In this document: piece by piece, positions 1 to 64,000 of the stretch | How positions within the stretch are numbered: position 1 is the stretch's first letter | Layout: each line of letters starts with the position of its first letter | The notes under the pieces: model-generated | Database searches by the model: none | Told to the model about the DNA's origin: nothing | The model's input: the letters and a program-made list of their open reading frames with translations, nothing else | Virus record (IMG/VR): IMGVR_UViG_3300010885_075474 | Coordinates: 1 to 64,000 of that record | Strand: one strand, 5' to 3' | From: a virus | DNA length: 64,000 nucleotides | Made by a program: the position numbers and the translations under genes

Positions 1-1
1 C

Positions 2-922
2 CAGCAGCCGCAAATGAAGATGATCGGGCTCACTGCAACGCCATTCCGGTTGCATAACCAGATAGACGGATCTTATCTCCGGATGCTGGATCGCAATTCC
101 GTGTACAACGGTTTTGCGCACATCATTCAGATCCAGGAAATCGCGCCGGATTATTGGAGCCCGATTCAATACTACAAAGAATCGCGCGATCAATCCATGC
201 TGAAATTAAAGGCCAATGGCAGCGATTTTACCGATCAATCCTTGGATGCTTACTCGCTGGCAGTTGAGCAGCGTGTTTTGGAAGCGATTGCGCACTATGG
301 CAAAAAGCCTAAACTGGTGTTTTTGCAATCAGTAGAGCAATGCGCTCGCCTATCCAGCAAAGTGAAAGGAGCAGCCTATGTTTCGGGAATGACGAAGAAA
401 AAGGAACGGGAAAAAATCATTCATGGCCTGAAGAAAGGAGTCATCCATACCGTGTTCAATGTGAACGTACTGGGTGTGGGATTCGATTACCCGGAATTAG
501 AGGTATTGATAGATGCCGTTCCTACGCTGTCATTGGCCCGCTATTACCAGAAAGTAGGCAGGCTCACCCGAGTATCCCCCGCCAAGCAATTTGGCACCAT
601 GGTGGATTTTGCGGGCAATGTGGAGCGGTTTGGTCGCGTTGAGGACTTGCGCATTGAGGAGTACAAGGGTGTTTGGAACGTGTATTCAGGAAACAAGCAG
701 CTTACCAACGTGAATATTGGTAATCAATTTCTGGTGAAAGTAAATCCCCCAAAGGAATTTGTGGACGCCATGATTCATTTCGGTAAGCATAAAGGGAAAA
801 AAATCAGCGAAGTTCCTTTGTCTTATCTTCAATGGATGTCAAAGGAATTGGACAAATCAAATCCAAAACTAATCGCCTATGTCAATATGTACCTGGGCTC
901 ATATAACAATTTAGCACAATGA
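2..922 (+). CDS. SF2 helicase, C-terminal part (5' end outside window)
   Basis: The frame is open to the window edge, so the Met at base 14 is probably internal and the Walker A and DEAH motifs lie upstream. Seen, counting from that Met: IGLTATPFR (motif III-like, residues 4-12), VGFDYPELEVLID (motif V, 155-167) and YYQKVGRLTR (motif VI with arginine finger, 178-187). These are typical of DEAD/DEAH-type ATP-dependent DNA helicases such as the restriction-helicase-like proteins of phages. The last 50 residues contain FGKHKGKKISEVPLSYLQW, resembling the small DUF3820-type module found at the C-terminus of some phage nucleases and helicases. Its stop overlaps the next start by 4 bases (ATGA), so they are co-translated. 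A role in phage DNA replication or recombination is inferred. Confidence 0.85.
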   Translation, partial: QQPQMKMIGLTATPFRLHNQIDGSYLRMLDRNSVYNGFAHIIQIQEIAPDYWSPIQYYKESRDQSMLKLKANGSDFTDQSLDAYSLAVEQRVLEAIAHYGKKPKLVFLQSVEQCARLSSKVKGAAYVSGMTKKKEREKIIHGLKKGVIHTVFNVNVLGVGFDYPELEVLIDAVPTLSLARYYQKVGRLTRVSPAKQFGTMVDFAGNVERFGRVEDLRIEEYKGVWNVYSGNKQLTNVNIGNQFLVKVNPPKEFVDAMIHFGKHKGKKISEVPLSYLQWMSKELDKSNPKLIAYVNMYLGSYNNLAQ

Positions 923-1161
923 GCAAAACAGTGATGGAGTTTCTGAATGATCTGCCGCCTGATGTACGAGAAAAGGCGCTGAATAATCTGAATCAAAATC
1001 AGGAAATGCCGGTAGAAAACATGCAGGAGGCTTTAATTGAAGCTTTTGATTGGGAAGACGGAAAAGATGGCCCGTTTTACTGGGCAAGCGTATGGCTTGA
1101 ATATTATAAGGAAAGCAACGAAAACCTGAATAAAAAACCTAAATTTAATCTTGATCTATGA
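919..1161 (+). CDS. Small protein sharing a domain with the protein at 6596-7252
   Basis: 80 residues, starting in the ATGA overlap with the helicase gene. Function not recognised. By eye it is paralogous to residues 82-147 of the protein at 6596-7252: both begin with KTV(M/L)E(F/W)L, have LP-x3-R-x3-(L/I)-x-N-x-N, then an A(L/I)xxAFxW(E) segment and a YW-containing end. This looks like a small helical module of about 65 residues used twice by this phage. It ends in a short basic tail. No catalytic motif, signal peptide or membrane segment is visible. Confidence 0.8.
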   Translation: MSKTVMEFLNDLPPDVREKALNNLNQNQEMPVENMQEALIEAFDWEDGKDGPFYWASVWLEYYKESNENLNKKPKFNLDL

Positions 1162-1406
1162 AAAAAGGAGATCCTTTCTTGATCCTGAAACGCGAACGCG
1201 ATGCTGAAGGACGCGAACGCGAAACATTTATCGGCCAGACTCCCACGGAAGAACGCGCCGAGGAAATTGCTAAAGATATTTTGCGGCGCAATACGGGCCA
1301 AAAAAAATTTGGCAAAAAAAATTTGGCAAAAAAACATACGACACCTACACCGAATTCGGCGCCAATAAACCAGATGGCGGATCGGTTCAGGTGGATATCT
1401 TTTTGA
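1158..1406 (+). CDS. Hypothetical protein, apparently frameshifted by a 14-bp duplication
   Basis: 82 residues as read, starting in a 4-base overlap with the previous stop. The N-terminal half (charged, with TEERAEEIAKDILRR) looks like normal coding sequence; after residue about 59 the reading becomes Thr/Pro-rich and runs 39 bases short of the next gene. In the -1 frame the sequence from 1334 reads TYDTYTEFGANKPDGG and stops at 1456, overlapping the next start (1453) as ATGA, like the surrounding genes. Removing one copy of the tandem 14-bp repeat at 1300-1327 fuses both halves into a 94-residue protein. A -1 slip on A_AAA_AAA at 1328-1334 would also restore the frame (99 residues). Function unknown. 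Confidence 0.65.
   Translation: MKKGDPFLILKRERDAEGRERETFIGQTPTEERAEEIAKDILRRNTGQKKFGKKNLAKKHTTPTPNSAPINQMADRFRWISF
1300..1327. repeat. 14-bp tandem duplication causing a frameshift
   Basis: Two adjacent perfect copies of A8-TTT-GGC (1300-1313 and 1314-1327), followed by a third A7 run at 1328-1334. Fourteen is not a multiple of three, so the duplication shifts the frame of the gene at 1158. The single-copy form would give one continuous ORF ending in the usual ATGA overlap. Replication slippage, assembly error, or a compensated slippery site are all possible. Confidence 0.9.
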
Positions 1407-1452
1407 AATCGGAATCGATTGTGGACGATTACAAAGACGAGATCCCTAGCTT

Positions 1453-1740
1453 ATGACCTGGAAAATTTTTATCATGCTGGTGTGGTGTTCATTCAGCGCC
1501 CAGTTTGATGTGGCCAACCATATCATTACCAGATTAGTTGATGGCGATAGCATACGACACGCGATCATGGGATCGCCGCTTTTTTCTATGTACGCCTGGC
1601 ATGGCGAAATATTGGGCGAAGGTTATAAATTTGCGATCACCGGATTGGTTTGGGATTTTTTGATTTTCAGATCGATCTGGATAGCAGCGAAAATCAAATC
1701 AGTTTCAAATCCAAAAATTTTAGACGATGGAAGACCGTAA
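1453..1740 (+). CDS. Small hydrophobic (membrane-associated) hypothetical protein
   Basis: 95 residues. The N-terminus (MTWKIFIMLVWCSFSAQF) is a hydrophobic stretch that could be a signal anchor, and a second hydrophobic segment occurs around residues 62-80 (ITGLVWDFLIFRSIWIAAK). Two weak membrane segments separated by about 40 residues suggest a small inner-membrane protein. The middle contains His residues (RHAIMG, YAWHGEI). The family is not recognised. Its start overlaps the reconstructed upstream stop by 4 bases and its stop overlaps the next start by 14 bases. Confidence 0.65.
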   Translation: MTWKIFIMLVWCSFSAQFDVANHIITRLVDGDSIRHAIMGSPLFSMYAWHGEILGEGYKFAITGLVWDFLIFRSIWIAAKIKSVSNPKILDDGRP

Positions 1741-1951
1741 TCTGAACTATGACGAACTGCAAAAAACGAAGTCAACACTCACCAAGCAAATCCAGGCTTA
1801 TCGGAACGAATTGGATAACCGGAAAAACATGACAGTTGCGCAAGCGCATTTGCTGATGAAAGTGATTGGAGCCGCAGAAAACGAATTGAGAATGTACGAC
1901 GAGGAAATCCAGAACTACAACGACCCAGAGGAGCGCAACTTGCGCCTGTAA
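1727..1951 (+). CDS. Short coiled-coil hypothetical protein
   Basis: 74 residues, highly charged and almost entirely helical by inspection, with heptad-like spacing (LTKQIQAYRNELDNRK and AAENELRMYDEEIQNY) broken once by a Thr-Val-Ala segment. This is a two-helix coiled-coil hairpin layout. No enzymatic motif. Overlaps the preceding gene by 14 bases. Function not recognised. Confidence 0.7.
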   Translation: MEDRNLNYDELQKTKSTLTKQIQAYRNELDNRKNMTVAQAHLLMKVIGAAENELRMYDEEIQNYNDPEERNLRL

Positions 1952-1975
1952 CTTTTGTCACTAAATTTTAACAAT

Positions 1976-2377
1976 ATGTTTGAAACAATCTTAATGCTGG
2001 TCGCAGAAAAAGCCAGCAATCCAGCGCTTCAGAACATTCAAGACTTGGATCTGCTTCGCCAAGAAAATTGGGCCACCGTTCAGCGCCAAGCAATCAGCCT
2101 GGAAAATCTTCTCAATCCAAACCTCGACCATGAGCAAATCGCCGAAAACTGGGTGAGCAACCTGGTGCGCGGTAAATTGGAGGTGCCAGAAGAAAAAGCA
2201 TTCCAGAAAGCCAAGGCAGATGCCGTTGAGACTTTCGCTCAAACCGGAGTAAACCAAGCCTGCAAAGATGCCATTGAGAATCTTTTTAATTTTCTCTATG
2301 AGGCGCTTAAATCAGAGGTAGCGTATCAGAATGCCCTTGCGGCACTGAAACCCGCTCCTGGAGGCGTACAGGGATAA
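1976..2377 (+). CDS. Hypothetical protein, last gene of the left plus-strand unit
   Basis: 133 residues from the ATG at 1976. A TTG 21 bases upstream is also in frame, but the ATG is preferred because it follows an A/T-rich leader (CTAAATTTTAACAAT) like the leaders at 60613, 62240 and 63377. The protein is acidic and helical, with a hydrophobic N-terminus (MFETILMLVAEKA) and a Pro-Gly-rich end. The family is not recognised. A strong hairpin terminator lies 22 bases after the stop, so this is the promoter-distal gene of the unit. Confidence 0.75.
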   Translation: MFETILMLVAEKASNPALQNIQDLDLLRQENWATVQRQAISLENLLNPNLDHEQIAENWVSNLVRGKLEVPEEKAFQKAKADAVETFAQTGVNQACKDAIENLFNFLYEALKSEVAYQNALAALKPAPGGVQG

Positions 2378-2398
2378 TCCTGCCAATTTATTCGATTG

Positions 2399-2433
2399 AA
2401 AAATCCTGCTTTGGTATCCAAGGCGGGATTTTT
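2399..2433. terminator. Bidirectional intrinsic terminator between convergent genes
   Basis: Stem AAAAATCCTGC (from 2399) pairs with GCGGGATTTTT (to 2433) with one T-G wobble and a loop of about 10 bases. On the plus strand it runs into T-rich sequence; on the minus strand the reverse complement also ends in TTTTT. It sits between the stop at 2377 (+) and the stop at 2488 (-). Confidence 0.75.
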
Positions 2434-2453
2434 TATTTTTCGGCATTCTTTTT

Positions 2454-2487
2454 AGAAAGCCATTCCAGCACATCGGGATGGCTTTCT
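2454..2487 (+). terminator. Second hairpin at the convergent junction
   Basis: AGAAAGCCATTCC (2454-2466) pairs with GGGATGGCTTTCT (2475-2487) over 13 pairs including one wobble, with an 8-base loop. It is followed on the plus strand by TTAGTTTAG, and its right arm abuts the stop codon of the minus-strand radical SAM gene. It probably backs up the first terminator or protects the 3' end of the minus transcript. Confidence 0.6.
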
Positions 2488-3486
2488 TTAGTTTAGATCG
2501 GGATTAAAGGGAGGATATCCGGGGAATAAAGACAGGGTAGGTTCAGGCTTTTTGTATCCAGAGCCAAAATATTCTTCAAATGGAATTTTCATGTAACACC
2601 GGCGAATAACCCAAGTCTGAAAAGCCTTGATATTTGAATCTGCATTTTGAATGTCATACACCATCGGGTATGGCCGAAGTCCTATTTTAACCATCCGATC
2701 AAAACGCTCCCATACATCCGCCGTCAGCCCTTTCTGCCAATAGTTGCATAGGAAATATACCATTATTTCATCTGGCTTTATACCCGAATCAGTAAGATAC
2801 TTGATGCCTCTAAAAAATCTACCGGCATCGCGCAGATTATCCCATGCCGTATAAATACGGCGACGAGCAAAAGCATCGTCATAGTATTTCATTCGAGCCA
2901 ATACTTGTGCAGATTCTTTGTCAAAAAGACGGATATTGATGCCTTGGGAAAAGCACACCTTAAAACCGCCAGCAATAATCTGTTCGGATTTTTCTCGCCA
3001 ATCAGACTGGCCAAAAAAATCATTATCCAGCAAAAGCAGATTCTTTGGGAATCCTTCACCCCGCCATATCTGCTCAATACTATTCACGCTCTTGTTTTTG
3101 CCTTCCTTTTCGGGAACCACGCAAAACTTACAACGAAGACGGCACCCTCTTTGAGAAAAACCGATTGAGTTTTTAAAATCAGGATATATTGAATAGTCGT
3201 AAATATCTGGGTAATCACCTGTAAAATCCTCAACAGTCCATTTTTCACCACTACCAGTCCCACCAATCTTTGCGTGTGGAAAGTGCGATCTAAATAATTT
3301 TATCTTCTTGTCCGACGTGCTGAATATTGCAGATCCGAAAACCAAATCGTAATCAGGTTCAAAAATGGATCGCTTTACTGTATCTTGAAATATAACCTCG
3401 TGTCCATTTGCTTTGTAAAAGTGCGACAACTTCATCAAAGCAAGATTGGGCAATTTGCCATCAATTTGAGTTAAACGAATTTTCAT
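2488..3486 (-). CDS. Radical SAM domain protein
   Basis: 332 residues from the ATG at 3486; the frame is open to 3579 but that would overrun the upstream gene. The 4Fe-4S/SAM-binding motif CxxxCxxC is Cys115, Cys119, Cys122 (sequence CRLRCKFC), preceded by GFSQRG as in methylthiotransferase-like radical SAM proteins. Residues 1-95 (MKIRLTQIDGKLPNLALMK, then YKANGHEV and LVFGSAIFS) resemble the Rossmann-like B12-binding-type domain that precedes many radical SAM barrels, but no DxHxxG cobalamin motif is visible. The substrate cannot be inferred; nucleic-acid or peptide modification are options. A 12-base A-rich leader element lies just upstream. Confidence 0.85.
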   Translation of the reverse strand: MKIRLTQIDGKLPNLALMKLSHFYKANGHEVIFQDTVKRSIFEPDYDLVFGSAIFSTSDKKIKLFRSHFPHAKIGGTGSGEKWTVEDFTGDYPDIYDYSIYPDFKNSIGFSQRGCRLRCKFCVVPEKEGKNKSVNSIEQIWRGEGFPKNLLLLDNDFFGQSDWREKSEQIIAGGFKVCFSQGINIRLFDKESAQVLARMKYYDDAFARRRIYTAWDNLRDAGRFFRGIKYLTDSGIKPDEIMVYFLCNYWQKGLTADVWERFDRMVKIGLRPYPMVYDIQNADSNIKAFQTWVIRRCYMKIPFEEYFGSGYKKPEPTLSLFPGYPPFNPDLN

Positions 3487-3496
3487 TTTTCTGATT

Positions 3497-3508
3497 TTTT
3501 GATTTAAA
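3497..3508 (-). promoter_or_regulatory. A-rich leader element TTTAAATCAAAA
   Basis: The 12-mer TTTAAATCAAAA on the minus strand lies 10 bases upstream of the radical SAM start. The identical 12-mer precedes the genes starting at 40611 and 58984. No Shine-Dalgarno sequence is present, so this may be a translation-enhancing leader of the Bacteroidota type. Confidence 0.45.
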
Positions 3509-4040
3509 TTCCCGTAATTTGCCGCCACCAAGCCAGCCCCACCGTTGACACGTTCCAATGGCATCGATTCGCATGCCAAAACTTCTCGGCAACACCCATC
3601 CGCTCAAATTCCAGCATCACATCCCGGATCTTTTTGCCATGGCCGACGCGCCGGAACAGCGCTTTTTCCGTGATAAAGCCATGCTCATTCAAAGTTGCGT
3701 CTACAAGGCAGATAAACAGCTGGCCATTCCTGGTGCGCAGAATGATCTCCCAGGAGAGATAGTAAAAATCCAGCATTTTCTGCAATCCAATTTGCCATTC
3801 TCGGATTTTTGCCTTGCTGGGCTCCACGGTCCTGTCAAAAAGATCATCCACGTCCGCAGATATGCAGACTTCAATCGGAAATTCCGGCAATCCGATTCGA
3901 TCCCACGCTCGCTTCAGCGACGTAGTGCGCCGGAAGCGGAACGAGGAATGGTCCTCGTAGTTTTTCGGGAGATCCTCGCCCACAAACTCGTAAATGCCGT
4001 GATCGTCCAATTTCTTTTTCACAACTTTCAGAACTTTCAA
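3504..4040 (-). CDS. Hypothetical protein with a possible C-terminal winged-helix segment
   Basis: 178 residues. The N-terminal half contains RFRRTTSLKRAWDRIGLPEFPIE and an acidic DVDDLFD. The C-terminal part (LNEHGFITEKALFRRVGHGKKIRDVMLEFERMGVAEKF) has the helix-turn-helix plus wing layout often found in small phage DNA-binding proteins, with a Trp-rich tail. The family is not recognised. It is encoded between a winged-helix protein and the radical SAM protein in a three-gene minus-strand unit; a regulatory or replication-accessory role is only a guess. Confidence 0.65.
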   Translation of the reverse strand: MKVLKVVKKKLDDHGIYEFVGEDLPKNYEDHSSFRFRRTTSLKRAWDRIGLPEFPIEVCISADVDDLFDRTVEPSKAKIREWQIGLQKMLDFYYLSWEIILRTRNGQLFICLVDATLNEHGFITEKALFRRVGHGKKIRDVMLEFERMGVAEKFWHANRCHWNVSTVGLAWWRQITGI

Positions 4041-4172
4041 TTTTTAGTGAAAATAGTGCGCAGTAGGTTCTGGGAAAAGGAAGGGAAAGGGAAAAGTTTC
4101 GAGATAAGGTATAAATGTCCCTTATTCTTTGTTCCCAGGTTTTTTTTGGGTAAAAAAAAGGTGATTTTGCCG

Positions 4173-4904
4173 TCATTTTACCCGAATGGTTTTGAAGAAA
4201 AATTCGTTGGCCTCCACCAGGTTTGCCAATTGAATATTCAGTTCCCCGCCCACTAACCGGAAGCATTTCCCAGGTATGTTGGTGTGTGCTTCCTGGGCTT
4301 CGCGCAGCGCTCCCATTTCCTCGTAGCCGCAAAATATTCCAAGCGGAAGTAAATTCTCCTTGTTGGTAATCAGCCCCGATTGTGAGCCGTTCTGGCGCAT
4401 TCTGGAGGCTTCGCTTTTTGATACCTGAAAAGTTGTTTCTAAAATTGACAAAGAAAGCGGAACGGTTGAATCTACCCCCCCTTTGAGTGAGGCTCCATCG
4501 TCCTTCCTTTGTTTCTTCAACTTTCTTTTCAGGCCCATGGCTGCGAAGCCAACTAAGGCGCCGGAAATAAAATTGCGCCACGACTCTTTACCAAAGAGTG
4601 CGTAGTCGGGAATCTTCACTACTTGTTCCCGCTGCTTTAATCTGTTGCCGTATTTAAATTTGAAAAATTTGGCCCCGCGCAAATAACAGTACCCAGCGCG
4701 ATCCTGGCCGATCCATCCATGATGGATGAGGAGAGAGATGTATTCTTTAATCTGGTATTCCGAAAAATCCTCCGTTAAGGCAGAAATTTCAGAAAAAGCG
4801 AATCTGCCTGAAGTTTTTTGCTTCAGGATGAAGAACATTCGCGCAGCATTGCGCAACTTTGTGTCCTTCTTTAGTGTTCGCAATGTCCATAAAGATACAT
4901 TCAT
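4173..4904 (-). CDS. Winged-helix DNA-binding protein (regulator or replication accessory)
   Basis: 243 residues. Residues 1-75 form a convincing winged-helix: LRNAARMFFILKQ, then FAFSEISALTEDFSEYQIKE (recognition-helix region) and LLIHHGWIG followed by a YCYLRG wing. A linker (ALVGFAAMGLKRKLKKQRK) joins it to a second possible HTH (LSILETTFQVSKSEASRMR, about 151-170). Two DNA-binding-like segments suggest a transcription factor or an initiator/helicase-loader-like protein. It is the first gene of the minus-strand unit, divergent from the operon at 5097, so it could bind the shared intergenic region. That link is inference. Confidence 0.65.
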   Translation of the reverse strand: MNVSLWTLRTLKKDTKLRNAARMFFILKQKTSGRFAFSEISALTEDFSEYQIKEYISLLIHHGWIGQDRAGYCYLRGAKFFKFKYGNRLKQREQVVKIPDYALFGKESWRNFISGALVGFAAMGLKRKLKKQRKDDGASLKGGVDSTVPLSLSILETTFQVSKSEASRMRQNGSQSGLITNKENLLPLGIFCGYEEMGALREAQEAHTNIPGKCFRLVGGELNIQLANLVEANEFFFKTIRVK

Positions 4905-4956
4905 ACGGCGAAGGTAAATTCAATTTTTGAATTTTCCAACGCCAAAAGATCAATTT

Positions 4957-4989
4957 AACGATCTCGATGCAAATTGGGATCGTTTTTTT
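4957..4989 (+). terminator. Intrinsic terminator-like hairpin in the divergent region
   Basis: AACGATC (4957-4963) pairs with GATCGTT (4978-4984), followed by a run of seven T on the plus strand. It lies upstream of the plus-strand promoter at 5039 and would stop stray plus-strand transcription antisense to the 2488-4904 unit. Confidence 0.55.
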
Positions 4990-5038
4990 ATGTCACTACA
5001 TATAGTAATTAAAAATATTCCAAATAGTCCTTGTTTTA

Positions 5039-5070
5039 TTTGGCAGCCCTGTAACTGCACTTTACCTTTG
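5039..5070 (+). promoter_or_regulatory. Bacteroidota-type promoter with internal dyad operator
   Basis: -33 box TTTG (5039-5042), exactly 20 bases, then -7 box TACCTTTG (5063-5070), matching the Bacteroidota primary-sigma consensus TTTG/TAnnTTTG. The spacer holds the dyad GCAG-CCCTGTAA-CTGC (5043-5058), related to the dyads in the promoters at 17452-17483 (-) and 60275-60306 (+). Predicted transcription start near 5073; the operon's first ATG is at 5097. Confidence 0.8.
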
Positions 5071-5096
5071 TTGTATCATTAATAAATCCAATTAAC

Positions 5097-5537
5097 ATGG
5101 ATGCAAAACAGTTTGAAAATTATTTGGTCCAACACGACGCCTGTGTCCCAGCATACATTTGGGCTAAAGGAAAAAGTTTGGCCGAAGTATGGGAGCAATG
5201 CGAGCTAGGTGATTGGATGCTTTGGCTGCTGCAAGTAGCAGATTGCGAAATCCGGCTATTAACGGCTTACAAAGCCGCATGCGCCGAATTCGCAAGGCCT
5301 TATATGAAAGACGCGCGGAGCATTGCCGCGCTGGAAGCGGCGCATGCGTTTGGCCGCGGGGAAATATCTTCAGGCGATTTATCGGGCTCCGCCGCCGATT
5401 CCGCTGCCGCCGCCGCTGCCGCTGATGCCGCCGCCTCGGCGGCGGCCCGCTTTCAAATACTCAAAAAATGCGCGAATGCAATTCGCGCAGTCGTTTCCAC
5501 CGATAAAATTCACGAAATCATAAGCAACAATGGATAA
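5097..5537 (+). CDS. Alanine-rich phage protein with GDWxLWLL motif
   Basis: 146 residues. The N-terminal part has the WEQCELGDWMLWLLQVAD motif, then AACAEFARPYM and an AxxFGRGE segment, then an Ala-rich stretch (about 98-118) with AAAAAAADAAASAAA, and ends KKCANAIRAVV. This arrangement is familiar from short phage and bacterial proteins annotated only as hypothetical or putative-immunity-like. The Ala-rich stretch is encoded by a GCC/GCN triplet-repeat tract at about 5390-5445, much more GC-rich than its surroundings. First gene after the 5039 promoter. Function unknown. Confidence 0.8.
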   Translation: MDAKQFENYLVQHDACVPAYIWAKGKSLAEVWEQCELGDWMLWLLQVADCEIRLLTAYKAACAEFARPYMKDARSIAALEAAHAFGRGEISSGDLSGSAADSAAAAAAADAAASAAARFQILKKCANAIRAVVSTDKIHEIISNNG

Positions 5538-5727
5538 ATTTAAGGAATTCAATGCGAACTGGGTGTGCGAGGTGTACTTTCAAAAAGGTTATGACGGCAA
5601 GCCGCATTACATGTTCATGGACCGTGACCGAATGATCACGATTTTCAAAAAAGCAATCAACCATTATTCTATATCCACCATCACCGCCAATAAGGTGAAA
5701 AAAGTGCTGGAAGAATGGAAAGCATGA
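5530..5727 (+). CDS. Small hypothetical protein
   Basis: 65 residues, overlapping the upstream stop by 8 bases. Contains an aromatic beta-like half (NWVCEVYFQKGYDGKPHYMFMD) followed by a basic helix (TANKVKKVLEEWKA). No recognised family or catalytic motif. Tight packing in the early operon supports translation. Confidence 0.7.
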   Translation: MDKFKEFNANWVCEVYFQKGYDGKPHYMFMDRDRMITIFKKAINHYSISTITANKVKKVLEEWKA

Positions 5728-6071
5728 TCTGGTTTGTTTATTCCGGCCAGTTGTACTCGGCCATCAAGACCCAGATGGATCTATCCGAAATTCAATTGCG
5801 CCTGCTGTTCGCAGTGCATTATATGCACGAGCCAGCAACAGCGAATCGTATCACGCTAATGGTAAGCACCAGCAAGAACCAAGGCGAGAAACGCGCAATG
5901 GTGCGCGACGTGCTGTCATCATTGCTTCAGCAAGGATTGCTCGCCACGGCAGATGGCCAGGGTACGGCATTGATTTATTTTGTCACGCCAAAGGGATTCG
6001 AAGCGATTGCTGAAGTTGCCCGGATCTGCCAAAGCACAATTCCGTTAATGTATCAAAAATTTTCAACATGA
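5724..6071 (+). CDS. MarR-like winged-helix protein
   Basis: 115 residues from the ATG at 5724, which gives the ATGA overlap typical of this operon; an ATG at 5715 is also in frame. Layout: helices (LSEIQLRLLFAVHYMHEP), helix-turn-helix (TANRITLMVSTSKNQGEKRAMVRDVLSSLLQQGLLA) and a two-strand wing (GTALIYFVTPKGFEAIAEV), matching small MarR/PadR-type regulators. It is the best candidate inside the early operon for binding the dyad shared by the three early promoters, but nothing in the sequence proves this. Confidence 0.7.
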   Translation: MIWFVYSGQLYSAIKTQMDLSEIQLRLLFAVHYMHEPATANRITLMVSTSKNQGEKRAMVRDVLSSLLQQGLLATADGQGTALIYFVTPKGFEAIAEVARICQSTIPLMYQKFST

Positions 6072-6409
6072 CAGACCTGGAACTATTAGATAAATATTGC
6101 GACACATGTGCCGAATTTATCCAGCCGTTAATTTTCAGAGAGGTTCAGAGCAGAGGACTATTGAGGATCGTAGATCACTTGGGAACCAAGGATCCTAAAA
6201 TGATGAAATCGCTGGTGAGAGGTCGGTTAGCAAGAATGGGGCGCTACATTGGTGATCCGGAGATTGAGCATATTGCTTCGATTGTGGATCGCCTGGAATA
6301 TCTGCGCAATCAGTTGAACGCAATCAGCATGACCGATGCAGTGAAAGTAAATGCGCTGGCCGATGAAATGAATCAACTATCTTCCAACCTTTTAAATTGG
6401 TACAAATGA
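6068..6409 (+). CDS. Helical hypothetical protein
   Basis: 113 residues, ATGA overlap with both neighbours. All-helical by appearance, with a central basic segment (SLVRGRLARMGRYIGDPEIEHI) and a C-terminal amphipathic helix (VNALADEMNQLSSNLLNW). Two Cys occur at the N-terminus (YCDTC). Family not recognised. Confidence 0.7.
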   Translation: MTDLELLDKYCDTCAEFIQPLIFREVQSRGLLRIVDHLGTKDPKMMKSLVRGRLARMGRYIGDPEIEHIASIVDRLEYLRNQLNAISMTDAVKVNALADEMNQLSSNLLNWYK

Positions 6410-6609
6410 CCAGACTTGACATCCTGATTGAAGTGACAGCAGAACTTGATCGCTTCAAAGAAAGACTTCAAACCGCAACGGCTGAAGAAAAGCAGAAGCG
6501 ACAATATTCAAGCAAAAAATACGCAGCGGCCAAACGCGCCGCATTCGACCTGAAAAACGTACTCACAAAACTCACTCAAGACACAAAATACCTATATGGA
6601 AACAAATGA
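6406..6609 (+). CDS. Small basic helical hypothetical protein
   Basis: 67 residues from the ATG at 6406 (4-base overlap); a TTG at 6397 is an alternative. Lys/Arg/Gln-rich amphipathic helices (ELDRFKERLQTATAEEKQK, KKYAAAKRAAFDLKNVLTK) give it a coiled-coil or nucleic-acid-binding character. Function not recognised. It overlaps the next gene by 14 bases. Confidence 0.65.
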   Translation: MTRLDILIEVTAELDRFKERLQTATAEEKQKRQYSSKKYAAAKRAAFDLKNVLTKLTQDTKYLYGNK

Positions 6610-7252
6610 TTTGATCAATCTTTTAACAGAAGAAATTGGGTCTGCAATTGAAAACGGTTTAAGCGAAGATTCTGCTATCTTGAGATATCAAGGGGGCGTT
6701 TTGCTCACTGTAAAGCAAGCAAGACAAATTTTGAATTGCTTAAATGGCGATACCGCTAAGGCCATCCCAGTTGCTGAATTGCCGCAGCAAGTTCCAAATC
6801 CAGAACCCCCAGTTGTTTCTTTGCCCCATGCACCGCAATCCAAAACGGTTTTAGAGTGGCTTCATATGCTGCCAGAACCGTATCGTAGCAGAGCCATTGC
6901 AAATGCCAATGAAAATAATGCTGAACTCAAAAGATTCACTTTGCAATATGCCATCCAAACCGCATTTGTTTGGGAAAACAGCCCTGAAGGCCACGATTAT
7001 TGGAGTGAGGTGTGCGATATGGCTGAAAATGCAGGTTTTGATACGTCAAATATCCCTTGGCCAGATAAGGCTGCTTGGGGAAATGCGCCTGAATGGGTAT
7101 TTGCCCGCGCGGTTGATAGTAATGGATGTTGCTATTTTTATGGCGTCTTTAATGTGGGTAATGGATATATGGCTGATGACTTGCCTTGTGGTAAAATTAC
7201 CGACATGACCGGCATTGATTGGGAAAAATCTTTGGAATTTAAACCGCAATAA
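6596..7252 (+). CDS. Two-module protein: paralogue of 919-1161 plus WxxAPxW module
   Basis: 218 residues. Residues 1-55 are an acidic N-terminus and 56-80 a Pro-rich linker. Residues 82-147 are paralogous to the protein at 919-1161. Residues 161-182 (WGNAPEWVFARAVDSNG, then CYFYG) belong to a W-x-x-A-P-x-W module that also occurs in the protein at 9098 and in the GroES-like protein at 56454. No catalytic residues are visible. Its role is unknown, but it links otherwise separate parts of the genome by shared modules. Confidence 0.75.
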   Translation: METNDLINLLTEEIGSAIENGLSEDSAILRYQGGVLLTVKQARQILNCLNGDTAKAIPVAELPQQVPNPEPPVVSLPHAPQSKTVLEWLHMLPEPYRSRAIANANENNAELKRFTLQYAIQTAFVWENSPEGHDYWSEVCDMAENAGFDTSNIPWPDKAAWGNAPEWVFARAVDSNGCCYFYGVFNVGNGYMADDLPCGKITDMTGIDWEKSLEFKPQ

Positions 7253-7253
7253 A

Positions 7254-7421
7254 ATGGAAGGCTGGACCAATCCTACCCTGCAATGCGTGAAAGGACAATG
7301 GCGCATCTATTCCGACAGCGGGAAAGTATTTGTTCCCATCCAGGATGCCGTTCAGGAATTAATTGATGCCTGCCCTGGCGCCCAGGAGCAGCGCGATAAC
7401 TGGAATAACGAACCGTTTTAA
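7254..7421 (+). CDS. Small hypothetical protein
   Basis: 55 residues from the ATG just after the upstream stop (TAAAATGG). The frame extends further upstream, but that part lies inside the preceding gene. Sequence features: MEGWTNPTLQCVKGQWRIYS, then a basic-acidic helix and EPF at the end. Family not recognised. Confidence 0.65.
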   Translation: MEGWTNPTLQCVKGQWRIYSDSGKVFVPIQDAVQELIDACPGAQEQRDNWNNEPF

Positions 7422-7423
7422 AT

Positions 7424-7726
7424 ATGGCAAACCAAGTTAGAGAACTAATGCTGGACATAGCAGCCTCTTTGTTTATATCTCCATGTAGCGAAGCCGATCT
7501 CTTGGAAAGAGATTTTCTTAAAAATCGCAATAAAGGAGGTATCCAAAGATTGATAATGATGCTTGAAAAAGAAGCAATTTACTACAAAGGAGAAATAATG
7601 CACATCAAATTGAAATGGGCAAAAAAAAACCTGCGTGAGTACGAACTTGATTTAAGAAGCGAAAAGGAAAAGGAATTGGACGGATTGACAGATTTTGCAA
7701 AACAAGTATTAAAACTAAAATTTTAA
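7424..7726 (+). CDS. Hypothetical protein
   Basis: 100 residues, mostly helical, with the Ser/Cys-containing segment ASLFISPCSEADLLERDF at residues 14-31 and charged helices following (KWAKKNLREYELDLRSEKE). It starts 2 bases after the preceding stop and ends 2 bases before the next ATG. No recognised domain. Confidence 0.7.
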   Translation: MANQVRELMLDIAASLFISPCSEADLLERDFLKNRNKGGIQRLIMMLEKEAIYYKGEIMHIKLKWAKKNLREYELDLRSEKEKELDGLTDFAKQVLKLKF

Positions 7727-7728
7727 CC

Positions 7729-8235
7729 ATGCCACCAATGATATTCAAAACGCTTACATACAGTGGCCAATATATTGATTTTGGAGGTCTTAAATCGGGC
7801 ATTTATCTCAATAATTGGCCCTGGCTTTTTTCGCCTATTATTGAAATTGACCAGATAAAGCATAGGTTTTTGCTTCTTGGAGAATCAAATATGAGCGAAT
7901 CACGAGCCGCTCAATATGAATTTTACGTGTGGAATCTGATGAAATGCCAACTCATCACGCTGGAAATGCAGTTTGTTGAAGGCAAAGATGGTACGCACAA
8001 AGTTGTAATGCACGATGGCAAATTTGTTGACTTTTATTATTTGGCCAAAGAAATCAAATATTGCAAAGTTCCGCGCGTATGGCCAGCGGATCATAGTATT
8101 TTGAAATTGATTGAAATATACGACATAATGGATGATCGCATTCCTATTCCAAATGGCGTACCAGGCTTAGCGCAGCAAAATCTAAAGGATTGCGAGATGA
8201 AACCGATCAAATTCAAAATTTTGGACCATGATTGA
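7729..8235 (+). CDS. Hypothetical protein
   Basis: 168 residues. The first 60 residues are beta-rich and aromatic (YSGQYIDFGGLKSGIYLNN), followed by a mixed region (VMHDGKFVDFYYLAKEIKYC) and an Ile/Pro-rich tail. Single domain, no signal peptide, no catalytic signature recognised. It overlaps the following ATG by 8 bases. Confidence 0.7.
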   Translation: MPPMIFKTLTYSGQYIDFGGLKSGIYLNNWPWLFSPIIEIDQIKHRFLLLGESNMSESRAAQYEFYVWNLMKCQLITLEMQFVEGKDGTHKVVMHDGKFVDFYYLAKEIKYCKVPRVWPADHSILKLIEIYDIMDDRIPIPNGVPGLAQQNLKDCEMKPIKFKILDHD

Positions 8236-8536
8236 TACAGTAGAAATCACGCTTTCTTATGGCAAAAGCAAAGGAGGCGAAACATACGCCTATATTCGTC
8301 CTAAGTTCGCGTGCGATAATAAATCATATCGCGTGAAATATGGGCAAGGAGATGTTTTAAAGTGTATTCGCGTGCATTTCAATGACGTAATAAAAAACCT
8401 CACTGAAATGCACACCATCGGCGCCAAAGACGAAAAATCGGCGCTAAAGGAATATTGGCGCATTTGCGAAAAATCCAAGATCCGGCAAAAATTTGAAGTA
8501 ACCAAAATTGATAATTGGCGAAAGCCGCAACTTTAA
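8228..8536 (+). CDS. Hypothetical protein
   Basis: 102 residues with a beta-hairpin-like N-terminus (TVEITLSYGKSKGGETYAYIRPKF) and a helical, Lys-rich C-terminus (DEKSALKEYWRICEKSKIRQKF). The ITLSY(G/S) start resembles the first residues of the RadC-type protein at 60904 (AEITLSYSAKVK), perhaps by chance. Family not recognised. Confidence 0.65.
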   Translation: MIDTVEITLSYGKSKGGETYAYIRPKFACDNKSYRVKYGQGDVLKCIRVHFNDVIKNLTEMHTIGAKDEKSALKEYWRICEKSKIRQKFEVTKIDNWRKPQL

Positions 8537-8542
8537 AAAACA

Positions 8543-8818
8543 ATGGAATACAAACAATCATCGCTGCTTCGCACAACGGCAGGCGACATCCGTCAATCAC
8601 CCGCTTTTGTAGCAAGCGACGACGACGCAGTTACCGCTGCATTGGAGCTCATGAATCAAATTACAGACGAAAGCCAGCAAAACCTGTATATCCAAAATTT
8701 CATTCAAGCCATCGTACGGACGCGACAGGCAAAGGTGCAAAAATTGGAGGAGGAAACGTTTTCGTTGATTGATCAAATGAAAAACCTTCGCGAAATTTTA
8801 ACTAATTTCACTAAATAA
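8543..8818 (+). CDS. Helical hypothetical protein, last gene before terminator
   Basis: 91 residues. A disordered N-terminus leads into long helices (AVTAALELMNQITDESQQN, RQAKVQKLEEETFSLIDQ) with coiled-coil character. Followed 17 bases later by a strong intrinsic terminator. Function unknown. Confidence 0.7.
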   Translation: MEYKQSSLLRTTAGDIRQSPAFVASDDDAVTAALELMNQITDESQQNLYIQNFIQAIVRTRQAKVQKLEEETFSLIDQMKNLREILTNFTK

Positions 8819-8834
8819 TAGTAAACAATTCATT

Positions 8835-8875
8835 TGCCGGGCGCCATGCAATGCGTGTAACGCCCGGCATTTTTT
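8835..8875 (+). terminator. Strong intrinsic terminator
   Basis: TGCCGGGCG (8835-8843) pairs perfectly with CGCCCGGCA (8861-8869), followed by TTTTTT. It divides the plus-strand operon in two. No clear promoter of the TTTG-N20-TAnnTTTG type lies between it and the next ATG at 8883, so downstream genes may depend on read-through or antitermination. Confidence 0.85.
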
Positions 8876-8882
8876 AATCAAC

Positions 8883-9101
8883 ATGACAGACAAAGAACTT
8901 ATCGAAACCGCAAAACAGGCAATGAAAGACCTTTGGGAACTTAACCAGGGCAGATTGCTTGAGCATGAGCAAACAGCGTATAATTGTTTGCGCCTTTTTT
9001 GTGAGCGATTAGAACAAATTGAAAAATCGCATGAAATAACGGATAAGGAATACAAAAACCTTATGAAACAACTTTATCCAGAACCAAGGCGCAAAAAATG
9101 A
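8883..9101 (+). CDS. Small helical hypothetical protein
   Basis: 72 residues, two or three amphipathic helices (LIETAKQAMKDLWELNQ, AYNCLRLFCERLEQIEK) and a basic tail (EPRRKK). First gene after the 8835 terminator; ATGA overlap with the next gene. Not recognised. Confidence 0.65.
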   Translation: MTDKELIETAKQAMKDLWELNQGRLLEHEQTAYNCLRLFCERLEQIEKSHEITDKEYKNLMKQLYPEPRRKK

Positions 9102-9340
9102 GCAAAACAATGGAAACACCTGATTGGGGCAACGCGCCTGAATGGGCAAAATTCACCGCCATGGATATTAGCGATAAAGTGAATAAATTGCTTTTATGGT
9201 GCCAACCTATTTGTACATCTTGCGAAAAGCATTTTGCTAATATGCCTCATAGTTGCCCAATGCAAGAAGAACTTTATGATGACGACAGTGTTTGCGATTG
9301 TTGCGACAATTGTACGGGCGAATGCCGTGATTCAATCTAA
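9098..9340 (+). CDS. Cys-rich small protein with WGNAPEW motif
   Basis: 80 residues. Residues 9-22 (DWGNAPEWAKFTAM) match the W-x-x-A-P-x-W module of the proteins at 6596 and 56454. The C-terminal half has many Cys and His residues (CQPICTSCEKH and CDCCDNCTGEC), enough for one or two zinc sites. It may be a small zinc-binding adaptor, but the family is not recognised. Confidence 0.7.
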   Translation: MSKTMETPDWGNAPEWAKFTAMDISDKVNKLLLWCQPICTSCEKHFANMPHSCPMQEELYDDDSVCDCCDNCTGECRDSI

Positions 9341-9352
9341 AAAATCAAACCA

Positions 9353-9865
9353 ATGAGAACTCTTAAAATAATTTGCGATTGCTGCCAAAAAGAAATTGAA
9401 GCGGAATCCGCATTCCCATTAGAACATTTTATGCACGTTTCCCCCAATTTTAATCGCATGAAAGGACATGGGAAACTAATTGATGGCGCCATGTATGCAA
9501 CTTCTGGTAGAAAGGAGTCAAGGGATTTTTGCCTCCCATGCTATAACCGATTATTCGCTGCATTTTTTGATGCCATGGCTACTATTCAGAAAGAAACTGC
9601 CGCAGAAACGCCCCCGCCAGTTCAACCCGAGCCTAACTCATCGCGTCAGGTGCTTCGCGCCTTGTTGTCAAGGCTTAACGACGAAGACTCAATCACTATG
9701 GAACGTTCTTCTTTGATAGGTTACCTTTTTGATGCCCAATCATGGCCATCAAAAAGGCCGTATCAAGTTATGGGAATTATTAACGATTGGGCAAATCGGA
9801 ATAATCTTGTAATCTCGCAAGTTTTTGGCAATCCCAAAGACGTGATAATGATAAAGCGCAAATGA
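9353..9865 (+). CDS. Zinc-ribbon-like hypothetical protein
   Basis: 170 residues. N-terminal CDCCQKEIE and a later FCLPCYNRLF form a C-x-x-C ... C-x-x-C pair with about 50 residues between; the protein at 59089-59304 has the same layout (CDLCGGEIE ... LCAKCW). After a Pro-rich linker (about 83-95) the C-terminal part (residues 98-170) is helical and contains MERSSLIGYLFDAQSW and a basic end. Metal binding is likely from the Cys spacing; the role is unknown. Confidence 0.7.
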   Translation: MRTLKIICDCCQKEIEAESAFPLEHFMHVSPNFNRMKGHGKLIDGAMYATSGRKESRDFCLPCYNRLFAAFFDAMATIQKETAAETPPPVQPEPNSSRQVLRALLSRLNDEDSITMERSSLIGYLFDAQSWPSKRPYQVMGIINDWANRNNLVISQVFGNPKDVIMIKRK

Positions 9866-9891
9866 AAACCATAAACATCCCAGTTTGAGTG

Positions 9892-10143
9892 ATGCAAAAA
9901 GAAGTAAAAAGGCTTTTAGATGCCGCGATTAGATTAGAAGGCAAAATGAAGGCAACGTGTGGTGCAATAGCAGAAATTTTGCAGCCATATTTTGTGAATG
10001 AAATAAGCGTAGACTATCAGCCGGGCGATGGGTTTTGTGTTATTTGGGAAGATGGTCAATATAAAGCGCCCAATAACGTGCCAGTTAGGGAGGTTTTAGA
10101 AAACATCAAAAAGGATGAAACCTTCTATCTTTTTAACCAATAA
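9892..10143 (+). CDS. Small hypothetical protein
   Basis: 83 residues from the ATG at 9892, directly preceded by an in-frame GTG. N-terminal helix (QKEVKRLLDAAIRLEGKM), beta-rich middle (DYQPGDGFCVIWEDGQYK) and short C-terminal helix. An eight-codon ORF (9862-9888) separates it from the upstream stop. Family not recognised. Confidence 0.65.
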   Translation: MQKEVKRLLDAAIRLEGKMKATCGAIAEILQPYFVNEISVDYQPGDGFCVIWEDGQYKAPNNVPVREVLENIKKDETFYLFNQ

Positions 10144-10148
10144 ACCCA

Positions 10149-10370
10149 ATGAGCAGAATAATTCATATTCCAGACGGCACACTCAGTCTATCCGAAAGCA
10201 GAGCGACTTGCCCGCATTGCAAATCTCACATTTCATTTGAGCATATTGAAAAACGATTTTGGAAACAAAGCAAAACGTTTATTCGTGTGAAATGTACATG
10301 TGGCAAGTACGTGGGCATAACGCAGGATTACCGGAGCGATTTTGTTGCTTTTGAACTTAAAAAACTATGA
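10149..10370 (+). CDS. Small zinc-ribbon protein
   Basis: 73 residues with CPHCKS at residues 21-26 and CTCGKY about 30 residues later, a four-Cys zinc-ribbon layout. Between them lies a Lys/Phe-rich segment (KRFWKQSKTFIRVKC). ATGA overlap with the PP-loop enzyme gene suggests coupled translation and perhaps a shared role. Confidence 0.7.
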   Translation: MSRIIHIPDGTLSLSESRATCPHCKSHISFEHIEKRFWKQSKTFIRVKCTCGKYVGITQDYRSDFVAFELKKL

Positions 10371-11140
10371 AACGATTTATTGCATTTTCAGGAGGCGTTG
10401 AAAGTACAGCAATGTGTTTGCTATATGGGAAAGGCGCTACTGCTGTATTTACGGATACTGGCAGCGAACATGCCGAAATGTATAAACGTATTGATAAGGT
10501 AGAAAAGGCGCTGATTGATTTTCATAGCGGCGACTTTAGTCTTATCCGACTTCGTGCCAGCGTGACAGCAAAAGGCGAGAAAGTAGACAGCCTTACCGCC
10601 TATGTAAACAGGATGCAATTTTTCCCGTCTGGAGCTGACCGTTTTTGTACTTCAAGATTCAAGATTCAACCTCTTGATCTATTTTTGAAAAGTATAGGAG
10701 AATGCGAATTGCTTATTGGGTTAAATGCTGATGAAACAGATAGAGAGGGGAATCACGGACTTGTATCTCATGTAAATTATCGTTATCCCTTGCAGGAGAA
10801 CGGATATACGCGCCAAGATTGCGTAGATCTTCTTGAAAAGCATGACCTGAAGCCGGATTTCCCTGCCTATATGCGGCGCGGAGGCTGCATATTTTGCCCT
10901 TTTAAGTCAAAAAAAGAGTATGCGGCAATGGTGCATCTTGTACCTGAAGAAATTGATTTAGTTCGGAAATTGGAAGAAAACGCACAAGACAAACGAGGCA
11001 AATATTATCGCATTCGTAGCAACATGCCAGCGATGCGAGAATTTATTGACCTTGAAAAAAACAATCTATTTGGAGATCTTGCACCGTATTACGATGCGAG
11101 CGAAGAACAATACTCCTGTGGTGTTTTTTGCCACCGCTAA
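10367..11140 (+). CDS. PP-loop ATP pyrophosphatase (PAPS reductase/DndC-like)
   Basis: 257 residues. The N-terminal SGGVES (residues 8-13) is the PP-loop of the adenine-nucleotide alpha-hydrolase superfamily (PAPS reductase, FAD synthase, DndC, tRNA thiolases), followed by the usual FTDTGSEHAEMY beta-helix. The C-terminal part has RRGGCIFCPFKSKKEY, a C-x-x-C typical of the phage members of this family and likely metal or Fe-S binding. It activates a substrate with ATP; whether this is sulfate reduction, thiolation or a nucleic-acid modification cannot be told. Another Cys pair (CGVFC) closes the protein. Confidence 0.85.
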   Translation: MKRFIAFSGGVESTAMCLLYGKGATAVFTDTGSEHAEMYKRIDKVEKALIDFHSGDFSLIRLRASVTAKGEKVDSLTAYVNRMQFFPSGADRFCTSRFKIQPLDLFLKSIGECELLIGLNADETDREGNHGLVSHVNYRYPLQENGYTRQDCVDLLEKHDLKPDFPAYMRRGGCIFCPFKSKKEYAAMVHLVPEEIDLVRKLEENAQDKRGKYYRIRSNMPAMREFIDLEKNNLFGDLAPYYDASEEQYSCGVFCHR

Positions 11141-11151
11141 AATAATGATTT

Positions 11152-11376
11152 ATGAAAAAGAAATTTTTGCAAGAAATTGACATCGAACTTGGAATGCGCC
11201 GCAAGGTGTGGGAAAAAATTTATGGCCAATCGGATAAATTCGTCAAGATTGCGCACCAAGAACGATACGACACTCTACTCGCCATGCGAAAACTCATTGA
11301 AGGTATGACGGATGCCGAAATAATTGCAAAAATGAACGGCACCAAGCCAGACGACGGCCAAAAATCATTGTTTTAA
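11152..11376 (+). CDS. Small hypothetical protein, end of plus operon
   Basis: 74 residues, basic helix first (KKKFLQEIDIELGMRRKVW), then an acidic end (TKPDDGQKSLF). Its stop lies in the left arm of the terminator shared with the convergent minus-strand operon. Not recognised. Confidence 0.7.
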   Translation: MKKKFLQEIDIELGMRRKVWEKIYGQSDKFVKIAHQERYDTLLAMRKLIEGMTDAEIIAKMNGTKPDDGQKSLF

Positions 11377-11424
11377 AACTGCTTCATTCTTGGCTATAAA
11401 CGTCGGGATGAAGCAGTTTTTTTA
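11375..11424. terminator. Bidirectional intrinsic terminator
   Basis: Perfect 13-bp stem AAAACTGCTTCAT (11375-11387) and ATGAAGCAGTTTT (11408-11420), with T runs outward on both strands. It ends both the plus operon (11376) and the minus replication operon (11384), whose last codons lie inside the hairpin. Confidence 0.9.
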
Positions 11425-11860
11425 GTTTATGCACCACGTCATATTTAAACAACTGATCTGGTGTAATTCGATATAAAGTGATGCCATATTCGGCCAGCGC
11501 ATTATACTTCTCCATGTCCTTCAGGAAGCCTTCCGGACGCAAGTGGCGCCCCCGAATGTAAACGCCACCTTCTACCTCCAAAGCGATTTTTATGGTCTTA
11601 GGATACCCGTCAACCACGCAAGAGCGCTCAAAGTAATAGTCAATCCGCCATTTCCGCTTTTTGTCTTTTGCAAATTGGTATTCAGGCACCGGTTTGGGAA
11701 CGCCAACGCGCTCGCAATGATTTTGGAAACTAACATGCGTTTGTGCCGCCTTGGCTTTCGCCTGCTGCTGGCGTTCTTTGCGCCAGGCTATTTGCGGATT
11801 GGTTGGCTTAATTTTCTCCTCGCTCGCCGTTTCCTTTTTAAACCGCTTCTTGTCGGCCAT
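11384..11860 (-). CDS. PD-(D/E)XK-type phage nuclease
   Basis: 158 residues from the ATG at 11860; an upstream in-frame ATG at 11896 would overlap the previous gene more. The signature WRIDYYF (Asp74), ALEVEGGVY (Glu95-x-Glu97), GRHLRPEGFLKDMEKYN and LYRITPDQL is the familiar small phage endonuclease of the restriction-endonuclease-like fold (VRR-NUC/DUF559-type). Such proteins are often annotated as Holliday-junction resolvase or endonuclease in phage replication modules. The N-terminus (residues 1-45) is Lys/Gln-rich and probably disordered. Last gene of the replication operon. Confidence 0.8.
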   Translation of the reverse strand: MADKKRFKKETASEEKIKPTNPQIAWRKERQQQAKAKAAQTHVSFQNHCERVGVPKPVPEYQFAKDKKRKWRIDYYFERSCVVDGYPKTIKIALEVEGGVYIRGRHLRPEGFLKDMEKYNALAEYGITLYRITPDQLFKYDVVHKLKKLLHPDVYSQE

Positions 11861-12287
11861 TGACTTCCGCTTTTTGGATACTTGTAACCATTTCATTTGC
11901 TATAAATTTTATCAGCTGGTAACAGCCAATATTTGAATAGAATGTTTTTCTCATTTTCGCATCCTCGTTGATGCTGTACTGAAGCGTTAACTCGTCAATT
12001 ATTTTACCCCAAGCAACCATGCTATCCCAAAACTCATCGGTTAACAGGTTGCGCATTTCTTCATTCAACCATTCCATACTTGGCGCCTTCTCCAGGCAGA
12101 TATAGACGGTCGCAATGGCCGATGCTGTTTCGCACATCGCATTCAGAAAATCAAACCGGCCAACTTTGGCCGCATGTTCGACCTGGCCGCGCATTTTTTC
12201 GATGATCGGCTTCACGTCATCCAGGTCGTTTTTGAATGAAACGACTTGGAAAACCACATGACTATCTTTGGCGATTGGTGTAATCAT
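11838..12287 (-). CDS. Helical hypothetical protein
   Basis: 149 residues, mostly helical after a short beta N-terminus (SHVVFQVVSFKNDLDDVK). Contains ETASAIATVYICLEKAPS and a C-terminal YQLIKFIANEMVTSIQKAE. No motif recognised. It overlaps the recombinase stop by 4 bases and the nuclease start by 23 bases, so the three are translationally coupled. Confidence 0.7.
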   Translation of the reverse strand: MITPIAKDSHVVFQVVSFKNDLDDVKPIIEKMRGQVEHAAKVGRFDFLNAMCETASAIATVYICLEKAPSMEWLNEEMRNLLTDEFWDSMVAWGKIIDELTLQYSINEDAKMRKTFYSNIGCYQLIKFIANEMVTSIQKAEVNGRQEAV

Positions 12288-12874
12288 AGGGATTTATAAA
12301 AATTTCCAATAGCTAACCGATCAAGACCGATGTAGCGCATTGTGATGTTCACGCTTGAATGGTTTAATAACTTCTGCACCATCAATAGTGCATCCGTGGT
12401 GCGGCCCCAAGTAGCGTAGGCGTGGGCTCCAAACGACTTCCGGAATGTGTGGGTAGTCACGTCGGACGGCAAGCCTAATCGCTTCGCATTCTGCTTGAAA
12501 ATGAAATTGGCGCCGCCCGTGGTAATGCCCTTGGTTTTATCCTTCACTGATGGCAGTAATGGCGTGTCCAGATATTGGATCCGAAGCCCGGCAAAGCATT
12601 GGAGCAATATTTCGGCAAAATTTTCGCCAATATAAATGCGCCGCGACTTGCTGGTTTTTTGCTCCTCGAATTCCACATATTCCCGGACAACCGGAGTCCT
12701 GCCGTCGCGCTTGATAAAATGCTTCCATCTGCATTTCTGCCAATCAGAGCAGCGCAGGCCCGTAAATGACGATACGGCCACCATAAGCAGCAGCCGATAG
12801 TCTTTTTCTGATTGCAATTGCTGGATCACCCTGGATATTTCAGGCCAAGGCATCACCGGCGCTTCTTTGTTCAT
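12284..12874 (-). CDS. Minimal tyrosine recombinase (catalytic domain only)
   Basis: 196 residues. Catalytic residues of the tyrosine recombinase/integrase family are visible: Arg41 (TGLRCSDW), Lys in EQKTSKSRR (73 or 76), HTFR (His142, Arg145), NHSS (His172) and Tyr181 (RYIG). The usual N-terminal SAM-like core-binding domain (about 100 residues) is absent; the protein starts almost directly at the catalytic domain, with no upstream remnant because the preceding gene is unrelated. Possible roles are genome-dimer resolution, inversion or integration. It lies inside the replication operon, not beside an obvious att site. Confidence 0.85.
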   Translation of the reverse strand: MNKEAPVMPWPEISRVIQQLQSEKDYRLLLMVAVSSFTGLRCSDWQKCRWKHFIKRDGRTPVVREYVEFEEQKTSKSRRIYIGENFAEILLQCFAGLRIQYLDTPLLPSVKDKTKGITTGGANFIFKQNAKRLGLPSDVTTHTFRKSFGAHAYATWGRTTDALLMVQKLLNHSSVNITMRYIGLDRLAIGNFYKSL

Positions 12875-12875
12875 G

Positions 12876-13457
12876 CTATATTTTTTTGAAAACTAATTGA
12901 ATTATTTCTGGATTTTCGGTCCATGAATCCTTTCCATGAAGCAATTCCCATTCGTCGGCATATGCTTCGAGCGGAGATCGCCGCCAATTGCCCTCAAACG
13001 TGCCAGGAAGCCCGTAGCGACCACTTTCTTCAACATAGCCCTCTTGCATCACATCCTCGTCTGTAATGTCATTCAGGCGCTTTAAAATCACATCCTCAAT
13101 AAGAATCGTTGTGCGACTCAAATTATTGGGCATGAAAAATGGATTTTTGTTGTACAACTTTGGAGTGAATGGATCGGCAAGGTCCACGGAATGGAAACCC
13201 TGGCGATCCCAATCGTATTTGTACACGCCACCGGTCGCCACAAACTCCCAGGCCAATTGCCGGTTTTTGAGGCGATCATGCTTTGGCCGCTTGTAATAGC
13301 CCATCTGGCAATAGCGCTCCCTCACTGGCAGGATCATGCCTGGTGTAAGTTTCTCGGAATTACGCGCCTTGTGGACCAGCCTGCATGTGGATGTCTGAAA
13401 CCCCTGATGCACCAACTCGGCGTTGATGGGGTTGAATATTATTGCGTGGTTCGGCAT
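12876..13457 (-). CDS. ASCH/PUA-like phage protein
   Basis: 193 residues. The C-terminal half has the pattern common to phage ASCH-domain proteins: TTILIEDVILKRLNDITDED, then EGYVEE, an ADEWELLHG helix and WTENPEIIQLVFKKI as the closing strand. The N-terminal part has TPGMILPVRERYC. ASCH domains have a PUA-like fold and are thought to bind RNA or modified bases; the role in phages is unsettled. It lies between the recombinase and a small membrane protein. Confidence 0.7.
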   Translation of the reverse strand: MPNHAIIFNPINAELVHQGFQTSTCRLVHKARNSEKLTPGMILPVRERYCQMGYYKRPKHDRLKNRQLAWEFVATGGVYKYDWDRQGFHSVDLADPFTPKLYNKNPFFMPNNLSRTTILIEDVILKRLNDITDEDVMQEGYVEESGRYGLPGTFEGNWRRSPLEAYADEWELLHGKDSWTENPEIIQLVFKKI

Positions 13458-13459
13458 GG

Positions 13460-13654
13460 CTATTCCTCGTTCATTTGCTCAATAGCATCCAGCGCAAGCC
13501 AAAAGGCCAGCGCAATTGCAGATGCACCACCGACCACGCCGCCCCAGCGCGTAGTTTGGTCAAAGTTTTGCGCGGGATCCAGCGCGTAATTGATAATACC
13601 CCATCCTGCCAATGCCAGGATAAATGATAAAATTAATTTTGAAAATCCTTTCAT
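13460..13654 (-). CDS. Small two-span membrane protein
   Basis: 64 residues. Hydrophobic segments at about 6-24 (LILSFILALAGWGIINYAL) and 38-55 (GVVGGASAIALAFWLALD) separated by a polar loop, ending IEQMNEE. Layout fits a small inner-membrane protein; a holin role is possible but unsupported, because the gene is in the replication operon. Confidence 0.7.
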   Translation of the reverse strand: MKGFSKLILSFILALAGWGIINYALDPAQNFDQTTRWGGVVGGASAIALAFWLALDAIEQMNEE

Positions 13655-13672
13655 TTTTATTGATTTTAAATG

Positions 13673-15541
13673 TTAAAATGGAATGTCATCGTATGCCGAT
13701 GGTATTTCGGCTTCAGTATCAGAAGCGGCCATTGCTTCTGGTTCAATATCCGGAGGCGCCTCGCCTTCGCCAAAGTCATAGGCAGGCATTTTGTTGCAAT
13801 AAAGAATGCCATCCCGTCCAGCCGTCATGTTGAAAGCATCGAATTTCATGCCGCGAGCAAATTTTGGTGTCACTTCAATCATGGTATCGCTCACCGACTT
13901 GGAAGAAATACCATAGTCCATTTTTCTTTGAATCAGAGAACCCGTGTTGCCGCGAATTTTGCCATCCGATTTATTCTCGTGAATTACCACAACAATCGTA
14001 TAGCCCTGCGACAACCAGCGATTTAAATGCTTTTCAAAGAATATATTGTTCTCTTTGATGTCGTTCGTGTCGTAAACAAAGTCTGCAATACCGTCAATGA
14101 TTATGGTATTCGGCTTATATTCGTCCAAAATCAGATCCATCTTCCTGATTCTATCCCCGGGCAAATCCTTTTTCATGGACACGGCCAGGTAGTCGTCAGT
14201 ATTTCCAAGACCTGATTGAATGCAGATATTTCTTTGCGTCCGGTAAAAATAAAATTCCGGTTGCTCGGTATCCACAAACAGCACTTTCCCAATATCATTC
14301 CATTCAAATGGCAGATCATCCGTGCCGCGAATTTTAACGCCGTGCTTTCGCCGCCGACCATCCGCCACCATGGCGCCCAGCAAGGTCGTTTTCCTTGATT
14401 TTTCAATACCCGAAAAAACGATCAGAGCCCCCTTGAATCCAACGCCCCACCGCTCCGAATTGTACGGCCCCCGCTTTTGCTTGATGAATAGATTGTATTC
14501 AGTGTTCGGCTTTTTATTGATGTCAAAAGCGCTCGCCTTAATCTGCTCCCATTCGCTCAATTTCTGATCGCGTAATTCGCTTTCAGAGAGGACTTGATCA
14601 CTCGGCTTATCAGAATATCCGGCAGCCGCTAAAGCCCGCGCAGCAGCCTTGTAATCGCCCCTATGCTTCAATATGCTGTACACGCTAAAAAACCTGTAAC
14701 CGCGACCTGAATCAAATTGGCCAATGGATGTGCTGAAGCAGTAGAACAACTTCATTCCCTTGTGCAAGGTAGCATCCACCTTGGTCTTATTTTTTGCGCC
14801 AGGTCGATTGAAAAAAACATGCGTTGCCGTGTTTCTGATCGCCCGGAATCCTTCAGCCTCGAGCATGCTCACTATCTCGGACACACCTATTTCCTCGTTG
14901 TATACATCACCAGGTCGGCGCCCATCTTGGAACGTGACAGTATGCTGATTGTCGGCCATCTCCACATAGGTATTGAAAGCCATGGCAATCATCCAAATCA
15001 GATCCCGGTCATACTCGCTGATGATCGGAGCATCCATCACCGTATGTGCCACTTTTTTGTAGCCCTCACTCGGATAACAAAGTCCAATGCCGCCCTGGCC
15101 CCTTGTTTCAATGATCGTTCCGTATTCTCGGCCCGTTTCAAATTGCTGGGCATCGTCATAGGCCTTTTTGGCCAAAGCAATATTTGCCCGCTTACAAGTA
15201 GGATCTACCCGATACCAGTAATGGAAGCCGCCAGATGGCGTTGTTTCCTTCACCAAGGAATCATATAGCGCAGGATCTAATTCTTGGCGCAATGCAGCAT
15301 CAAATTCCTGCACCACCGTCCTGTCTGGATCGTTTTTGATATCCACGTCAATCAACTCCCATTCCCCGCAGATAACGGCCACATTTGGCGCTCCATTAAA
15401 CGCAGCATCATATTCCTCGTCGGAAACGCCCTTGTCGCGCCATCTCGTCCATTCGACACCCTTTGGCGGCATCTTTTCTCGAGTAGCAGGAACAAGCGGA
15501 ACACCTACAAAGCGGGCTTCGTCCTTAAACGACATCGGCAT
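13673..15541 (-). CDS. Primase-polymerase fused to RecA-like (RepA/DnaB-type) helicase ATPase
   Basis: 622 residues from the ATG at 15541 (MPMSFKDEARF); a longer start would overrun the upstream gene. The N-terminal archaeo-eukaryotic primase-type (prim-pol) domain shows WELIDVDIKND (Asp65-x-Asp67), TPSGGFHYWY (His107) and an IIETRGQGG strand. A linker with another small domain follows (about 215-320). From about residue 375 an AAA_25/RecA-like ATPase has Walker A GIEKSRKTT (about 380-388) and Walker B NTIIIDGIADF. The fusion supplies priming and helicase activity for phage DNA replication. The C-terminus is acidic and disordered. Confidence 0.88.
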   Translation of the reverse strand: MPMSFKDEARFVGVPLVPATREKMPPKGVEWTRWRDKGVSDEEYDAAFNGAPNVAVICGEWELIDVDIKNDPDRTVVQEFDAALRQELDPALYDSLVKETTPSGGFHYWYRVDPTCKRANIALAKKAYDDAQQFETGREYGTIIETRGQGGIGLCYPSEGYKKVAHTVMDAPIISEYDRDLIWMIAMAFNTYVEMADNQHTVTFQDGRRPGDVYNEEIGVSEIVSMLEAEGFRAIRNTATHVFFNRPGAKNKTKVDATLHKGMKLFYCFSTSIGQFDSGRGYRFFSVYSILKHRGDYKAAARALAAAGYSDKPSDQVLSESELRDQKLSEWEQIKASAFDINKKPNTEYNLFIKQKRGPYNSERWGVGFKGALIVFSGIEKSRKTTLLGAMVADGRRRKHGVKIRGTDDLPFEWNDIGKVLFVDTEQPEFYFYRTQRNICIQSGLGNTDDYLAVSMKKDLPGDRIRKMDLILDEYKPNTIIIDGIADFVYDTNDIKENNIFFEKHLNRWLSQGYTIVVVIHENKSDGKIRGNTGSLIQRKMDYGISSKSVSDTMIEVTPKFARGMKFDAFNMTAGRDGILYCNKMPAYDFGEGEAPPDIEPEAMAASDTEAEIPSAYDDIPF

Positions 15542-16178
15542 AATTCTTCTTGCACCAGATATAGAATGAATCAGCGCCGTAAACGGCAGTATGGTACACA
15601 TGATCTGGATCTTTCTGAAATTCCGGACCCGCCTTGATGTACTTCATGAATTCAATATGCTTCGCAAAATCTTTGCCCACCAAACATGCCTCGCTCCAAT
15701 AGCCAACAGCATTCCCGTCGTATCCCAAGCGAGTACCATGCTGATTCAACCCGGTCGCCCGCCGCACGGGATCGCCGGTGCGCATGTAGTTCTTGTCAAT
15801 ATCCCGATTGACCAAAATTTCCGCACATTGCACGAGTGCCGGATGATTCGTGTCATGCTTGTGGTATCCCACTTTCCAGCCTTTTTGCTGGCCCAGGATA
15901 ATCCGGCCCACACCACCCCGCTTTGCGGCTTCTGGAGAATGCGTGGGTGCAATACCGGGCTCGGTAGTTGCCACCTGGGCAAAGAGAATAATCGGGTAAT
16001 TCTCCTTGAAAGTAATCAGATATCGCATGTCGTTCCATCGATCAGGCGCATCGTTGTTCGGAGTGCCATCAAAATTGGCGCCTTCCAGGTATACGATATT
16101 GAGCGCATTGTCGGTGCGAAACACAACGTCTCCACGACTTTCCATGTAGGTGATTAAGCGCAAGGCAAGTTCATTCAT
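15525..16178 (-). CDS. Putative cell-wall-hydrolase-like conserved phage protein
   Basis: 217 residues from the ATG at 16178 (MNELALRLITYM), overlapping the upstream stop by 8 bases. The order of motifs, LNIVYLEGANFDGTPNNDAP, RWNDMRYLITF, ATTEPG, GRIILGQQKGWKVGYHK, RTGD, HGTRLGYDGNAVG and WSEACLVG, fits a family found in phages and, fused to peptidoglycan-binding domains, in bacteria; the His and Cys near the end recall L,D-transpeptidase-type active sites. It has no signal peptide and lies in the replication operon, which is odd for a lysis protein. The enzymatic assignment is tentative. Confidence 0.6.
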   Translation of the reverse strand: MNELALRLITYMESRGDVVFRTDNALNIVYLEGANFDGTPNNDAPDRWNDMRYLITFKENYPIILFAQVATTEPGIAPTHSPEAAKRGGVGRIILGQQKGWKVGYHKHDTNHPALVQCAEILVNRDIDKNYMRTGDPVRRATGLNQHGTRLGYDGNAVGYWSEACLVGKDFAKHIEFMKYIKAGPEFQKDPDHVYHTAVYGADSFYIWCKKNYADVV

Positions 16179-16707
16179 TTTTGAAGTATTTTGATGTGAT
16201 AAAATCCGTGTTGTCATTAAGCCAATCTTCATCGGCAACAATAATCAAATCAAACTGGCCTACCCGCACATAGGCAAATACCTGGTCCATTTTTACCGTC
16301 CTTTCCACCAAAACACAATCATGCCCCAGTTTTTTCCGGAACTCGTAGGCCATTTCAGCAGCCGGTTTGGAGATGAAATAATCCATCCGCAATTCCCACT
16401 GATCGCAAAGGGAATAGCATTTAAACTCGGCAGGCAACTTGTCAAACAGTCGCAACTCCTCGGCATCCATGAAACTGCGATTGCCCTCGCGATGTTCGTT
16501 AAAAAGATCAAGCCAAAATTTGTTGCGTTCTGGCTTTTGCGTGAGCATATACACAAAACGGGTAATATGCCAAAAGCCCTCAAAAAACCGAGCGTTTTTG
16601 TATTCTTGCTTGTAATATTCAAAAAGCGCATTGGAATCCTGCTTGGTATCCCATGTTTTTTTGATGTTTCGGATTACCCGAGTCATGTAGTGCGATAGTT
16701 TACCCAT
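16171..16707 (-). CDS. Hypothetical protein of the replication operon
   Basis: 178 residues. Basic N-terminus (MTRVIRNIKKTWDTKQD), aromatic middle (FFEGFWHITRFVYMLTQK, KFWLDLFNEH), and a C-terminal alpha/beta half with VLVERTVKMDQVFAYVRVG and FDLIIVADEDWL. The last segment resembles a nuclease- or Rossmann-like strand pattern but no catalytic set can be defined. Overlaps both neighbours by 8 bases. Confidence 0.65.
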   Translation of the reverse strand: MGKLSHYMTRVIRNIKKTWDTKQDSNALFEYYKQEYKNARFFEGFWHITRFVYMLTQKPERNKFWLDLFNEHREGNRSFMDAEELRLFDKLPAEFKCYSLCDQWELRMDYFISKPAAEMAYEFRKKLGHDCVLVERTVKMDQVFAYVRVGQFDLIIVADEDWLNDNTDFITSKYFKNE

Positions 16708-17446
16708 TTTTGAATTCTGCTTTGATGTAATTTATGATGGTTTTGTACTGCGAGCGCAGCAAGTGATTGGAGCAAAAGATGATATGCCAATCTCGGAAGC
16801 GAATTTTTGCGCCTTCAGGACTCATAACCTGGCGTCTTGTTTTGAAATCGCCTTCGCATTCCGTCCATTCCTGCAACTCGGATTCGCTCAATACGGCATG
16901 CGTCCATTCCTCCGGGTTATTGCCGGTGATGGTTTTAAACCAATCCAGATATTTTTTGTAAAACGCGGATATTTGCCCCCCCTTATTCGCTGCAAAATAT
17001 TGCATGGTCCAGCGGCCCTGATTGATATATGTGGTAAGATGTGGCCACGGCTCGAGAAACATGCCATGATTGCGATTGCCTGAATTGAGTGCGGCATTGA
17101 TGGCTATTTGCAACTGCCTGCGCTCCTCTATTTGCCGCTCTAAATTCGGCAGTAGTTCAGCAACAATAACGCTGAAATTTTTGTGTTTCTTTTTGAAGTT
17201 CGCCCATTCAAATTCCGACCCCTTCTTTTTCCCAGGATAGGCTTTCGCGAAAACGCGGAATTTCTCAAAATGATGGTCCGACGTCTGGATAAAATATGCA
17301 GTGCCATCAAATGACACTTCGCCGTTCAGTACAAGAGCATCCAGATCGGCAACATCAAATCCGGGCACCGTTTGAAAATACAAAAGATTCAATCGGCCCT
17401 GCGATTCAAGCAAATAAATTATTCCGAATTGGCGAATGTTCTTCAT
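16700..17446 (-). CDS. Replisome-organiser-like protein (possible helicase loader)
   Basis: 248 residues, first gene of the minus-strand replication operon. The segment FLEPWPHLTTYINQGRW (residues 130-146) matches the 'P-x-T-(W/Y)-(L/I)-N-Q-x-R-W' motif found in phage replisome organisers and helicase-loader-like proteins. Upstream is a Lys-rich linker (about 68-92), downstream FYKKYLDWFKTITGN and a C-terminal region with FCSNHLLRSQYKTIIN. It probably guides the helicase of the prim-pol fusion to the origin. The predicted transcription start lies only about 3 bases before the ATG, so this gene may be read from a leaderless mRNA. Confidence 0.6.
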   Translation of the reverse strand: MKNIRQFGIIYLLESQGRLNLLYFQTVPGFDVADLDALVLNGEVSFDGTAYFIQTSDHHFEKFRVFAKAYPGKKKGSEFEWANFKKKHKNFSVIVAELLPNLERQIEERRQLQIAINAALNSGNRNHGMFLEPWPHLTTYINQGRWTMQYFAANKGGQISAFYKKYLDWFKTITGNNPEEWTHAVLSESELQEWTECEGDFKTRRQVMSPEGAKIRFRDWHIIFCSNHLLRSQYKTIINYIKAEFKNG

Positions 17447-17451
17447 AACGC

Positions 17452-17483
17452 CAAAGGTAGTCCTAAGACTACACTATTTCAAA
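17452..17483 (-). promoter_or_regulatory. Bacteroidota-type promoter with dyad operator, replication operon
   Basis: On the minus strand: TTTG (17483-17480), 20 bases, TACCTTTG (17459-17452). The dyad GTAGTC-CTAA-GACTAC (17457-17472 on the plus strand) lies in the spacer and overlaps the -7 box. The same arrangement and a related dyad occur at 5039-5070 and 60275-60306. Predicted start of transcription is near 17449, almost at the ATG (17446). Confidence 0.8.
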
Positions 17484-17512
17484 GAGATATTTAATATATT
17501 TTTAAAATTAAT

Positions 17513-17824
17513 CTATACGGCGTATGAGTAATAAATAGTGGCGCTTGATACTGCGCTAAAAACAGATTTTGCATGTGCTGGTATGGTCAGCCGATCCCCG
17601 CGATACATCGTTCTTTTTTGACCGGCATACATAACCGTGACCGAGCCATCCTCAATGTAGTATTTTTTTGGTTGCTCCGATTCGTCCTCACAAGACTCCC
17701 CGGGCTGCAAATGCTTTTCAAATATGCCTTTTTCGGCATTATAAACATCCGGTTGCTTGCCGGTAATATCTTGAACAAGCGATAAAAATTCGCTCATTGC
17801 TTTATCCATTGATTCGTCGCTCAT
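17513..17824 (-). CDS. Small cupin-like hypothetical protein, end of late block
   Basis: 103 residues. Helical N-terminus (MDKAMSEFLSLVQDITG), then a beta-rich part (KYYIEDGSVTVMYAGQKRT, MYRGDRLTIPAHAKSVF) that looks like half a cupin or a small beta-barrel. Its stop is 30 bases from the -33 box of the replication promoter, and no terminator is visible, so late transcripts may read into the replication operon. Confidence 0.7.
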   Translation of the reverse strand: MSDESMDKAMSEFLSLVQDITGKQPDVYNAEKGIFEKHLQPGESCEDESEQPKKYYIEDGSVTVMYAGQKRTMYRGDRLTIPAHAKSVFSAVSSATIYYSYAV

Positions 17825-18198
17825 TTCATTAACGTAGTTATGACGGATTTTAAATCATCACCACTGCGCTGTACGGCAGCAATGACCCTGTTTTCAGTTT
17901 CTTTAATTTGATCGGGCGTTTTATCAGCCAAGTCAGTAAGCGCGTCTTTCATTGCGGTTAATACAGCAACGTTGTTTTGGATTACAGTTACAGTGTTTTG
18001 CGACAACGTTTCGTATTTTTCAATCATGTTGTTATACGTCTTGTTGTGGTCACGCCAAAGGTACACAATGCCACCGGCAAGTGCAAGCATTATAACAATA
18101 AGTAATGCTACAAGAAAGCCAAAAACACTGTCTGGATTAAGACCGAATGCGTGGTCCAGCACTTTTTGCGCTGGTTCAATCGCTTGAAGAAAAATCAT
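17821..18198 (-). CDS. Membrane-anchored coiled-coil protein (holin/spanin-like candidate)
   Basis: 125 residues. One strong membrane segment at about residues 27-48 (FLVALLIVIMLALAGGIVYLW), then a long predicted coiled coil (KYETLSQNTVTVIQNNVAV, KETENRVIAAVQ) to the end. This N-in layout fits an inner-membrane spanin-type or tape-like accessory protein. Placed directly after the giant ejection-type gene. The function is inferred from topology only. Confidence 0.65.
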   Translation of the reverse strand: MIFLQAIEPAQKVLDHAFGLNPDSVFGFLVALLIVIMLALAGGIVYLWRDHNKTYNNMIEKYETLSQNTVTVIQNNVAVLTAMKDALTDLADKTPDQIKETENRVIAAVQRSGDDLKSVITTLMK

Positions 18199-18204
18199 AG
18201 CGTG

Positions 18205-21200
18205 TTATTTATTATAATCTTTGAATAAAGCCTGGATATTTCGGCCAGTTATGATTGCTCGAATTTCGTCTTTAGAAAAGTTGTTTTTTTCAAGAAGCGC
18301 AATTGCTTCAGCCTTTGAAAGCCCTGCTTTTTGTGCTGAATCAAGTGCAAATTTAGCCTCTTTTAACACTTCATTGTACTCCTTGTTGGCATCCTCGTAC
18401 AAACTTTTCAGTTTTTCGACATCTTTTTTATATTTCCAGCGGTCGTCAGTAAATATTTCGCGGCTATATTCTTTTTGCTGCTTCAATTCTTTGAATTTGC
18501 TGGATACTGCCTGCTCCATATTTCGGCGCTCGGTCTGCATACCCGCAAGTCCAAGTAGCACATCCTGCAATTGTTTCGGAGGACGATCACCAACCCCTTC
18601 TTGCGCAATTGCGCTGTACACGTCTAATCCAAACTTGATGATACCTGGTTGCAAATTGGATCCAATAAATTGCCCAAGTCTATACCAATCGCCAAGCCAC
18701 CCTTTTCGCTCGTTGTAGATATTATCTTTGTTTCGGTCTGATTTATTGTTAATCACCTGGTCTATGGTATTGGCAGTAAGTTCAGGCGACAAAAATGGTT
18801 CAACAAAGGAATAAGCCGCGGATGCCATATCCTGGGCAAATGAATTATTCGATTTGGTTGCAAGTTGAATGATAGGCTTTTTCAAAAATGAGTATGGATC
18901 GGTATATGACAGATTGATAAATGCCATTTCCTTTCCATCCAGTTTTTGCCAGATCAAACTCGCTCGTTTCTGCCAGTCAAACATAAAATATCGGGCAGCA
19001 TCCTCCTCCTCTTTTGTCACCCCGGCAAACCATTTGCCTAAAGCAGTTAAACCAACGCCCATCAATCCCTGGGCAATACCCATTCCAATTAAGCGGCGCA
19101 CACCAATATGGCGCAAACGAGGATCCTTCAACTCCTGGCGTGTAATAGCTAATTGATTGTATGTTACCCGGAACATTTCAGCGGGAAACGCTACAAACGT
19201 GCCGACAAAAGGAAATAATTGTATGTTTTTTACAATTTTAGGCACCTTGGAGTAGGTTGGCAGCATAGCAATCGTCAATTCAGCGGCGCGTTCTTCAACA
19301 GCCGTTTGCTCGGATTTTGACAAATTATCGAAAGAATTGCCATATAGCGCCTTAGCATACCGAGCCTTTTCCGTTTCAAAAGCCAATACCCGGAAAAAAT
19401 CATCTTCAGCGCCATACAATGCTTCCGCTCCCTTTTTTACAGCGTTGAGGCCGCCACCCAGATACTTTTCAGTCCAAGCATCAACCGCATCGGCATTCAT
19501 GGCATCCATCAAACTGTTGATAGAACCAATATTGGCGCCGTTCCCCAGCAATCGAAGTTCAGTCAATCGCTCAAAATAGGCCGCTTGGTCAGCGGGTAGT
19601 TTCTTACCAAACGCTTCTACAAACGACTTAAATGCCTTAGATCCATGTCGGATATCATAAGCATTGTTTACGGCAAACCAAAGGTTGGAAACAAAGTTGC
19701 GCACATGCGTAACAGGCGACAATATGGTTTTGCCATACTTCACACTGGCAGATAACTGCGTGTAGGCCCGCCAGAACGGATCTTGCATTCCTTTCCCCTG
19801 GTAGTATTCCTCAAACACCTCTTTGATCTCCGGAGTCGTATAGAGGCCGTTCAGCGGATCCAGAGTGCGATTACCTTCAGAAGAAATTTGAGCAACGGCA
19901 TCGCCAGTAGGTTGCTTGAAAAACAAGTTGCCCATTTGCGATTCTCGCAGATCTGTTAAGAACAATTGATTTTCCAAAGCATTCACCGCCCGATAGAGCG
20001 ATTTTGCAAAATTCAGGCGAGGATCGTGATATTCGCCCATTAATTCGCGAATTTCTGGCGCAATATCTTTTCGCTGCCGGAATGAATTCAAGTCCTTGGA
20101 CCCTAATTTTCCCCGCGACAGCATGCTCACCGGAGAATCGTCGGTGTATAGGATGCTATTTAGTTCAGCCTCAATATTATTAAGAGTGTGGGTGAGCACA
20201 TCAATCTTCGCCTGATTATTTTCAACCACCTTTGACTGCTTTTGATACAATTCCGCAATGGCTTTCCTGGCGCCCACAATCTTTTTGACAGCAATTGGCA
20301 ACCCCACTATGTCTGCATTGGTGAGCGCATCTACAACAGCAAAATCCTCAATTTCCATGTCCCGCGCTGCTTTCGCACGTTTTTTGAAATCGGCCAATCT
20401 TTGTTGCCAACTTACAAGCGAATTGTCAAGCGACTTGTTTGGAACACCTTTGTTTGCCACAAACGCTGCTTGTTTCGCCAAGATGTCATTGATTTTATCC
20501 TGGGCGTCGGATATTTTTTGATCCAGATTCGCAATTGCATCAGCAATTTTGTCTTTTTGCGCCTGAATCTGATCGTCTATTTCATCAAGCCGCATAATCT
20601 GATCTTGCTCAATCTGCTTAATCTGATCTTCAGCCTGTTTTTGCAGGAAATCGCGAGCCTCTTGTAAGACGCGAGGATCTAAACTGTCCTTGTATTTTTC
20701 CCAGTCCTTGGTATCATGCACTTTATAAGATCTATATAGGTATGTGCCAATTGCTCCCTTGTGCTGATTCAAAAAGTCGCGTATGGCATCTACTTCTTCA
20801 GCAGTGCGCTCAAATGGCAATTTACCCAGCGCTTTTGTCAGGTCAACTCCTTGGTAGTTTTCGAGGTCGGCAGCATCCACGTCTATTCCGGCATTCTGCA
20901 AAACCGTGACAATCATTTCACCGCCCGCAATCCCCGATTGCAGCAAGTCCAAAGAAACACTGTCTTGCAATTCTCGGATTTTCCGCAAAGCATCTCCCAC
21001 CGCTGGAGGCAACACGGTCCAATCGCCCGTTCCCCGCAGCACATTGTCAACCATGCGCCAGTGCGTATCGTTCAGATCCTTGCCATAGGCTTCTTTCATG
21101 GCAGATTCAAGTTCCCGGATATACTGCTCGCCTCGGTATATTTTTGCAGCAGCCCGGCCAATACGGCGCTCGTTTGCGGCATATAGGTCAATAGTCATAA

Positions 21201-24200
21201 GCCCTCGCGTCGTCAGGTTCTTTTGCCACCACTTCGCGAATCGCTTATTGTAACGATCCATGAATTTCCTCACCTTGCTTCGAGCATCCAGCATTTCGCC
21301 CTTGTCAATTCGCAGGGTGCCATAGCCCATTCTCAAAGCCATTGCTTCAACAGCCCGTTTCAAATCTGATTCATCCAGCCCTAAGTCGGATGCTGCCTGG
21401 GCAATCTTAGCATCCATATTTTTCAGACCCTCTTTTTTCAGCTGATCTTTTAAAATATTCTTTGCGCTAATCATCCGGGCATGATAACTGGCCGTAACTT
21501 GTGGCGCCGCAGCAAAACGAGGTTTTTGATTCGTCATAACAGCCTGTTCCACATTACCTACCGGATCGCTGCTTTTTGCCATGGGCATCGCAGTCACATT
21601 CGATTCTACCTGTGCAGCGCCGCGCAAAATCATGGACGCCATCACCGTAGATATGCCGTTTTGATATTGCAATGGCAGGATAATCTCGCCATCGCGAATT
21701 TCCATATTTGACTGATCCATGAATCGAACTGTGTGGTTTTTCAATTCCGGATACTGCGCAAAAAAATCGGGTGCATCAAATATTTCGCCGACAGTATAGG
21801 AAGATTCAGGAAACCTTTCTTGGCGCACATAAGTGCGTTGAATAGGCCGAAACTTCCATTCGCCCACGTCATTTTGATACCATCCGGTTGCGGCATATAT
21901 TTTTTCATCGGGCATCCCCGCTTCCTGCATGGATTTAGCTGCTTCAAAATTTGCCGCCATCACATTGCGACCAATATCCTCGGTGGCAGAAATTGGCGCA
22001 TTCGTGCCAGTACGCCGGGCTTCCGCATTCCGGGCCTCAATCTCGCCGGGCGCTGAAGCGTATTCAATAATGCTCGCTTCCTGATCCTGTTTTAGTGCGG
22101 AATTAATTTCGTCCGTGCTTAATACTGCGAGATTTTTGAAGTCTTGCAATTCGCCAATATCGTCAAGCAATTCCTCTACTTCCGGATGTTCCTCGAAATA
22201 TTTTGCCATGCTTTCGGGGCTGCCATTCATTTCCATAGAAACGATATTCGACAGCGCCGCGTCTACTTCCGGAGAAATCTTGCGGCCAACACCGGTGTTT
22301 GCGCCCTGATCAAAGCCTTCGATATTTTGAACGGCATGCTGGATCTCGTGAACCATAATGTTGTTCAACTTCTCTACATCGCCAAGGTCGGCGCTGGATA
22401 CCTCTATCTGCTTGCCATCAAACGAGCCTTGGCCCGGATTGAGGGAATCGTTTACGACAACCTGAATATTTTTCAATTCAGGATAAGCCTTGTACAGACG
22501 AGGCGCATCAAATATGTCGGATAGTGACCACGGGCCACCTTGCAGCAAATTTCCTGCATTCACATTCCCATACGGAATTTCAGAACGCCATTTGCCATCC
22601 CGACCGCGCTCCCATCCGGTTGCAGCCCATATTTCGTCGGGCGTGGCGCCGTCCTGCTCCATCTTATCGGCAATCATTTTATCTTCCATCCGACCCGCCC
22701 TGGCAGCACCTCTTTCGCCTATGATCTGAAATTTGGCCATCTCGCCTATTTCGTCTTTCATTTGGCGTACATCCTCGGACGTTTCCTTCAGCAAGGTTTT
22801 GCCCCCGGTAAGCAACACCGCCTGCCGGTTCACATACTGCTCCAAAGTCATATCCTGGGGATTGAAGCCAATTGCCCGCTGAATGCTTGACCACATATCG
22901 CTTAACCATCGCTTAAATTTCACCAATACAGTGCTGTTGGTGATAAAGGCGCCTTTTTCCCCGATTGCTTGGGCCAATGCTTCTTCCGCTTTTTCTTCCT
23001 CGCTCAAATGCGCATATGCCGGGTTCTCCAAAACGTCGGTGAAATAATTGGATTGCTTCACCAGGTCAATCCCTTTCGCGTACAGCGTGGGCTGATTTTT
23101 GCGCATCCAAGAATTCCAGATATGGCCAAATTCATGCACCGGCGTATCTGGCCGGGCCACGCGAGGATCAATATACACCTTGCCATTGCGCTCAAATCCC
23201 ATCACCTGGCCCATCGCTTCAGTGTTTGGAATCTCGCCAGACGCCACCATTTCGTCTTTAACGGCATCAATTTCTTCCGTATTGGTTACGACAGTCACGT
23301 TTGGAAATGCCCGCCTGATGCGCTCAAATACCCGCCTGGTAGCTTTATCCATCTCGTTCTTGCTCATGCCGTGCAGCGCCTTGGCAGCATCCAATTGTTC
23401 CTGGAATGTGGCAGCCTTTTTAAATCGGGCCCGATTGCGGTATCGGCGTAATGTGGCAGCGGCCCGGGTGAGTAAGCCGCCCACCTCGCCATCTACTTTT
23501 TCATTCCGGACGTCTTGGGCATGGTCCAATCCATCGGCCCGGCGCTCGGATAATGCGGCGTCCAGTTCGATTTTCTTATCGGCAGCCATGGTCCAGGTTT
23601 GGCTGATTGGATCGTAGATTGCGCCTGCTTCGCGCAAGGCATCTGCATAGTGCCCGGCATCGCTTACTACAAACGATCCATCCGGCAGCACCGTCACGGT
23701 AGGACGGTTCAGTTTGTCGTTTGTTTTGGGCAATGACTCGGGTAATACCTTGTCTTTGGGTTCATCGCGCAGTTTCTCGCGCAATGACATCGCTTTGTCA
23801 TAAGCCGCCTGCGTTTCAACATCGCGATCTCCTTGAAGATAGTTGAGCGATTTTGTGTAAGTCAAATTGTCAATTATTCCAGACCGCACCATTTCAGCCA
23901 AGTATTCAGGCGTCAATTCATCTGGCAATGGCGCTTCCTGCATTTCCTCGTCTATCTTGTTGGATAGATCGGTAAGTTCTGCCGTGCCGGTGGCATTTTG
24001 AACTTGTTGCTCTAAACTCGCGACATCCGACGCTGGAGCAGCAACTGATTGTTCTTTGGATAGTAGGGATTCTACTGCTTTTACAAGTTCGGGATTGCTA
24101 CCATCTGCTTTTGCTTTGTGATAGGCATCAGATATTTGCTCACTTGCATTTCTACCTCCAGAACCATTATCATTTTCTGGAATAAGCCTATCAATAGCCC

Positions 24201-27200
24201 AAAAAAACGATTCTTTACCAGAGTTAAGCAACTCAACATATTTGTCGTCTAATGCTTTAGCCGTACTTTCTACGTCCTTTAATGCAGGGTTATCTACTGT
24301 GCCGCCTAAACTCGCGACATCCGACGCTGAAGCAGCCGTTTCGCTTCCCTCAATTTGAGTAGCAGATCCCGCTCCTGCTCCGTCTGCGGCTTGGTTTTCT
24401 CCTTGCCCTTGGACTTCAGGCTTATTGCTGCCAGTTTGCTCGCCAATTTGTTGTCGTATTTCATTGATTTTATCATGCGCCTGTGGCGTCATTTGTTGAA
24501 AATGAGGAATTTGGTTGCTAAATGGATCCCAGGCATCGTAATCCCGGATGAAAGCATCGGCATCAAAGTTTTCGCCTTCTCCATAAGGAGCGAGTGCTTT
24601 CTCAATAGATGAAATGTCGGCAGATGAAAGTTGATCCAGGCTTTCCTGCTGCTTTTCCACTTCCTGCGCAACTTGCTCCGGCGTATGCTCCGGCCCGGCC
24701 CAGCGTTCAGCCGCATCCTGGTTTTGAGCAGCCATGCTATTTTTCATGTGCTGAATCGGCCCCTTTGGATTGCTGCGTATGAAGTCCAGTATTTCGTTCT
24801 TCATATCAATTGCAGCGCTCGTACTCATAACGTCCGTACCGGCCACTTGGTCCTTATTGCCTGAATTCATTTGCGTCCAAATCTGCTCGGCCAAATCCTC
24901 AATAGATGCCCCATTCTTCGCTGAATAGTGCATGCGCACGGACGGATCCTGCATTTCGGCAGGGATGTCGGCGCTCAAAGCCGCCGAACTAATCCGAGTA
25001 CCCGCAGCAAAAGCATCCGCAATATGATCCTGCGTTGTTTGCGGATTAAACGAGCGTTTAATATTTTTCGTCGCAGAACCACCGCGTCGATTATCGGAAA
25101 TAAATTCGTTGATAAGATTGTTTGCTACCCGATGGAATGACTCGTCAGCATTGGCTTCTTTGAAATTTGGATCAGCCAGGTTTTCCGCCACATAATCTCG
25201 GAATGCGGCATGATCCGATGGCGTCATTTCATCGCGCATCGTTTTGGTGACAGACGACAACGCAACATTTACCGTGTCGTCCACCAAGGATTCCTGATGC
25301 TTCTGTTGCGTTTCAATGCTCGCCGATTGCTCCCGCTGAAGCCGGTTCAATTCGTTTTCGGCGGCCATCCGCTCATCGCCGATAGTTGTATCTACAACTT
25401 TCTTTTGCTGCTCTATTTGAGCAGACAAATCAGTTGTTTCTGGCGTGTAGGCTTGTGCCACATCCGCAAACATGGTGCGTGAATCGGGCGCCACCTCGTT
25501 GATATTTGGTGTGCCTTCGCGCTCGGCAAGCGGAACAACGCGGCGCTCGCCCACAAAATCCTGCTTGGTCGTGGGACTTACAAATATTTCCTCGGCTTTC
25601 AGTTCTTTTTGCGGCGCTGCTTCTGGCGCTGCTTCAACAACAGGCGTTTCTTGCTGCACCACTTCAGCGGGCGCCATGATAGCCTGGATCTCCTCGTCGG
25701 CAGCCTTGTTTTCGTCTTTAAGGATTTTTTGCTGCGCCGTAGATGGAGAATCGCCGTAAGCCACTTGATTCGCCATTTTTTTCCATTCAAGCAGCGCCAC
25801 CTTCGCCTTGTTTTCTTCAGACATATCTGATGGCAGCCGGTTATATATGTCGGACATTTGATTAACCCTGGTCATGCCTTTTGCCACATCTTCTTCGTTC
25901 AATGCTCCGTTTTCCTGCAATACCGAAAACGCCTTTTGCATGGCTTCCGGAATTTGAACGGCAGCCAGCATGGCAGATTGCGTGAAATCATTCACGCCCC
26001 GGCGCATAGCATCGCCGCCACCGACAAGAGCAGTGGTAAGCGTGGTGAGCAAAAATGTTTCAGCAGCATCTTCAGGGCTGATATCAGTGTCAAGATGCGA
26101 GCCATACACGCCATTGAAAACTGCATTGCTGGCAATATCGCCAAACATCTGCGAGTATTCCTCTTTCAACTCGCCTTTTACTTCATGCAAAACGGGCTTA
26201 AATGCAACCTTTGCCAAATCATAGCCCGACATTTTGCCTGCTAATGCTTTTGCTTCTTTCAGACCCACCGCTTTTGCCGCAGCAAACTTGGGCCCTACGC
26301 TTTCAATGTCACCCATGTAGGCTTCAAGAACGCTGTTCAGCGCTGTTTTTGTCAAAGCAAATTGAGATGCCTGGGTATCATCCAGGTTTAGATCGCGTTG
26401 TGCTTCTTCATAGTTTTGGCGATGCTGCAAAGAAAATGCTGAAGCCGCAGCGCCCAATTTTGTGCCGCCGCCCAACCAGCGCATGACATAAAGATCGGCC
26501 ACCACGTCGGCCAATTTAAACCCCGCATTGTACACGCCAGTAAACCGGTTTTTCGCGTTTTTTGCCGCCCCGGAATCCACGAAATCTTTGATCTGATCCG
26601 TGGTCATTTTAATTAAACTACCATCCTTATACGCCTTGATTGGATTGCCTTTTTGGTCAACAACAACGTCCAAATCTTTATATGGCGCCGATTTTTCCCA
26701 AATAGGCCGTTCGTATTTATCGGGCATCGGGAAGTTTACGTTCTCGAATTCCAGCAACTGATCGGCCCAGTCACCTAAAGCATTCGCAATCATACTGCCT
26801 GGCTGCACTTTTGGGCCAGGAATGGCGCCAATCAAAGTACGCGGAATAGAAGCAATACCGCCCACAACCTGGGCAATTTTCCGAGTAGACCAGTTCCATG
26901 CCGATCCGGCAATCGTGTTGTCAATGGCTTTTTTATTCGTTTCCATTTCCGCAAGCCGCTGCGCATATTCCGGATTGCTTTTCGCATATCCATCAAATTG
27001 CTGTTTTGCTTTTTGCGCAAGTTGGAGACCGCCCACATAATGCTTATATGATGGATCTTCAACTATTTGATTGAAGCGGTACTTCAAACCGTCAACATCC
27101 ATCTCGCTCAAATTCGCAGGAGGATTTTCGATGGTTTGGCCCGCTTTAACCAGAAATTCAGACCAATCAGGCCCAAACTTTTGCTCTAATTTAACTGAAG

Positions 27201-27885
27201 CATTATATGCTTGATTTTGGGCAATAGTTGAGGTTTTGCCCAGCACATCCAGATCAAACGTGCCTTGTCGCAATGCAGACTTGCTTGCGTTTATTTCTTT
27301 TTGAGCAAAGTTTTGATGCTTTTTGCGCATAAATTCTTTACCCACCTGAAGCGGATCTTCCGCCCCGGTAAATTCTGTGGGTGCCTCAATTGGCTTAGGG
27401 ATAATGTTTTGGCTTGTAGATTCAGCCGATATGCCGCCCATACCTTGTTTCATAAGATCGGCTTCAGTCAGCCCTGGCACTTCAGTAGTGGGCTGCTGGG
27501 CAGTCATTTGCCCATCCGGAACGCCAAGGTCTTTTGCGTTTTGCTGGAAATCTTGCGCACCAATAGAATTTTCAAAAAAATCAGATGTAGAATTCCCCGT
27601 TGCAGTAGGGGCATCTGCATTTTCTTTTTGGGTAGATAAAGAGGGCGATTGCCCAACTTGTTGCTCGCTTCCACCAGGTTCTTTTTTTTTTAGATCGTTA
27701 ATGTTTGTGACAAACTCATTTAAAGACATGTCGGCAGCGCCATGCTTTTTCAATACGCTATAAAGGCGCTCAGCACCACCTTGGGCAAATACGGAATTCC
27801 TGAAGTTCTCGTAGTTTACATTTTCGCCTTGCAACAGGTCGTTTTCCAGCATTTGCTGGTGTAAGTCTTTAATTGGATCGCCCAT
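18205..27885 (-). CDS. Giant 3226-residue virion/ejection protein with two zincin-like motifs
   Basis: The largest gene of the window (9.7 kb). Low-complexity Gln/Ala/Glu-rich N-terminal third. A zincin-type HEFGH lies at residues 1584-1588 (TPVHEFGHIW) and HEIQH at 1846-1850 (MVHEIQHAV). HEIQH sits in a module starting DEIWAATGWERGRDGKW (about 1750) and continuing IFDAPRLYKAYPEL; a second copy without HExxH starts DEKIYAATGW near 1997 and continues IFDAPDFFAQYPEL. These resemble the 'large polyvalent protein' modules of phages. Residues about 2200-2600 are coiled coil; hydrophobic stretches near 2900-2950 (GMGIAQGLMGVGLTALG) could cross a membrane. It is likely carried in the capsid and ejected with DNA. 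No RNA-polymerase DxDxD motif was seen. Confidence 0.8.
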   Translation of the reverse strand: MGDPIKDLHQQMLENDLLQGENVNYENFRNSVFAQGGAERLYSVLKKHGAADMSLNEFVTNINDLKKKEPGGSEQQVGQSPSLSTQKENADAPTATGNSTSDFFENSIGAQDFQQNAKDLGVPDGQMTAQQPTTEVPGLTEADLMKQGMGGISAESTSQNIIPKPIEAPTEFTGAEDPLQVGKEFMRKKHQNFAQKEINASKSALRQGTFDLDVLGKTSTIAQNQAYNASVKLEQKFGPDWSEFLVKAGQTIENPPANLSEMDVDGLKYRFNQIVEDPSYKHYVGGLQLAQKAKQQFDGYAKSNPEYAQRLAEMETNKKAIDNTIAGSAWNWSTRKIAQVVGGIASIPRTLIGAIPGPKVQPGSMIANALGDWADQLLEFENVNFPMPDKYERPIWEKSAPYKDLDVVVDQKGNPIKAYKDGSLIKMTTDQIKDFVDSGAAKNAKNRFTGVYNAGFKLADVVADLYVMRWLGGGTKLGAAASAFSLQHRQNYEEAQRDLNLDDTQASQFALTKTALNSVLEAYMGDIESVGPKFAAAKAVGLKEAKALAGKMSGYDLAKVAFKPVLHEVKGELKEEYSQMFGDIASNAVFNGVYGSHLDTDISPEDAAETFLLTTLTTALVGGGDAMRRGVNDFTQSAMLAAVQIPEAMQKAFSVLQENGALNEEDVAKGMTRVNQMSDIYNRLPSDMSEENKAKVALLEWKKMANQVAYGDSPSTAQQKILKDENKAADEEIQAIMAPAEVVQQETPVVEAAPEAAPQKELKAEEIFVSPTTKQDFVGERRVVPLAEREGTPNINEVAPDSRTMFADVAQAYTPETTDLSAQIEQQKKVVDTTIGDERMAAENELNRLQREQSASIETQQKHQESLVDDTVNVALSSVTKTMRDEMTPSDHAAFRDYVAENLADPNFKEANADESFHRVANNLINEFISDNRRGGSATKNIKRSFNPQTTQDHIADAFAAGTRISSAALSADIPAEMQDPSVRMHYSAKNGASIEDLAEQIWTQMNSGNKDQVAGTDVMSTSAAIDMKNEILDFIRSNPKGPIQHMKNSMAAQNQDAAERWAGPEHTPEQVAQEVEKQQESLDQLSSADISSIEKALAPYGEGENFDADAFIRDYDAWDPFSNQIPHFQQMTPQAHDKINEIRQQIGEQTGSNKPEVQGQGENQAADGAGAGSATQIEGSETAASASDVASLGGTVDNPALKDVESTAKALDDKYVELLNSGKESFFWAIDRLIPENDNGSGGRNASEQISDAYHKAKADGSNPELVKAVESLLSKEQSVAAPASDVASLEQQVQNATGTAELTDLSNKIDEEMQEAPLPDELTPEYLAEMVRSGIIDNLTYTKSLNYLQGDRDVETQAAYDKAMSLREKLRDEPKDKVLPESLPKTNDKLNRPTVTVLPDGSFVVSDAGHYADALREAGAIYDPISQTWTMAADKKIELDAALSERRADGLDHAQDVRNEKVDGEVGGLLTRAAATLRRYRNRARFKKAATFQEQLDAAKALHGMSKNEMDKATRRVFERIRRAFPNVTVVTNTEEIDAVKDEMVASGEIPNTEAMGQVMGFERNGKVYIDPRVARPDTPVHEFGHIWNSWMRKNQPTLYAKGIDLVKQSNYFTDVLENPAYAHLSEEEKAEEALAQAIGEKGAFITNSTVLVKFKRWLSDMWSSIQRAIGFNPQDMTLEQYVNRQAVLLTGGKTLLKETSEDVRQMKDEIGEMAKFQIIGERGAARAGRMEDKMIADKMEQDGATPDEIWAATGWERGRDGKWRSEIPYGNVNAGNLLQGGPWSLSDIFDAPRLYKAYPELKNIQVVVNDSLNPGQGSFDGKQIEVSSADLGDVEKLNNIMVHEIQHAVQNIEGFDQGANTGVGRKISPEVDAALSNIVSMEMNGSPESMAKYFEEHPEVEELLDDIGELQDFKNLAVLSTDEINSALKQDQEASIIEYASAPGEIEARNAEARRTGTNAPISATEDIGRNVMAANFEAAKSMQEAGMPDEKIYAATGWYQNDVGEWKFRPIQRTYVRQERFPESSYTVGEIFDAPDFFAQYPELKNHTVRFMDQSNMEIRDGEIILPLQYQNGISTVMASMILRGAAQVESNVTAMPMAKSSDPVGNVEQAVMTNQKPRFAAAPQVTASYHARMISAKNILKDQLKKEGLKNMDAKIAQAASDLGLDESDLKRAVEAMALRMGYGTLRIDKGEMLDARSKVRKFMDRYNKRFAKWWQKNLTTRGLMTIDLYAANERRIGRAAAKIYRGEQYIRELESAMKEAYGKDLNDTHWRMVDNVLRGTGDWTVLPPAVGDALRKIRELQDSVSLDLLQSGIAGGEMIVTVLQNAGIDVDAADLENYQGVDLTKALGKLPFERTAEEVDAIRDFLNQHKGAIGTYLYRSYKVHDTKDWEKYKDSLDPRVLQEARDFLQKQAEDQIKQIEQDQIMRLDEIDDQIQAQKDKIADAIANLDQKISDAQDKINDILAKQAAFVANKGVPNKSLDNSLVSWQQRLADFKKRAKAARDMEIEDFAVVDALTNADIVGLPIAVKKIVGARKAIAELYQKQSKVVENNQAKIDVLTHTLNNIEAELNSILYTDDSPVSMLSRGKLGSKDLNSFRQRKDIAPEIRELMGEYHDPRLNFAKSLYRAVNALENQLFLTDLRESQMGNLFFKQPTGDAVAQISSEGNRTLDPLNGLYTTPEIKEVFEEYYQGKGMQDPFWRAYTQLSASVKYGKTILSPVTHVRNFVSNLWFAVNNAYDIRHGSKAFKSFVEAFGKKLPADQAAYFERLTELRLLGNGANIGSINSLMDAMNADAVDAWTEKYLGGGLNAVKKGAEALYGAEDDFFRVLAFETEKARYAKALYGNSFDNLSKSEQTAVEERAAELTIAMLPTYSKVPKIVKNIQLFPFVGTFVAFPAEMFRVTYNQLAITRQELKDPRLRHIGVRRLIGMGIAQGLMGVGLTALGKWFAGVTKEEEDAARYFMFDWQKRASLIWQKLDGKEMAFINLSYTDPYSFLKKPIIQLATKSNNSFAQDMASAAYSFVEPFLSPELTANTIDQVINNKSDRNKDNIYNERKGWLGDWYRLGQFIGSNLQPGIIKFGLDVYSAIAQEGVGDRPPKQLQDVLLGLAGMQTERRNMEQAVSSKFKELKQQKEYSREIFTDDRWKYKKDVEKLKSLYEDANKEYNEVLKEAKFALDSAQKAGLSKAEAIALLEKNNFSKDEIRAIITGRNIQALFKDYNK

Positions 27886-29534
27886 TAGAATTTATCGTTT
27901 GATTGAACTTGCGTTTTCTTTTGTTTGCCTTTTTGAGATCCGCCCAATATCCCCTTCAAAGAAATTGGTTTTCGCTGCTCCAACGGACCGCGATAAGCCG
28001 CTTTCATTTCATCGTAGGCGCGGTCGTGCATTTTCAATAAAGCATTTTCAGTTCGGTCGGTAATTGGAATCCGCAAAATATCTTCCGTTCCCACCTGCTC
28101 AATATTAATCTGATCTTCAGGAACGCCATCCACCATCACCTTCTCCTTGATCTTCTGCAAATTCTCTTTGCCCTCAGCCTTAATAACTAATTCATTTATA
28201 GGGGTGCCAACGTCCTTGTAGGTTCCGTCTGGCTGCTTCTCAATTTTGGTGCCCAGTTGAGTAGGCTTAACTTCCGCTGAAACGACTTGCATGCCAGGGA
28301 ATATATCTTTTGCAGTAAGCAGATAGCCTGCCGCTTCCACGTTTTTATCAGGGTTTGGATCCTTGATATTTGCCAGCCATTGCATTCCAGATGCCTTTTT
28401 ATCCTCATCTCCGGCAGCGCTTGGCAATATCTTGTACTCATTTTGCGTAGCAACCATTCCGCGCATCCGCTTGGCCAAATCAGGAATCGCAATCGCTTTG
28501 TAATCCGTTTCATTCATCCCGGTCGGCCATGGCAGCAACTTGGAATATTCCTGGAGCGCTGTCGGATTCGTGAGCATCACGGTCGCCCGCTCCATTGAAT
28601 TTTTCTCAAATTCCTTTTCATCCACTTTCTTTGAAGCGGCCTTGGTGCCTTGATATTCGTTGTACGGCACCTTCAATTCCTTAACCCCATCATCAATCCA
28701 CTCGGCCAATTTAAATGGCTTCCCAGGCTTCTCATGCAATTTTACCTGGTCATATTGCAACACCTCAATATCGCTTTTACCAAGTGCTTGCGCCCTGGAA
28801 TGCAGATCGGCCCGCTCATTTGGCGGCATGATTGCAAGTGCGCTCATTAATGATGGCATTAACTTTTGCTGATTCGCAGGATTGCGCATCGTTTCGTCCA
28901 CAATATCCCATCGATCATTGTCGTTGAGCGGAACCTCACCGCGACGGCCATTCACTTCGCCCATCAATTTGCCATAGAAATCCTGAATGTCGGCAGTAGG
29001 CCGGGCCTTGATAAGCGGAGGCGGCAATACGCCCTGTTTAGCCACAACGCGAGGATCCATGTCAAAATAATCCTTTTGCGCCTTAACGGACGCCAAGTCG
29101 TACGCATCTGCATCCGATCCATTGATGTCTGCCTGCACTTTGGTCGCAAGTTCCTTCATTTGCTTGGATGTATTGGCGATGCCCTGAATCTCCATTTGCT
29201 GCTTCCGCCATGCCTGCGCTTCAGGCGTCACGTCACGCCATGGATTTTGGCCTTTTGCCATCATTTGGGCGCCTTTTTCCACCCAGTCATTCATCATAGG
29301 CTGAATGATCTCCTCATGCTTGAACCAGCGCTCGGGATTGAACTTGGTCAGTGCATCCCTGGCAGCGTCGGCTTCTGCTTTCCTTGCTTTGAGCGCTTCC
29401 TGCTTCGCCAGTTGTTGCCGGTTCGCAAAAAGGCTGAATTCCTCGGAATTGGTGCCCGTAGGCAACACCGTAGCAAGCCCCGTTCCCTGGCGCTGATTAT
29501 GGACGTATCCCGCGTTTGAACCTACTTCTATCAT
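27885..29534 (-). CDS. Ejection/cargo-like virion protein
   Basis: 549 residues, soluble, mostly helical. The N-terminal 110 residues are Gln/Ala/Lys-rich (RQQLAKQEALKARKAEAD) with PERWFKHEEIIQPMM; the C-terminus is basic (GSQKGKQKKTQVQ). Such Lys/Gln-rich ends are frequent in podovirus internal proteins. The stop and the giant's start overlap (TAATG), and its own start overlaps the preceding gene by 4 bases, so the three are one translational unit. Role as internal cargo protein is inferred from position. Confidence 0.65.
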   Translation of the reverse strand: MIEVGSNAGYVHNQRQGTGLATVLPTGTNSEEFSLFANRQQLAKQEALKARKAEADAARDALTKFNPERWFKHEEIIQPMMNDWVEKGAQMMAKGQNPWRDVTPEAQAWRKQQMEIQGIANTSKQMKELATKVQADINGSDADAYDLASVKAQKDYFDMDPRVVAKQGVLPPPLIKARPTADIQDFYGKLMGEVNGRRGEVPLNDNDRWDIVDETMRNPANQQKLMPSLMSALAIMPPNERADLHSRAQALGKSDIEVLQYDQVKLHEKPGKPFKLAEWIDDGVKELKVPYNEYQGTKAASKKVDEKEFEKNSMERATVMLTNPTALQEYSKLLPWPTGMNETDYKAIAIPDLAKRMRGMVATQNEYKILPSAAGDEDKKASGMQWLANIKDPNPDKNVEAAGYLLTAKDIFPGMQVVSAEVKPTQLGTKIEKQPDGTYKDVGTPINELVIKAEGKENLQKIKEKVMVDGVPEDQINIEQVGTEDILRIPITDRTENALLKMHDRAYDEMKAAYRGPLEQRKPISLKGILGGSQKGKQKKTQVQSNDKF

Positions 29535-30319
29535 TGTGGCCGATTAAAATACTGATTAACGTTGCCCGGGCCATATGCGTTGTACATATTGGTGAGCATT
29601 TGATAATACTGGGATTGCAGCGCTTTTGAAGCCGCAGCCCCGGCCAAATTGCCTGCGTTGATACCCGCCTGTGAAAGGCCCGCTCCTTTGTATGCGCCGT
29701 ATCCCGCATTATTGATCGCGTTGGCGCCCACAATTCCACCGCCTGCAACATTACCCATGCCGCCAATTGTGCCGCCAAGGATATTGGAGCCAATAGAAGC
29801 AAGCCCGGAAAGGCCATTTGCAATATTGGTTTGACCGGCGCCCACTTGCTCCCGACCCTCATTGTATTTTTGGGCATATGGCGCGAACTTATTAAGTTGC
29901 CATTGCTGGTCCTTGTATTTCGCCAGCACATCCATCATATTGACCAGTTCACCCATATCTGCGCGTTGCTGCCGGGCCTGTTCGGCCCCTACTTGCATCG
30001 CTGCATTATTGCTGTTTCCCTGGATCGTTGAAATGGCGTCCATAGGGTTGCCGGAGTCGTATGCCATCTGAATAGCATTCGCCTGATTGGCGCCAATCCG
30101 ATTTTCCAGCGCTCCCTGCCCAGCAAAACGAGGATCGGCATAATTGCTTTTCGTCAGCGTCAGAGCGCTGTTTATCTCGCCAGGAATGTTGTATTCAGGG
30201 CGCTGCAATCCGGCCAGCGTTTTTTTGCCCGCTCGTTGCTGCCGGATACCTGTCACCAGGTTGTATATGTCGGGGATCGCTTGGAGTCCGCCCATCAATC
30301 CTAATGTAATTGGATCCAT
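29531..30319 (-). CDS. Gly/Ala-rich internal virion protein
   Basis: 262 residues from the ATG at 30319 (MDPITLGLMGGLQAIPD). The N-terminus is weakly hydrophobic, the middle is Gln/Asn-rich (ANQANAIQMAYDSGNP), and residues about 175-225 form a glycine-rich membrane-active-looking stretch (GSNILGGTIGGMGNVAGGG). Comparable small Gly-rich proteins precede large ejection proteins in podoviruses and are thought to help form the DNA-translocating channel. Identity is by position and composition only. Confidence 0.65.
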   Translation of the reverse strand: MDPITLGLMGGLQAIPDIYNLVTGIRQQRAGKKTLAGLQRPEYNIPGEINSALTLTKSNYADPRFAGQGALENRIGANQANAIQMAYDSGNPMDAISTIQGNSNNAAMQVGAEQARQQRADMGELVNMMDVLAKYKDQQWQLNKFAPYAQKYNEGREQVGAGQTNIANGLSGLASIGSNILGGTIGGMGNVAGGGIVGANAINNAGYGAYKGAGLSQAGINAGNLAGAAASKALQSQYYQMLTNMYNAYGPGNVNQYFNRPQ

Positions 30320-30344
30320 CGTTTTTTTTGCAAAATTATGAATT

Positions 30345-33300
30345 TTATGGATTGGTTTTGCCTGAATAACTGAAATAAGCATCCACCGACCGCAAAATAG
30401 TCAAAAGGCTCCCATCCACCGCAGTCAACTGGATGATCATTACCTGGCCCCGCAACTTCCGACCTTCCAGCAAAGCAGTGGTCTGGCGCAATGTCGGGTT
30501 GGTAATATTCAAGAACCGGGCGCTCGTGTCGTTCATGTCGCGCAGGAATTCCGCCCAATAATGGCCCTCGTAAGGCTTAAAATGATTGGCCTTCAGTCTT
30601 GATATCTGCCCGATTGCATAGTCGTAGTTAAATGGCACCTTGATTACCGGCGCAGACCATTTCTGATCCGACAGCACCCGCATGGTGTGCCACATCTTAT
30701 TTGCCCGATAGTCCCGGTTGAAAGGGAATGTCACGCTTGGTTGATACTGGGTACCGAACCAATTTGAATAGGTTCCTGATTGGAAGAAAAGATACACCCC
30801 GTTCCCTTTCCCGGCCATCAAGTCGTTCCCAATTCGAGCATAGTAATCGGGCTGAAAGCGATAGCGTGATACCCAGCGGTTTTTTATCTCGTCAAATCCA
30901 ATTGTATCACTCGGCACCGATTCGCCAACTCCAATAAACGTGAGCAGATACATTGCATGCTTTCGATCATATCCGGCCACCACAAAGTCGCCTATAACAG
31001 CCTGGCGCTCTACTCCTTTTTGCCGGAAATATTTCACCATCTTGTAAGTGATCGGTTCGACGCCATTTGTCGCATAGCGCCAAACAACGCCCTGAAATTT
31101 ATCCCACCCATATACATACCCGTTTTCCGCAATCACGGATTCAGGATTGGACGTGCCATATGGCATGATGCTTTCATCTGCAATCTCCAATACTTTGCTA
31201 CTTCGACCAACAGAATTGTCGCCATTCAGTGTCAACAGCCGGTTCCGGTTGATATAAACAGGCTGAATTTTATACCGGCATACGGCGAGCAACACGTTGT
31301 TGGCAAATCCGAGCCAAGTGATGCAGCCCCATTTTCGGTTAATATCCTGGTAGTCAGTGCCTCGGAAAGAGGAAAGCCCATTGATCAGGCTTGATTGAAG
31401 ATATTTGCCGGAAAACCGGATGCGATTGTAAAAGAAAATCTGCGCATTGTCGGGCGCCAAAACGAACGGTCTGCCGATGTCCTGGCATTTGATCGTACCG
31501 TCCATGTTGGTCCTGGGCACCGGATGCTCGGTTGCAATTGATGCAGTACCGGTAAAAGCGTCGTATCGGAAAAACGTGTCGCCATTCACAATGTATCCCT
31601 CAGCAGGATCGGTAGCCGTTTGGTTCTGAATAGGCCCGGCATGATAGCGGTTTATTTGCCCTGGATTCAAAATTTCGTAGCAATCTTCGCCACCCTCGTA
31701 ATAAATTTCATCGCTTCCCAGTTCTGGCTGATAATATTCAGCAAGGAAATTTGCCTTGATCTCGAGAGTACCAAAGATATTGGGGATCACCGCATAAATC
31801 TTGTTGCCATCCACATACTTGCCCACAACGGGTGCCTCGTAATATTCAGTCGCCGTAGTCAGCGCAACGCCCTGGTCGTTCAGGATCAGCCGCACCCGGT
31901 CGCCAGGTTCCGGCGTGTAGGAATATTGCCCATTTTCTTGATAGAACGGGAAGTAATATGCCGTCGAAGTGTTGGGCACAGGAGGAACGTATAATTCCAG
32001 GAAGATGTGCGTAGCATCACCATTGGCAAATGACGTGATGATCGGATTCTCAATCTGGCTCGGAATCTTCGCCCAGATTACCGACACAATGGACCATTGC
32101 ACATAATATTTTTCGATGGCATTTTTCGTGCGCACAAATCGGTAATGCGTAGCCCATTCAGGCGGTTTAGATTTGATCGCCCATCGAACGCGCCATGGAA
32201 CGATGCCATTTGGCGCAGGATGAAACGGAATTGCCACTTTGGCCGCTTGGGTAACGCCGCATGTACGATTGCCCCTGTCCTCATACACGATGCCAAAATC
32301 GTACACGCCGCCACCTTTCAAGAAGCGAAAATTGAATGCAACGCCACCAATAAAGGTGAAAATGAAAGTCGGGCATATCGTGTCGCCTGGAGTAGAAATG
32401 TCAATGCTGATCGGCTTAGGATTTACCGCAGGGTAGTATTGATAACAAATGTCGTTCAGGTAGAGCGCATAAACTTTATCACCAGTTCTAACTGGTGTTT
32501 CGGGATATGCCCAAGGCAAGTATGCAAGTATGGTGCCGCTTCCGGTTGATCCAGTGATCGCAAACCGAGTAGTTCTGGAATAAACCATAATTACACCACC
32601 CAAAGGCGCATTTGTTATATCAGTAGCCTTTACGCGAACAAGTGATCTACGATCAGACAAATGTGTACTCCGATTCATAACAATCAAAGTAGCCACATCG
32701 GATCCAACAAGACCACCTCCGGTAAATGTTACGGCAGTCAAAGTATCGTTGTACATGCCAAGATAATCTCCCTTATAACCGTCAACCGTTGCTGTTGATG
32801 AATTATTAGAAAAGAATTTCAATAACCACGGCGGAATTGCTGGATCATAATAATCAATAATAAAACTGAAATAACCATTATGATCTGTCAACACACCTAA
32901 GTATTTCAATACATCGCCAAGGCCAACTAATTGGCGCTCCACATTGAGTGCTCCAATTCTCGTTTCTTTATTTGTATTTCCTGCATTGTTATCCAGCAAA
33001 TAACCTTCCAGCAAAGTGACAGACGCATTTGTTCCGCCTGCACTTCCGGGCCTTTTCGACCAGTGCTGATTGCGTATTTTTATAACGCCTGGCGGATTCT
33101 CAGTCACCAAGTCGTAGGTTGTGCCAACAAATGTGGTGAGGTCAACCTCAAATTCCTGCACAAGCGGAACGTAAACAATTGGTACATCGGCAACCCCATA
33201 TACCGTGACGGGAGATGGAGGCGCAACAACGCATTGCGTCATTGGCGATGATGTGCGCTGCCATTCATACCCATTCGACATGTCATAGCGAGGCGACAAA

Positions 33301-34949
33301 TCCGCATTGAAAGAGCATTTAAACGACGCGACCCGCAAAAGGTATTTGCCCCGGGGCACGGACTTGATCGTAAACCGACCGTCGCCGCCGCCCGCCGCCG
33401 GATTGTTTGAAATGCCGAAGTATGGCGTACCGGCCAGATAAACAACAATCCCGTCCAGCGGATAAAATTCGTAGTCCGGTTTTGCCGATGGATAACTTGC
33501 ATCATTGATAATCTGTACAATGCCGGTAATATCAATCAGGCATTCGTCAGAAAATCCTTCAGGCGTGAAATCCACGTTCACACAATCCGGGCAATCATAA
33601 CCTTCCAATGTGGCGCCCATAAATGTGATAGCACCGCCTGCTTCGTCAGCACTCGCCTCTATGGTGCCGGTCATAACCGGTATGTGGTCGTATGGCTTCA
33701 ATGCCTGTACATCCGCAGCCGTGTTTTCATCGGATGCAATGGTTGAATATAATTTGTCGTTCCGGAAAATGATATATTGCGATTGGATGCCCAAATCGCA
33801 AATCGGGAATCGATCAATCAATTGAAAATTTTCAATGTTGGTATTTCGGAAGCCCACTTCAACCGCCTTAATCATGGTCAGCCATGATGGATCACTCAAT
33901 CGGTCATCCGTGAAATCCACTTTGATCGCATTCAGACCATCAAGCGTGACGCCATCTATGCCTATATTCAGCGCAACATTCGATACTGGCGACCATGCTG
34001 ATCGCTCATTGTTGTAGTAGATGTATCGAACAATGAATTGAGGGCATAGATTAATGACATTGTTGCCCTTATAGGATGGATCCGCAATGTAGGTTGCCTT
34101 GGGAGCGCAATGCGCTGGCTGCTTCAGCATATCAATATGCTGGATTTCTAAATTAATCGGATAGTTGTTGATCCCTACCAAAAGAATATCGCCCGCATAA
34201 GCCACCAAATTCAACCGAATTGATACTGAAAAAACGGTTAATCCGAGTTTACAGCCATCGCATTCGGTAACGCCTACATATATTCCAAAGGCAGAAGTTA
34301 TTTGACCTGCGAGCCAATTAAGCCCCGCTTTTGGATCGTTATGGTATGTACCGTCTGATGTGATAATATATGTTGGCCCGTACGGTGTACCATCTAATTG
34401 TTGGCGCTGAAATGTATAGGTATTGCCATTGGCAAATTGCCCCTCGCCCGCCACACCGGCATATATTTCGTAGGTAAACGGCTTAACTGAATTAGCCCTG
34501 GATATATCCAAGCAAAATGGAGGATTGCCCAAAATGCCACTTGCCGCAGTTGTTGTGTCGGTCCAGTAAAGCAAAGTGCCATCCACAACGTATGAATGGG
34601 TGATCTTCCTGGCAACAGAAAAATTCAGCACAGAGCCCTTTGCAAGTAGATACAAAGTTTTGTTAATGCTGTTGTATCTTAAAATCTGATGATTGCCATT
34701 TGAATTGTAGAAAAAAAATATGGCTGATGCGTTTTGCTTGTCCTCGCAAGTTCCCACGCAAATATTGGTTCCTGATGGCATCGTGTAGGCAATAGCCGAT
34801 GTTCCCTTACCAAATGTGATTGTTCCTACATTCTCGCCATACCCATTGTAAATATCCTGGGCATCAATGTAGTCGTCAAGAGAAACAATAGTGGGATCAG
34901 AATCTTGGTCCAACCCACCAGAAAAGAGTCGTCCGTCAATTTGTTGCAT
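30345..34949 (-). CDS. Large tail-hub/muzzle-like structural protein
   Basis: 1534 residues, almost entirely beta-rich with many aromatic and Pro/Gly turns. It opens with QIDGRLFSGGLDQDSDP, a start typical of large podovirus tail (stabilisation, tail-tube or 'muzzle') proteins, and has repeated Ig-like segments (residues about 470-650). It follows three adaptor-sized proteins and precedes the ejection proteins, the same order as in crAss-like phages. No enzymatic motif recognised. Six bases separate it from the upstream gene. Confidence 0.7.
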   Translation of the reverse strand: MQQIDGRLFSGGLDQDSDPTIVSLDDYIDAQDIYNGYGENVGTITFGKGTSAIAYTMPSGTNICVGTCEDKQNASAIFFFYNSNGNHQILRYNSINKTLYLLAKGSVLNFSVARKITHSYVVDGTLLYWTDTTTAASGILGNPPFCLDISRANSVKPFTYEIYAGVAGEGQFANGNTYTFQRQQLDGTPYGPTYIITSDGTYHNDPKAGLNWLAGQITSAFGIYVGVTECDGCKLGLTVFSVSIRLNLVAYAGDILLVGINNYPINLEIQHIDMLKQPAHCAPKATYIADPSYKGNNVINLCPQFIVRYIYYNNERSAWSPVSNVALNIGIDGVTLDGLNAIKVDFTDDRLSDPSWLTMIKAVEVGFRNTNIENFQLIDRFPICDLGIQSQYIIFRNDKLYSTIASDENTAADVQALKPYDHIPVMTGTIEASADEAGGAITFMGATLEGYDCPDCVNVDFTPEGFSDECLIDITGIVQIINDASYPSAKPDYEFYPLDGIVVYLAGTPYFGISNNPAAGGGDGRFTIKSVPRGKYLLRVASFKCSFNADLSPRYDMSNGYEWQRTSSPMTQCVVAPPSPVTVYGVADVPIVYVPLVQEFEVDLTTFVGTTYDLVTENPPGVIKIRNQHWSKRPGSAGGTNASVTLLEGYLLDNNAGNTNKETRIGALNVERQLVGLGDVLKYLGVLTDHNGYFSFIIDYYDPAIPPWLLKFFSNNSSTATVDGYKGDYLGMYNDTLTAVTFTGGGLVGSDVATLIVMNRSTHLSDRRSLVRVKATDITNAPLGGVIMVYSRTTRFAITGSTGSGTILAYLPWAYPETPVRTGDKVYALYLNDICYQYYPAVNPKPISIDISTPGDTICPTFIFTFIGGVAFNFRFLKGGGVYDFGIVYEDRGNRTCGVTQAAKVAIPFHPAPNGIVPWRVRWAIKSKPPEWATHYRFVRTKNAIEKYYVQWSIVSVIWAKIPSQIENPIITSFANGDATHIFLELYVPPVPNTSTAYYFPFYQENGQYSYTPEPGDRVRLILNDQGVALTTATEYYEAPVVGKYVDGNKIYAVIPNIFGTLEIKANFLAEYYQPELGSDEIYYEGGEDCYEILNPGQINRYHAGPIQNQTATDPAEGYIVNGDTFFRYDAFTGTASIATEHPVPRTNMDGTIKCQDIGRPFVLAPDNAQIFFYNRIRFSGKYLQSSLINGLSSFRGTDYQDINRKWGCITWLGFANNVLLAVCRYKIQPVYINRNRLLTLNGDNSVGRSSKVLEIADESIMPYGTSNPESVIAENGYVYGWDKFQGVVWRYATNGVEPITYKMVKYFRQKGVERQAVIGDFVVAGYDRKHAMYLLTFIGVGESVPSDTIGFDEIKNRWVSRYRFQPDYYARIGNDLMAGKGNGVYLFFQSGTYSNWFGTQYQPSVTFPFNRDYRANKMWHTMRVLSDQKWSAPVIKVPFNYDYAIGQISRLKANHFKPYEGHYWAEFLRDMNDTSARFLNITNPTLRQTTALLEGRKLRGQVMIIQLTAVDGSLLTILRSVDAYFSYSGKTNP

Positions 34950-34956
34950 GATGGCG

Positions 34957-35691
34957 TTATTTTACGCCCGATTGTTGTCCACGCAAGAACGGGCGAATGA
35001 AATCTTCTAAAGTTTTGCGCACATACAGGCTTTTGAGCCTTTTGTACTCTATGTTGAACATCTGAAACATGGACTGAGCCATGCGAGGATTGGTCGCTAA
35101 GTTGTAGTGATACAAAGATCGCGCATTTATGCAAGCCGCGGCTTCTTGCGGAATCCTTTTGTATCGATCATCGCTCGAGTCTTTGTATTCGATGATGATA
35201 TCGTCGCCGATTTTCACGAAACCATTGCTGCCAAGTTCCACTGTACCGCTTTCTAAATCATAACGGTAGGTTCCGGCCCGCATTGGATCATTGGTCGTGC
35301 AATATAATTCACCGTAATAGTTTCCAAGATACCAGACATTGTAAAAGGCAATTGGCTCGGGATTTTGCGCAATGGATTCTGGTTCGCAGTCCTTGATCTC
35401 GTTGTAGACTTCCCTGCGAATATTGCTGTCGTGGTAAAGCAGGATTATTTTGCCGTTCTGATCAATGGCGCCAACTTTCGTGACAATCCCCGCCGATTTG
35501 GGCAGGGTGATGACCAAGTTTTGCGGAACTTCAAATACTTCCGTTTTAACAATCGGCAATAAATTGTTGAAAACGTCATCCACCGCCTGCTTTACGGCAC
35601 GGATAACGCGGGGGTAGGAGCGCATGTTGTCGTCGCCCAATTGTACGCAAATATTTGCGGTAATTGCATCAATAGTCGTAAAGCGCTCCAT
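34957..35691 (-). CDS. Adaptor/ring-like head-tail connector protein
   Basis: 244 residues. Helical N-terminus (DAITANICVQLGDDNMRSYPRVIRAVKQAVDDVF), beta middle (VFEVPQNLVITLPKSAGIV, YRYDLESGTVELG) and helical basic C-terminus (EYKRLKSLYVRKTLEDFIR). The helix-beta-helix layout and size match gp4/gp11-like adaptor proteins of podoviruses. Two more proteins of this kind (35698 and 36968) flank it. Confidence 0.6.
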   Translation of the reverse strand: MERFTTIDAITANICVQLGDDNMRSYPRVIRAVKQAVDDVFNNLLPIVKTEVFEVPQNLVITLPKSAGIVTKVGAIDQNGKIILLYHDSNIRREVYNEIKDCEPESIAQNPEPIAFYNVWYLGNYYGELYCTTNDPMRAGTYRYDLESGTVELGSNGFVKIGDDIIIEYKDSSDDRYKRIPQEAAACINARSLYHYNLATNPRMAQSMFQMFNIEYKRLKSLYVRKTLEDFIRPFLRGQQSGVK

Positions 35692-35697
35692 AGGTTA

Positions 35698-36360
35698 TTA
35701 TGAATTTGGTTGCTCGTTAATATCCTTGGTATTGGCCAAGTCGTCTGCCGGAATAGAACGCTGGCCCTGGAAGTGCTGTTTCGCCATGTCAATCGCTTTG
35801 GCAACGATTGAATCTTCATAAGGAAGTTCAGTGTCGTTATCCAGTGTGCTTGGCGCCTGGGCGATCAAGCAGCGCACAGCGCATACCGGTTCGGAAATAT
35901 TCAGGATATACAGAGCCGGGCCAGATGATTGATATTCCACGTAGAAATACGGATAGCCGCCCATCAAATATTCCACGCCCAGCATCGAAAAGCGCGAGCG
36001 CATACGGATGTACGGGCTTTTTCCTTTTTCCGGAAACACGGATTGGATTGCCCAGTCGTTGTCCAGCGCTAACACCTTTGGCAGTTGTAATTTATACAGC
36101 CCGCTGTCGGCATCCTTTGTAGGTACTCCAACAAACGGGCTGTATATGGATGATGTTACACCATAATTTGGTAGCACCGCAGCAGATCCGGAATAGTTCC
36201 GTTCCGCCGCGATGCCGTCAAAAACACCGGATTTTACGGCTGTTGCCATGGCAACATCGAAATATGCTTCGATGTCCACCCGCTTTACGTTCGCATCTTG
36301 GGATAGTTTGCCACCCAGAACGTAAAGGAGAATCAAGTCTATGGCATTTGCCTTGGTCAT
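35698..36360 (-). CDS. Adaptor/ring-like structural protein
   Basis: 220 residues. Starts MTKANAIDLILLYVLGGKL with VDIEAYFDVAMATAVKSG helices, beta-rich middle (YIRMRSRFSMLGVEYLMGG, FYVEYQSSG) and a C-terminal helix (DSIVAKAIDMAKQHFQGQ) followed by a polar tail ending DLANTKDINEQ. Probably stacks with the 244- and 231-residue proteins below the portal. The family assignment rests on position and size. Confidence 0.6.
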   Translation of the reverse strand: MTKANAIDLILLYVLGGKLSQDANVKRVDIEAYFDVAMATAVKSGVFDGIAAERNYSGSAAVLPNYGVTSSIYSPFVGVPTKDADSGLYKLQLPKVLALDNDWAIQSVFPEKGKSPYIRMRSRFSMLGVEYLMGGYPYFYVEYQSSGPALYILNISEPVCAVRCLIAQAPSTLDNDTELPYEDSIVAKAIDMAKQHFQGQRSIPADDLANTKDINEQPNS

Positions 36361-36435
36361 ATCACTGGCGTTTTGATGTAGCGTTTTTCTTCCGGAAAAG
36401 ATTCTTTACTTTGAAGATTAATTTCGGAAGCAATT

Positions 36436-36960
36436 TCAATTTTTTTTTTCGTCCAAGCTTGGATCCAGTTCGGTAGCCCCTTGTTCAGGATAAGGCACAT
36501 TTGGATCTTCAACAGCGCTTTTTGCAACCGCAGCGGCTACATCATTGGAACTGCCAAGAACTGGCTTACCAACAATGCTGTAAATGCTTTGGCTCCAAAA
36601 CGACACCGAACTGAATATGAATGTCAATAGCGTGCCTACCAGCGGCATTCCCTTGATAGTGGCAAATATTACCGTCACGCCGATACCAATACCAATGGCC
36701 TTCAATGGGGCATCAAGTTTTAGTTTTCGGAACGCAGGAAATAAATTTGCCAAGTAATGCGCAAGGACTGTCAGGATACCAATGATGGCGGCCATCCCTT
36801 CCTTGGAGTAGTACCAAGTAAGATCACCGTCCTTTGGGAACTGGATCGTCGGAAGCGTCACAGTGTTGTTCAGCGTGTCAATGACGACCTGGCAGAACAT
36901 GTCCGTGACAAAAAGCAGCATAATGGCTGCGAGCAGGAATAATTTTAAATTGTGTTTCAC
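36436..36960 (-). CDS. Three-span membrane protein, holin candidate (GTG start)
   Basis: 174 residues from a GTG at 36960, 8 bases after the upstream stop; the only ATG choices lie far inside or within the neighbouring gene. The N-terminal MKHNLKLFLLAAIMLLF ending MFCQ looks like a Bacteroidota signal peptide or anchor; further hydrophobic segments occur at about 54-72 (AAIIGILTVLAHYLANLF) and 88-118 (IGIGIGVTVIFATIKGM). An acidic soluble tail follows. Size and topology suit a holin, oddly placed among adaptor genes. Confidence 0.55.
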   Translation of the reverse strand: MKHNLKLFLLAAIMLLFVTDMFCQVVIDTLNNTVTLPTIQFPKDGDLTWYYSKEGMAAIIGILTVLAHYLANLFPAFRKLKLDAPLKAIGIGIGVTVIFATIKGMPLVGTLLTFIFSSVSFWSQSIYSIVGKPVLGSSNDVAAAVAKSAVEDPNVPYPEQGATELDPSLDEKKN

Positions 36961-36967
36961 GATGTTT

Positions 36968-37663
36968 TTATGAATTTGTGATGATTTGACGATTGAATGC
37001 GGATTTTTGAGCCGCAAATTGCAATACCTCGTTGTCTGCATTGGATACCCCATACTGCAACATGATGAGGTCAATGAGATTGGTCTGGTCGTGATCGCGC
37101 CATTCGTAATTCGTAGTTGTCGCAGGATCGTAGTTTTCCTGATCGTTTGTCAGGTCAATCGTAACGCCTCGAACTGCATAAGCCGGATATCGCAAATACT
37201 CGAGCAAAACGGTCGGCGAGAGTGTTTTTGGATACAATTGCACCTGGCCACCAGTGAGCGTCCAGTACAAATTGCCTTTTGCAAGACTCGGCCCGCGTAC
37301 AGAATTAATCAGCGTATCGGCTTCTTCAACTTTCTCCAAATAATCAACTTTCTCCAGCGTAACAGTAGGGCCGTCGCCACAATCACCATTTTCCACCTTG
37401 TTCCACCATAACCGCAAGCGGCGACCATAATCCGCGGGCAATGTGACTCGCCCGTTTGTGATCGGAAGTTGCGCCGTAGCCGTAAATTGAAACAAGTCAT
37501 CCGGCACCGCACCACCATCCTCAAACTTTTGCGATCTGAAATCCCATAATACTTGCTCGGCTATCTTTGAACGACGATTGAATTCATCGTTTGTCACATA
37601 GCCAGACTTGTCCTTTGCGATCAAGTCCGATACAAGCAAATATACATCGTTAATCAGGATCAT
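36968..37663 (-). CDS. Adaptor-like head-tail connector protein
   Basis: 231 residues. Helices at the N-terminus (DVYLLVSDLIAKDKSGY, DEFNRRSKIAEQVLWDFRSQ), then a beta-rich core (TNGRVTLPADYGRRLRLWW, VLLEYLRYPAYAVRG) and C-terminal helices (LIDLIMLQYGVSNADNEVLQFA). This helix-beta-helix layout is typical of podovirus adaptor proteins that bind the portal ring. Start overlaps the next upstream stop by 4 bases. Confidence 0.65.
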   Translation of the reverse strand: MILINDVYLLVSDLIAKDKSGYVTNDEFNRRSKIAEQVLWDFRSQKFEDGGAVPDDLFQFTATAQLPITNGRVTLPADYGRRLRLWWNKVENGDCGDGPTVTLEKVDYLEKVEEADTLINSVRGPSLAKGNLYWTLTGGQVQLYPKTLSPTVLLEYLRYPAYAVRGVTIDLTNDQENYDPATTTNYEWRDHDQTNLIDLIMLQYGVSNADNEVLQFAAQKSAFNRQIITNS

Positions 37664-39351
37664 GTCGTCGGCACGAAAGGTTTAGGATCATCCGCGCAAT
37701 CGGAGCAGCCGCAGCCGCAATCAGAAAGAACGGATTTTGCTTTGTTCAAATACAACTGATAGTTCGTCACATTCCCGCAACTCAAAGACATTGAAGCCAA
37801 GTTCACCATAGCCGCAGCATAAGTGAAATTGCCCTGCTCGGCAGCCGTCAAACGCGACCAACCGCCGTTTCCGCATGCTTTGGCCTCCAAGTCAGTAAAG
37901 TATGTAGCCAAGCATTGCAGCGTCGCACAGATCGAACTGTCGCACGTCACGGCGTAGTTGATAAAGTTGATTACACCCGCAACGGATTTAAAAGTATTGT
38001 TCGCATAAGATGTGATAGTGTTGTATTCGTAACTCACTTTTTCACTTATGCCATAATCAACATTCGTCCATTCAACAATTAATGACAAAGTTGCTGAAGA
38101 TGTAAATACTGGATCCCGGCCATCAATAAGAGGAGGGGCAATTCGCAAATCACGATAAGTGCGCACAAGGTAATCGGGCGCCTGGCTGTATTTGCTATTG
38201 TCCGTTACTGTTATTTCCCCGGTAACACAAGACAATGTTTCAGAAAAAGACAAATGGGTATTCGCCGTGTTTTGAGGAGTATTGTGTGGACAGAAGTTAT
38301 AGGTGCCTGTCAGTATTTTCGTTTCTGTTCCAGCCGAAGCGCCAATTGTTTTTTTCCACAATTCAACAATGTAGTTTCCAGACAAATACTTTCCATTGCT
38401 ATCAAGCGGAATATCAATTGCGCTGTACTCAACAGGGCCAGGATATACAAATGAGTAATTTCCAGGTCCAGAAAAAGGAGGCACAACATTAACAACGGTT
38501 CCCGTTGGATCGGTGATTTTCACATAGATTTCATAGCCAACACCTGGATATGGATAACCTGATCCATGAGAGGTCGTAAACGTGATTTTACCTTTGTCGC
38601 TTGAATTTGGATCCGTAACAAATTGAATTATGTTTGCAATTACACTGTCGCAAGTAATTGGGTATTGTACAAGATATGCCGCTCCGCCATTACTCTTGAT
38701 CCTTGTGTCTGAATCAAGAGATGCCACAACAATGTTGTAGTCATAACCTACGTTTTGCGTAACCTCATAAGGCACTTGATTAAAATGCGGCGTGATTGAT
38801 ATTGATGGCCAATTCCCTACAAATGGACGACCATCAATAGGAGGCGGGGTAATAAACATAGCCGCAGATGTTTTCACCAACCCTTGTCCTGAATAATCAG
38901 TTGTATCTGAAGCAGTCAACACATTAGTGCTGCAATTCAAGTTTATTACATAAGTAATTTTTGAATTTGCCGTTCCACCCGCAGGCCGCGTATTGTCAGC
39001 TGTAAAATTGTAGTTTTCATCACATATTTTTACAGGCGCTGGAATGCTGTCATTTACAAGCCTTTTCCATATTTCAATACGGTAAACTCCATTTAAATAT
39101 GTTGTAGGCGACGCAACAGGTATTAAACATGCGCTGTAATAAGCAAGCGTAGTTCCTGTAACGCTATAATTACCTGGTCCAGAAAAAGATGGAGGCGTAA
39201 CAATAACATTACCAAGAGGATCTGTAATTTTTACATACATTTCCCAATAATCCGGCGCAATAGATGGGTTTTGCCGAGATTCTAAAATAATGTACTGCTT
39301 GTCTGCCCTGTCTGGAGAAACTACAAAGCGGCATGTTGTCGTTAAGGCCAT
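37660..39351 (-). CDS. Repeat-containing beta structural protein (head-fibre-like)
   Basis: 563 residues with two tandem copies of an about 200-residue beta unit: each contains EMYVKITDP or EIYVKITDP, (P)PFSGPGNYS, YLNGVYRIEIWKR or YLSGNYIVELWKK, and a later (P)PIDGR or PLIDGR segment. The C-terminal 110 residues are different, helical and Cys-rich (ATLQCLATYFTDLEAKACG, CGCGCSDCADD). The repeated Ig-like units suggest a fibre or decoration protein; the Cys cluster could bind metal. Exact role unknown. Confidence 0.7.
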   Translation of the reverse strand: MALTTTCRFVVSPDRADKQYIILESRQNPSIAPDYWEMYVKITDPLGNVIVTPPSFSGPGNYSVTGTTLAYYSACLIPVASPTTYLNGVYRIEIWKRLVNDSIPAPVKICDENYNFTADNTRPAGGTANSKITYVINLNCSTNVLTASDTTDYSGQGLVKTSAAMFITPPPIDGRPFVGNWPSISITPHFNQVPYEVTQNVGYDYNIVVASLDSDTRIKSNGGAAYLVQYPITCDSVIANIIQFVTDPNSSDKGKITFTTSHGSGYPYPGVGYEIYVKITDPTGTVVNVVPPFSGPGNYSFVYPGPVEYSAIDIPLDSNGKYLSGNYIVELWKKTIGASAGTETKILTGTYNFCPHNTPQNTANTHLSFSETLSCVTGEITVTDNSKYSQAPDYLVRTYRDLRIAPPLIDGRDPVFTSSATLSLIVEWTNVDYGISEKVSYEYNTITSYANNTFKSVAGVINFINYAVTCDSSICATLQCLATYFTDLEAKACGNGGWSRLTAAEQGNFTYAAAMVNLASMSLSCGNVTNYQLYLNKAKSVLSDCGCGCSDCADDPKPFVPTT

Positions 39352-39354
39352 GGT

Positions 39355-40611
39355 TTAATTTTTGATGAGATCGCCCCCTTTTTGGACGTACTCGGCTTTT
39401 ATTTGGATCGCTTCAATCATGTGCTTTTTGATGGGCACAAAGGCAGGCGCTTTCATCGCTTTGATAAAGTCGTCCTTCCAAGATGCGGTATCTGAAGCCT
39501 GATACAAAACGCGATCTGTTTCTTTGCCGGATTTATCCAGCATTTTCACTTCAAGCGTGTCGCGATTGAACACAATTACGTCGAAATGGAGCGCCATTGT
39601 CACCAGTTTTTCGTTCGACAACTTCATAAGGGCTTTTTCTCCTAAATCTCGAACGCTTTCAACTTCAGGCACCGCTGGCATTTCAATATCTGCCATCTTT
39701 TCAAACGAAATGGCGCCCGCCAATTTGCTTGCCAAGTTAGCATAATTTTGCTGGAAATGCAAGAACAACTGCGCATCACCGTCTTGCTGCGACGCAGAAA
39801 TCAATTCGCCACCGCCGTTCGCTTCATTCCAGTAGTAAGCCACACCACCATTAGGCAGCGTTTTGGCAACAATGATCTGGCGATCAAGTGCAACCATAAT
39901 TTGGCCCCGAAGATTGGATGAAGCATCGCGCCAAGATTCAATGAATCTTCCGCCATCACGAGCCAGCAAGTTGTTCAGGTGCAAGCGCAATTCGTCTGGC
40001 AGCGCTCCGGTTGGGATCATTGCAATTTGCCCGTCAGCGCCCCGATAAACCATGCCACGGCATTTGATCTCCAATTGCTGGGGATCCATCCGCATGATCT
40101 CGTTCATCACTTCAGATTGCATTTTCACATACGCAATCCGGCGCTCGCTTTCAAGTTGGCGGTCGTAAATGTGGTAAAGAGGCTGCTTGTCGTTCTTGTA
40201 TGCGGGGCTATCCGCATTCAGCGGATGCAGCAAAAAGTATACATACAGGTCGGATTCTTCCTGCTTGTTGAGCAGCAAAACTTCTCCTTTGAATTTCTCA
40301 ATTCGAGTCGGAGTGTAATTGTAGGTGCCATTTGGCAATGTGGTACGATTGGTTGCGTACCGCAATGTCAAAGAGCATTGAATGTTTGGCTTGCTGATGT
40401 TGATTGAACACTCCGTTTGCAGGAGTGTCAGCGTAGGAAAATTGCGATTTCCCGCCACATCAACATTGATGCGCGATGGGTGAACGTGAAATTCAATCAC
40501 GTCACTTTTTGAAAGGCCCAATTTTTCGATCAATTCAGTTCCCTGGATTGGATCGTCTTTGTAGGTGCTGGTGCCTGATTCTGTTTGAATTGATCCGGTT
40601 GCGTAAAGCAT
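39355..40611 (-). CDS. Capsid-associated structural protein
   Basis: 418 residues. N-terminal beta region (VIEFHVHPSRINVDVAG, SLTLRYATNRTTLPNG), middle helices (YVKMQSEVMNEIMRMDPQQ) and a mixed C-terminus. Position directly after the major capsid gene suggests an auxiliary capsid protein; no family is recognised with certainty. A strong hairpin separates it from the capsid gene and the 12-mer TTTAAATCAAAA lies 16 bases before its ATG. Confidence 0.6.
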   Translation of the reverse strand: MLYATGSIQTESGTSTYKDDPIQGTELIEKLGLSKSDVIEFHVHPSRINVDVAGNRNFPTLTLLQTECSINISKPNIQCSLTLRYATNRTTLPNGTYNYTPTRIEKFKGEVLLLNKQEESDLYVYFLLHPLNADSPAYKNDKQPLYHIYDRQLESERRIAYVKMQSEVMNEIMRMDPQQLEIKCRGMVYRGADGQIAMIPTGALPDELRLHLNNLLARDGGRFIESWRDASSNLRGQIMVALDRQIIVAKTLPNGGVAYYWNEANGGGELISASQQDGDAQLFLHFQQNYANLASKLAGAISFEKMADIEMPAVPEVESVRDLGEKALMKLSNEKLVTMALHFDVIVFNRDTLEVKMLDKSGKETDRVLYQASDTASWKDDFIKAMKAPAFVPIKKHMIEAIQIKAEYVQKGGDLIKN

Positions 40612-40627
40612 CTTTTATTTTTGGTGT

Positions 40628-40639
40628 TTTTGATTTAAA
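40628..40639 (-). promoter_or_regulatory. A-rich leader element TTTAAATCAAAA
   Basis: Identical 12-mer to those upstream of the genes starting at 3486 and 58984, here 16 bases before the ATG at 40611 and immediately after the capsid-gene hairpin. Confidence 0.4.
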
Positions 40640-40642
40640 GGA

Positions 40643-40668
40643 GGGCGACACCCGGATAGGTGCCGCCC
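40643..40668 (-). terminator. Hairpin after the major capsid gene
   Basis: GGGCGACACC (40643-40652) and GGTGCCGCCC (40659-40668) form a 10-bp stem with one wobble and a 6-base loop. On the minus (coding) strand it follows the capsid stop by 35 bases and is trailed only by CCTCCTTT, so it may be a weak terminator or an mRNA-stabilising stem that raises capsid expression over downstream genes. Confidence 0.6.
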
Positions 40669-40703
40669 GTTCTATGGCAAAACAATGGGTATCGTCGGTT
40701 CGA

Positions 40704-42230
40704 CTAACCTGGAATCTGGTACACAACCTTGTTGGGGCATGCGCCGTGGAATGCCAGTTCAGACACCATGCCGCAGCGGTAGATGTCGTATTCGTTCACT
40801 GCAACCGGAGTATAACCTCCGTTTCCAGCAGCACCGGCACCACCGAAGTGAGCCAAAACTGCTTTACGGCTGTATGGGCCGAGTTGCTTCCATTCATAGC
40901 CAATATAAGCGCGTTGGCGACCGGTAGTGCGGTCGGTAACATTGCTTAATGGAGCGATGATTGACCAGTTCGTTGCGTTGTAGCCAGAAGCACCGGCACC
41001 AACAGCTTTGGAGAATTCGTTCAGTTTTTTGAAATAGAACGAAATGCCGCCAATGTGGGCGCCCATGAAACCGAGCCACGCCATGAAGTCCTTCGCATTC
41101 GCTGGATCCCAGTCAGGGAAAGTGATGTCGGCTTTAGACATCATGCCCTGGAACATGGCGGGAGCGATGTTGTTTGCGAAAAACGCTTGAAGCGCCTGCT
41201 CGCGAGCAATCCAGATACCATAGCCATCCCATGAAATCGCTTCCTGGGCGCCAGTTGCCTGTTGCTCGAAGATGTTTGCAATAACATAGAAGTCGGCAGT
41301 GGTGTAGGAGCCCACGGTATAAGTGTCGGTGTTGGCAGATGTGGATACCCAGTTGATGAAGCCCTGAGTACCACGAACCGGTACATCATAGCCCACCTGG
41401 GTGCCAGTGTCAGTTACGTTGGAAATTTGCTGGCCCCACAGAAGCGCACCGGAACGAGCCAAATCAAAACGCTTCATCATGTCCATTTCAATTTCCATGA
41501 ACACAGAGCCGTCTACGTTCTGCTTAAATTGAACGAACGTTTGGTTGGTCAATTCAGAGCCGGTAGAGGCACAGGCTTCTTTCGCGATCTGGAAAGTGTT
41601 GGTCCATTTGTACACACGAGGGAGTACGCCAGGAGGCAGGCCAGAACCTTCAGCATAAGCGTTGTCGCTGATGAAGTAGGAATTACCGGCAGTGATGGAG
41701 GGCTGGATATCAACAGTCACGGCCAGAGGAGAAAGCGTCAATCGATGCGGGTTCACCGTGGTGTTCTTCGCTTTGATGTAGGCTTTTTTCCCGTCCGGGA
41801 AGTAAATCATTTGGCCCACACGAGGGTAGGATGCTTGCGCAGCAACACCACCAACAGTGATGGACGGGTTGTACATGCTGGCAGCGGTCAGGGAAACAAT
41901 CACATCCACACCGGCGCCACCACCTGAAATGATTGCTTGAATGCCCACCAAGGACTCAATCCAATCTTTTTCATAGTGACCGGTTGTGGGCGCAGAAACG
42001 CCACGGTTGAAATCTGGTCCCATCGCGTCAAGCATTTGCAGGAACGTAGGCGGCTGGCCATGGCGTTCAAACAAAAGACGCATGATGGAAAATGGATCGT
42101 AGTCATACAAGGATGATACGACAGGTTGCGCGGCTACACCACCGCCAACGGTTGAAAGGTTATTATTGGGTGCGCCGCTTGGAAAAAGGCCAGGGGCCAT
42201 CTGAACGTCACCAGGGGATACGAATGGCAT
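40704..42230 (-). CDS. Major capsid protein
   Basis: 508 residues. Recognised by position after portal and scaffold-like genes, size, and sequence character: a flexible N-arm (residues 1-45), then helices (FSIMRLLFERHGQPPTFLQ), beta segments, MEIEMDMMKRFDLARSGALL and the closing YRCGMVSELAFHGACPNK, a C-terminus familiar from capsid proteins of Bacteroidota podoviruses (HK97 fold expected). It forms the icosahedral shell. No protease cleavage site can be placed with certainty. Confidence 0.8.
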   Translation of the reverse strand: MPFVSPGDVQMAPGLFPSGAPNNNLSTVGGGVAAQPVVSSLYDYDPFSIMRLLFERHGQPPTFLQMLDAMGPDFNRGVSAPTTGHYEKDWIESLVGIQAIISGGGAGVDVIVSLTAASMYNPSITVGGVAAQASYPRVGQMIYFPDGKKAYIKAKNTTVNPHRLTLSPLAVTVDIQPSITAGNSYFISDNAYAEGSGLPPGVLPRVYKWTNTFQIAKEACASTGSELTNQTFVQFKQNVDGSVFMEIEMDMMKRFDLARSGALLWGQQISNVTDTGTQVGYDVPVRGTQGFINWVSTSANTDTYTVGSYTTADFYVIANIFEQQATGAQEAISWDGYGIWIAREQALQAFFANNIAPAMFQGMMSKADITFPDWDPANAKDFMAWLGFMGAHIGGISFYFKKLNEFSKAVGAGASGYNATNWSIIAPLSNVTDRTTGRQRAYIGYEWKQLGPYSRKAVLAHFGGAGAAGNGGYTPVAVNEYDIYRCGMVSELAFHGACPNKVVYQIPG

Positions 42231-42251
42231 TTGTTTTTTAGTTTTGCCCCT

Positions 42252-43292
42252 TTATCTCCCGCCATACATTTGCTGAATGTCGGCTCGTGTCAATACTTTT
42301 GGTCCGGCCTTCACAGTTTGACCTTGGTTATTTTGCGCGGCGAGGTCAGGCACCACAGGCATTTTGCCCATGTTTTTTGCCTGCATCTTCGCGGCCAGGT
42401 CACTGTAAATATCGCTTACCATTTTGTTGAGTCGATCCTCTTGTGTGGCGTTCGATAAAAGGAAGTTATACAGGTTTTGCGCAGCCGCCCGCCCTTCTGG
42501 TGTTGCCGGATAAGCGCTCGGATTCTGTTGAATCTGCGCAACCACAGCCGCCTTAACGTTGGCCACAATATCCGCAGGAGGAACATAATCGAACGTGTAT
42601 TCGGGCCGTCCGGATTGGGGATCGGCAGGCGCCTTGAATGGCACCACAGCAGGCAACGTTGCAATCTCGTTTGCATGCTGGGCAATCGTCTGTTGCGTTC
42701 GGATCGCTTCAGTAGGATCCACGACAACGGGTTTGGGCTCGTAACTTACTTTGCGGGTTTGCAAGTCCTGCAAAGCATTGTATCGGGCCTGTTGCAGTTT
42801 CGCTTGGCTTGCGGGTGACAGCGAGTTAAAATCGGTGCCGGGCGCAAATCCGTACTGCTCCTCCATGATTGCATCAATCTGATCGGGCGTGTAGCCCGCA
42901 GGATCGAATTGCAATTGCATGCGAATCGCTTCTGCATGCGAGAGTTGGTTTAGATCAATTTTTGAAAGCCGAACATACGTTTCGAAGTCGTCAGCCTTGG
43001 CGCCAGACAGCGCCAGTTCGTTCAATTTCTCAATCAAAGGACTCGCAAAGCGATTTTGCTCCAACCCCTGGAGTTTCGCTTGCAGTTCTACCGATTGTTC
43101 CCGAGAACGAATCAAATCTTGAATTTCGGTATAACTGTTCAATGCACCGCCAGATACTTCGGCAAGTGCTTTGTTCAGATCAGGTTCCGCAATACCGGCA
43201 ACCAAAACTGGGCTTACTGGATCGGTCCCCACCCCGGGGCTTCCAACAGGCATTTGTGGCGCTGGATTTTGTGGATTTTGTTGTTCAATCAT
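42252..43292 (-). CDS. Scaffold-like protein between portal and capsid genes
   Basis: 346 residues. Pro/Gln/Asn-rich, probably disordered N-terminus (QQNPQNPAPQMPVGSPG), a long acidic helical middle (SREQSVELQAKLQGLEQNR) and a further Ala/Gln-rich helical part ending KAGPKVLTRADIQQMYGG. This composition and the location between portal and capsid genes fit a capsid assembly scaffold. No protease triad was found, so the maturation protease, if any, is elsewhere. Confidence 0.65.
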   Translation of the reverse strand: MIEQQNPQNPAPQMPVGSPGVGTDPVSPVLVAGIAEPDLNKALAEVSGGALNSYTEIQDLIRSREQSVELQAKLQGLEQNRFASPLIEKLNELALSGAKADDFETYVRLSKIDLNQLSHAEAIRMQLQFDPAGYTPDQIDAIMEEQYGFAPGTDFNSLSPASQAKLQQARYNALQDLQTRKVSYEPKPVVVDPTEAIRTQQTIAQHANEIATLPAVVPFKAPADPQSGRPEYTFDYVPPADIVANVKAAVVAQIQQNPSAYPATPEGRAAAQNLYNFLLSNATQEDRLNKMVSDIYSDLAAKMQAKNMGKMPVVPDLAAQNNQGQTVKAGPKVLTRADIQQMYGGR

Positions 43293-43328
43293 TGTCCGGA
43301 TGTTTTGTTTTGCAAAAGTAATGATTTA

Positions 43329-45755
43329 TTAAGATATTGGTAAAGTTTCCGGTTTTTCGCCTTCCGCTTCTTCTTCTTCTTCCGCGTCCATTTGTAACTT
43401 GGCTTTCAGCGTTATAAGTTCCACGTTTCGCTGATGCTGCTTTTGAGCATTTTCGTCATCTACCTTGCCTTGGAGAACAATCAGTTTGCCCTTGGCTTCC
43501 GCTTTCATGGCCTCGCCTTGGGCTTTTGCCTGCTCCATCGCTACGCCCGCTTGTGCTTGCGCCTGGGATTGCGTGACCATGGCTTCTTGCTGTTGTTGCG
43601 CCTGCAATTGCTGGTTTTTTTGAACGGCCCGGGCCAGATAGAATTGCGCCATTTCCATTTGATCTTGGTCAATCATATTGGCTACAACCAAGTAATCCGC
43701 CTCAGTAATCAATTGGTTCTGGCGATTTTGAAGCAATGAATTCATAATTTGCTGCTTCAGATTGTCGTTTGCCAGCGGCTTAATCACCACGTCATAATCA
43801 TGCACCGAGTATTCAGGCAAAAGCCGGATCTGCTTCACCACGTTACTGCCAGGCATAATGCGCGTGAATTCCAATTCGCCATGCGCAGACACAATCTGAT
43901 ATCGGCGAGCGATCTGCAAACAGATTTGTTGATACAACGATGTGGCCGCGGTATAAAGACCGGACAGCGCCCGGTTGCTTGATGCTTCAAAGTTTTGAGC
44001 AACCCCATTCAGCACATTCGCCGCCTGGGCAGACCCGTCGCTCATTTCATTGGTTCCTGATACCATGCGCAGGCTGTTCAGGTTCATTTCAATTTCAGCC
44101 TGAATAGTCTGCATAAATTGCAGGGTAGTATTAGGGAGTTCCATGATCGGCGCTCCTTTGTTTGCTGCACCTGGATCATAATCACCTCGATCTGCATAGA
44201 TTAAATAGCCTCGGATCGCATAAATATCCAGCAAATCCGGCAACGTCACATTCATGCCGCCCAAGTCCAAGGCATCTTCCATAGATGCAATATTGATCGC
44301 AATATTTGGAGGAGGAGGCATTTTCGACATAACACTACGACGCCGCAAAATTGCCAATTGGAGATCGTCAATAATCGCCACGGCACTGTCGGTAATGGAT
44401 GGGTTATTCAGCGCATAAATCTGCACCGGTAAAAGCGCTTTCATGGCGCCCGGGCTGCCATCGCGCACCGTAATCACATCGCGGCCCGCAGCATACACAT
44501 AATTCGTGCCCACAATCCATTTTGCAGTGTATACATATTGGATCGGATAATCTCGTACAACTTTTCCCATGTTGAGATTGCGCTTGTTGAGAGTCGAACC
44601 TCGCTCCACGCGATCAAACAAGCGCCCGCCATTGGATCCAATACCAACCACATAGCGCTCCACATCCAACCCGATCACATAAAAGGTCATCACTTGGATC
44701 CGGCTATTGTCATATGGGCCACCATTTCGGTATCTGGTTTGAAATAAATCCCGTTGCCCGACAGATTGGTAAGTATCCTGATATTTCATTCCTGAATTTC
44801 CACCGTAGCCAGCATAGGTGTTGGCAATTTCCTGAAGCGTTCTTTCGTCGAAGCCGGATTCGGCCCGGATGCCCGCAATGGTCATGTCTTTTACAAACGC
44901 CACAAAATCTGAATCTCGGCAATCTGCATACATGGAGGAGCGGAAAATTAATCGCGCAGGATCAACATACTCAATAATCTGTCTGCCGGTTCCGTAGTCG
45001 TGATAAATATGCGTGGCAGCAATGGCGCCATCTACCAAGTCCTCGCATATCTGGCGCTTAATGACGGGATCGTAACGCGATAAATCAAACGAGTTTTTCA
45101 GCGCCTCGGTCAATTCAATTTCCGCTTGCAGGGAATATCCGCCCAATTTTTCGATGACATCAATATCATCTGGCGAAAACATCTCGGCGTTTTGGGAGAT
45201 ATTGGTGGGCGCCATTCCTGATTCAGCAAAAAATTGCTGCGCTTTTGGATCGGCTGCAAGACGGTCGCGCAGATAGTTCTGCTTCTTTTTATTGATCGCA
45301 AGGCCATCCACTGCCGTTACCTGGGGCTGGAATCGTAGGCTCATAATCCGGTCAATGATGCGCTCCCGGAATGCAGACCAAATCCGCACATTGTCATAGG
45401 ATATATTCAGGAGAGATTTTGCATTGTCGGCACTTGGAACGGCACCCCATTTGCCGGGATCGGCGCTATATTGAAAATCAAGTATTTCTCTATACTTGTC
45501 AACAGGCTGCATACCGCGGGCGTAGGCTCGGAGGAGCGCAAGCGGGCGAGAGTTTGCCGCATAATACCCATTTGGGCCAATGACGGTTTGGCCTGCCGAG
45601 TACAGTCCGTAAATGTACCTGGCCCATAACAGCATTTGCTGATTGTACTCGGCTTCATCTTCAGGAAAGATTGCCGATGGCGTGTCAATTTTACCCTTCT
45701 CCATTTGGGTTTTAAAATTGTCCACTCCAAAAGCCTTATTGTATTGCTCCTCCAT
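43329..45755 (-). CDS. Portal protein
   Basis: 808 residues, overlapping the terminase stop by 20 bases. Portal-like features: NVRIWSAFRERIIDRIMSL in the first quarter, long mixed wing/stem regions, MKALLPVQIYALNNPSITDS, and QAEIEMNLNSLRMVSGTNEM in the crown-proximal region. The C-terminal 150 residues are a Gln/Ala-rich coiled coil (QQLQAQQQQEAMVTQSQA) ending in an acidic tail, as in the long portals of crAss-like phages. Forms the dodecameric DNA gate at the capsid vertex. Confidence 0.8.
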   Translation of the reverse strand: MEEQYNKAFGVDNFKTQMEKGKIDTPSAIFPEDEAEYNQQMLLWARYIYGLYSAGQTVIGPNGYYAANSRPLALLRAYARGMQPVDKYREILDFQYSADPGKWGAVPSADNAKSLLNISYDNVRIWSAFRERIIDRIMSLRFQPQVTAVDGLAINKKKQNYLRDRLAADPKAQQFFAESGMAPTNISQNAEMFSPDDIDVIEKLGGYSLQAEIELTEALKNSFDLSRYDPVIKRQICEDLVDGAIAATHIYHDYGTGRQIIEYVDPARLIFRSSMYADCRDSDFVAFVKDMTIAGIRAESGFDERTLQEIANTYAGYGGNSGMKYQDTYQSVGQRDLFQTRYRNGGPYDNSRIQVMTFYVIGLDVERYVVGIGSNGGRLFDRVERGSTLNKRNLNMGKVVRDYPIQYVYTAKWIVGTNYVYAAGRDVITVRDGSPGAMKALLPVQIYALNNPSITDSAVAIIDDLQLAILRRRSVMSKMPPPPNIAINIASMEDALDLGGMNVTLPDLLDIYAIRGYLIYADRGDYDPGAANKGAPIMELPNTTLQFMQTIQAEIEMNLNSLRMVSGTNEMSDGSAQAANVLNGVAQNFEASSNRALSGLYTAATSLYQQICLQIARRYQIVSAHGELEFTRIMPGSNVVKQIRLLPEYSVHDYDVVIKPLANDNLKQQIMNSLLQNRQNQLITEADYLVVANMIDQDQMEMAQFYLARAVQKNQQLQAQQQQEAMVTQSQAQAQAGVAMEQAKAQGEAMKAEAKGKLIVLQGKVDDENAQKQHQRNVELITLKAKLQMDAEEEEEAEGEKPETLPIS

Positions 45756-47799
45756 ACTGTTTCATTCTAAATGGCGACATGAATTTTCTTGAATTACGCC
45801 GTTTTTGTTTTTCCGTTTTGATAAACATGGATTGCGCATAAAGCAGCGCCCATCCATAGGCAACAGTTAAATCTCGCTTTCCCCGGTTTTGCGGAGTGCC
45901 CGTAAACTGCTTGTGGTCCTCCAAGAGATCCAGATGCGTTTGCGCTGCTACTTTGATGGCCACTGCCGATTTAAGTTCCCGCACATAGGCAGTGATCGCT
46001 TCAGACGACGCTGGTGCGCCATAATCCACCGCTCTTACTTGCTTGTGAATTGAAACCTTCATATTTGGATTAAACGCGAGGTATTTGTGATAGGACTTAT
46101 GCTCGCAGTAAGTTATAAGACCTGGTTTTGCTTTCTCGATCAGCATATCCACTCCGTAGTAGATTGCAGTCATCAAACAATCCTCATAAAAATCATAGGG
46201 ATTATCAGGTCGGTATCGGTATGTCAAACAGCACCGGTCCGTAATCATTTTTTCGCGAATCGGATTCGGCCCCCAAGCATCGGCAGCCGGATCTTCAACC
46301 GTTGGATCAAACATGCGATGAATTGCCATCGCCCCATAAGAGCCACCGCCATCTGGCTTATAATCGTCTACCGGATCCACGCCCATCGCAAATTTACCCT
46401 TATTTCCTGGTGATGCGTAACCATTCAGAAAATCTCGGTTATTCGGAATATCAGGATGCCCGGATATTGACCAGCGGCCATTATCGCTTGGTCGCCATTC
46501 CACGTCCGAGCCAAAGCCATTTTTCCACACTAAATTCCCGCGCACGGGCTTATTCAGATACGAGATACCGAGCATATTATTGCGCTGCAATTTGCCAATT
46601 TGCTCATCAAGCAAATGCGGCAATAACACACAATCTCGATCAGGCACCGCCAAGGCATCTTCTACACTGGCCGGAAACTTCCGCTTATACGATACTATCT
46701 CGGAGGCCAGGCCCGCACGGCGCATTTGAGCAATCGTTTCTTCGCGCCGTTTTGTTTCTTCTTCTACCCTATGGCGCCCAAACTGATCCACCGGAGCCGT
46801 CAGCCAATAGCCGCGAAAAACGCGCAGCAATCCGCTTATGGTCTGGTTGTTTTTATTTAGGCTTAACGGATTGGACGCATCCCATAATTTGCGCATTTCG
46901 TCAATCGATTCGCCCTCGTCCATATCTTCGACGGTCGTTGTCAATGCTGCTTTCCCTATGATCCGGCGCCCATTCTCGAGCGATAAACAAAGTTTTACGA
47001 CCGGCCACTGTTCCGACCATCTCATTTTGGATGCCCGTATTTTACTCGGTTCGTCACCGTGAAAAAAACGGAGGCGCTTACCATCGTAAGCGCCGAACAG
47101 GGTAGGCTTGAAATCAATCCTGCTCCTCAATTCCTGAATTTGCTCCAAGTGCGTGTTTTCCGCAGTCGTGGAGCGATATCTAAAGATTAACTCCTCTTTA
47201 GGCATGTCGGTGCCCGTAGATTTTGGCCGAAAGAAATAGACCATATCACGGTTCGACATCACTACTCGGTCAAAGTTTTCCTGGGCGTCTACATCGGATT
47301 TATTCATCATCCCGAACCACGATGAGCGGTATCTTGTAATAAGATCCCATCCGTAGCAGAGCGTTTTTTCCGTATCGCCAATACGGCGGGGCTTCACATC
47401 GAATATTCCATAATAGTTCGGATCGTTTTCAACATGATCCAATATTTGAAAGTATTCAATCGCTTCATAGCGGAAATCGGGATAATCACCGGATTCAGCC
47501 CGCCAATAGTTAAAAAACAAATACGCGCAGCCCGTAAAATAAACCGGTTCCCCGCCAATCAGCATCCACACGCCATTCCAGCGCCGATGCCATTCTCGCC
47601 GAATGAATTCTTCTTCTTTTTTCGGCTCCCACTTTGCAAGATCCTTTGGAACATCAATACGTCGGAATATCTGTTGCGATTTTGGCAGATCGTAATTCAT
47701 CATTTCGCTTCGCGGAGGCATATCCGGCAAACGAATTGGAATTTCAACCCCTTTTATTTCACAAAAGTTATTCTTAGTAAACGTCTTGATGTATTCCAT
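45736..47799 (-). CDS. terL: Terminase large subunit
   Basis: 687 residues. ATPase: Walker A-like KPRRIGDTEKTL (residues 136-147) and Walker B FFHGDE (245-250). RNase H-like nuclease: GVDPVDD (473-479, first Asp), YCEHKSY (about 564-570) and the final acidic KRDLTVAYGW (Asp643). Pumps phage DNA into the procapsid and cuts the concatemer. A separate small-terminase gene was not recognised. The P-loop has Asp-Thr-Glu instead of the usual Gly before Lys-Thr, as in some Bacteroidota phage terminases. Confidence 0.85.
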   Translation of the reverse strand: MEYIKTFTKNNFCEIKGVEIPIRLPDMPPRSEMMNYDLPKSQQIFRRIDVPKDLAKWEPKKEEEFIRREWHRRWNGVWMLIGGEPVYFTGCAYLFFNYWRAESGDYPDFRYEAIEYFQILDHVENDPNYYGIFDVKPRRIGDTEKTLCYGWDLITRYRSSWFGMMNKSDVDAQENFDRVVMSNRDMVYFFRPKSTGTDMPKEELIFRYRSTTAENTHLEQIQELRSRIDFKPTLFGAYDGKRLRFFHGDEPSKIRASKMRWSEQWPVVKLCLSLENGRRIIGKAALTTTVEDMDEGESIDEMRKLWDASNPLSLNKNNQTISGLLRVFRGYWLTAPVDQFGRHRVEEETKRREETIAQMRRAGLASEIVSYKRKFPASVEDALAVPDRDCVLLPHLLDEQIGKLQRNNMLGISYLNKPVRGNLVWKNGFGSDVEWRPSDNGRWSISGHPDIPNNRDFLNGYASPGNKGKFAMGVDPVDDYKPDGGGSYGAMAIHRMFDPTVEDPAADAWGPNPIREKMITDRCCLTYRYRPDNPYDFYEDCLMTAIYYGVDMLIEKAKPGLITYCEHKSYHKYLAFNPNMKVSIHKQVRAVDYGAPASSEAITAYVRELKSAVAIKVAAQTHLDLLEDHKQFTGTPQNRGKRDLTVAYGWALLYAQSMFIKTEKQKRRNSRKFMSPFRMKQYGGAIQ

Positions 47800-47825
47800 G
47801 CAATTTTCACTCGCTTGCGTTTAGC

Positions 47826-47857
47826 CCAAAACAGGACTATATTTATCCAAAATAGGA
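47826..47857. repeat. Direct repeat CCAAAAyAGGA upstream of terL
   Basis: CCAAAACAGGA (47826-47836) and CCAAAATAGGA (47847-47857), start-to-start distance 21 bases (two helical turns), in the 69-base gap between the fibre gene and the terminase start. Possibly a regulator or DNA-packaging recognition site; no other copy was noticed. Confidence 0.45.
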
Positions 47858-47868
47858 TCGCTGTCATT

Positions 47869-49470
47869 CTACTGCCGAAGTATTGTTGCGTTTGTTATCA
47901 CAATTCCATTTGCGGCAAGGGCGGTGCCAAATTGAGCAAAAAGAGCAAGCGTTTTTGTTGTTGTGGTATTTATACCTGTATTATCTGAAAGCACTGGGTT
48001 TGAAAATGGAAACCACCCACCAAAAAACACGGGATCTACTAAAGCCGTTTGCATTTGTGCAAACCCTTGCGCTCGCATTGTTCCAGAGGCACCCGCTGCA
48101 CTAACTCTTATTGAAAAGTTTGCTGTAAATGTTCGAAATGCGCCGCCAGAAATTGGGCGCAAACCCGCTGTTGCTGAATAAATCGTATCGGTTCCGTAAA
48201 CCAATCCTACTCGAAGATTGCCAGGCGTAGTTGCATCCGTTTGAATATAACCTTCAGCCATGATTCGCAGCGTTTGTCCAGAAGACAACGAGTTGGCGGG
48301 AATTGAAACACTTGTTAATGTTGACACTGCCGTTGTGTTGTTAATCGTTGTGTTGGATGTTGCACTAAGCAAAGTTTGGTCAAAAGGGTAGTAAGTAGCG
48401 CCTGTTCCAGATCCTTCAAATTTATTCAAGTCTGTATTATGGCGAATTACGCCCGCTGCTGCTGTGGGGCGCTGCGCCGATGTTCCCGTGGGCAATCTTA
48501 TTGCACCAGTTCCCGCCACATCAAGGCGATATAAAGGGTTTGTATTGCCTATCCCTAAGTTCCCCGCCTTATTCAATCTCATCCGTTCGGCTGCCGTTGC
48601 TGTGCCGTCGGAGGTCCAGAACGATATATTTCCTGAATAAAATGTGCTTGCTGTTGAGTCGCCCCGAAATTGGATTGTTGCCGCTTCTCTAAAAGCAGAA
48701 CTGTAAAACGCTTGCGCATGCAATGCACCTAAATAATCGTAAGTGGTTGTACAATTACCACTTAAAACGCTTGCGCCACCTCTTGAACATATAATAGACC
48801 CCCCCTCTACAACGTTGGATGCTACATTATTACCACTTCGTAGGTATAATGCTCCTGCAGAGGTAGTTGCTTGCAAACCTGCATATCCGCCATTGTTCCC
48901 AGACGTATATGTGTTTAGATTAAACCATGCATTTGTGTTGTCATAAGTAAAATTTCCGCTATTAGAAAGCGAATTGACTCCCGAAAAATAAGGTATTCGA
49001 TTCGTTGCTCCAGAAAAAGGGAATGACGGCGCCCATGCTGATCCAGTCCATCCTAAGTAGTTTCCAGCACTTGCGCCTGCCTGGCTAATTTTTGACATCC
49101 ACACGGATCCATTTGCAAGACGTGTGGATGTAATCGCTGAAACAGCCAAACGGGAACTGTCAATCGTCGCAGCGGCAATTTTTGAATTTGTCACTGCATT
49201 TGCGTTGATCGTCCATGACAATCCGCCGCCCGAAACAGTCACGTCCGTGTAGTTGCCGTCCGTAACCGATCCGGATTGGTCGGTTCCCCAAACAACGGAC
49301 GTGTCGCCCGACATCTTTATAACTTGGCCATTCGTACCAGGTGCCAGATATTTTACAAATCCGTTTCGATAAAACATCGCAAACGGCTTGGTTGGTTGAA
49401 GCCGAGGATTTCCCGTTTGGGAAAAACAGAAAATCGGAAGAAAAAGGAGGAAAAAGAGGATTTTTTTCAT
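47869..49470 (-). CDS. Tail fibre protein with N-terminal signal peptide
   Basis: 533 residues. MKKILFFLLFLPIFCFSQ at the N-terminus is a textbook Sec signal peptide with a Bacteroidota-style Gln at the expected cleavage site. The body is fibre-like: Thr/Ser/Gly-rich repeats of the type (T/S)-x-(K/R)-(I/L)-A, then LGIGNTNPLYRLDVAGTGA and RLPTGTSAQRPTAA, segments common in phage tail fibres preceding a C-terminal receptor-binding domain. The C-terminal 150 residues are beta-rich. A cleavable export signal on a virion protein is unexpected. Start overlaps the spike stop by 4 bases. Confidence 0.75.
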   Translation of the reverse strand: MKKILFFLLFLPIFCFSQTGNPRLQPTKPFAMFYRNGFVKYLAPGTNGQVIKMSGDTSVVWGTDQSGSVTDGNYTDVTVSGGGLSWTINANAVTNSKIAAATIDSSRLAVSAITSTRLANGSVWMSKISQAGASAGNYLGWTGSAWAPSFPFSGATNRIPYFSGVNSLSNSGNFTYDNTNAWFNLNTYTSGNNGGYAGLQATTSAGALYLRSGNNVASNVVEGGSIICSRGGASVLSGNCTTTYDYLGALHAQAFYSSAFREAATIQFRGDSTASTFYSGNISFWTSDGTATAAERMRLNKAGNLGIGNTNPLYRLDVAGTGAIRLPTGTSAQRPTAAAGVIRHNTDLNKFEGSGTGATYYPFDQTLLSATSNTTINNTTAVSTLTSVSIPANSLSSGQTLRIMAEGYIQTDATTPGNLRVGLVYGTDTIYSATAGLRPISGGAFRTFTANFSIRVSAAGASGTMRAQGFAQMQTALVDPVFFGGWFPFSNPVLSDNTGINTTTTKTLALFAQFGTALAANGIVITNATILRQ

Positions 49471-52400
49471 AATGCAAGGTTGTATTTTAGGGCAAAGTAG
49501 GATTTCATTGCAGAAATTTGCGATGCCGTTAAGATTCGATTATAAATAACCACTTCGCATATTTCGCCAACAAAGCTGAAATTGCCCGTGTTAGTTCGTC
49601 CAATAAAAAAGTTACTGGTGTTGGTTGTGGATAGCGTATTGCTTTGAGTATTGGCTGCATATGGGCCCAGCGGACCAACGTACGCCCGGGCTCGAAGTGC
49701 CGCAGTTGCATTCTCGGGATCCGTCGTAAACGCGAGCATCCCAAAATTACTTTCGGTATACCCATTTAGCGAATTTGAATTTGAAACGACTAAATTACTG
49801 CCATTAGAAATTAAATTCGCTACAACTCCATTCCCAGGATTACGCTGGTAATACATCCCGTATCCTCGTTGCGCACTACCAACCGTGCCACCAATAATGC
49901 CGGATAGCGTACCGTTTACAAGAATAGAATCAGCCATTTTCACGATAACAAATACCGTGGCGCTATCCTTTTGCAATACAGACATATCGGAGCTATTCCG
50001 AACAGCCCATTTTGCCGTGGTCGTATCAGCCAGCGTAGTCGAAAACTTGAACGATGGTCTGAAATTGAGCGCTACTTTCTTCCAAGTTGGACCTCGGTTG
50101 ACCAATGGAGCAGTAAAATTCCGATTATTCCCAGACCAGTCGTGCAGCGTATCCACTTGTTGCCCATTTGTGAATTTCGTTTCTTTTCCGGCATCAAGCC
50201 ATACGTAAGGACTCAAACTTAGTGGGTACTCTAATGCCGCCTTGTAGTTTGCCGGGCACTGAAATAACAGTAGCGTGTCATTTCGCAAGGATCCTGCTGA
50301 TGAATATGACCCCCAAATGGTATCCAATTCAACCACATCACCAAGAAGATTCTGGCAATACATCTGACTGTTAAGGGCAACCGTCTTGCTTGATATTGTT
50401 GGCGACTCTATGCGAAACGATACATTCTTACCTGTTTGCCAACCTAACAATTTCTGCAATACCGTGGTATTGGTCGTCGCCTTCTTAATGACAAAACTGG
50501 TGTAGTTAAAATTCATTGCTATGGTATCATACCCGGTCGCAACAAATCGTGAATAGTCGTAATTAGGGATGATGTTTGATCGCCCTGTAATGCTTGCCCA
50601 TATTCGGCGCCCTAAATTAACTTGTGATTGCGCATCAATGTGCGAACTATCTGATACAACCACGGCATCGCTGTTGTACACGCAATTTGTCCAATCAAGA
50701 CCATCGGTATTCAATTGATTGTACAAATAATTGGCAGTCTGACCATCCGGAATTTCGCCAGGCCAAATCGTTTCGCCCGAAACTAATCCGGTTTTGATCT
50801 GCACAGCCAGCACCCTGGTACTTTTTTGCCATTTAGATAAATTCCGAAATTGATTCATTACCGTAAACCAATCTTGGGTATATTGGCGCTGGGTGCGCCC
50901 CGTCCATCCGTCTGTCTCGCCTTGATACCAGACGAGAACATCAATTCGAGGAATTCCGGATGCAAATACTCGCGCGCTGATTGTATCCCATTGTGTACCT
51001 GTCGGCGAAATCCAGTTTGCTATGGCTCGCCCACCCAAAGCAGCGTAAACAACGCGGGTTAAGCGACCGTCTTGTTCTGCTTGCTGGCCAATCGTGGTGC
51101 CCCACCAAGCAGTTTTGGTCGTAAGGCCATTCATCCAATACCAGTTCGTTTTGAAAGGACGGGCCCAACTTTCTATTGTTGGATTCCAAATGCACTGAAA
51201 TTTCGACGGAACCGTGTCGGCTGGATTGCTTGTCGGGCCACACCGAGGCGTAGCATTACTTTGTCCGGTTATAACAATGTATACGGGTTGTTGCGCCGAA
51301 AACGTGCCTTGAATTCGGTCGTAATAACCGATTTTCTTCCAAACACCATACACATATTGGTAGGTATTATATATTCCAGTGCCATCATTTTCGGATAAAT
51401 TGACCCAGGTCCGTAGCGTATCTGCGCCAGTCGGTGTTGCAGCCTTAATTATCCAACCAGAATTTCCAACACCACCCGCTGCCGATGCAGGAACCCAAGC
51501 GCTGCCATTCCATTGAGGCACCTGGTTGGGCGCAGCGCCACTTTGGCCAAGTTTCGACAACGTGATACCACCCGCCAAATCGCTGTTATTGATTGATAGC
51601 GGCTTGATCTTGGTGCTGTCTATGGAATTTACCGCAATTTTAATGCCGGTTACAGCATTTGAAGCAATTCGCGTTGCAGTAATCGCGCTGGCAGCCAGTT
51701 TAGAACTATCCGACACAGCGCCCGCCGCCAAATTCCGGGCCCAAACCTGGCCGGTAGCGATATTGGTAGCCTGAATTGCATTCGCGCCAACTTTGGTACT
51801 ATCCGATACGGAGCCCGCTGCCAATTTTGTGCTTGATACAGCACCAACGGCAATAGTTGTGGCCAATGACCCTGCCGCTTTAGTGACATCACCAGTCAAT
51901 GCAGTCGTAGAAGCAACTTTCAAAGTACCGGTAACATTACTGCCCGAAAGATCAATTGGATTGGCAGTAATAACTTGGCTTGATCGGCTCAAATAATTTT
52001 CGCCCGCCAAACTTACATCCCCGGTATTCGTGCCGGATACAGTGGCGTTACCAGGCACGTCCAATGTTTTACCACCACCACTTAGCATCAAGCTTGCACC
52101 GGATGTGCTGATTGTTGCTCCATTCACCGAAGTGGGCGTAATGGCGCCCAGTGAGATCGTAAGCATTGGCGTACTCGTTGGCGTAGCAACTGTTCCGGTT
52201 ATTCCGTTGGCGTTGTTGAAACCAAATGAAGTAACGGTGCCTGTTCCGCCACCGCCGCCACTACCCGGGCAATCGTCAGCCAAAGCCGCTACCGCAGCAT
52301 ATGTTTGATTGGTGACAATGTTGATCGCAGGAGGCGTTTTATAGGCAATTACCGCCTTGCCTGCCAAGTTTGGGGTGATACTTCCGATCAATACGCGATT

Positions 52401-52688
52401 CACGACCAGCGGAACCGTGGTGTTATTACCGTTTACCGTTTCGACAGCGCTCACGGCAAACAGTTTGTTGCAAGATCGCCGTACAATTGTATCGGGTTTT
52501 TCGGTGCAAAAGTAATTGATCAGCGGATTACCATACTGAACAATCGCGGATCCATCTGCTGCCGTCCGAACCAAGCGGATTTCGTCAACATTAAAGCCCC
52601 GCGCTCCCGTGCTGGTATTGAGCGAAATGACCTGCGCATTGAGCGCAAAAGCCAAAACGGAAAAAAGGAAAATAAGTGCTTGTTTCAT
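49467..52688 (-). CDS. Tailspike with signal peptide, SASA-type esterase and LamG-like domain
   Basis: 1073 residues from the ATG at 52688 (ATGA overlap). N-terminal MKQALIFLFSVLAFALNAQ is a signal peptide. Residues about 150-430 are Ser/Thr/Gly-rich with repeats such as STKLAAGSVSDSTKVG. From about 470 an SGNH/sialate-O-acetylesterase (SASA) domain shows VITGQSNA (block I, about 475), VWYQGETDG (about 588) and DSSHIDAQ (Asp/His, about 681). The C-terminal 270 residues (YVWLDAGKETKFTNG, DWSGNNRNF, GEICEVVIYNRILT) form a laminin-G/concanavalin-like domain. It likely binds and deacetylates host surface polysaccharide. Confidence 0.8.
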   Translation of the reverse strand: MKQALIFLFSVLAFALNAQVISLNTSTGARGFNVDEIRLVRTAADGSAIVQYGNPLINYFCTEKPDTIVRRSCNKLFAVSAVETVNGNNTTVPLVVNRVLIGSITPNLAGKAVIAYKTPPAINIVTNQTYAAVAALADDCPGSGGGGGTGTVTSFGFNNANGITGTVATPTSTPMLTISLGAITPTSVNGATISTSGASLMLSGGGKTLDVPGNATVSGTNTGDVSLAGENYLSRSSQVITANPIDLSGSNVTGTLKVASTTALTGDVTKAAGSLATTIAVGAVSSTKLAAGSVSDSTKVGANAIQATNIATGQVWARNLAAGAVSDSSKLAASAITATRIASNAVTGIKIAVNSIDSTKIKPLSINNSDLAGGITLSKLGQSGAAPNQVPQWNGSAWVPASAAGGVGNSGWIIKAATPTGADTLRTWVNLSENDGTGIYNTYQYVYGVWKKIGYYDRIQGTFSAQQPVYIVITGQSNATPRCGPTSNPADTVPSKFQCIWNPTIESWARPFKTNWYWMNGLTTKTAWWGTTIGQQAEQDGRLTRVVYAALGGRAIANWISPTGTQWDTISARVFASGIPRIDVLVWYQGETDGWTGRTQRQYTQDWFTVMNQFRNLSKWQKSTRVLAVQIKTGLVSGETIWPGEIPDGQTANYLYNQLNTDGLDWTNCVYNSDAVVVSDSSHIDAQSQVNLGRRIWASITGRSNIIPNYDYSRFVATGYDTIAMNFNYTSFVIKKATTNTTVLQKLLGWQTGKNVSFRIESPTISSKTVALNSQMYCQNLLGDVVELDTIWGSYSSAGSLRNDTLLLFQCPANYKAALEYPLSLSPYVWLDAGKETKFTNGQQVDTLHDWSGNNRNFTAPLVNRGPTWKKVALNFRPSFKFSTTLADTTTAKWAVRNSSDMSVLQKDSATVFVIVKMADSILVNGTLSGIIGGTVGSAQRGYGMYYQRNPGNGVVANLISNGSNLVVSNSNSLNGYTESNFGMLAFTTDPENATAALRARAYVGPLGPYAANTQSNTLSTTNTSNFFIGRTNTGNFSFVGEICEVVIYNRILTASQISAMKSYFALKYNLAL

Positions 52689-53359
52689 TGATTTTTTTTG
52701 TTTGCATTGAAATCCCTGGCCATTTTTTCCGCCCATCCGCCCCTTTCTTCGCTTGCAGTCGCCGCTTCCAGCGCTGCCTGGGCCGTCCGAGAGTGCGGGA
52801 ATAGCCTTGTTTCATAATCCTGCACTTTGGCAGTCAATTTCTCAATAGTTTCAATGGCTTTTTGCTTGCCAATCATGTGCTTTTCAGGATCCGCCACGTC
52901 ATCTAATCGCATTTGCAAGTAGGTCTGCATCTCCTGCATTCCCACCTTCAGCGAAATCCAAGTTGTAAACACGTCGTTGTTCTCAGTCTGCATGTACTCC
53001 ATGATGATTTTGGAGTACCACCAATGATTTTTGACAATCATTTCCCGCAACCGATCCTTCGCAGGAATGCCCACCATCTCGGCGCACAATTCGATTCTGC
53101 GATCATAGTTCTCCTCGTCATAAAACGGCGAATCCCGAGAGCAAAATAGAATGACAAAATTCACCATTCTATTCAAGTCCGAAAGCGATGGCGGCTTTTC
53201 CCCCATCGCTTCAAATATATCCTTCGGCACCTTATACAGCCCAGGACGCTTCAGTAACTTTGTGTAAAAATCAAAAGTGTGCTTACCATCTGGAACTGCA
53301 AACGGATTAAATTCAAGCGCATCAAAAGCGCTGTAATCGGTTCCCTCAATTTTTTTCAT
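52685..53359 (-). CDS. Hypothetical late protein
   Basis: 224 residues, helical. Contains NFVILFCSRDSPFYDEENYD and a YSKIIMEYMQTENNDVF segment, then a charged coiled-coil end (AIETIEKLTAKVQDYETR). Proteins of this look recur in structural modules of Bacteroidota phages without a known function. The size would suit a small terminase, but no HTH is clear. Sits 1 base after the GroES-like gene's stop and overlaps the spike start. Confidence 0.65.
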   Translation of the reverse strand: MKKIEGTDYSAFDALEFNPFAVPDGKHTFDFYTKLLKRPGLYKVPKDIFEAMGEKPPSLSDLNRMVNFVILFCSRDSPFYDEENYDRRIELCAEMVGIPAKDRLREMIVKNHWWYSKIIMEYMQTENNDVFTTWISLKVGMQEMQTYLQMRLDDVADPEKHMIGKQKAIETIEKLTAKVQDYETRLFPHSRTAQAALEAATASEERGGWAEKMARDFNANKKNQ

Positions 53360-53360
53360 A

Positions 53361-54122
53361 CTACAAGATTACATCTTCGGTCATGGCGTAGGCATTTATA
53401 AAATGACGGAATGTGGCGTAGAGCGGGCGAGCGCGATTTTTCCCCCAAGCCTGATGCTCGTCGTACTCAATCCTGGCCGCTGCACCCTTCGTCAAAAAGA
53501 CTCGTTTCGACAACAAAGTTATATCAAAATCTTTACTTTCCGGAAAAAGCAGATAGTTTTTGACCAAACAACCCTCTTTTTTCACAATTCCTTTCCTTTC
53601 GTCAACACCAAACTCATTGGCCTTCCCTTCAAAATAATCACCCCGCTCGTCGTCGTCCATTTCCAAAAACACAGCGCCGTTGAGCGGATATATTTCTTCG
53701 CCATCAATGCGGGCAATCAGATTGTCATACTTTACAATCATATACCCATCAAACACCAAATGCTTTTGCGACAGCCCCACATGCTTAATCAAAACCTGGT
53801 CTCCATCCTGAATTTCAATCGGCACATCAAAATATGTTGTCCGTTGTGTCAACCTGGACGTATATTTCTGGTCGGTAGGGCCAAAATCCCGCGCATTCAT
53901 ATACGGATGAATCAAATCACCCAGATAATAATTGCTTTTGGGAGCCTTAACCACTTTCGCTACCCTGCTTTTGAACAGATCCGCCTCCTCGTAATTCCGG
54001 GAAACAACAATGCCCGACCTGGTATCATGCACCAGATCGCTGCCAAGTTCAATCAGCACATATCCGGGCGCTACGCTAAACCGCAATATGTCGATAAATG
54101 GAGAGTTTGTTGCTTCTGACAT
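53361..54122 (-). CDS. GroES-like co-chaperonin with canonical mobile-loop motif
   Basis: 253 residues. FSVAPGYVLIEL (15-26) matches the first GroES strand; TRSGIVVSR (34-42) matches the GroES mobile loop with the hydrophobic GIV(V) that docks to GroEL; DLFKSRVAKVVKAP (48-61) the next strand; GDQVLIKH (107-114) the G-D-x-V strand; and YDNLIARI (132-139) the last strand. A 40-residue insertion lies at about 62-102, and a C-terminal extension (about 140-253) is not recognised; it has a similar beta pattern (LNGAVFLEMDDD, SKRVFLTKGAA) and could be a degenerate second barrel. E. coli GroES has 97 residues. Likely partner of the chaperonin at 57378-58984. Confidence 0.7.
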   Translation of the reverse strand: MSEATNSPFIDILRFSVAPGYVLIELGSDLVHDTRSGIVVSRNYEEADLFKSRVAKVVKAPKSNYYLGDLIHPYMNARDFGPTDQKYTSRLTQRTTYFDVPIEIQDGDQVLIKHVGLSQKHLVFDGYMIVKYDNLIARIDGEEIYPLNGAVFLEMDDDERGDYFEGKANEFGVDERKGIVKKEGCLVKNYLLFPESKDFDITLLSKRVFLTKGAAARIEYDEHQAWGKNRARPLYATFRHFINAYAMTEDVIL

Positions 54123-54621
54123 AGTTTTTCAATATTTTTCCATACTTTTTATTCGTCGCATACCCGCAGCGCTGCAATCCATCCGCCCACTTCTCCCAAT
54201 CCAGCCCATATTTCTCCCGCATCCAGGAATATCGCCGGTGCATCAAAACCAAGGCGTAGTCATAAAACGATTTTTCCTCGCTTTCATACACCACAAACTT
54301 GTCGTTCGGCAAATCGTCGGCATATTCCACAAAAGGATCTGGGCCCAGCGCCTTCACGCCGAACATATTATGATAAACGCTGGATAATTCAGATCGCCCG
54401 CAATCGCTTTCAATCGCCGCCTGCGCGAGACAAATCTCCAGCGGAATTCCATACCGCTGCTCAATCAAATTTGCCATCCTGGCATGCTTCATGAAGAATT
54501 CAGCCTTTTCGCCATATACGCATGGTACTGAAATATCAATCCGCTTTAATTCATGCGCCATTGGCGCCTCAATGTTGCTGGAAAATGCCAGCAAAAATAG
54601 TGCAATGAAAAAACCTTTCAT
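54076..54621 (-). CDS. Exported glucosaminidase-type endolysin
   Basis: 181 residues from the ATG at 54621. MKGFFIALFLLAFSSNIEA is a signal peptide. The mature part is a GH73-like (FlgJ/AcmA-type) N-acetylglucosaminidase: GIPLEICLAQAAIESDCGRS with the catalytic Glu71, then NMFGVKA and a C-terminal YDYALVLMHRRYSWM / GYATNKKYGKIL region. It cleaves peptidoglycan from the periplasm after Sec export, so lysis would not need a classical holin. Its end overlaps the GroES-like start by 47 bases. Confidence 0.85.
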   Translation of the reverse strand: MKGFFIALFLLAFSSNIEAPMAHELKRIDISVPCVYGEKAEFFMKHARMANLIEQRYGIPLEICLAQAAIESDCGRSELSSVYHNMFGVKALGPDPFVEYADDLPNDKFVVYESEEKSFYDYALVLMHRRYSWMREKYGLDWEKWADGLQRCGYATNKKYGKILKNYVRSNKLSIYRHIAV

Positions 54622-54680
54622 CTGCTTTTGTTTTGGTGAAAAAATAAGCCGGGCAAGCATCGCTCACCCGGCCCCATTCC

Positions 54681-55421
54681 CTACTTCGCCCAAGGCAGTT
54701 TGGCGATTTTCGCTCCGCCAGAGCTGTACTCATACACCGGCGTCTGGTTGTACTCCGGCGCAATTCCCTTTTTGACTTCTTCAAGCAATTTCATCCAAGT
54801 CGTAACGCCCGCTTCCTTCACTGCAACTTTGAAAGCCTGCGTAAATACGCCGCCGCCTTCATTTTCATAACTTACTTGCGCATCCGTGCAAGCAGACAGC
54901 CCGCAATAGGCAATCCGCCCCGGGATCGGGTAGGTAGTCGGCTTCACCTTCACACTCTTTGGCAATACCAGGCACCGAACTGCATGATACCCGCCACCCA
55001 ACGGATGACCGGCCATGCGGCTGTTGCTTTGGCTGAAACAAGTGTCGGAGATCGTGATAATATTCACCTGGGCCTTGAACTTCCGCCATTCCACCGGCAA
55101 TTCATAATCCCAAAGGATCTGATCGTGCATACACCGGCATGTTGCCCGTCCACTTTGCGTGTCTTGGTAGGAGCCATGCCCGCTATGATACCACAGCAGC
55201 GTATCTCCAGGCTTCATAATGCTTGCAAACCGGCGCAAGTTGTTTATCACTTCACCCCGGGTGCAGTTTTCGTTGAATAACTCGACATACTCACAGCCGC
55301 TTTCGTAGCACAAGATGTCCTTGACACCCAGCGCATCCTTCACGCAGCCGCGCAAATCGTTTCCAGGCCCATAATAATTGGCATCGTACTTGTCGGATGC
55401 CGTGTTGAGAACGTATAGCAT
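54681..55421 (-). CDS. Metacaspase-like (peptidase C14) protease
   Basis: 246 residues from the ATG at 55421, 4 bases after the upstream stop (an ATG at 55448 is also in frame). The caspase fold is clear: YYGPGNDLRGCVKDA (the 'L-x-G-x-x-x-D-A' start), TRGEVINNLRRF, GDTLLWYHSGHG with catalytic His82, IITISDTCFS with catalytic Cys128, then IAYCGLSACTDAQVSYE and GVFTQAFKVAV, which match the end of the metacaspase p10-like part. Both catalytic residues are intact, so it should be active. No signal peptide. It lies next to the endolysin in the late block. Capsid or fibre processing, lysis control or attack on host proteins are all possible. Confidence 0.8.
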   Translation of the reverse strand: MLYVLNTASDKYDANYYGPGNDLRGCVKDALGVKDILCYESGCEYVELFNENCTRGEVINNLRRFASIMKPGDTLLWYHSGHGSYQDTQSGRATCRCMHDQILWDYELPVEWRKFKAQVNIITISDTCFSQSNSRMAGHPLGGGYHAVRCLVLPKSVKVKPTTYPIPGRIAYCGLSACTDAQVSYENEGGGVFTQAFKVAVKEAGVTTWMKLLEEVKKGIAPEYNQTPVYEYSSGGAKIAKLPWAK

Positions 55422-55425
55422 AAAA

Positions 55426-56157
55426 TCAGATTTTAATGACACCACCATTGCGATGCCACGAATTTCGCGCTTCATCGCTAAAAGAAAGCAATTTGCCCCG
55501 AACTTTCCACACATATTTCGTATTTTCCATGATTTTCGGGCCGTATGTGGCGCGAACATAGGACGAATAGGCATTATGCGGATTATCAAAAAACGGCGCC
55601 CCTTTCATATAATTCTTCCAATACACCCGGCCATCAACAACTTGCGACTCCAATCCTTCGATCACCGCAATATCATCCGGCCAAGGAAACCACTCCACCA
55701 ATTCAATATTCAGCAGTTGCACCATGAAACGAGCATATTCCACCCGCTTATGCGAGCCAATCATGCTTTTTAGATGATTTCGCTTCATATTATTCCGAAC
55801 CGCTTCCGACAAATCCGCCAGATACCCGATTTTGCCATCCCTGGACTTATAAACCATCTCCAGCGCAGGCAAATAATCACCAGGCGAACCATAATGACTC
55901 GGCTGCCGAGCCTCATAACGCCCATACAGATACACATCAAAGCACAAACGCCCTGAATCCATCGTATTTTGCCGCAATTCGATATGCTCTTTCGGAATTT
56001 TCCCAAACAATCGATTGAATTCATTCAGCGCAATAGGCCGAAACGTGGTGAATTCGCCCGCTTGCTGATGCAAACGAACTTGCCGGTTCGCAAGCGACCA
56101 ATATACTGCCCGCTCTTTATACGGGAATATCAAATTTGCACGACTTAAGCCTGCCAT
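55426..56157 (-). CDS. Hypothetical late protein
   Basis: 243 residues. Contains CFDVYLYGRYEARQPSHYG, an AVRNNMKRNHLKSMIGSHK helix and a Trp/Pro segment VEWFPWPDDIAVIEG. Ends with FSDEARNSWHRNGG. Not recognised. Its coding strand is G-rich and C-poor like the neighbouring chaperonin genes. It starts inside the upstream gene (13-base overlap) and ends 4 bases before the metacaspase ATG. Confidence 0.65.
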   Translation of the reverse strand: MAGLSRANLIFPYKERAVYWSLANRQVRLHQQAGEFTTFRPIALNEFNRLFGKIPKEHIELRQNTMDSGRLCFDVYLYGRYEARQPSHYGSPGDYLPALEMVYKSRDGKIGYLADLSEAVRNNMKRNHLKSMIGSHKRVEYARFMVQLLNIELVEWFPWPDDIAVIEGLESQVVDGRVYWKNYMKGAPFFDNPHNAYSSYVRATYGPKIMENTKYVWKVRGKLLSFSDEARNSWHRNGGVIKI

Positions 56158-56372
56158 AGTTCAACATTTACTGGTTGATAATTTGGATCCCTCACTTCTG
56201 GCGCTCCCGCAGCAGGATACACAACGCAAACGCAGTCATGATACCCGCAACACGCATACGCGCCAGACTCCATGACTTCAGAGCCGATCGAAGCGATCTT
56301 CGCCTCCAGATCGGCGATCTTCTTTTCGGTCTGCATCCAGCGAAACCGATTCGCCATTCTTCCTTTTTTCAT
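56145..56372 (-). CDS. Small coiled-coil/Cys-rich protein
   Basis: 75 residues (a second ATG at 56357 is possible). A helix with heptads (QTEKKIADLEAKIASIG) is followed by a Cys-rich YACCGYHDCVCVVYP and a Pro-rich tail. It overlaps the small gene at 56278-56451 in another frame for 95 bases, so a single-gene origin with a frameshift is possible. Confidence 0.6.
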   Translation of the reverse strand: MKKGRMANRFRWMQTEKKIADLEAKIASIGSEVMESGAYACCGYHDCVCVVYPAAGAPEVRDPNYQPVNVELWQA

Positions 56373-56451
56373 TGTACTCCTTCATGATTTCAGTTAAGCG
56401 CACCAATTCAGCGCACTTGCACTTTTTTTGATGACAAACCTCGCAAGCCAT
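56278..56451 (-). CDS. Small zinc-site-like protein (57 residues)
   Basis: ATG at 56451, three bases after the stop of the GroES-like gene. Starts MACEVCHQKKCKCAEL (four Cys and one His within 13 residues), then a charged helix; the last 30 residues overlap the start of the next gene in another frame and are Arg/Asp-rich. The tight spacing and Cys motif support translation; the tail in the overlap is less convincing. Confidence 0.5.
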   Translation of the reverse strand: MACEVCHQKKCKCAELVRLTEIMKEYNEKRKNGESVSLDADRKEDRRSGGEDRFDRL

Positions 56452-56453
56452 TG

Positions 56454-57374
56454 CTATTTTGCCCTTTTAATGATCGATTTTTTCCAATTTTTTACCACCA
56501 CCTTCTCCGGATACTCATAAACCTTACCCTGCTTCGCAAAAAAGCCATCATTTTTATACACAAACGGCGGATAGTCGTAGAAAAAGCCATCGCCATCCTC
56601 ATCAACCGCAAAAAAATCATGCCCATCCGGAATGCCCTTAAACAATTCTTCCGCCCGCAACTTCTCAAACTTAATCTTCCGAACCCCAGTACGAGGCAGC
56701 AAAAAACTCACCTCAAAGCCGCCAAAAGCAATATCCGCGTCACCGGAATACTTCGCACCCACCTTCCGAGACCCGCCTTCCGCAGCATCCCAAAACTGCA
56801 CTTCTTCATGAAACTCCGGCTCCTTCTCAAAGAAATACCCCCTTCCATCCGGATTCACCGCAAAAAACTCACACCACACCGGCGCATGCTCGAAAAACTT
56901 TTCCGCATCAATTTTGCTGCAATCTACAACGCCATTTTCCATCAAACTTTCCAAATACAAATAAAAGAACATCCGATCCCGATCATCCGCCAATTTCTCA
57001 TTCTCAATCACCATGCGCTTCGCTTCCAGCACCACAGGATGCTTCTCAATTGCTTCCAGATCGCTTTTCTCGCTTTCTTCAGGCGATACCCACCCCGCAA
57101 CATCACGGACCAGCACAAAGCGATACAGCGCGTCCTTCCCTTCTTCATCCTGCAATACAAGCGGCTCGCTATTCAACCGCTCATACACAATAACCGACCC
57201 CGCAACAAGCCCCTCAAATTGCTCACCCAGCACTCCCACCTTCACCACTTCAGCCGCAGAAATCTCCCGCGCATACTCCGATACATCAAACACATCATCT
57301 CGCTTTGCCTCAATAGGCTTAACCAGCAAACGCCCTGGCGTTAAGAAAATCGAACTCAATTTCACTCTTGCCAT
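56454..57374 (-). CDS. GroES-like protein with large C-terminal extension
   Basis: 306 residues. Residues 9-95 follow the GroES barrel: IFLTPGRLLVKPIEAK, a loop (DDVFDVSEY) in place of the mobile loop but without GI(V/L), ISAAEVVKVGVLGEQFEGL, AGSVIVYERLN and YRFVLVRDVAGWV. A charged helical linker (96-150) leads to two copies of an aromatic module, HAPVWCEFFAVNPDGRGYFF (163-182) and GIPDGHDFFAVDEDGDGFFY (248-267), related to the W-x-x-A-P-x-W modules at 6596 and 9098. It starts 3 bases after the GroEL-like stop, so the order groEL-groES is inverted relative to bacteria. Possibly a dedicated cap for folding one virion protein. Confidence 0.6.
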   Translation of the reverse strand: MARVKLSSIFLTPGRLLVKPIEAKRDDVFDVSEYAREISAAEVVKVGVLGEQFEGLVAGSVIVYERLNSEPLVLQDEEGKDALYRFVLVRDVAGWVSPEESEKSDLEAIEKHPVVLEAKRMVIENEKLADDRDRMFFYLYLESLMENGVVDCSKIDAEKFFEHAPVWCEFFAVNPDGRGYFFEKEPEFHEEVQFWDAAEGGSRKVGAKYSGDADIAFGGFEVSFLLPRTGVRKIKFEKLRAEELFKGIPDGHDFFAVDEDGDGFFYDYPPFVYKNDGFFAKQGKVYEYPEKVVVKNWKKSIIKRAK

Positions 57375-57377
57375 GGC

Positions 57378-58394
57378 CTACGAATTTGGAAGAACAACTT
57401 TGCGCGTTTCGATCCATTCCGCCGCTTCTTCCGCCGCATTATAAACCGCCGCCTTGATCGCACTCAAACTATCCAAAACGCCAATCTCAATCGCATCGCA
57501 CAACTCAAACTGACTCGAATCGCCATCCTCGGCCAGCACTTTGAGCATCCGCTCATCCAGCAACACCGACGACAACTCACCCTCATTCTGCGCAACAATC
57601 CCGCAGCAATCCTCAATAACACCGCTATCAACCCCGCCATTTTCAAGCAAACGACGGAACACAGCAAACGACACATCGTCCAACCCCGACAACTCATCAT
57701 GCTCCCCTTCTCCCAGGCTCATACCCGCCCGAGCAATGCTCAATCCCGCACCCGGCAACACCCCTTCCTTCAAAGCCGCAAAAGAAGCCATATACGCATC
57801 CTCCACAACCTCCTTCAGCCAGTTCGTCGCACCCGTCGTGATGATCGGCACCTTGATTATCCCAATCCGCTGCTCCATATTCGCCAAACGACCCTTCAAC
57901 TTCGCCCGCTTCTCCTCATTATCCGCACCATCCAACATCACCCGAATCACATCCTTATGCGCAGCCAAATCGCCAACACCCTCCTTCCCAATAAACACCG
58001 ACCCCTTCATATCAACAATGACCTTCGCCGCTTCACCAAAATCCCCCACGCCCTTGAAATCCGCCAACATCGCTCCATCCCGCTTCACCAAATTCTTACC
58101 CCCAACAACCGCCCGCAAATCGCTCAATACCGCAGCATCTTCAGCCCGCACACAATACACCGGCAGCACAGGACCACCACCAGCCCGAACCCGCTTTACC
58201 AACGTGCCAAGCGCACTTCCTTCCAAATTCAAACTCACAACCACCAACGGCCTTCCGTCCTTCTCAAACTCCATCACCCAGGCCTGCATCATAGGCGCCA
58301 CATCCTTCCAATCCTTCGCCTCGTCAATAATCAGCACATAAGGATTCTCAATAGACGACTTTCCAAACTTGCCCCCAATAAAACTTTCATGCAT
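57378..58394 (-). CDS. groEL: GroEL-like chaperonin, C-terminal portion (apical, intermediate, equatorial)
   Basis: 338 residues from an internal ATG (58394), but homology-like sequence continues upstream in this frame to the slippery site at 58409. Seen: SSIENPYVLIIDEAKDWKDV (apical start, compare 'ENPYILL.DKKI'), VVVSLNLEGSALGTLV, ANMEQRIGIIKVPIITTG, EDAYMASFAALKEGVLPGAG (the 'EGIVPGGG' signature) and IGVLDSLSAIKAAVYNAAEE (the equatorial GxxD, matching Asp495 of E. coli GroEL). The C-terminal Gly-Gly-Met tail is absent. With the N-terminal ORF and a -1 shift the product is 535 residues (E. coli GroEL 548). The spliced product is the likely functional form. Confidence 0.8.
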   Translation of the reverse strand: MHESFIGGKFGKSSIENPYVLIIDEAKDWKDVAPMMQAWVMEFEKDGRPLVVVSLNLEGSALGTLVKRVRAGGGPVLPVYCVRAEDAAVLSDLRAVVGGKNLVKRDGAMLADFKGVGDFGEAAKVIVDMKGSVFIGKEGVGDLAAHKDVIRVMLDGADNEEKRAKLKGRLANMEQRIGIIKVPIITTGATNWLKEVVEDAYMASFAALKEGVLPGAGLSIARAGMSLGEGEHDELSGLDDVSFAVFRRLLENGGVDSGVIEDCCGIVAQNEGELSSVLLDERMLKVLAEDGDSSQFELCDAIEIGVLDSLSAIKAAVYNAAEEAAEWIETRKVVLPNS

Positions 58395-58984
58395 GGACCA
58401 CCCTTCAGCAAAAAACCCTCCAGGCGCCGCGCACTCAATGCCGATACACTGTCATCAAACTCCACCTCAACCGTGCCATCCACCCCAATATCAAATACCA
58501 ACTTCGCCACCATCTCCCCAATAACAGGATCATTGTTACCCGCAAGCGTGGCTACCTTCGCCAACAAATCATAACCATAGGCATCATTCGTTACCTTGAT
58601 CGCCATAGCATCCAACGCATCCAGCATACGCGCCGCAACCCAACGAATCCGACTCCCCATCCCACGATGGCTCCCCGCCATGGCATTCAAACCCCAGCGA
58701 TAAAACGCACCCAACAAAATAGTGAACGTCGTCGTCGCATCGCCCGCAGCCCGCCGCACAACAGCAGCCCGCTGCCGAACCCGCGTAACCAGATTGTTCG
58801 CCATGTCGTCCTGCACAGGCTGATAATGCTCCAGCACTTTCATGCCATCCCGGAACGCAACCGGCGCCGTGCCATCAAATAAATGCACATTCGCCCCGTA
58901 AGGACCGGCAGTGCTGCCTACCAAATCAACTATCTTGTCCATCCCGACAAGATACTGATCCTCAATTTCGATGATTTTATTCAT
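58331..58984 (-). CDS. groEL: GroEL-like chaperonin, N-terminal portion (equatorial/intermediate)
   Basis: 217 residues as read. Residues 24-40 (GSTAGPYGANVHLFDG) match the 'LGPKGRNV' nucleotide-binding segment; FRDGMKVLEH the 'TKDGVSVA' segment; RRAAGDATTTFTILLG (about 77-92) the 'AAGDGTTTATVLA' motif with the ATPase Asp kept (Gly-Asp-Ala-Thr-Thr-Thr); and DLLAKVATLAGNNDPVIGEMV the intermediate domain. It diverges from the family after residue about 191, exactly at a T6 run, and ends with an unrelated 25-residue tail. The other frame continues the chaperonin. Located first among the large genes of the late block. Confidence 0.8.
   Translation of the reverse strand: MNKIIEIEDQYLVGMDKIVDLVGSTAGPYGANVHLFDGTAPVAFRDGMKVLEHYQPVQDDMANNLVTRVRQRAAVVRRAAGDATTTFTILLGAFYRWGLNAMAGSHRGMGSRIRWVAARMLDALDAMAIKVTNDAYGYDLLAKVATLAGNNDPVIGEMVAKLVFDIGVDGTVEVEFDDSVSALSARRLEGFLLKGGPCMKVLLGASLESRLLRILMC
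58409..58415 (-). promoter_or_regulatory. Candidate -1 frameshift site T_TTT_TTG in the chaperonin gene
   Basis: In the N-terminal reading frame the codons are GGT TTT TTG at 58417-58409. Tandem slippage by one base on T_TTT_TTG places the next codon GCT in the frame of the C-terminal chaperonin ORF and joins GroEL-like sequence on both sides without a gap. GGAGGG lies immediately upstream. No strong downstream stem-loop was obvious. A missing T in a homopolymer or a real mutation would look the same. Confidence 0.55.
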
Positions 58985-58989
58985 GATGC

Positions 58990-59001
58990 TTTTGATTTAA
59001 A
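58990..59001 (-). promoter_or_regulatory. A-rich leader element TTTAAATCAAAA
   Basis: Third identical copy of the 12-mer (others at 3497-3508 and 40628-40639), here 5 bases before the chaperonin ATG. Confidence 0.45.
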
Positions 59002-59088
59002 TTTCAATACACACTTAGCAACTCGGCAACTTCCTTAACCGGAACAGACGACACGCCAGCATACCGCAAAAGAGATTACCTTTTTCCA

Positions 59089-59304
59089 TTATTTAGATTT
59101 ATTTAGTGACTCCTTGATCAACCCAATGCTCGCCTCACACTTATCCCAACACTTCGCACACAACAAATGGCTGCCCATCTTGCCGCCCACAGCGTTGCCC
59201 GCGCCATCATAGCGCTTCCCATCCTCATTTACCCAATTCCCCTTCACCACGCCAACATAGCGCTCAATCTCACCACCACATAAATCGCAAACAAATATTA
59301 CCAT
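59089..59304 (-). CDS. Small zinc-ribbon-like protein
   Basis: 71 residues from the ATG at 59304 (MVIFVCDLCGGEIE); the frame is open to 59376 but the upstream part looks non-coding. C-x-x-C at the start and LCAKCW near the end form a four-Cys zinc-site layout like that of the protein at 9353. Middle section Gly-rich (GKRYDGAGNAVGGKMG). Function unknown. Confidence 0.7.
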   Translation of the reverse strand: MVIFVCDLCGGEIERYVGVVKGNWVNEDGKRYDGAGNAVGGKMGSHLLCAKCWDKCEASIGLIKESLNKSK

Positions 59305-59443
59305 CACAATATGATTTAAAAGTTGAAAGATCGCGCATGATTTCACCCCTAAGCCATTCTCCCCCACAACCCGCATAATCAGCCGCCCAGCAAATTAAAA
59401 GCCCGCAGAACGGCTCACACCGCACCACGGGTCATCCCAGTGC

Positions 59444-59563
59444 CTATCGCTCGAAAAGCATTCCCACAGCAAATACCGCTATGCCGCCCACAACGTTGCC
59501 CGCAAAAAACATCGCAACAGACAACACTATGGAAACGTAATGGCGCCCGCAGAAATGGGCCAT
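59444..59563 (-). CDS. Very small membrane protein (39 residues), first gene of late block
   Basis: Starts MAHFCGRHYVSIVLSVAM and continues FFAGNVVGGIAVFAVGMLF to the stop, a strongly hydrophobic helix or hairpin with a positively charged start. The two other frames here give unconvincing products. It lies about 120 bases downstream of the -7-like box at 59683-59690. Function unknown. Confidence 0.5.
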   Translation of the reverse strand: MAHFCGRHYVSIVLSVAMFFAGNVVGGIAVFAVGMLFER

Positions 59564-59682
59564 TTTTGAGGCATTTTTGGCTGATTTTACGTCGCTCACA
59601 TTTTTTCGCTTTTTTTGTTATCGCCAATATCGGCAGTCACGCTGATTCATAATCATTATCAGCAAATAACTAAAGGATAATG

Positions 59683-59690
59683 CAAAGGTA
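59683..59690 (-). promoter_or_regulatory. Possible late-block promoter (-7-like box only)
   Basis: TACCTTTG on the minus strand, identical to the -7 boxes at 5063 and 17459, upstream of the late block. The position 20 bases upstream reads TAGC instead of TTTG (a TTTG occurs 27 bases upstream), and no dyad is present, so this may be activator-dependent or not a promoter. Confidence 0.35.
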
Positions 59691-60274
59691 AAAGCATTTC
59701 GATTTTTTCCGCTAATCCAAAGCATTTATTTTCAATAATATTTTCGTTGTCTGTCTGGAGGTATATATGGGGCCGGGGGAGTCGCCCGCCGAAATCCGAA
59801 AACGCATTTCAAAATGCCCCCAGGGGTGCAAAAATTTTTCGGGCTACTTTTTGGCCTGTTTTTGCCTTAATAACAGCACATACGCGCGTTTTGTGGGTAC
59901 TTTCAAAAATGGTATCTTTCGCAGTATTTTGCGCTATGTTATTGATTCCCATCTAATTGCATTGCATTTCAAAACCAGCGCAAAGAAAAACGAACGCAAA
60001 AAAACACCAGGATTTTTTTTTGTCGATCGATCTAAACCAGCGCCAGCGCCCACCTGCTTTATTTGTATGTACCATTGCGCACACAAATAAACAGATGTAT
60101 ATACAAGTATTGCGGGCATCGTAATACCTGCCTAATCTATTCGCTTTTACAATCGTGTAGAATGTTTGCGCCTGCACATTGATACGTTGTGTTTAATTGA
60201 TGCGAGCAACGGAATAGGCTAAATGTCGCTTAATAGTCATATTTGCACATTAGCAAAAAATAGTTAAATAAATG

Positions 60275-60306
60275 TTTGATGCAGCCCTAAGACTGCACTA
60301 TCTTTG
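60275..60306 (+). promoter_or_regulatory. Bacteroidota-type promoter with dyad operator, right operon
   Basis: TTTG (60275-60278), 20 bases, TATCTTTG (60299-60306). The spacer contains the perfect dyad TGCAG-CCCTAAGA-CTGCA (60280-60297), the best copy of the operator shared with 5039-5070 and 17452-17483. Predicted start near 60309, about 45 bases before the first ATG. Confidence 0.8.
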
Positions 60307-60353
60307 CCCTATCAAACAGCGAAGCGATGTTGCAGCGCTTTAAAATTTCTAAA

Positions 60354-60569
60354 ATGAAACGTTTTCTTTTTATCTACATGACTACCATTGTTTGTTCTAT
60401 TGTAACCCTGATTTGTGCCGGCCTTTTTGGGTTCTGCCTTTCCCGCCTTGCAGTACCAGGACACGACGAACACCTATTTTTGCTGGCGTCTGCCGTGAGT
60501 ATAGGCACGTTTTCAATTATGCTAACATTCACTGTAGCCGAATTCGAGATGGCAGAGGACGAGCATTAA
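60354..60569 (+). CDS. Small two-span membrane protein
   Basis: 71 residues from the ATG at 60354 (MKRFLFIYMTTIVCSIVTLI); an upstream in-frame ATG at 60327 is less likely. Two hydrophobic segments (about 5-27 and 41-61) separated by a polar loop with PGHDEH, and an acidic end. First gene of the right operon. Possibly a superinfection-exclusion-type or host-membrane protein, but no family is recognised. Confidence 0.65.
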   Translation: MKRFLFIYMTTIVCSIVTLICAGLFGFCLSRLAVPGHDEHLFLLASAVSIGTFSIMLTFTVAEFEMAEDEH

Positions 60570-60612
60570 ACCGAATTACAAATTTTTTTTCACTAATTCA
60601 AATTTTTAACTC

Positions 60613-60891
60613 ATGATCAAGATAGCAAAAACACAAACCATAATTTTATCTAAAAATTCGCAGTCAGCAATAAAGGCAATAGCCAAAAAAGCCTTTTTAT
60701 GTATTGCGAAAAACGAGGATAAAGAACGCCTCATGTTCAATGAAACCATATTTGCCGTAGACCTTCAAAGCGCCAGTATTTCAAAACTTGCAAAATTTGC
60801 GCGTTCGCAGTATTTAACAGACGTCACCCATTGCATTTTTCAAGTTTGTCCAAGCGGTACTGTTTTCACATATTCAATTGATAAAAATTAA
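60613..60891 (+). CDS. Hypothetical protein
   Basis: 92 residues. Helical, basic N-terminal half (SAIKAIAKKAFLCIAKNEDKER) and mixed C-terminal half with FARSQYLTDVTHCIFQVCPSG. Preceded by the A/T-rich leader CAAATTTTTAACTC. Not recognised. Confidence 0.65.
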   Translation: MIKIAKTQTIILSKNSQSAIKAIAKKAFLCIAKNEDKERLMFNETIFAVDLQSASISKLAKFARSQYLTDVTHCIFQVCPSGTVFTYSIDKN

Positions 60892-60903
60892 AATCTTTTT
60901 AAA

Positions 60904-61362
60904 ATGGTTGATTTTTCACAAGTTGCAGAAATTACACTTTCTTATTCGGCTAAGGTCAAAGCCGCAGACCGGCCCCGCATCAGTATGTCTTCAGACATCG
61001 CGCGTTTTTTTCGCGGGGTGTTTCCAGCGGAAGAAATAGAACTAAGAGAATTTTTTTATGTAGCGTTTCTTAGTAAAGCAAACGCCGTTATGGGCTATTT
61101 ACAATTAAGCGCCGGAGGTGCGAGCGGTACGGTGGTAGATATTAAACTGTTATTGGGCGCAGCATTGAAAGCGCAAGCGCAAGCAATTATTTTATGTCAC
61201 AATCACCCGTCAGGAAATCTGAAACCGTCACAAGCGGATAGAGATATCACGCGCCGAATTTTAGAAGCCGGCAAAATATTAGATTTATCTGTTTTGGACC
61301 ATGTGATTTTGGCGCCTGACGGAACTTATTTAAGTTTTGCCGACGAAGGTTTTTTGTACTAA
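60904..61362 (+). CDS. RadC-type JAMM-domain protein
   Basis: 152 residues. The RadC/JAB signature is complete: REFFYVAFLSKANAVMGY, then GTVVDIKLLLGAALKAQAQA, CHNHPSGNLKPSQADRDIT with His99-x-His101 and Asp112, and a LDHVILAPDGTYLSFADEG end. The N-terminal helix-hairpin-helix part of bacterial RadC is replaced by a 35-residue segment, as in plasmid and phage forms. A metal-dependent JAMM fold is known for the family; its biological role is unsettled despite the old 'DNA repair' label. Confidence 0.88.
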   Translation: MVDFSQVAEITLSYSAKVKAADRPRISMSSDIARFFRGVFPAEEIELREFFYVAFLSKANAVMGYLQLSAGGASGTVVDIKLLLGAALKAQAQAIILCHNHPSGNLKPSQADRDITRRILEAGKILDLSVLDHVILAPDGTYLSFADEGFLY

Positions 61363-61393
61363 CTTTTTTTTTCAAACTTTCAATTTCTTAAAA

Positions 61394-61642
61394 ATGAAAC
61401 AAATTTTAATTAACATTTATCAGGCCAGCGAACTAACGCCCGAAGCATTGGAGCGCGCCAAAAACGAGATGTTGCAAGAGTGGGCATATCCTTGGTATGA
61501 TGAAGGCAAAAAAATTTTGCAGATCATTGAAAACGCTCTTAACTTTTCTTATTTTCGTTGGAGCGTAGATGATTGCGAATGGTCGTATCATTTCACCATG
61601 CCGGAGGAAATATCTGAATTGACAGGACAAAAGGCAGCCTAA
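61394..61642 (+). pseudogene. N-terminal part of a gene broken by an in-frame TAA
   Basis: 82 residues from the ATG at 61394, ending at TAA 61640-61642. The sequence (YQASELTPEALERAKNEML, then FSYFRWSVDDCEWSYHF) is the start of a conserved family seen in phages and plasmids, whose members continue with a Q/FKGSG...F(D) segment. That continuation (FFKGSGFCFDYSF) follows in the same frame after the stop. The upstream leader is normal. Either a nonsense mutation, a sequencing error, or two short products. Confidence 0.6.
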
Positions 61643-61657
61643 GCAATTAAACGCGCA

Positions 61658-62203
61658 TTGTCTGGAATTACAGACGAATCAATCGAATTTTTCAAAGGTT
61701 CAGGGTTTTGTTTTGATTATTCTTTTTTAGAGCCTGTTAAAACCTTTTTAGAGAATCCAGACGCTCGAACGGTTTACGATGTTGTAGACGATGGTTTAGA
61801 AGCTTTTTTTAAGGCGCAAAGCGCAGACATAGCGTATTATGAAACAGACGAAGCATTTAAGGAGACGAGCGAGGCGAACGAATGGAAGTATTTTCAGGAT
61901 GGAGAATTTTACAGTGGTAGAAAATATGGAGCAGTGGAGGAAGCGAAGCCGGACGAACCCGAAGCAAGCAAAATTCCTGTTTTAGAAATAAACGAAACAT
62001 GGCTGCATGGAAAGTATTTAAACGGCAAAGCGGAGATAAATACTTACCTGCCTTTCGTTTCTTTTGGTGAATATTTTTTACAAGGCGATGAAGCAGACCA
62101 AGCAATAAAAGAAATTTATGGTATTTGGTCAATTCAGGACGTAACCCAGGAAGAAGCATTGTTGCAATGGGCCAATATTTGGGGGCTAGACATTCCAGAA
62201 TAA
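61658..62203 (+). pseudogene. C-terminal part of the same interrupted gene
   Basis: Up to 181 residues; the only early starts are TTG codons, with no ATG near the beginning, which suggests it is not an independent gene. Same frame as 61394-61642. Contains FFKGSGFCFDYSFLEP, TVYDVVDDGLEAFFKAQ and ETSEANEWKYFQDGEFY, the last being the typical closing segment of the family, followed by a C-terminal extension with WLHGKYLNGKAEIN. Joined to the N-terminal part it gives a 269-codon gene. Function unknown. Confidence 0.6.
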
Positions 62204-62239
62204 ACCAAATCATTTTCCACTTTTTAAATTTTTAACAGC

Positions 62240-62917
62240 ATGAAAAATATTAGTAAGTGTGCAGCCGCCCGGAAATTACAGCAATGCGGTTTTATTGTGG
62301 AGCCGACCCCCTGTTATTTTAATGGGATCTACATAGGCACGGGATTTTCCTATTATTTGCATAATGGCGGTTTATGCAGCGTTTCGAGTAGCGAACGCCA
62401 CTACATTAGCACGATACGCCCGGGCAGATTCAAGACCAAGGACATTTTAAACGAGATAGGCCCAGGTATTGCGCAAATGTTTGGCATAGAAGACAAAGCG
62501 GTAGTATGGGAGAAGTTAGAGCGATGGGGAAAAGGTCCGTTTTTGTTTTTGGAGAAGTTAGAGCGCTTTTTAATCAATCCGCTAAATGAGCGGGCATATG
62601 AGGACGCTAAAGAGATTATACAGCGTTACAGCAACCCGCACGCAGTTTTAACGGATATCTTAGATTCGGAAAGAATGTTGGGAAACGGATGGACGGCAAA
62701 GGAGGATAACAGTTTTTTGTACTTGGACTATTCCAATTTTCCGGAAAAGCGGTACAGGATTAAAAAGCGGGAATTTGCAGCATTTTTGCATAATTGCTAT
62801 TTTGATACGGAACGCGGAATATATTCCCAGGATAAAAAGCGATGGTTTTACCACAAACACGGGGAATTTTCCCGCAATCATTTTATATTCAATTCACACA
62901 AACAAACGTCATTTTAA
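62240..62917 (+). CDS. Hypothetical protein of the right operon
   Basis: 225 residues. N-terminal part with CAAARKLQQCGFIVEP and a beta segment (YYLHNGGLCSVSSSERH), then helices (WEKLERWGKGPFLFLEKLER) and a basic C-terminus rich in Phe/Tyr/His (KKRWFYHKHGEFSRNHF). Preceded by the A/T-rich leader TTAAATTTTTAACAGC. Not recognised. Confidence 0.65.
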   Translation: MKNISKCAAARKLQQCGFIVEPTPCYFNGIYIGTGFSYYLHNGGLCSVSSSERHYISTIRPGRFKTKDILNEIGPGIAQMFGIEDKAVVWEKLERWGKGPFLFLEKLERFLINPLNERAYEDAKEIIQRYSNPHAVLTDILDSERMLGNGWTAKEDNSFLYLDYSNFPEKRYRIKKREFAAFLHNCYFDTERGIYSQDKKRWFYHKHGEFSRNHFIFNSHKQTSF

Positions 62918-62918
62918 A

Positions 62919-63347
62919 ATGCAACACAATCAACAATTGCAGCAACTTGCCAACGAAAGCGGGCTTATTCAATGGGAACAAGTACCGCCGAAAGAGAAGG
63001 AGCGCACCGGCAAAAGACCATTGGCAAATTTTTATTGCCAATACAGCGCCGTAATCTTGCAGGAAAACCGGCCCCAAATGCAAGAGCGCATCTGTTTGCG
63101 CATTTTTCAAACCCCGGCCCGCTGCCATGCCGTTTTATGGGTGAAGGGCATCGGTGATATATCCGGCACCGTTACCGTTCAAGGCATCCAGACGGAACAC
63201 GAAGCGGTAAGACAGGCGTTTAGCGCCGCCGGTTTTAATTTCTACACACCTGGACATTGCGCCTACGATACGCATACTATTTTGCAATCGTTCATTCAAA
63301 AGTATTTCCCAGAAAATCAGTGGATTATTATACGCGCCCTTGCTTAA
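62919..63347 (+). CDS. Hypothetical protein of the right operon
   Basis: 142 residues from the ATG at 62919, one base after the previous stop. Starts MQHNQQLQQLANESGLIQ, with basic PKEKERTGKRPLANFYCQ, and later beta segments (RCHAVLWVKGIGDISGTVT). Ends with SFIQKYFPENQWIIIRALA. Family not recognised. Confidence 0.65.
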   Translation: MQHNQQLQQLANESGLIQWEQVPPKEKERTGKRPLANFYCQYSAVILQENRPQMQERICLRIFQTPARCHAVLWVKGIGDISGTVTVQGIQTEHEAVRQAFSAAGFNFYTPGHCAYDTHTILQSFIQKYFPENQWIIIRALA

Positions 63348-63376
63348 CCTTTTTTTTCACAATCTAAATTTTTTTC

Positions 63377-64000
63377 ATGAAACACGCAATTGATATAAAC
63401 AACAAAACAACAAACTGCCGTATCAAGATCCGTTTAGACGACGAATGCAAGAACGGGCACCCAGATTTTTCAATAACTGCCGATTTTTGGAAGCCGGGAA
63501 GATCAAGAACCGACCGATATTTTAGCATGGGAGGTTGTTGCCATGATGAAATTTTAAAAATTCGCCCGGACTTAAAGCCTTTCATTGATTTGCATCTTTG
63601 CGACTTCAAAGGCGCGCCGATGCATTGCATCGCAAACGGGTGGTATAATGCAGTTAAAGCGGAGTATCACAACGAAAATGCAGGCCCGGACGCGCTGGCA
63701 TCATATTTTAACATTGATATTGAAACCGCCACGATTTTATGCGCAGCGGAAGACAAAGAACATTTTCATTATTTAATTGAAAAACTGATGTTGCCCCAAG
63801 AATGGCAAGAAATCGCAACCGAAGTTATTAAGGTATTGGAGCAATGGACGGGCGAAATATTTGATGGTTCTATTTATCAAAAATCGCATTTTGAGCCATT
63901 GCCCCCGGAAGCCAAAGAAAAGATTAAGCAGCGCATTAAAGCGGGCTATTATGACCCGGCAAAAGTGGAGCAAAGGAAGAAGGAAAAAAACGTCACAGAT
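63377..64000 (+). CDS. Conserved phage/plasmid hypothetical protein (3' end outside window)
   Basis: Open from the ATG at 63377 to the window end (208 codons, no stop). Begins MKHAIDINNKTTNCRIKIRL and continues LDDECKNGHPDFSITADFW, GGCCHDEILKIRPDLKPFID, LHLCDFKGAPMHCIANGWY. This combination is familiar from conserved hypothetical proteins on Bacteroidota plasmids and phages. Cys/His pairs (ECKNGH, CCHDE, HLC) suggest a metal site. Preceded by the leader CTAAATTTTTTTC. Confidence 0.75.
   Translation, partial: MKHAIDINNKTTNCRIKIRLDDECKNGHPDFSITADFWKPGRSRTDRYFSMGGCCHDEILKIRPDLKPFIDLHLCDFKGAPMHCIANGWYNAVKAEYHNENAGPDALASYFNIDIETATILCAAEDKEHFHYLIEKLMLPQEWQEIATEVIKVLEQWTGEIFDGSIYQKSHFEPLPPEAKEKIKQRIKAGYYDPAKVEQRKKEKNVTD

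Follow-up and report, generated by a model that had tools for sequence, protein, structure and literature searches.

Predicted signal peptides on adjacent fibre-like and tailspike-like genes of a phage related to Pachyviridae and a possible export-then-docking route for tail fibres

Two adjacent late genes of a Bacteroidota phage (virus record IMGVR_UViG_3300010885_075474), here called P1 and P2, encode a fibre-like and a tailspike-like protein that each begin with a predicted signal peptide followed by a glutamine at the cleavage site (Q-rule). We explain this arrangement, with moderate confidence in the full chain of events, by receptor-binding fibre and tailspike proteins that would leave the cytoplasm before meeting the virion. 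The window, that is the whole stretch of 64,000 nt that was analysed, covers most of the record (69,015 bases). The genes on its minus strand are ordered as caspase-like, endolysin, GroES-like, a 224-aa gene, P2, P1, terminase large subunit (TerL), portal and head/tail genes, and P1 and P2 sit in the late structural operon on the same strand as terminase and portal. P2 (49467..52688, minus strand) is a tailspike-like protein of 1073 aa composed of signal peptide, an N-domain of ~120 aa, stalk repeats, a SASA esterase and LamG. P1 (47869..49470, minus strand), a fibre-like protein of 533 aa, has a signal peptide, a short N-domain, the stalk repeats shared with P2, a GIGxTxP-type segment and a C-terminal head-like segment. 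The next gene downstream of P1 encodes TerL (45736..47799, minus strand; 28% identity to phi18:3 gp098), and the portal protein (43329..45755, minus strand) is a homologue of phi18:3 gp099.

The starts of both genes are firm because each ATG overlaps the stop codon of the preceding gene in an ATGA. On the minus strand, the 224-aa gene ends at 52685 and its TGA shares bases with the P2 ATG at 52688-52686 (overlap 52685..52688); likewise, P2 ends at 49467 and its TGA shares bases with the P1 ATG at 49470-49468 (overlap 49467..49470). A longer P2 ORF of 1089 aa starting from 52736 was unneeded given the first of these overlaps. Signals were called with a rule set of our own, which asks for K/R in the n-region, a hydrophobic core free of charges, and Gln at +1 after small residues at -3/-1. 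Both proteins were called, with a short Lys-bearing n-region and the site directly before Gln. The P2 signal peptide MKQALIFLFSVLAFALNA (52635..52688, minus strand) has its predicted signal peptidase I (SPI) site before Gln19 (LNA↓QVIS) and that of P1, MKKILFFLLFLPIFCFS (49420..49470, minus strand), before Gln18 (CFS↓QTGN). The textbook signal peptides noticed in the sequence-only reading are thus borne out at both N-termini by the predictor and by the starts fixed through the ATGA overlaps; the cleavage position given there had to be moved, as it lies before Gln and not after it.

By chance, 40 of 18,960 positions in ORFs of the window (0.2%) pass the rule if taken as starts, and the shuffled N-terminal 45 residues pass it in 0.6% (P1) and 1.0% (P2) of cases. 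P1 and P2, the adjacent fibre-like genes, were alone in passing the Q-rule test among about 30 late genes, and no other long ORF in the 64 kb starts with such a signal. Across Bacteroidetes species, Gln at +1 occurs in an average of 71% of predicted SPI substrates (PMC5837995). The signals of P1 and P2 are very probably functional, and a Q-rule signal is most naturally taken to mean use outside the cell, as had been proposed from the sequence alone. Two other export classes were rejected, namely lipoprotein (SPII), as both proteins are devoid of a lipobox and fall into predictor class Q, and T9SS cargo, as they have no C-terminal T9SS domain, no NCBIfam match and no Pfam CHU_C.

The SGNH-type acetylesterase domain SASA of P2 (PF03629; aa 472-696, 50601..51275, minus strand; Pfam E 4.6e-14) scored 53 bits against a curated cut-off of 24.8 and holds the catalytic motifs GQSN at 475, QGE at 589 and DSSH at 680. 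A ConA-like lectin domain, LamG_3, follows at aa 934-1059 (49512..49889, minus strand), above the curated Pfam cut-off. P1 has stalk repeats in common with P2 (42% over 62 aa) and weakly resembles tail fibres of phages; it matched none of the curated Pfam, NCBIfam or named PHROG families. The earlier label of tailspike therefore holds for P2 through SASA and LamG_3, and for P1 the label of tail fibre is based on position, P2-like stalk repeats and weak fibre matches. On the whole, P1 and P2 are likely to be virion fibres. Residues 403-740 of P2 align to the tail fibre/adhesion protein of Salmonella Vi phages (Vi II-E1 and relatives) with 25% identity; this middle part alone is common to the two, and the P2 N-terminus has no counterpart in these tailspikes. 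IMG/VR yielded no direct relatives of P1, P2 or the P2 N-domain, and by tblastn against phage records only the SASA part and the GIGxTxP-type repeats matched, nothing beyond single domains. The P2 N-domain had no match to a known virion-attachment domain type, and its single-sequence AlphaFold model (pLDDT 33) was unusable.

TerL of this phage is 26-31% identical to those of Pachyviridae, Maribacter phage Panino, Flavobacterium elemo phages and marine contigs. Counterparts were found in the pachyvirus phi18:3 for TerL (28%), the portal (22%), gp123 (26%), gp114 (25%) and, weakly, gp104, and the phage appears to be related to Pachyviridae, yet too distant for placement in the family. A virion protein of 3226 aa (18205-27885, minus strand) matches phi18:3 gp123 over its last 640 residues (26%), and its first 2580 residues had no match. 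Three phage contigs with related TerL encode proteins of 416-431 aa just upstream of TerL (L037 8639-9934, L049 3785-5035 and L056 1475-2749), which combine a Q-rule signal with a CHU_C T9SS sorting domain and appear to be destined for the surface of the host cell.

Like P1 and P2, gp085-gp087 of phi18:3 (Pachyviridae, Baltivirus) form a run in the late region in which every fibre/depolymerase gene has a Q-rule signal. Such runs, of 2-5 genes with a signal of their own on each, occur in at least four Cellulophaga phage lineages: Pachyviridae (phi18:3, phi46:3, phi13:2 and phi19:3), Assiduviridae (phi19:1, phi10:1 and Nekkels), Duneviridae (Ingeline) and phi39:1. P1 and P2 have no significant sequence likeness to these operons outside stalk-like repeats, and P2 has a SASA esterase and LamG whereas the Cellulophaga operon proteins have lyase-type ends. 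Unlike in the Cellulophaga operons, the fibre genes of the window are immediately followed by TerL and no small adaptor was recognised in front of them, the 224-aa gene before P2 (52685-53359, minus strand) having given a weak PHROG match alone. In the signal-bearing operons a small signal-free gene stands directly before the fibres (L113 16302-16625; L095 3393-3743; L006 3808-4140; L093 1862-2539). Two such proteins, phi39:1 gp24 and phi10:1 gp090, are marked as detected by MS/MS, and the first of them weakly matches a baseplate-fibre connector (E 0.008). Our guess is that these small proteins are candidate tail adaptors, the division into adaptor and exported fibre being drawn from the Cellulophaga operons. 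Signal-free fibres only were found in Panino, the elemo phages, MW202828, phi38:1, phi14:2, phi4:1 and most TerL relatives, so the arrangement with signal-bearing fibres is optional.

The premise that export is not to be expected of virion proteins fails, as the MS/MS lists of related Cellulophaga phages give signal-bearing fibres as virion proteins. In phi18:3, gp085 (...GYS↓Q), gp086 (...VSA↓Q) and gp087 (...LNA↓Q) are all MS/MS-annotated, and the other nine MS/MS proteins are without signal. Altogether 13 signal-bearing proteins of 4 phages are listed (phi18:3 gp085-087, phi19:1 gp101-104, phi10:1 gp091-094 and phi39:1 gp25-26), in annotations that come without peptide maps and probably originate from a PNAS paper. 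Gln occupies +1 in 12 of the 13, phi19:1 gp104 having Lys. The signal of phi39:1 gp25 was assigned by eye, as the predictor misses it because of a Glu near the core end. The virion proteins of phi18:3 and phi39:1, taken together, are enriched in signal-bearing ones (5/8 vs 21/163; Fisher P 0.002).

These lists bear directly on the reading that P1 and P2 are exported free enzymes or decoys, which would strip or block surface glycans as a release aid, for superinfection exclusion or for receptor saturation, virion presence in relatives being due to loose binding or contamination. The SPI type of the P1 and P2 signals is genuine, the SASA family of P2 also occurs in free secreted enzymes, and abundant secreted proteins may co-purify with virions, all of which this reading would accommodate. 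It also gains from phi10:1 gp095, where the enzyme comes right after the signal, and from phiSM gp09, both signal-bearing yet absent from the virion lists though both phages were analysed, and from the existence of phage-encoded exported proteins (PMC10367356; PMC7468147; the CHU_C proteins beside TerL). However, the virion lists of 4 phages contain 13 signal-bearing proteins, and as gp085-gp087 are the only recognised fibre-like virion proteins of phi18:3, free enzymes would seem to leave that phage with no receptor-binding protein. Conserved N-modules with varying enzyme ends are, moreover, the usual pattern of virion-docked fibres. Hence, we consider free enzymes or decoys an unlikely explanation.

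As P1 and P2 have no detectable homologues beyond single domains, conservation of the signal, a comparison suggested in the sequence-only reading, was measured on the Cellulophaga N-modules, which are relatives of the arrangement and not of the P1 and P2 genes. There a module made up of the signal plus the 45-100 residues behind it keeps 82-89% identity from one phage family to another, with enzyme ends that differ. The conserved N-modules (gp086 aa 1-118 and gp087 aa 1-63) are common to Pachyviridae and Assiduviridae, the gp087-type also to Duneviridae. The signal was kept in both types, with pN 0, pS 0.27 and pN/pS 0.00 for the gp086-type signal codons (seven distinct N-termini) and pN/pS 0.21 for the gp087-type (ten N-termini), descriptive values taken from pairs that are not independent. 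These values point to purifying selection on the signal in the Cellulophaga relatives. The signals might otherwise be captured host 5' ends without function, a fibre gene having acquired by recombination the 5' end of a host gene for a secreted protein, with the signal neutral thereafter. Bacteroidota hosts do encode many such signal-bearing proteins and the phages show mosaic exchange, but the purifying selection seen in relatives and the independent signals on every gene of the fibre runs both speak against neutral capture. The N-module is inherited with its signal across phage families and was found in no host gene: bacterial genome contigs gave no relative of it, the one hit being an unrelated 228-aa protein whose hydrophobic stretch matched by chance. 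Capture of this kind, one of the options raised from the sequence alone, is disfavoured and seems highly improbable.

The two types of fibre N-terminus can be compared in phiSM gp09 (L115 2591-5875) and phiST gp030 (L116 2030-5776), which are 63% identical over 1081 residues. The identity starts three residues past the predicted cleavage site of gp09, and in gp030 the common body is preceded by 171 residues of ordinary signal-free fibre N-terminus; thus one fibre body can follow either type. Here the signal occupies the place of the classical attachment domain, so the signal-bearing form could be a free enzyme. The same pair lends itself to a signal that is unused or repurposed, the fibres remaining cytoplasmic through fast folding or a late Sec block and the hydrophobic N-terminus serving as a virion or membrane anchor, since a hydrophobic stretch replaces the 171-aa attachment domain as a short anchor could. 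Such a reading agrees with the assembly of tailed phages, which normally takes place in the cytoplasm. An anchor, however, needs no signal-peptidase motif, whereas signals unrelated to one another, on different genes and in different families, repeatedly show Gln at +1 and small residues at -3/-1, and the hydrophobic cores are short and signal-peptide-like. The N-terminus may act as an anchor in the virion, as the sequence-only reading had offered, but Gln at the cleavage site in nearly all of the unrelated signals favours cleavage.

An unused signal is also at odds with the endolysin of the window, which too carries an export signal. This glucosaminidase (54076..54621, minus strand) has an N-terminal hydrophobic export signal of its own, MKGFFIALFLLAFSSNIEA, different in kind from the Q-rule signals of P1 and P2, and is probably Sec-exported or SAR-type. 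With such an endolysin Sec would have to work late, and export in late infection is to be expected in this phage. We regard an unused or repurposed signal as distinctly improbable. Directly upstream of the endolysin lies a caspase-family peptidase (54681-55541, minus strand; Pfam Peptidase_C14, E 2.8e-17) with the His motif HSGHG and the Cys motif DTCF, an unusual content for a phage late/lysis region.

Under the preferred reading of export followed by docking, SecYEG would export P1 and P2 during late infection, signal peptidase I would cut before Gln and the host glutaminyl cyclase would block the new N-terminus as pyroglutamate. The exported fibres would then fold and trimerise in the periplasm, which is the expected end point as P1 and P2 are without a T9SS tail and hence have no signal for going further. 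Meanwhile, DNA-filled heads with fibre-less tails would form in the cytoplasm. Holin, endolysin and outer-membrane disruption would join the compartments and the fibres would dock on the tails through a short conserved segment after the cleavage site, possibly onto a small signal-free adaptor. As a side effect, the esterase or depolymerase would meet the surface glycan of its own host before and during release, and the progeny would be kept off debris. Export, cleavage, pyroglutamate formation, periplasmic folding and docking at lysis are all steps that we infer for P1 and P2.

Tailed-phage assembly is taught as purely cytoplasmic, and we know of no tailed phage for which particle completion outside the cytoplasm has been described. 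The signal-bearing fibres in purified Cellulophaga particles suggest that these particles are finished outside the cytoplasm. As a tentative generalisation, to which we give somewhat less credence than to the route in this phage, several lineages of Bacteroidota tailed phages might complete their virions there, with all receptor-binding proteins Sec-exported, matured by the Q-rule and added to fibre-less tails at lysis, and with attachment split off into signal-free adaptors. If fibres pass Sec and dock later, host range and the sharing of fibres between co-infecting Bacteroidota phages would need a new look, as would folding in another compartment and the resistance of Sec, signal peptidase or glutaminyl cyclase mutants. 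If instead the free-enzyme alternative is true, dedicated secreted capsule enzymes or decoys have been filed as virion parts and their annotation changes.

Signal peptides on the lyase proteins of Nekkels and Ingeline were mentioned by Bartlau et al. 2021 (PMC8776804), with no virion-proteomics link, Q-rule or mechanism in the passages concerned. In Porphyromonas gingivalis phages five genes obey the Q-rule with signals that expose Gln, which was read as use of host secretion (PMC10367356); unlike P1 and P2, these genes are of unknown function and were not described as tail fibres. Cryophage, a Bacteroidota phage, encodes exported enzymes that are T9SS cargo (PMC7468147) and carry the T9SS C-terminal domain that P1 and P2 lack. 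Within the searchable set, our literature searches returned no paper that relates virion proteomics to signal peptides or puts forward an assembly of exported proteins. Earlier papers seem to mention such phage signals only in passing, and the assembly route is possibly new.

Q-rule signals were also seen on other proteins of these phages. A 95-aa ORF of the window (1453-1740, plus strand) has the Q-rule-like signal MTWKIFIMLVWCSFSA followed by QFDV, and its product is possibly a small exported protein. Another Q-rule-like N-terminus, MKNIGFIFALLLCAAFCRA followed by QNPF, lies in the same genome outside the window (66572-67153 of the record; L117 3573-4154). In phi18:3 and phi38:1, 97-aa proteins with Q-rule signals are encoded far from the fibre genes (L010 19945-20238 and L111 1091-1384, both minus strand), and their mature parts are similar (YIVNGDKLV and YVVQGDKIV).

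Follow-up and report, generated by a model that had tools for sequence, protein, structure and literature searches.

The phage DNA analysed here (the window, a stretch of 64,000 nucleotides) appears from its sequence to encode parts of the phage's own protein-folding machine, including a lid apparently made of two fused lid units. This protein, GroES-like A, is probably built of two GroES domains in tandem rather than of one GroES domain with an insertion and a tail. The tandem design is common to a large group of Bacteroidota phages, and its genes stand first in the terminase-portal-capsid block in a large clade of Bacteroidota podoviruses. A chaperonin set with two unlike caps, which a sequence-only reading of the window had proposed, is supported and is conserved in relatives. 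The features on which the argument rests are the following.

43329..45755, minus strand: portal protein (phrog_6547, E 4.6e-42)
45736..47799, minus strand: terminase large subunit (phrog_6681, E 1.5e-63)
52685..53359, minus strand: 224-aa gene adjoining A, identified by HMM; in relatives its homologue separates tandem GroES from terminase (synteny anchor)
53361..54122, minus strand: GroES-like A, probable tandem co-chaperonin with domains at about residues 1-140 and 141-253 and about 40 extra residues at 63-101 (hhalign, AF2 model, Foldseek, VIA-align, gene order)
56454..57374, minus strand: GroES-like B, weak Cpn10 match at residues 13-97, then two small phage repeats (profile alignment, PHROG)
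57378..58394, minus strand: GroEL-like C part (apical, intermediate, equatorial C half), 338 aa, in the other frame (PHROG groEL)
58331..58984, minus strand: GroEL-like N part (equatorial N half and intermediate), 217 aa, frame ending past the hinge (PHROG groEL, PF00118)
58410..58415, minus strand: run of six T in the context T_TTT_TTG, where the two groEL frames meet (sequence, alignment, run list)

Results

The tandem family consists of proteins of about 180 to 230 amino acids encoded upstream of the terminase, and A occupies the same slot. One scan gave at least 550 candidate loci. The tandem gene accompanies the terminase at 75 of 75 loci and at 57 of 59 loci that were ascertained by their terminase and had room for it, the remaining two (L102 and L135) having other genes upstream; a profile scan of genome contigs found six loci, five with tandem gene and terminase adjacent and one (L182) with neither by HMM. 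Both halves of the family resemble an alignment of 11 short phage Cpn10s (E 1.7e-5 for the first, 4.6e-11 for the second), and one member, L139, shows two separate GroES stretches. A scan of 31 proteins, one of them A, gave 22 with a PF00166 match of E 0.1 or better and 29 with a match of E 0.01 or better to phrog_13932, "co-chaperonin GroES," which five tandem proteins from named phages match too. When 92 domain rows were placed in a tree, the 30 first domains all fell into a single group (99/97) and the 30 second domains all into another (94/86), which fits one old fusion, and a single origin of the tandem is thereby supported by one tree.

While two domains are evident in the family, the case for A is made by profile-profile comparison together with gene order and a model of medium confidence. 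Aligned with the tandem family by hhalign, A reached E 2.6e-5 over residues 103-215, a stretch that runs in register with the last part of domain one and the greater part of domain two; this was the best result among 47 window ORFs tested (of 50 picked, with three of more than 1000 aa omitted, as in the control for B) and was matched by 0 of 200 shuffles, although the window protein at 54681-55589, which is not a GroES, scored E 2.1e-4 in this control. The AF2 model, for which the input alignment included tandem family members, is of medium confidence at most (pLDDT 61, pTM 0.62, a weak model) and matches Cpn10 and Cpn20 chains. Its best Foldseek match was chain R of 7ekq (Cpn20; E 3.1e-3, 234 columns including gaps, rmsd 8.2) and its best VIA-align match was chain Q of the same entry (Z 7.9, 170 residues), with the T4 gp31 structure 1g31 also among the matches (Z 5.7). 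An HMM built from relatives alone finds the 224-aa neighbor of A at E 1.6e-6. The hhalign result and the model together suggest that A, too, probably has two domains, of which the second would correspond to what had been described as a long C-terminus; the coordinates given earlier for both GroES-like ORFs, the GIVV mobile loop (SGIVV in the first domain, fitting G-[ILV]-[VL]), and a 40-residue insertion (by alignment) hold.

Searches at the level of single profiles gave less. A alone scored below threshold against PF00166 (E 0.069, 13.6 bits, with gathering at 21.1 bits), and of the profile hits proposed as a check, those for GroEL and for the family of A were obtained, with A itself standing on the profile-profile result and B in doubt. 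Family HMMs gave E 1 to 13 on A, Cpn10 HMMs built for this analysis gave E 12 to 76, and neither phrog_13932 nor any other PHROG matched it by HMM. The HMMs and profiles of the nearest sub-clade did not recover A, hhalign with four to five members of that sub-clade reached only E 0.1 to 0.15, the two halves of A taken separately had no good match, and single-sequence PDB searches with A and B gave no meaningful match. Neither A nor the groEL C part had a close relative in single-protein scans of IMG/VR, and tblastn returned no relative of A or B among 50,697 phage records, which leads us to place the window on a deep branch; its terminase is about 25 to 32% identical to those of the relatives listed.

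The groEL-like region lies where it had been placed, and its homology to GroEL is plain from profile matches to both halves, whether with PHROG "chaperonin groEL" (E 1.5e-20 for the N part, 2.6e-18 for the C part), with NCBIfam GroEL models (best E 1.4e-17 and 5.1e-28, every match below its curated cut-off), or, for the N part, with PF00118 (E 2.6e-6, below cut-off). The description of a single gene did not hold, as no uninterrupted frame was found and the gene is split between two overlapping ORFs in different frames, with the junction aligning near residue 192 of E. coli GroEL, at the intermediate/apical hinge. This split gene may yield a full-length chain by -1 frameshifting, may yield two working chains, or may simply be broken. 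We give about even chances to a recent pseudogene or an assembly error, the former leaving A and B to work with host GroEL only and the latter implying an intact true gene. The groEL frames are open in relatives in three separate checks (9/9 other matches, 6/6 records, 3/3), the break coincides with a homopolymer, a stable RNA structure was looked for 3' of the junction and not found (z +1.63), and there is no sign of a conserved shift site. On the other hand, a -1 slippery heptamer lies at the junction, equivalents of the catalytic aspartates D52 and D87 of E. coli GroEL are kept in the N part and of D398 in the C part, and GC3 is gene-like in both (0.57 and 0.60). Moreover, 53 homopolymer runs of 6 or more occur in the 23 late ORFs listed, yet of the nine window ORFs for which the compared loci contain a relative, only the groEL pair shares one relative protein. 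A generally error-prone assembly is for this reason not supported as the cause, with the proviso that breaks in window genes without relatives are invisible to a test confined to these nine ORFs. The phage ring may have been lost owing to this break, which needs an explanation before the window phage is credited with a barrel.

GroES-like B starts three bases past the stop of the groEL C part, approximately where relatives have a short Cpn10. Residues 13-97 align weakly with the full Cpn10 domain (E 0.015), the best result among the 47 window ORFs tested and one that none of 200 shuffled versions of residues 1-97 equalled. Given this alignment and the slot directly after groEL, B may have a GroES fold, and we consider it rather unlikely that B is not a GroES protein. 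Such doubt as we retain comes from the lack of any PF00166 match at E 1, of any match in Pfam, NCBIfam, or phage tblastn searches, and of any PHROG match within residues 1-97 other than phrog_2936 (residues 80-96, E 0.1). In addition, the G-[ILV]-[VL] mobile loop is absent, as noted earlier, the loop region reading DVFDV, and the AF2 model has no usable fold (pLDDT 41); alignments of B to short Cpn10s were out of register in several cases, and folding from the one chosen gave a model of no use. The C-terminal region seen earlier as a large aromatic domain holds a small phage repeat, present twice, and the PHROGs that match this repeat have no known function.

Discussion

The two caps are distributed differently among relatives. 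A short Cpn10 was present in 12 of 12 records with GroEL (window excluded) versus one of nine without, and in 13 of 14 loci tested it follows groEL on the same strand at a distance of no more than 0.9 kb, whereas the tandem cap occurs with or without a phage GroEL. Since the short cap tracks GroEL and the tandem cap is independent of it, host GroEL may be the partner of A and phage GroEL that of B, or the two caps may share one mixed ring. The earlier proposal that two caps for one barrel provide alternative chambers is not established. The order groEL before groES, called inverted in the same reading, is present but is the commoner one among relatives (reversed in two Cellulophaga phages) and is therefore not special.

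Our results lead us to favor, with some reserve, the view that A is an old tandem co-chaperonin that caps GroEL for the folding of late virion proteins and that GroEL with B is a separate, optional module. A would cap the host's ring where the phage has none and otherwise a host or phage ring, and the capped chamber would fold late virion proteins, as that of T4 gp31 does. The GroEL-like protein would work with B as its own short Cpn10 cap, to which two C-terminal repeat domains would have been added that hang outside the dome. That either cap forms a ring, and on which clients it acts, we infer, as we do the second domain of A in this phage and the fold of B.

Two other readings of A have to be weighed. 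It might have a GroES-like fold and act in packaging or head assembly instead of as a chaperonin cap, as its fixed place upstream of the terminase would suggest, and the canonical G-[ILV]-x loop is kept by no more than 7 of the 30 first domains and 6 of the 30 second domains of the family, never in both domains of one protein. We regard this as improbable, given that most loops are by reading still hydrophobic, that PF00166 matches so many of the 31 proteins, and that A itself has kept SGIVV. Somewhat less improbable, but still doubtful, is the co-assembly of A and B into one seven-domain ring of three tandem chains and one short chain, which would solve the mismatch between an even number of lid domains and the seven-fold GroEL ring. 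Short and tandem caps occur together in 13 of 22 records by Pfam, or 14 counting B, and precedents are described in PMC3542282 (three cpn20 and one cpn10 in chloroplasts) and PMC5780408 (seven-domain hetero-oligomers). Against it, eight of the 22 records have a tandem cap and no detected short cap, although host GroES could substitute and some contigs may be incomplete, and the short cap follows groEL away from the tandem gene, lying on the opposite strand in elemoE and L003. In its widest form, to which we attach the same low likelihood, Bacteroidota phages would have independently evolved the chloroplast solution, an asymmetric seven-domain lid of tandem and single GroES (3 + 1), with a head-linked tandem near-universal in the clade, the single cap and phage GroEL optional, and host GroES completing the ring where the single cap is absent.

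Tandem caps are common in this clade, occur in cultured phages, and keep a constant position among the virion genes. A near-universal cap beside the terminase suggests that head assembly in the clade depends on a dedicated folding chamber. These phages offer a tractable system for two old questions, namely what phages gain from lids of their own and how lid domains in even number can be fitted to a seven-fold ring.

Relation to known chaperonin systems

Flavobacterium phage elemoE_6-9C (NC_055854) resembles the window in having a GroEL (gp43) followed by a short GroES (gp44) and a second GroES (gp30, 180 aa, matching phrog_13932) just before the terminase. It differs in that its GroEL is intact, its short GroES is without C-terminal repeats, and no fibre genes lie between tandem gene and terminase. 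The tandem family corresponds to phrog_13932 (Cellulophaga phi18:3 gp096, phi38:1 gp089, Panino CDS0088), in which A is placed by gene order and profile comparison, although HMMs do not reach it and A has its extra residues. Three cultured phages are already annotated with GroEL, short GroES, and a second GroES, the tandem nature of which is undescribed in the literature surveyed; the titles and abstract openings of open-access papers gave no description of a tandem GroES in phages.

Among phage systems, T4 gp31, a cap that works with host GroEL in folding the head protein (PMC5780408), is like A a phage-encoded cap and unlike it a single domain. Phage EL gp146 is, like that of the window, a phage-encoded GroEL-like protein, and PMC7185714 counts EL among phages encoding only a GroEL-like protein, a distant GroES being possible.

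Outside phages, the fused-lid design is already known from plant chloroplasts and their relatives. The Cpn20 of chloroplasts and apicoplasts has two GroES-like domains head to tail, like the family of A, and in chloroplasts it coexists with a short Cpn10, as tandem and short caps do in these phages; the Cpn20 complex 7ekq is also the best structural match of the A model. Unlike in Cpn20, the loops of the phage tandem differ between the two domains, and when the tandem-family profile is compared with the PDB, four other GroES chains outscore Cpn20 (7ekq_R), so that independent origins of the phage tandem and plastid Cpn20 are likely on these profile scores. The likeness of A to Cpn20 is a claim about how the protein may work and not about its descent.

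A probable tandem cap in the late gene block

The groEL-like gene and two GroES-like genes, A and B, are all encoded on the minus strand, within the late block of this 69,015-base virus record, in the following gene order.

58984-58331, minus: N-terminal part of the groEL-like gene, first in reading order
58394-57378, minus: C-terminal part of the groEL-like gene, second in reading order
57374-56454, minus: B, directly after the groEL-like C part
56157-55426, minus: gene of unknown function, between B and the caspase-like peptidase
55589-54681, minus: caspase-like peptidase (PF00656, E 3.1e-17)
54660-54076, minus: glucosaminidase-type endolysin (PF01832, E 1.6e-24), between the peptidase and A
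54122-53361, minus: A, after the endolysin
53359-52685, minus: 224-aa gene, next after A
47869-52736, minus: two genes called fibre-like by reading only, separating A and the 224-aa gene from the terminase
downstream of the fibre-like genes, minus: terminase, then portal, the end of the listed order

A is probably a tandem cap, as judged from profile comparison, gene order, a neighboring gene, and predicted structure. Among 47 window ORFs tested, it gave the top match to the profile of a phage family with two Cpn10 domains per chain (E 2.6e-5, collinear across residues 103 to 215), a score matched by 0 of 200 shuffles; the caspase-like protein reached E 2.1e-4 in the same test. The match was 2.4e-4 against a profile of 31 representatives and only 0.1 to 0.15 against sub-clade profiles, HMM searches gave E values of 1 to 13, and the halves of A taken separately matched poorly in the profile comparisons.

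In relatives, the terminase lies just downstream of the tandem gene at all 75 loci where room of 1.5 kb or more was available (gaps of 166 to 1483 bases). Of 59 loci found through the terminase and having room, 57 carry the tandem gene upstream of it (gaps of 195 to 4756 bases); the two sets share one locus, L051. The gap between A and the terminase is 5.6 kb, occupied by the 224-aa and fibre-like genes; this exceeds the gap at every measured locus of the 57 and 75 (the largest being 4.8 kb, with 565 and 732 bases as the medians). The 224-aa gene was matched at E 1.6e-6 by an HMM built from relatives alone, and its copies sit between the tandem gene and the terminase at four loci (L003, L097, L107, and L139).

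An AlphaFold2 model of A (31 aligned sequences; pLDDT 61, pTM 0.62) had as its top Foldseek match 7ekq_R, named as a Cpn20 co-chaperonin subunit (E 3.1e-3, TM 0.37/0.46, rmsd 8.2), followed by Cpn10 chains, and VIA-align 2 placed 7ekq_Q (Z 7.9 across 170 residues, 3 to 220) ahead of Cpn10s at Z of 7.4 or less. Structural matches at Z below 8 are only suggestive. The alignment places 40 extra residues at about 63 to 101, the position of the roof hairpin in GroES.

Other genes of the window were also of note. The caspase/metacaspase-like peptidase within the late block (54681-55589, minus) carries HSGHG and DTCFS motifs, and tblastn found no match to it at E 1e-3 among 50,697 phage records. The end of a 1534-aa protein (30345-34949, minus) matches the crAssvirus muzzle C-terminal domain (PF25729) at E 1e-5, slightly below the cut-off, which hints that this clade is kin to crAss-like phages. 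Residues 2580 to 3214 of a 3226-aa protein with an LPD23 domain (18205-27885, minus) are similar to gp123 of phi18:3, for which the annotation gives a virion protein on the basis of mass spectrometry.

The tandem family

Relatives located through the terminase led to the annotated phages Cellulophaga phi18:3 and Maribacter phage Panino and to the circular metagenomic genome ctfjg026, each with a 182- to 200-aa protein separated from the terminase start by no more than one small gene (labelled GroES in two and hypothetical in the third) and each with a short Cpn10 elsewhere in the genome. A scan with these three gave at least 550 relatives, of which the best 80 were taken on, and among the loci collected 157 ORFs in 146 loci matched at E < 1e-4; 11 of these ORFs, shorter than 110 aa, represent single Cpn10s or fragments.

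When 143 aligned members were split at the domain boundary, E values against 11 aligned short Cpn10s were 1.7e-5 for the first halves and 4.6e-11 for the second, while the halves matched each other at only E 1.7e-3. A tree combined 30 first and 30 second domains with 12 short Cpn10s from phages and 20 Cpn10s from bacteria. In it, one branch (99/97) set apart all of the first domains and another (94/86) all of the second domains, which fits a single old fusion, with the caveat of few columns and long branches. Of 30 domains of each kind, 7 first domains and 6 second domains have a G-[ILV]-x loop, but no protein has one in both, so the two domains are probably unequal partners.

A constant cap and an optional module

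We compared 22 records (the window, six GenBank/RefSeq phage records, and 15 IMG/VR contigs of 46 to 72 kb), which are related and in some cases may be incomplete, so that co-occurrences are not independent events. GroEL is present in 13 (10/19 in one set, 3/3 in another). A short Cpn10 (open frame of 84 to 112 aa) accompanies it in all 12 GroEL-positive records other than the window and occurs in 1 of 9 GroEL-negative records, that of phi18:3 (L006), a phage with short and tandem GroES yet no PF00118 match genome-wide. The tandem gene is present in 22/22, counting A as one; 11 records were chosen through it, and all 11 terminase-found records, window included, carry one. By this pattern the tandem cap is the constant part, with GroEL and the short cap as an optional module.

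In the simplest mechanism, A would cap whichever GroEL is present, for virion protein folding, and B would cap the phage GroEL. Bolder, and by analogy, A and B might join in one mixed seven-domain ring as in chloroplasts, for which two papers describe a functional lid of three cpn20 and one cpn10 (PMC3542282) and a seven-domain mixed cpn20/cpn10 ring (PMC5780408).

The simplest mechanism assigns a cap function to B, whose predicted GroES identity is likely. Its residues 1 to 97 align over the full domain to a broad Cpn10 profile, with E 0.015 when the whole protein is compared and 0.0041 when these residues are taken alone; this is the top match among 47 window ORFs tested, with 0 of 200 shuffles as good. 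Against a smaller Cpn10 profile, B scores less well than A and is equalled by 1 of its 200 shuffles. The N-terminal 97 residues had no significant match in the Pfam, PHROG, and NCBIfam family libraries, structure prediction of B gave no usable fold, and its loop region reads DVFDV. Fused to the GroES-like domain is a C terminus (56454-56900, minus) of two small phage repeats, whose best PHROGs, phrog_1972 (residues 164 to 199) and phrog_14495 (246 to 275), are both of unknown function. B lies directly after groEL, about the slot of the short Cpn10 in relatives: in 13 of 14 groEL loci a short gene follows groEL on the same strand, no more than 0.9 kb away, and the 14th (L173, record G007) has a short Cpn10 about 1.4 kb downstream. 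In phi38:1 and Calle_1, the short Cpn10 is upstream of groEL.

The split groEL

Both groEL-like parts are strong GroEL matches, each across its own half (PHROG and NCBIfam profiles), in overlapping ORFs of different frames. In the alignment, homology exits the first frame at "...RRLEGF" and re-enters the other at "AEGWSMHESF," near E. coli GroEL residue 192 at the intermediate/apical hinge, and all three ATPase aspartates are kept.

The split may reflect frameshifting, a GroEL made of two chains, genuine decay, or an error of assembly. Where the frames meet, six T in a row lie within T_TTT_TTG, a -1 slippery heptamer; in-frame heptamers of the pattern X XXY YYZ (with A or T as Y) number 50 in 13,339 codons, so that position alone makes one at the junction unlikely. 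Indels, however, likewise favor such runs, and 53 of six or more lie within the 23 late ORFs listed. RNA folding over the junction was no better than that of shuffles, 190 of 200 folding at least as well. The frame is open in relatives (9/9 other PF00118 matches in one set, 6/6 matching records in a second, and 3/3 in a third, the last two sharing record W04). Nine window ORFs have relatives in the collected loci, and of these only the two groEL parts share a single matching protein, so frame breaks in genes lacking relatives would escape notice.

Comparison with known systems

Many phages encode GroES alone, some both proteins, and few GroEL alone, according to Bracher et al. (PMC7185714), and the Panino paper gives GroEL and GroES homologues one sentence (PMC11590407). 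Many of 61 bacterial genomes from one phylum also carry a second, divergent Cpn10 homologue besides canonical GroES, often as a frame of about 130 aa. The tandem protein was matched in 68 Flavobacterium phage records, and the second GroES of elemoE and phi38:1, both tested, belongs to phrog_13932. RefSeq annotation already records the pairing of one GroEL with two GroES in three cultured phages, elemoE_6-9C, phi38:1, and Calle_1. Since the components are known and the family is annotated, while searches of an open-access library listed no description of tandem GroES in phages, it is the tandem architecture and its generality that are apparently undescribed.

Follow-up and report, generated by a model that had tools for sequence, protein, structure and literature searches.

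The stretch of DNA analysed, referred to here as the window, comprised the first 64,000 nucleotides of a virus record of 69,015 bases (IMGVR_UViG_3300010885_075474). An uninterrupted ORF of 246 codons was read on the minus strand from position 55421 to 54681; the plus-strand frame over the same positions contained stops, and an in-frame ATG at 55448 provided an alternative start that would overlap the stop of the upstream ORF. The product was a metacaspase-like protein, and the features of its neighbourhood were as follows.

45736 to 47799, minus strand: terminase large subunit (phrog_6681, E = 1.5e-63)
53361 to 54122, minus strand: possible second GroES-like protein (Cpn10 below cut-off, E = 0.069)
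54076 to 54660, minus strand: glucosaminidase endolysin, next gene downstream of the protease (PF01832, E = 1.6e-24; PHROG lysis families; hydrophobic N-terminus by eye)
54681 to 55421, minus strand: Peptidase C14, metacaspase-like, 246 aa (Pfam, alignments, AlphaFold2 model and Foldseek)
55426 to 56157, minus strand: uncharacterised 243-aa protein, immediately upstream of the protease (no Pfam or PHROG match)
56454 to 57374, minus strand: 306-aa protein with GroES-like N-terminus by eye (weak matches to unknown PHROGs)
57378 to 58394, minus strand: GroEL-like, C-terminal part (phrog_5725 positions 216-532, E = 2.6e-18)
58331 to 58984, minus strand: GroEL-like, N-terminal part (phrog_5725 positions 20-180, E = 1.5e-20)

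The stop of the upstream ORF was separated from the protease start by 4 nt, and the protease stop from the endolysin ORF by about 20 nt (about 60 nt if the endolysin uses an internal start). This 4-nt gap, together with the endolysin lying next downstream, placed the gene in the late operon, where it probably shares a transcript with the genes for chaperonin, endolysin, spike and packaging. The position between chaperonin genes and an exported endolysin, proposed in a first-pass annotation made from the sequence alone, was thus recovered; two uncharacterised ORFs and the GroES-like ORF, the latter recognised by eye, stood between GroEL and the protease. In relatives of the phage, GroES was annotated near the terminase.

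GroEL was split across two overlapping frames in the window, in contrast with the single continuous gene of the relatives. The split may stem from a sequencing error in a homopolymer or from programmed -1 frameshifting at a T6 run (58415-58410, minus strand). The minus strand also encoded an exported-looking fibre or spike of 1089 aa (49467-52736), in which a lectin-like domain accompanies a sialic-acid-type acetylesterase (SASA), and a protein of 3226 aa (18205-27885) containing a large polyvalent protein domain (LPD23). A RadC-like JAB protein (60904-61362, plus strand), a PAPS-reductase-like protein (10367-11140, plus strand) and a tyrosine-integrase-like protein (12284-12874, minus strand) were located outside the late operon core.

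Pfam Peptidase_C14 (PF00656, clan CD) matched the protease with 64.3 bits (cut-off 21.4 bits; E = 1.7e-17) over residues 15-232 and profile positions 11-225 of 233, and the match was repeated in a six-frame search of the whole virus record (E = 5.9e-19). No PHROG family matched the protein, consistent with the rarity of C14 among phages; head-protease families (S78 and others) gave no match in Pfam or PHROG, Pfam detected no sensor or partner domain, and no membrane or export signal was seen by eye. In phmmer searches of the PDB the protease retrieved GSU0716 (3bij, 7.6e-9) and metacaspase-1 (1e-4), and a profile built from the window protein and 27 viral-contig members reached 4e-77 for 3bij and 3e-44 to 1e-60 for yeast, plant and trypanosome metacaspases. 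The AlphaFold2 model (pLDDT 83.6, pTM 0.83) presented low confidence only in a linker at residues 132-146. Foldseek ranked GSU0716 first, followed by metacaspases, MALT1 and caspases, and all of the 50 PDB matches listed had the caspase fold (3bij, metacaspases, paracaspases or caspases). As to the choice between a type I metacaspase and an orthocaspase, p10-like strands and helices, a putative p10 domain after p20, were modelled at residues 171-232, and the Pfam match ran to profile position 225 of 233. The Pfam and profile matches, the confident model and the Foldseek ranking taken together indicated that the observation is real and not a product of chance; the initial description, a metacaspase-like protease encoded intact within the late operon of a phage, was confirmed.

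The motifs YHSGHG and SDTCFS held H82 and C128, respectively, as the first-pass annotation had reported. Both residues were invariant among the 28 aligned sequences (the window protein plus the 27 viral-contig members), along with Y16, C26, D29, S80, G83, D105, S125, D126 and S130, and were kept throughout the alignable rows of a set of 93 that included bacteria. The fold and the conservation of this dyad were the two points on which the original claim had been staked, and both held. The S1-pocket residues described for TbMCA2 (PMC4357240, PMC6426788) corresponded in the alignment to C26, D29, S80 and D126 of the phage protein, all four kept, and such an acidic pocket, as expected of metacaspases and orthocaspases (C14B), would favour Arg or Lys at P1. 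The Cys loop departed from the consensus SDSCHSG, reading SDTCFSQ, with the change at position 131 affecting an otherwise nearly invariant Gly, so that catalysis could be weak.

Calcium-activated metacaspases bind calcium through a DD motif, an Asp at C+7 and a loop that follows directly on the catalytic His, and this binding unites the catalytic dyad (PMC9622860). Among 91 comparable C14 sequences (the 93 aligned minus two incomplete rows), the acidic cation-binding loop was missing only in the phage protease, where it comprised 22 residues, 2 of them acidic, as compared to a median of 27 residues and 8 acidic ones in the set. The second Asp of the DD motif was replaced by Y106, a Tyr also found in one other row, and C+7 was occupied by Arg (R135), which is usual for the set, most bacterial members also lacking the Asp; D105 was the sole calcium-binding aspartate remaining. 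Thus the loop, and not these two positions, represented the distinctive loss and, on the aligned sequences, a new feature relative to the C14 relatives, in a comparison set collected by an SDSCHSG-type motif, beyond which further divergent or loop-less members may exist. Since the loop is lost, activity or regulation without calcium is likely; release of the enzyme from calcium control would be the simplest reading, with reduced activity as the alternative.

The portal, capsid and terminase genes matched PHROGs 6547, 13704 and 6681, respectively, and the terminase shared 25-28% identity with its counterparts in Maribacter phage Panino, a spring-water podovirus, Flavobacterium elemo phages and Cellulophaga phages, phi19:3 (Pachyviridae, Baltivirus) among them. 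The phage was regarded as a 69-kb podovirus related to phi19:3; terminase, portal, an unknown gene and capsid follow one another in this order in it and its relatives (interrupted by an insertion in some of them). These relatives, along with signal peptides recognised by eye, make a Bacteroidota bacterium the likely host. Presence in related phages, a check proposed at the outset, gave a negative outcome. A C14 family search that recovered the window gene itself detected no C14 in 87 related phage records, many of them fragments and only about 8 exceeding 55 kb, nor did tblastn give a C14 hit in the 87 phage records of INPHARED whose terminase is related. Scans of IMG/VR with single-protein patterns of the protease, endolysin or portal yielded no relatives, and the terminase alone yielded four further distant phages, all without C14. 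Its absence from the related records searched indicated that, as far as sampled, the gene is accessory in this phage lineage. No close homologue usable for a selection test was found.

The notion that a caspase-fold copy is unusual in a phage was well founded: tblastn with four different C14 proteins found C14 in a single one of 50,697 phage records, that of the 485-kb uncultured phage LR745208. As this one belongs to an uncultured huge phage, no isolate with a C14 gene is known here for study. A motif scan of IMG/VR added at least 29 C14 contigs, one of them nearly identical to the LR745208 record. Hallmark genes (terminase or portal) were present in at least seven of the C14-bearing contigs, which makes several of them genuine phages; among the others, some sequence may be of cellular or eukaryotic-virus origin and wrongly assigned. 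The neighbours of the C14 genes, assigned by profile matches, were heterogeneous, including a tail lysozyme (L092), the small and large terminase on either side (L095), RusA (L104), a DNA polymerase exonuclease subunit (L099), an SLT transglycosylase nearby (L097) and a portal directly before C14 (L100), and such variety suits an accessory gene for host interaction. The terminase family of our phage was not found in the 29 contigs by a search that had no positive control of its own, and viral C14 rows were scattered among bacterial rows in the tree; both fit repeated acquisition. The phage protease occupied a very long branch (3.15-3.74 changes per column), which could reflect relaxed constraint, and shifted position once other long rows were removed, for which reasons the tree assigned neither host nor donor and no donor is claimed.

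Other observations were made around these genes. The portal of L100 (2083-4164), directly upstream of C14, carried a C-terminal ADP-ribosyltransferase-like region. Two genes away from C14, L118 (7882-10762, LR745208) encoded a protein resembling 2H phosphoesterases (PF13563); some phage counter-defence enzymes have this fold as well. A patatin-like phospholipase was encoded just upstream of C14 in L103 (2700-4815), L106 (7299-9243) and L119 (7814-10418, with one ORF between). The cyanobacterial plasmid pCYAN10605.01, possibly a phage-plasmid, encoded a caspase-family protein and, three genes away on the opposite strand, a glycoside hydrolase that degrades peptidoglycan (L005, 65-2319). The ten ORFs tried did not include an Acb2/Tad1-like neighbour seen in a tally of viral C14 genes, which was dropped as evidence; a glucosaminidase neighbour from the same tally was not located either.

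Considering these results together, our preferred reading, to which we assign a probability of roughly 45%, is that the gene encodes an accessory, late-expressed Arg/Lys endoprotease that acts on host proteins. It would be a cytoplasmic cysteine endopeptidase of caspase fold, gained horizontally, in which H82 would polarise C128 and the acidic pocket would pick Arg or Lys at P1; without the calcium-binding loop it would probably work, or be regulated, free of calcium. Host proteins would then be cut late in infection, most likely for takeover or counter-defence, and their cleavage may additionally ease lysis. More tentatively, a bacterial calcium-regulated metacaspase may have been turned by the phage into a calcium-independent late weapon against host immune or cell-death proteins, or into a lysis timer.

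Help in lysis was the nearest rival to a host-directed protease, although we consider it rather unlikely. According to this explanation, a late protease degrades envelope or regulatory proteins of the host and so triggers or speeds lysis together with the exported endolysin, directly upstream of which it lies on the same strand; some viral C14 genes are also near muralytic genes (L092, L097), and three accompany the patatin phospholipase. However, the protease displayed no membrane or export signal by eye, the majority of the other phage C14 genes did not adjoin lysis genes, and the literature searched offered no earlier case of a phage lysis protein with the caspase fold.

Less probable still is a maturation protease that cuts capsid, scaffold or spike proteins at assembly, a prohead or spike role having been foremost in the first-pass annotation. 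The late operon is an appropriate place for such an enzyme, profile searches recognised no further maturation protease among the virion genes, as had been stated previously, and in two contigs C14 is next to packaging genes (L100 and L095). Conversely, no C14 was found in the records, many of them fragments, of related phages sharing the terminase, portal and capsid, the gene lay about 9 kb from the portal and outside the portal-capsid block, the capsid protein showed no long N-terminal extension as compared with relatives, and L103, L106 and L119 encoded both C14 and a conventional head protease. A core function in head maturation is thus unlikely, and it was abandoned as the leading role, although L100 and L095 leave it some probability.

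The remaining two explanations were the least probable, to a similar degree. A protease acting within the infected cell against competing phages would resemble bacterial defence proteases such as the caspase-fold TPR-CHAT of Craspase, an antiviral example (PMC9729208), and the variable accessory positions of phage C14 genes agree with superinfection exclusion; nevertheless, the protein has no sensor or partner domain, no partner gene was recognised nearby, and its late-operon position points to expression too late to exclude. Decay of a captured gene into a weakly active or inactive relic, suggested by the very long branch, the changed Cys loop and the lost cation loop, is opposed by the intact 246-codon frame, the retention of the dyad and of the four S1-pocket residues, and the confident full-length predicted fold.

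Prokaryotic caspase-fold proteases are studied as stress, cell-death and antiviral factors, and the presence in a late operon of a copy both divergent and intact hints that the same chemistry may be turned by phages on their hosts. The 29 other viral contigs listed, including the recurrent patatin-caspase pair in three, provide a starting set, and the loop loss predicts activity without calcium. A calcium-free late weapon, if true, would mirror on the viral side the caspase-fold proteases known from bacterial defence.

No study characterising a phage metacaspase was encountered in the literature searched, mostly outside subscription papers. The proteases of LypABC (PMC13236601) are trypsin-like, for which reason this system was rejected as a parallel for lysis. 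The C14 protein of LR745208 (L003/L118) shared about 23% identity with the phage protease and retained the canonical DSCHSG Cys motif. Among viral structures, the best matches were metacaspases from giant viruses, among them Heterosigma akashiwo virus 01, Clandestinovirus and medusaviruses, which share the caspase fold at about 10-21% identity and whose hosts are eukaryotes. Type I metacaspases (yeast Yca1/Mca1 and TbMCA2) coincided with the phage protease in the dyad, the S1-pocket residues and, apparently, the p20-then-p10 order, whereas the phage enzyme lacked the prodomain, the cation-binding loop and the second Asp of the DD motif, and presented Arg instead of Asp at C+7. The nearest solved structure was the bacterial stand-alone C14 protein GSU0716 of Geobacter sulfurreducens (PDB 3bij; profile E = 4e-77; fold E = 1.9e-17, TM 0.77), with the same p20-like then p10-like order; in contrast to the phage protease, which has neither, GSU0716 carries PDTSNDEPDGVDETWC as its acidic loop and SDSCHSG as its Cys loop.
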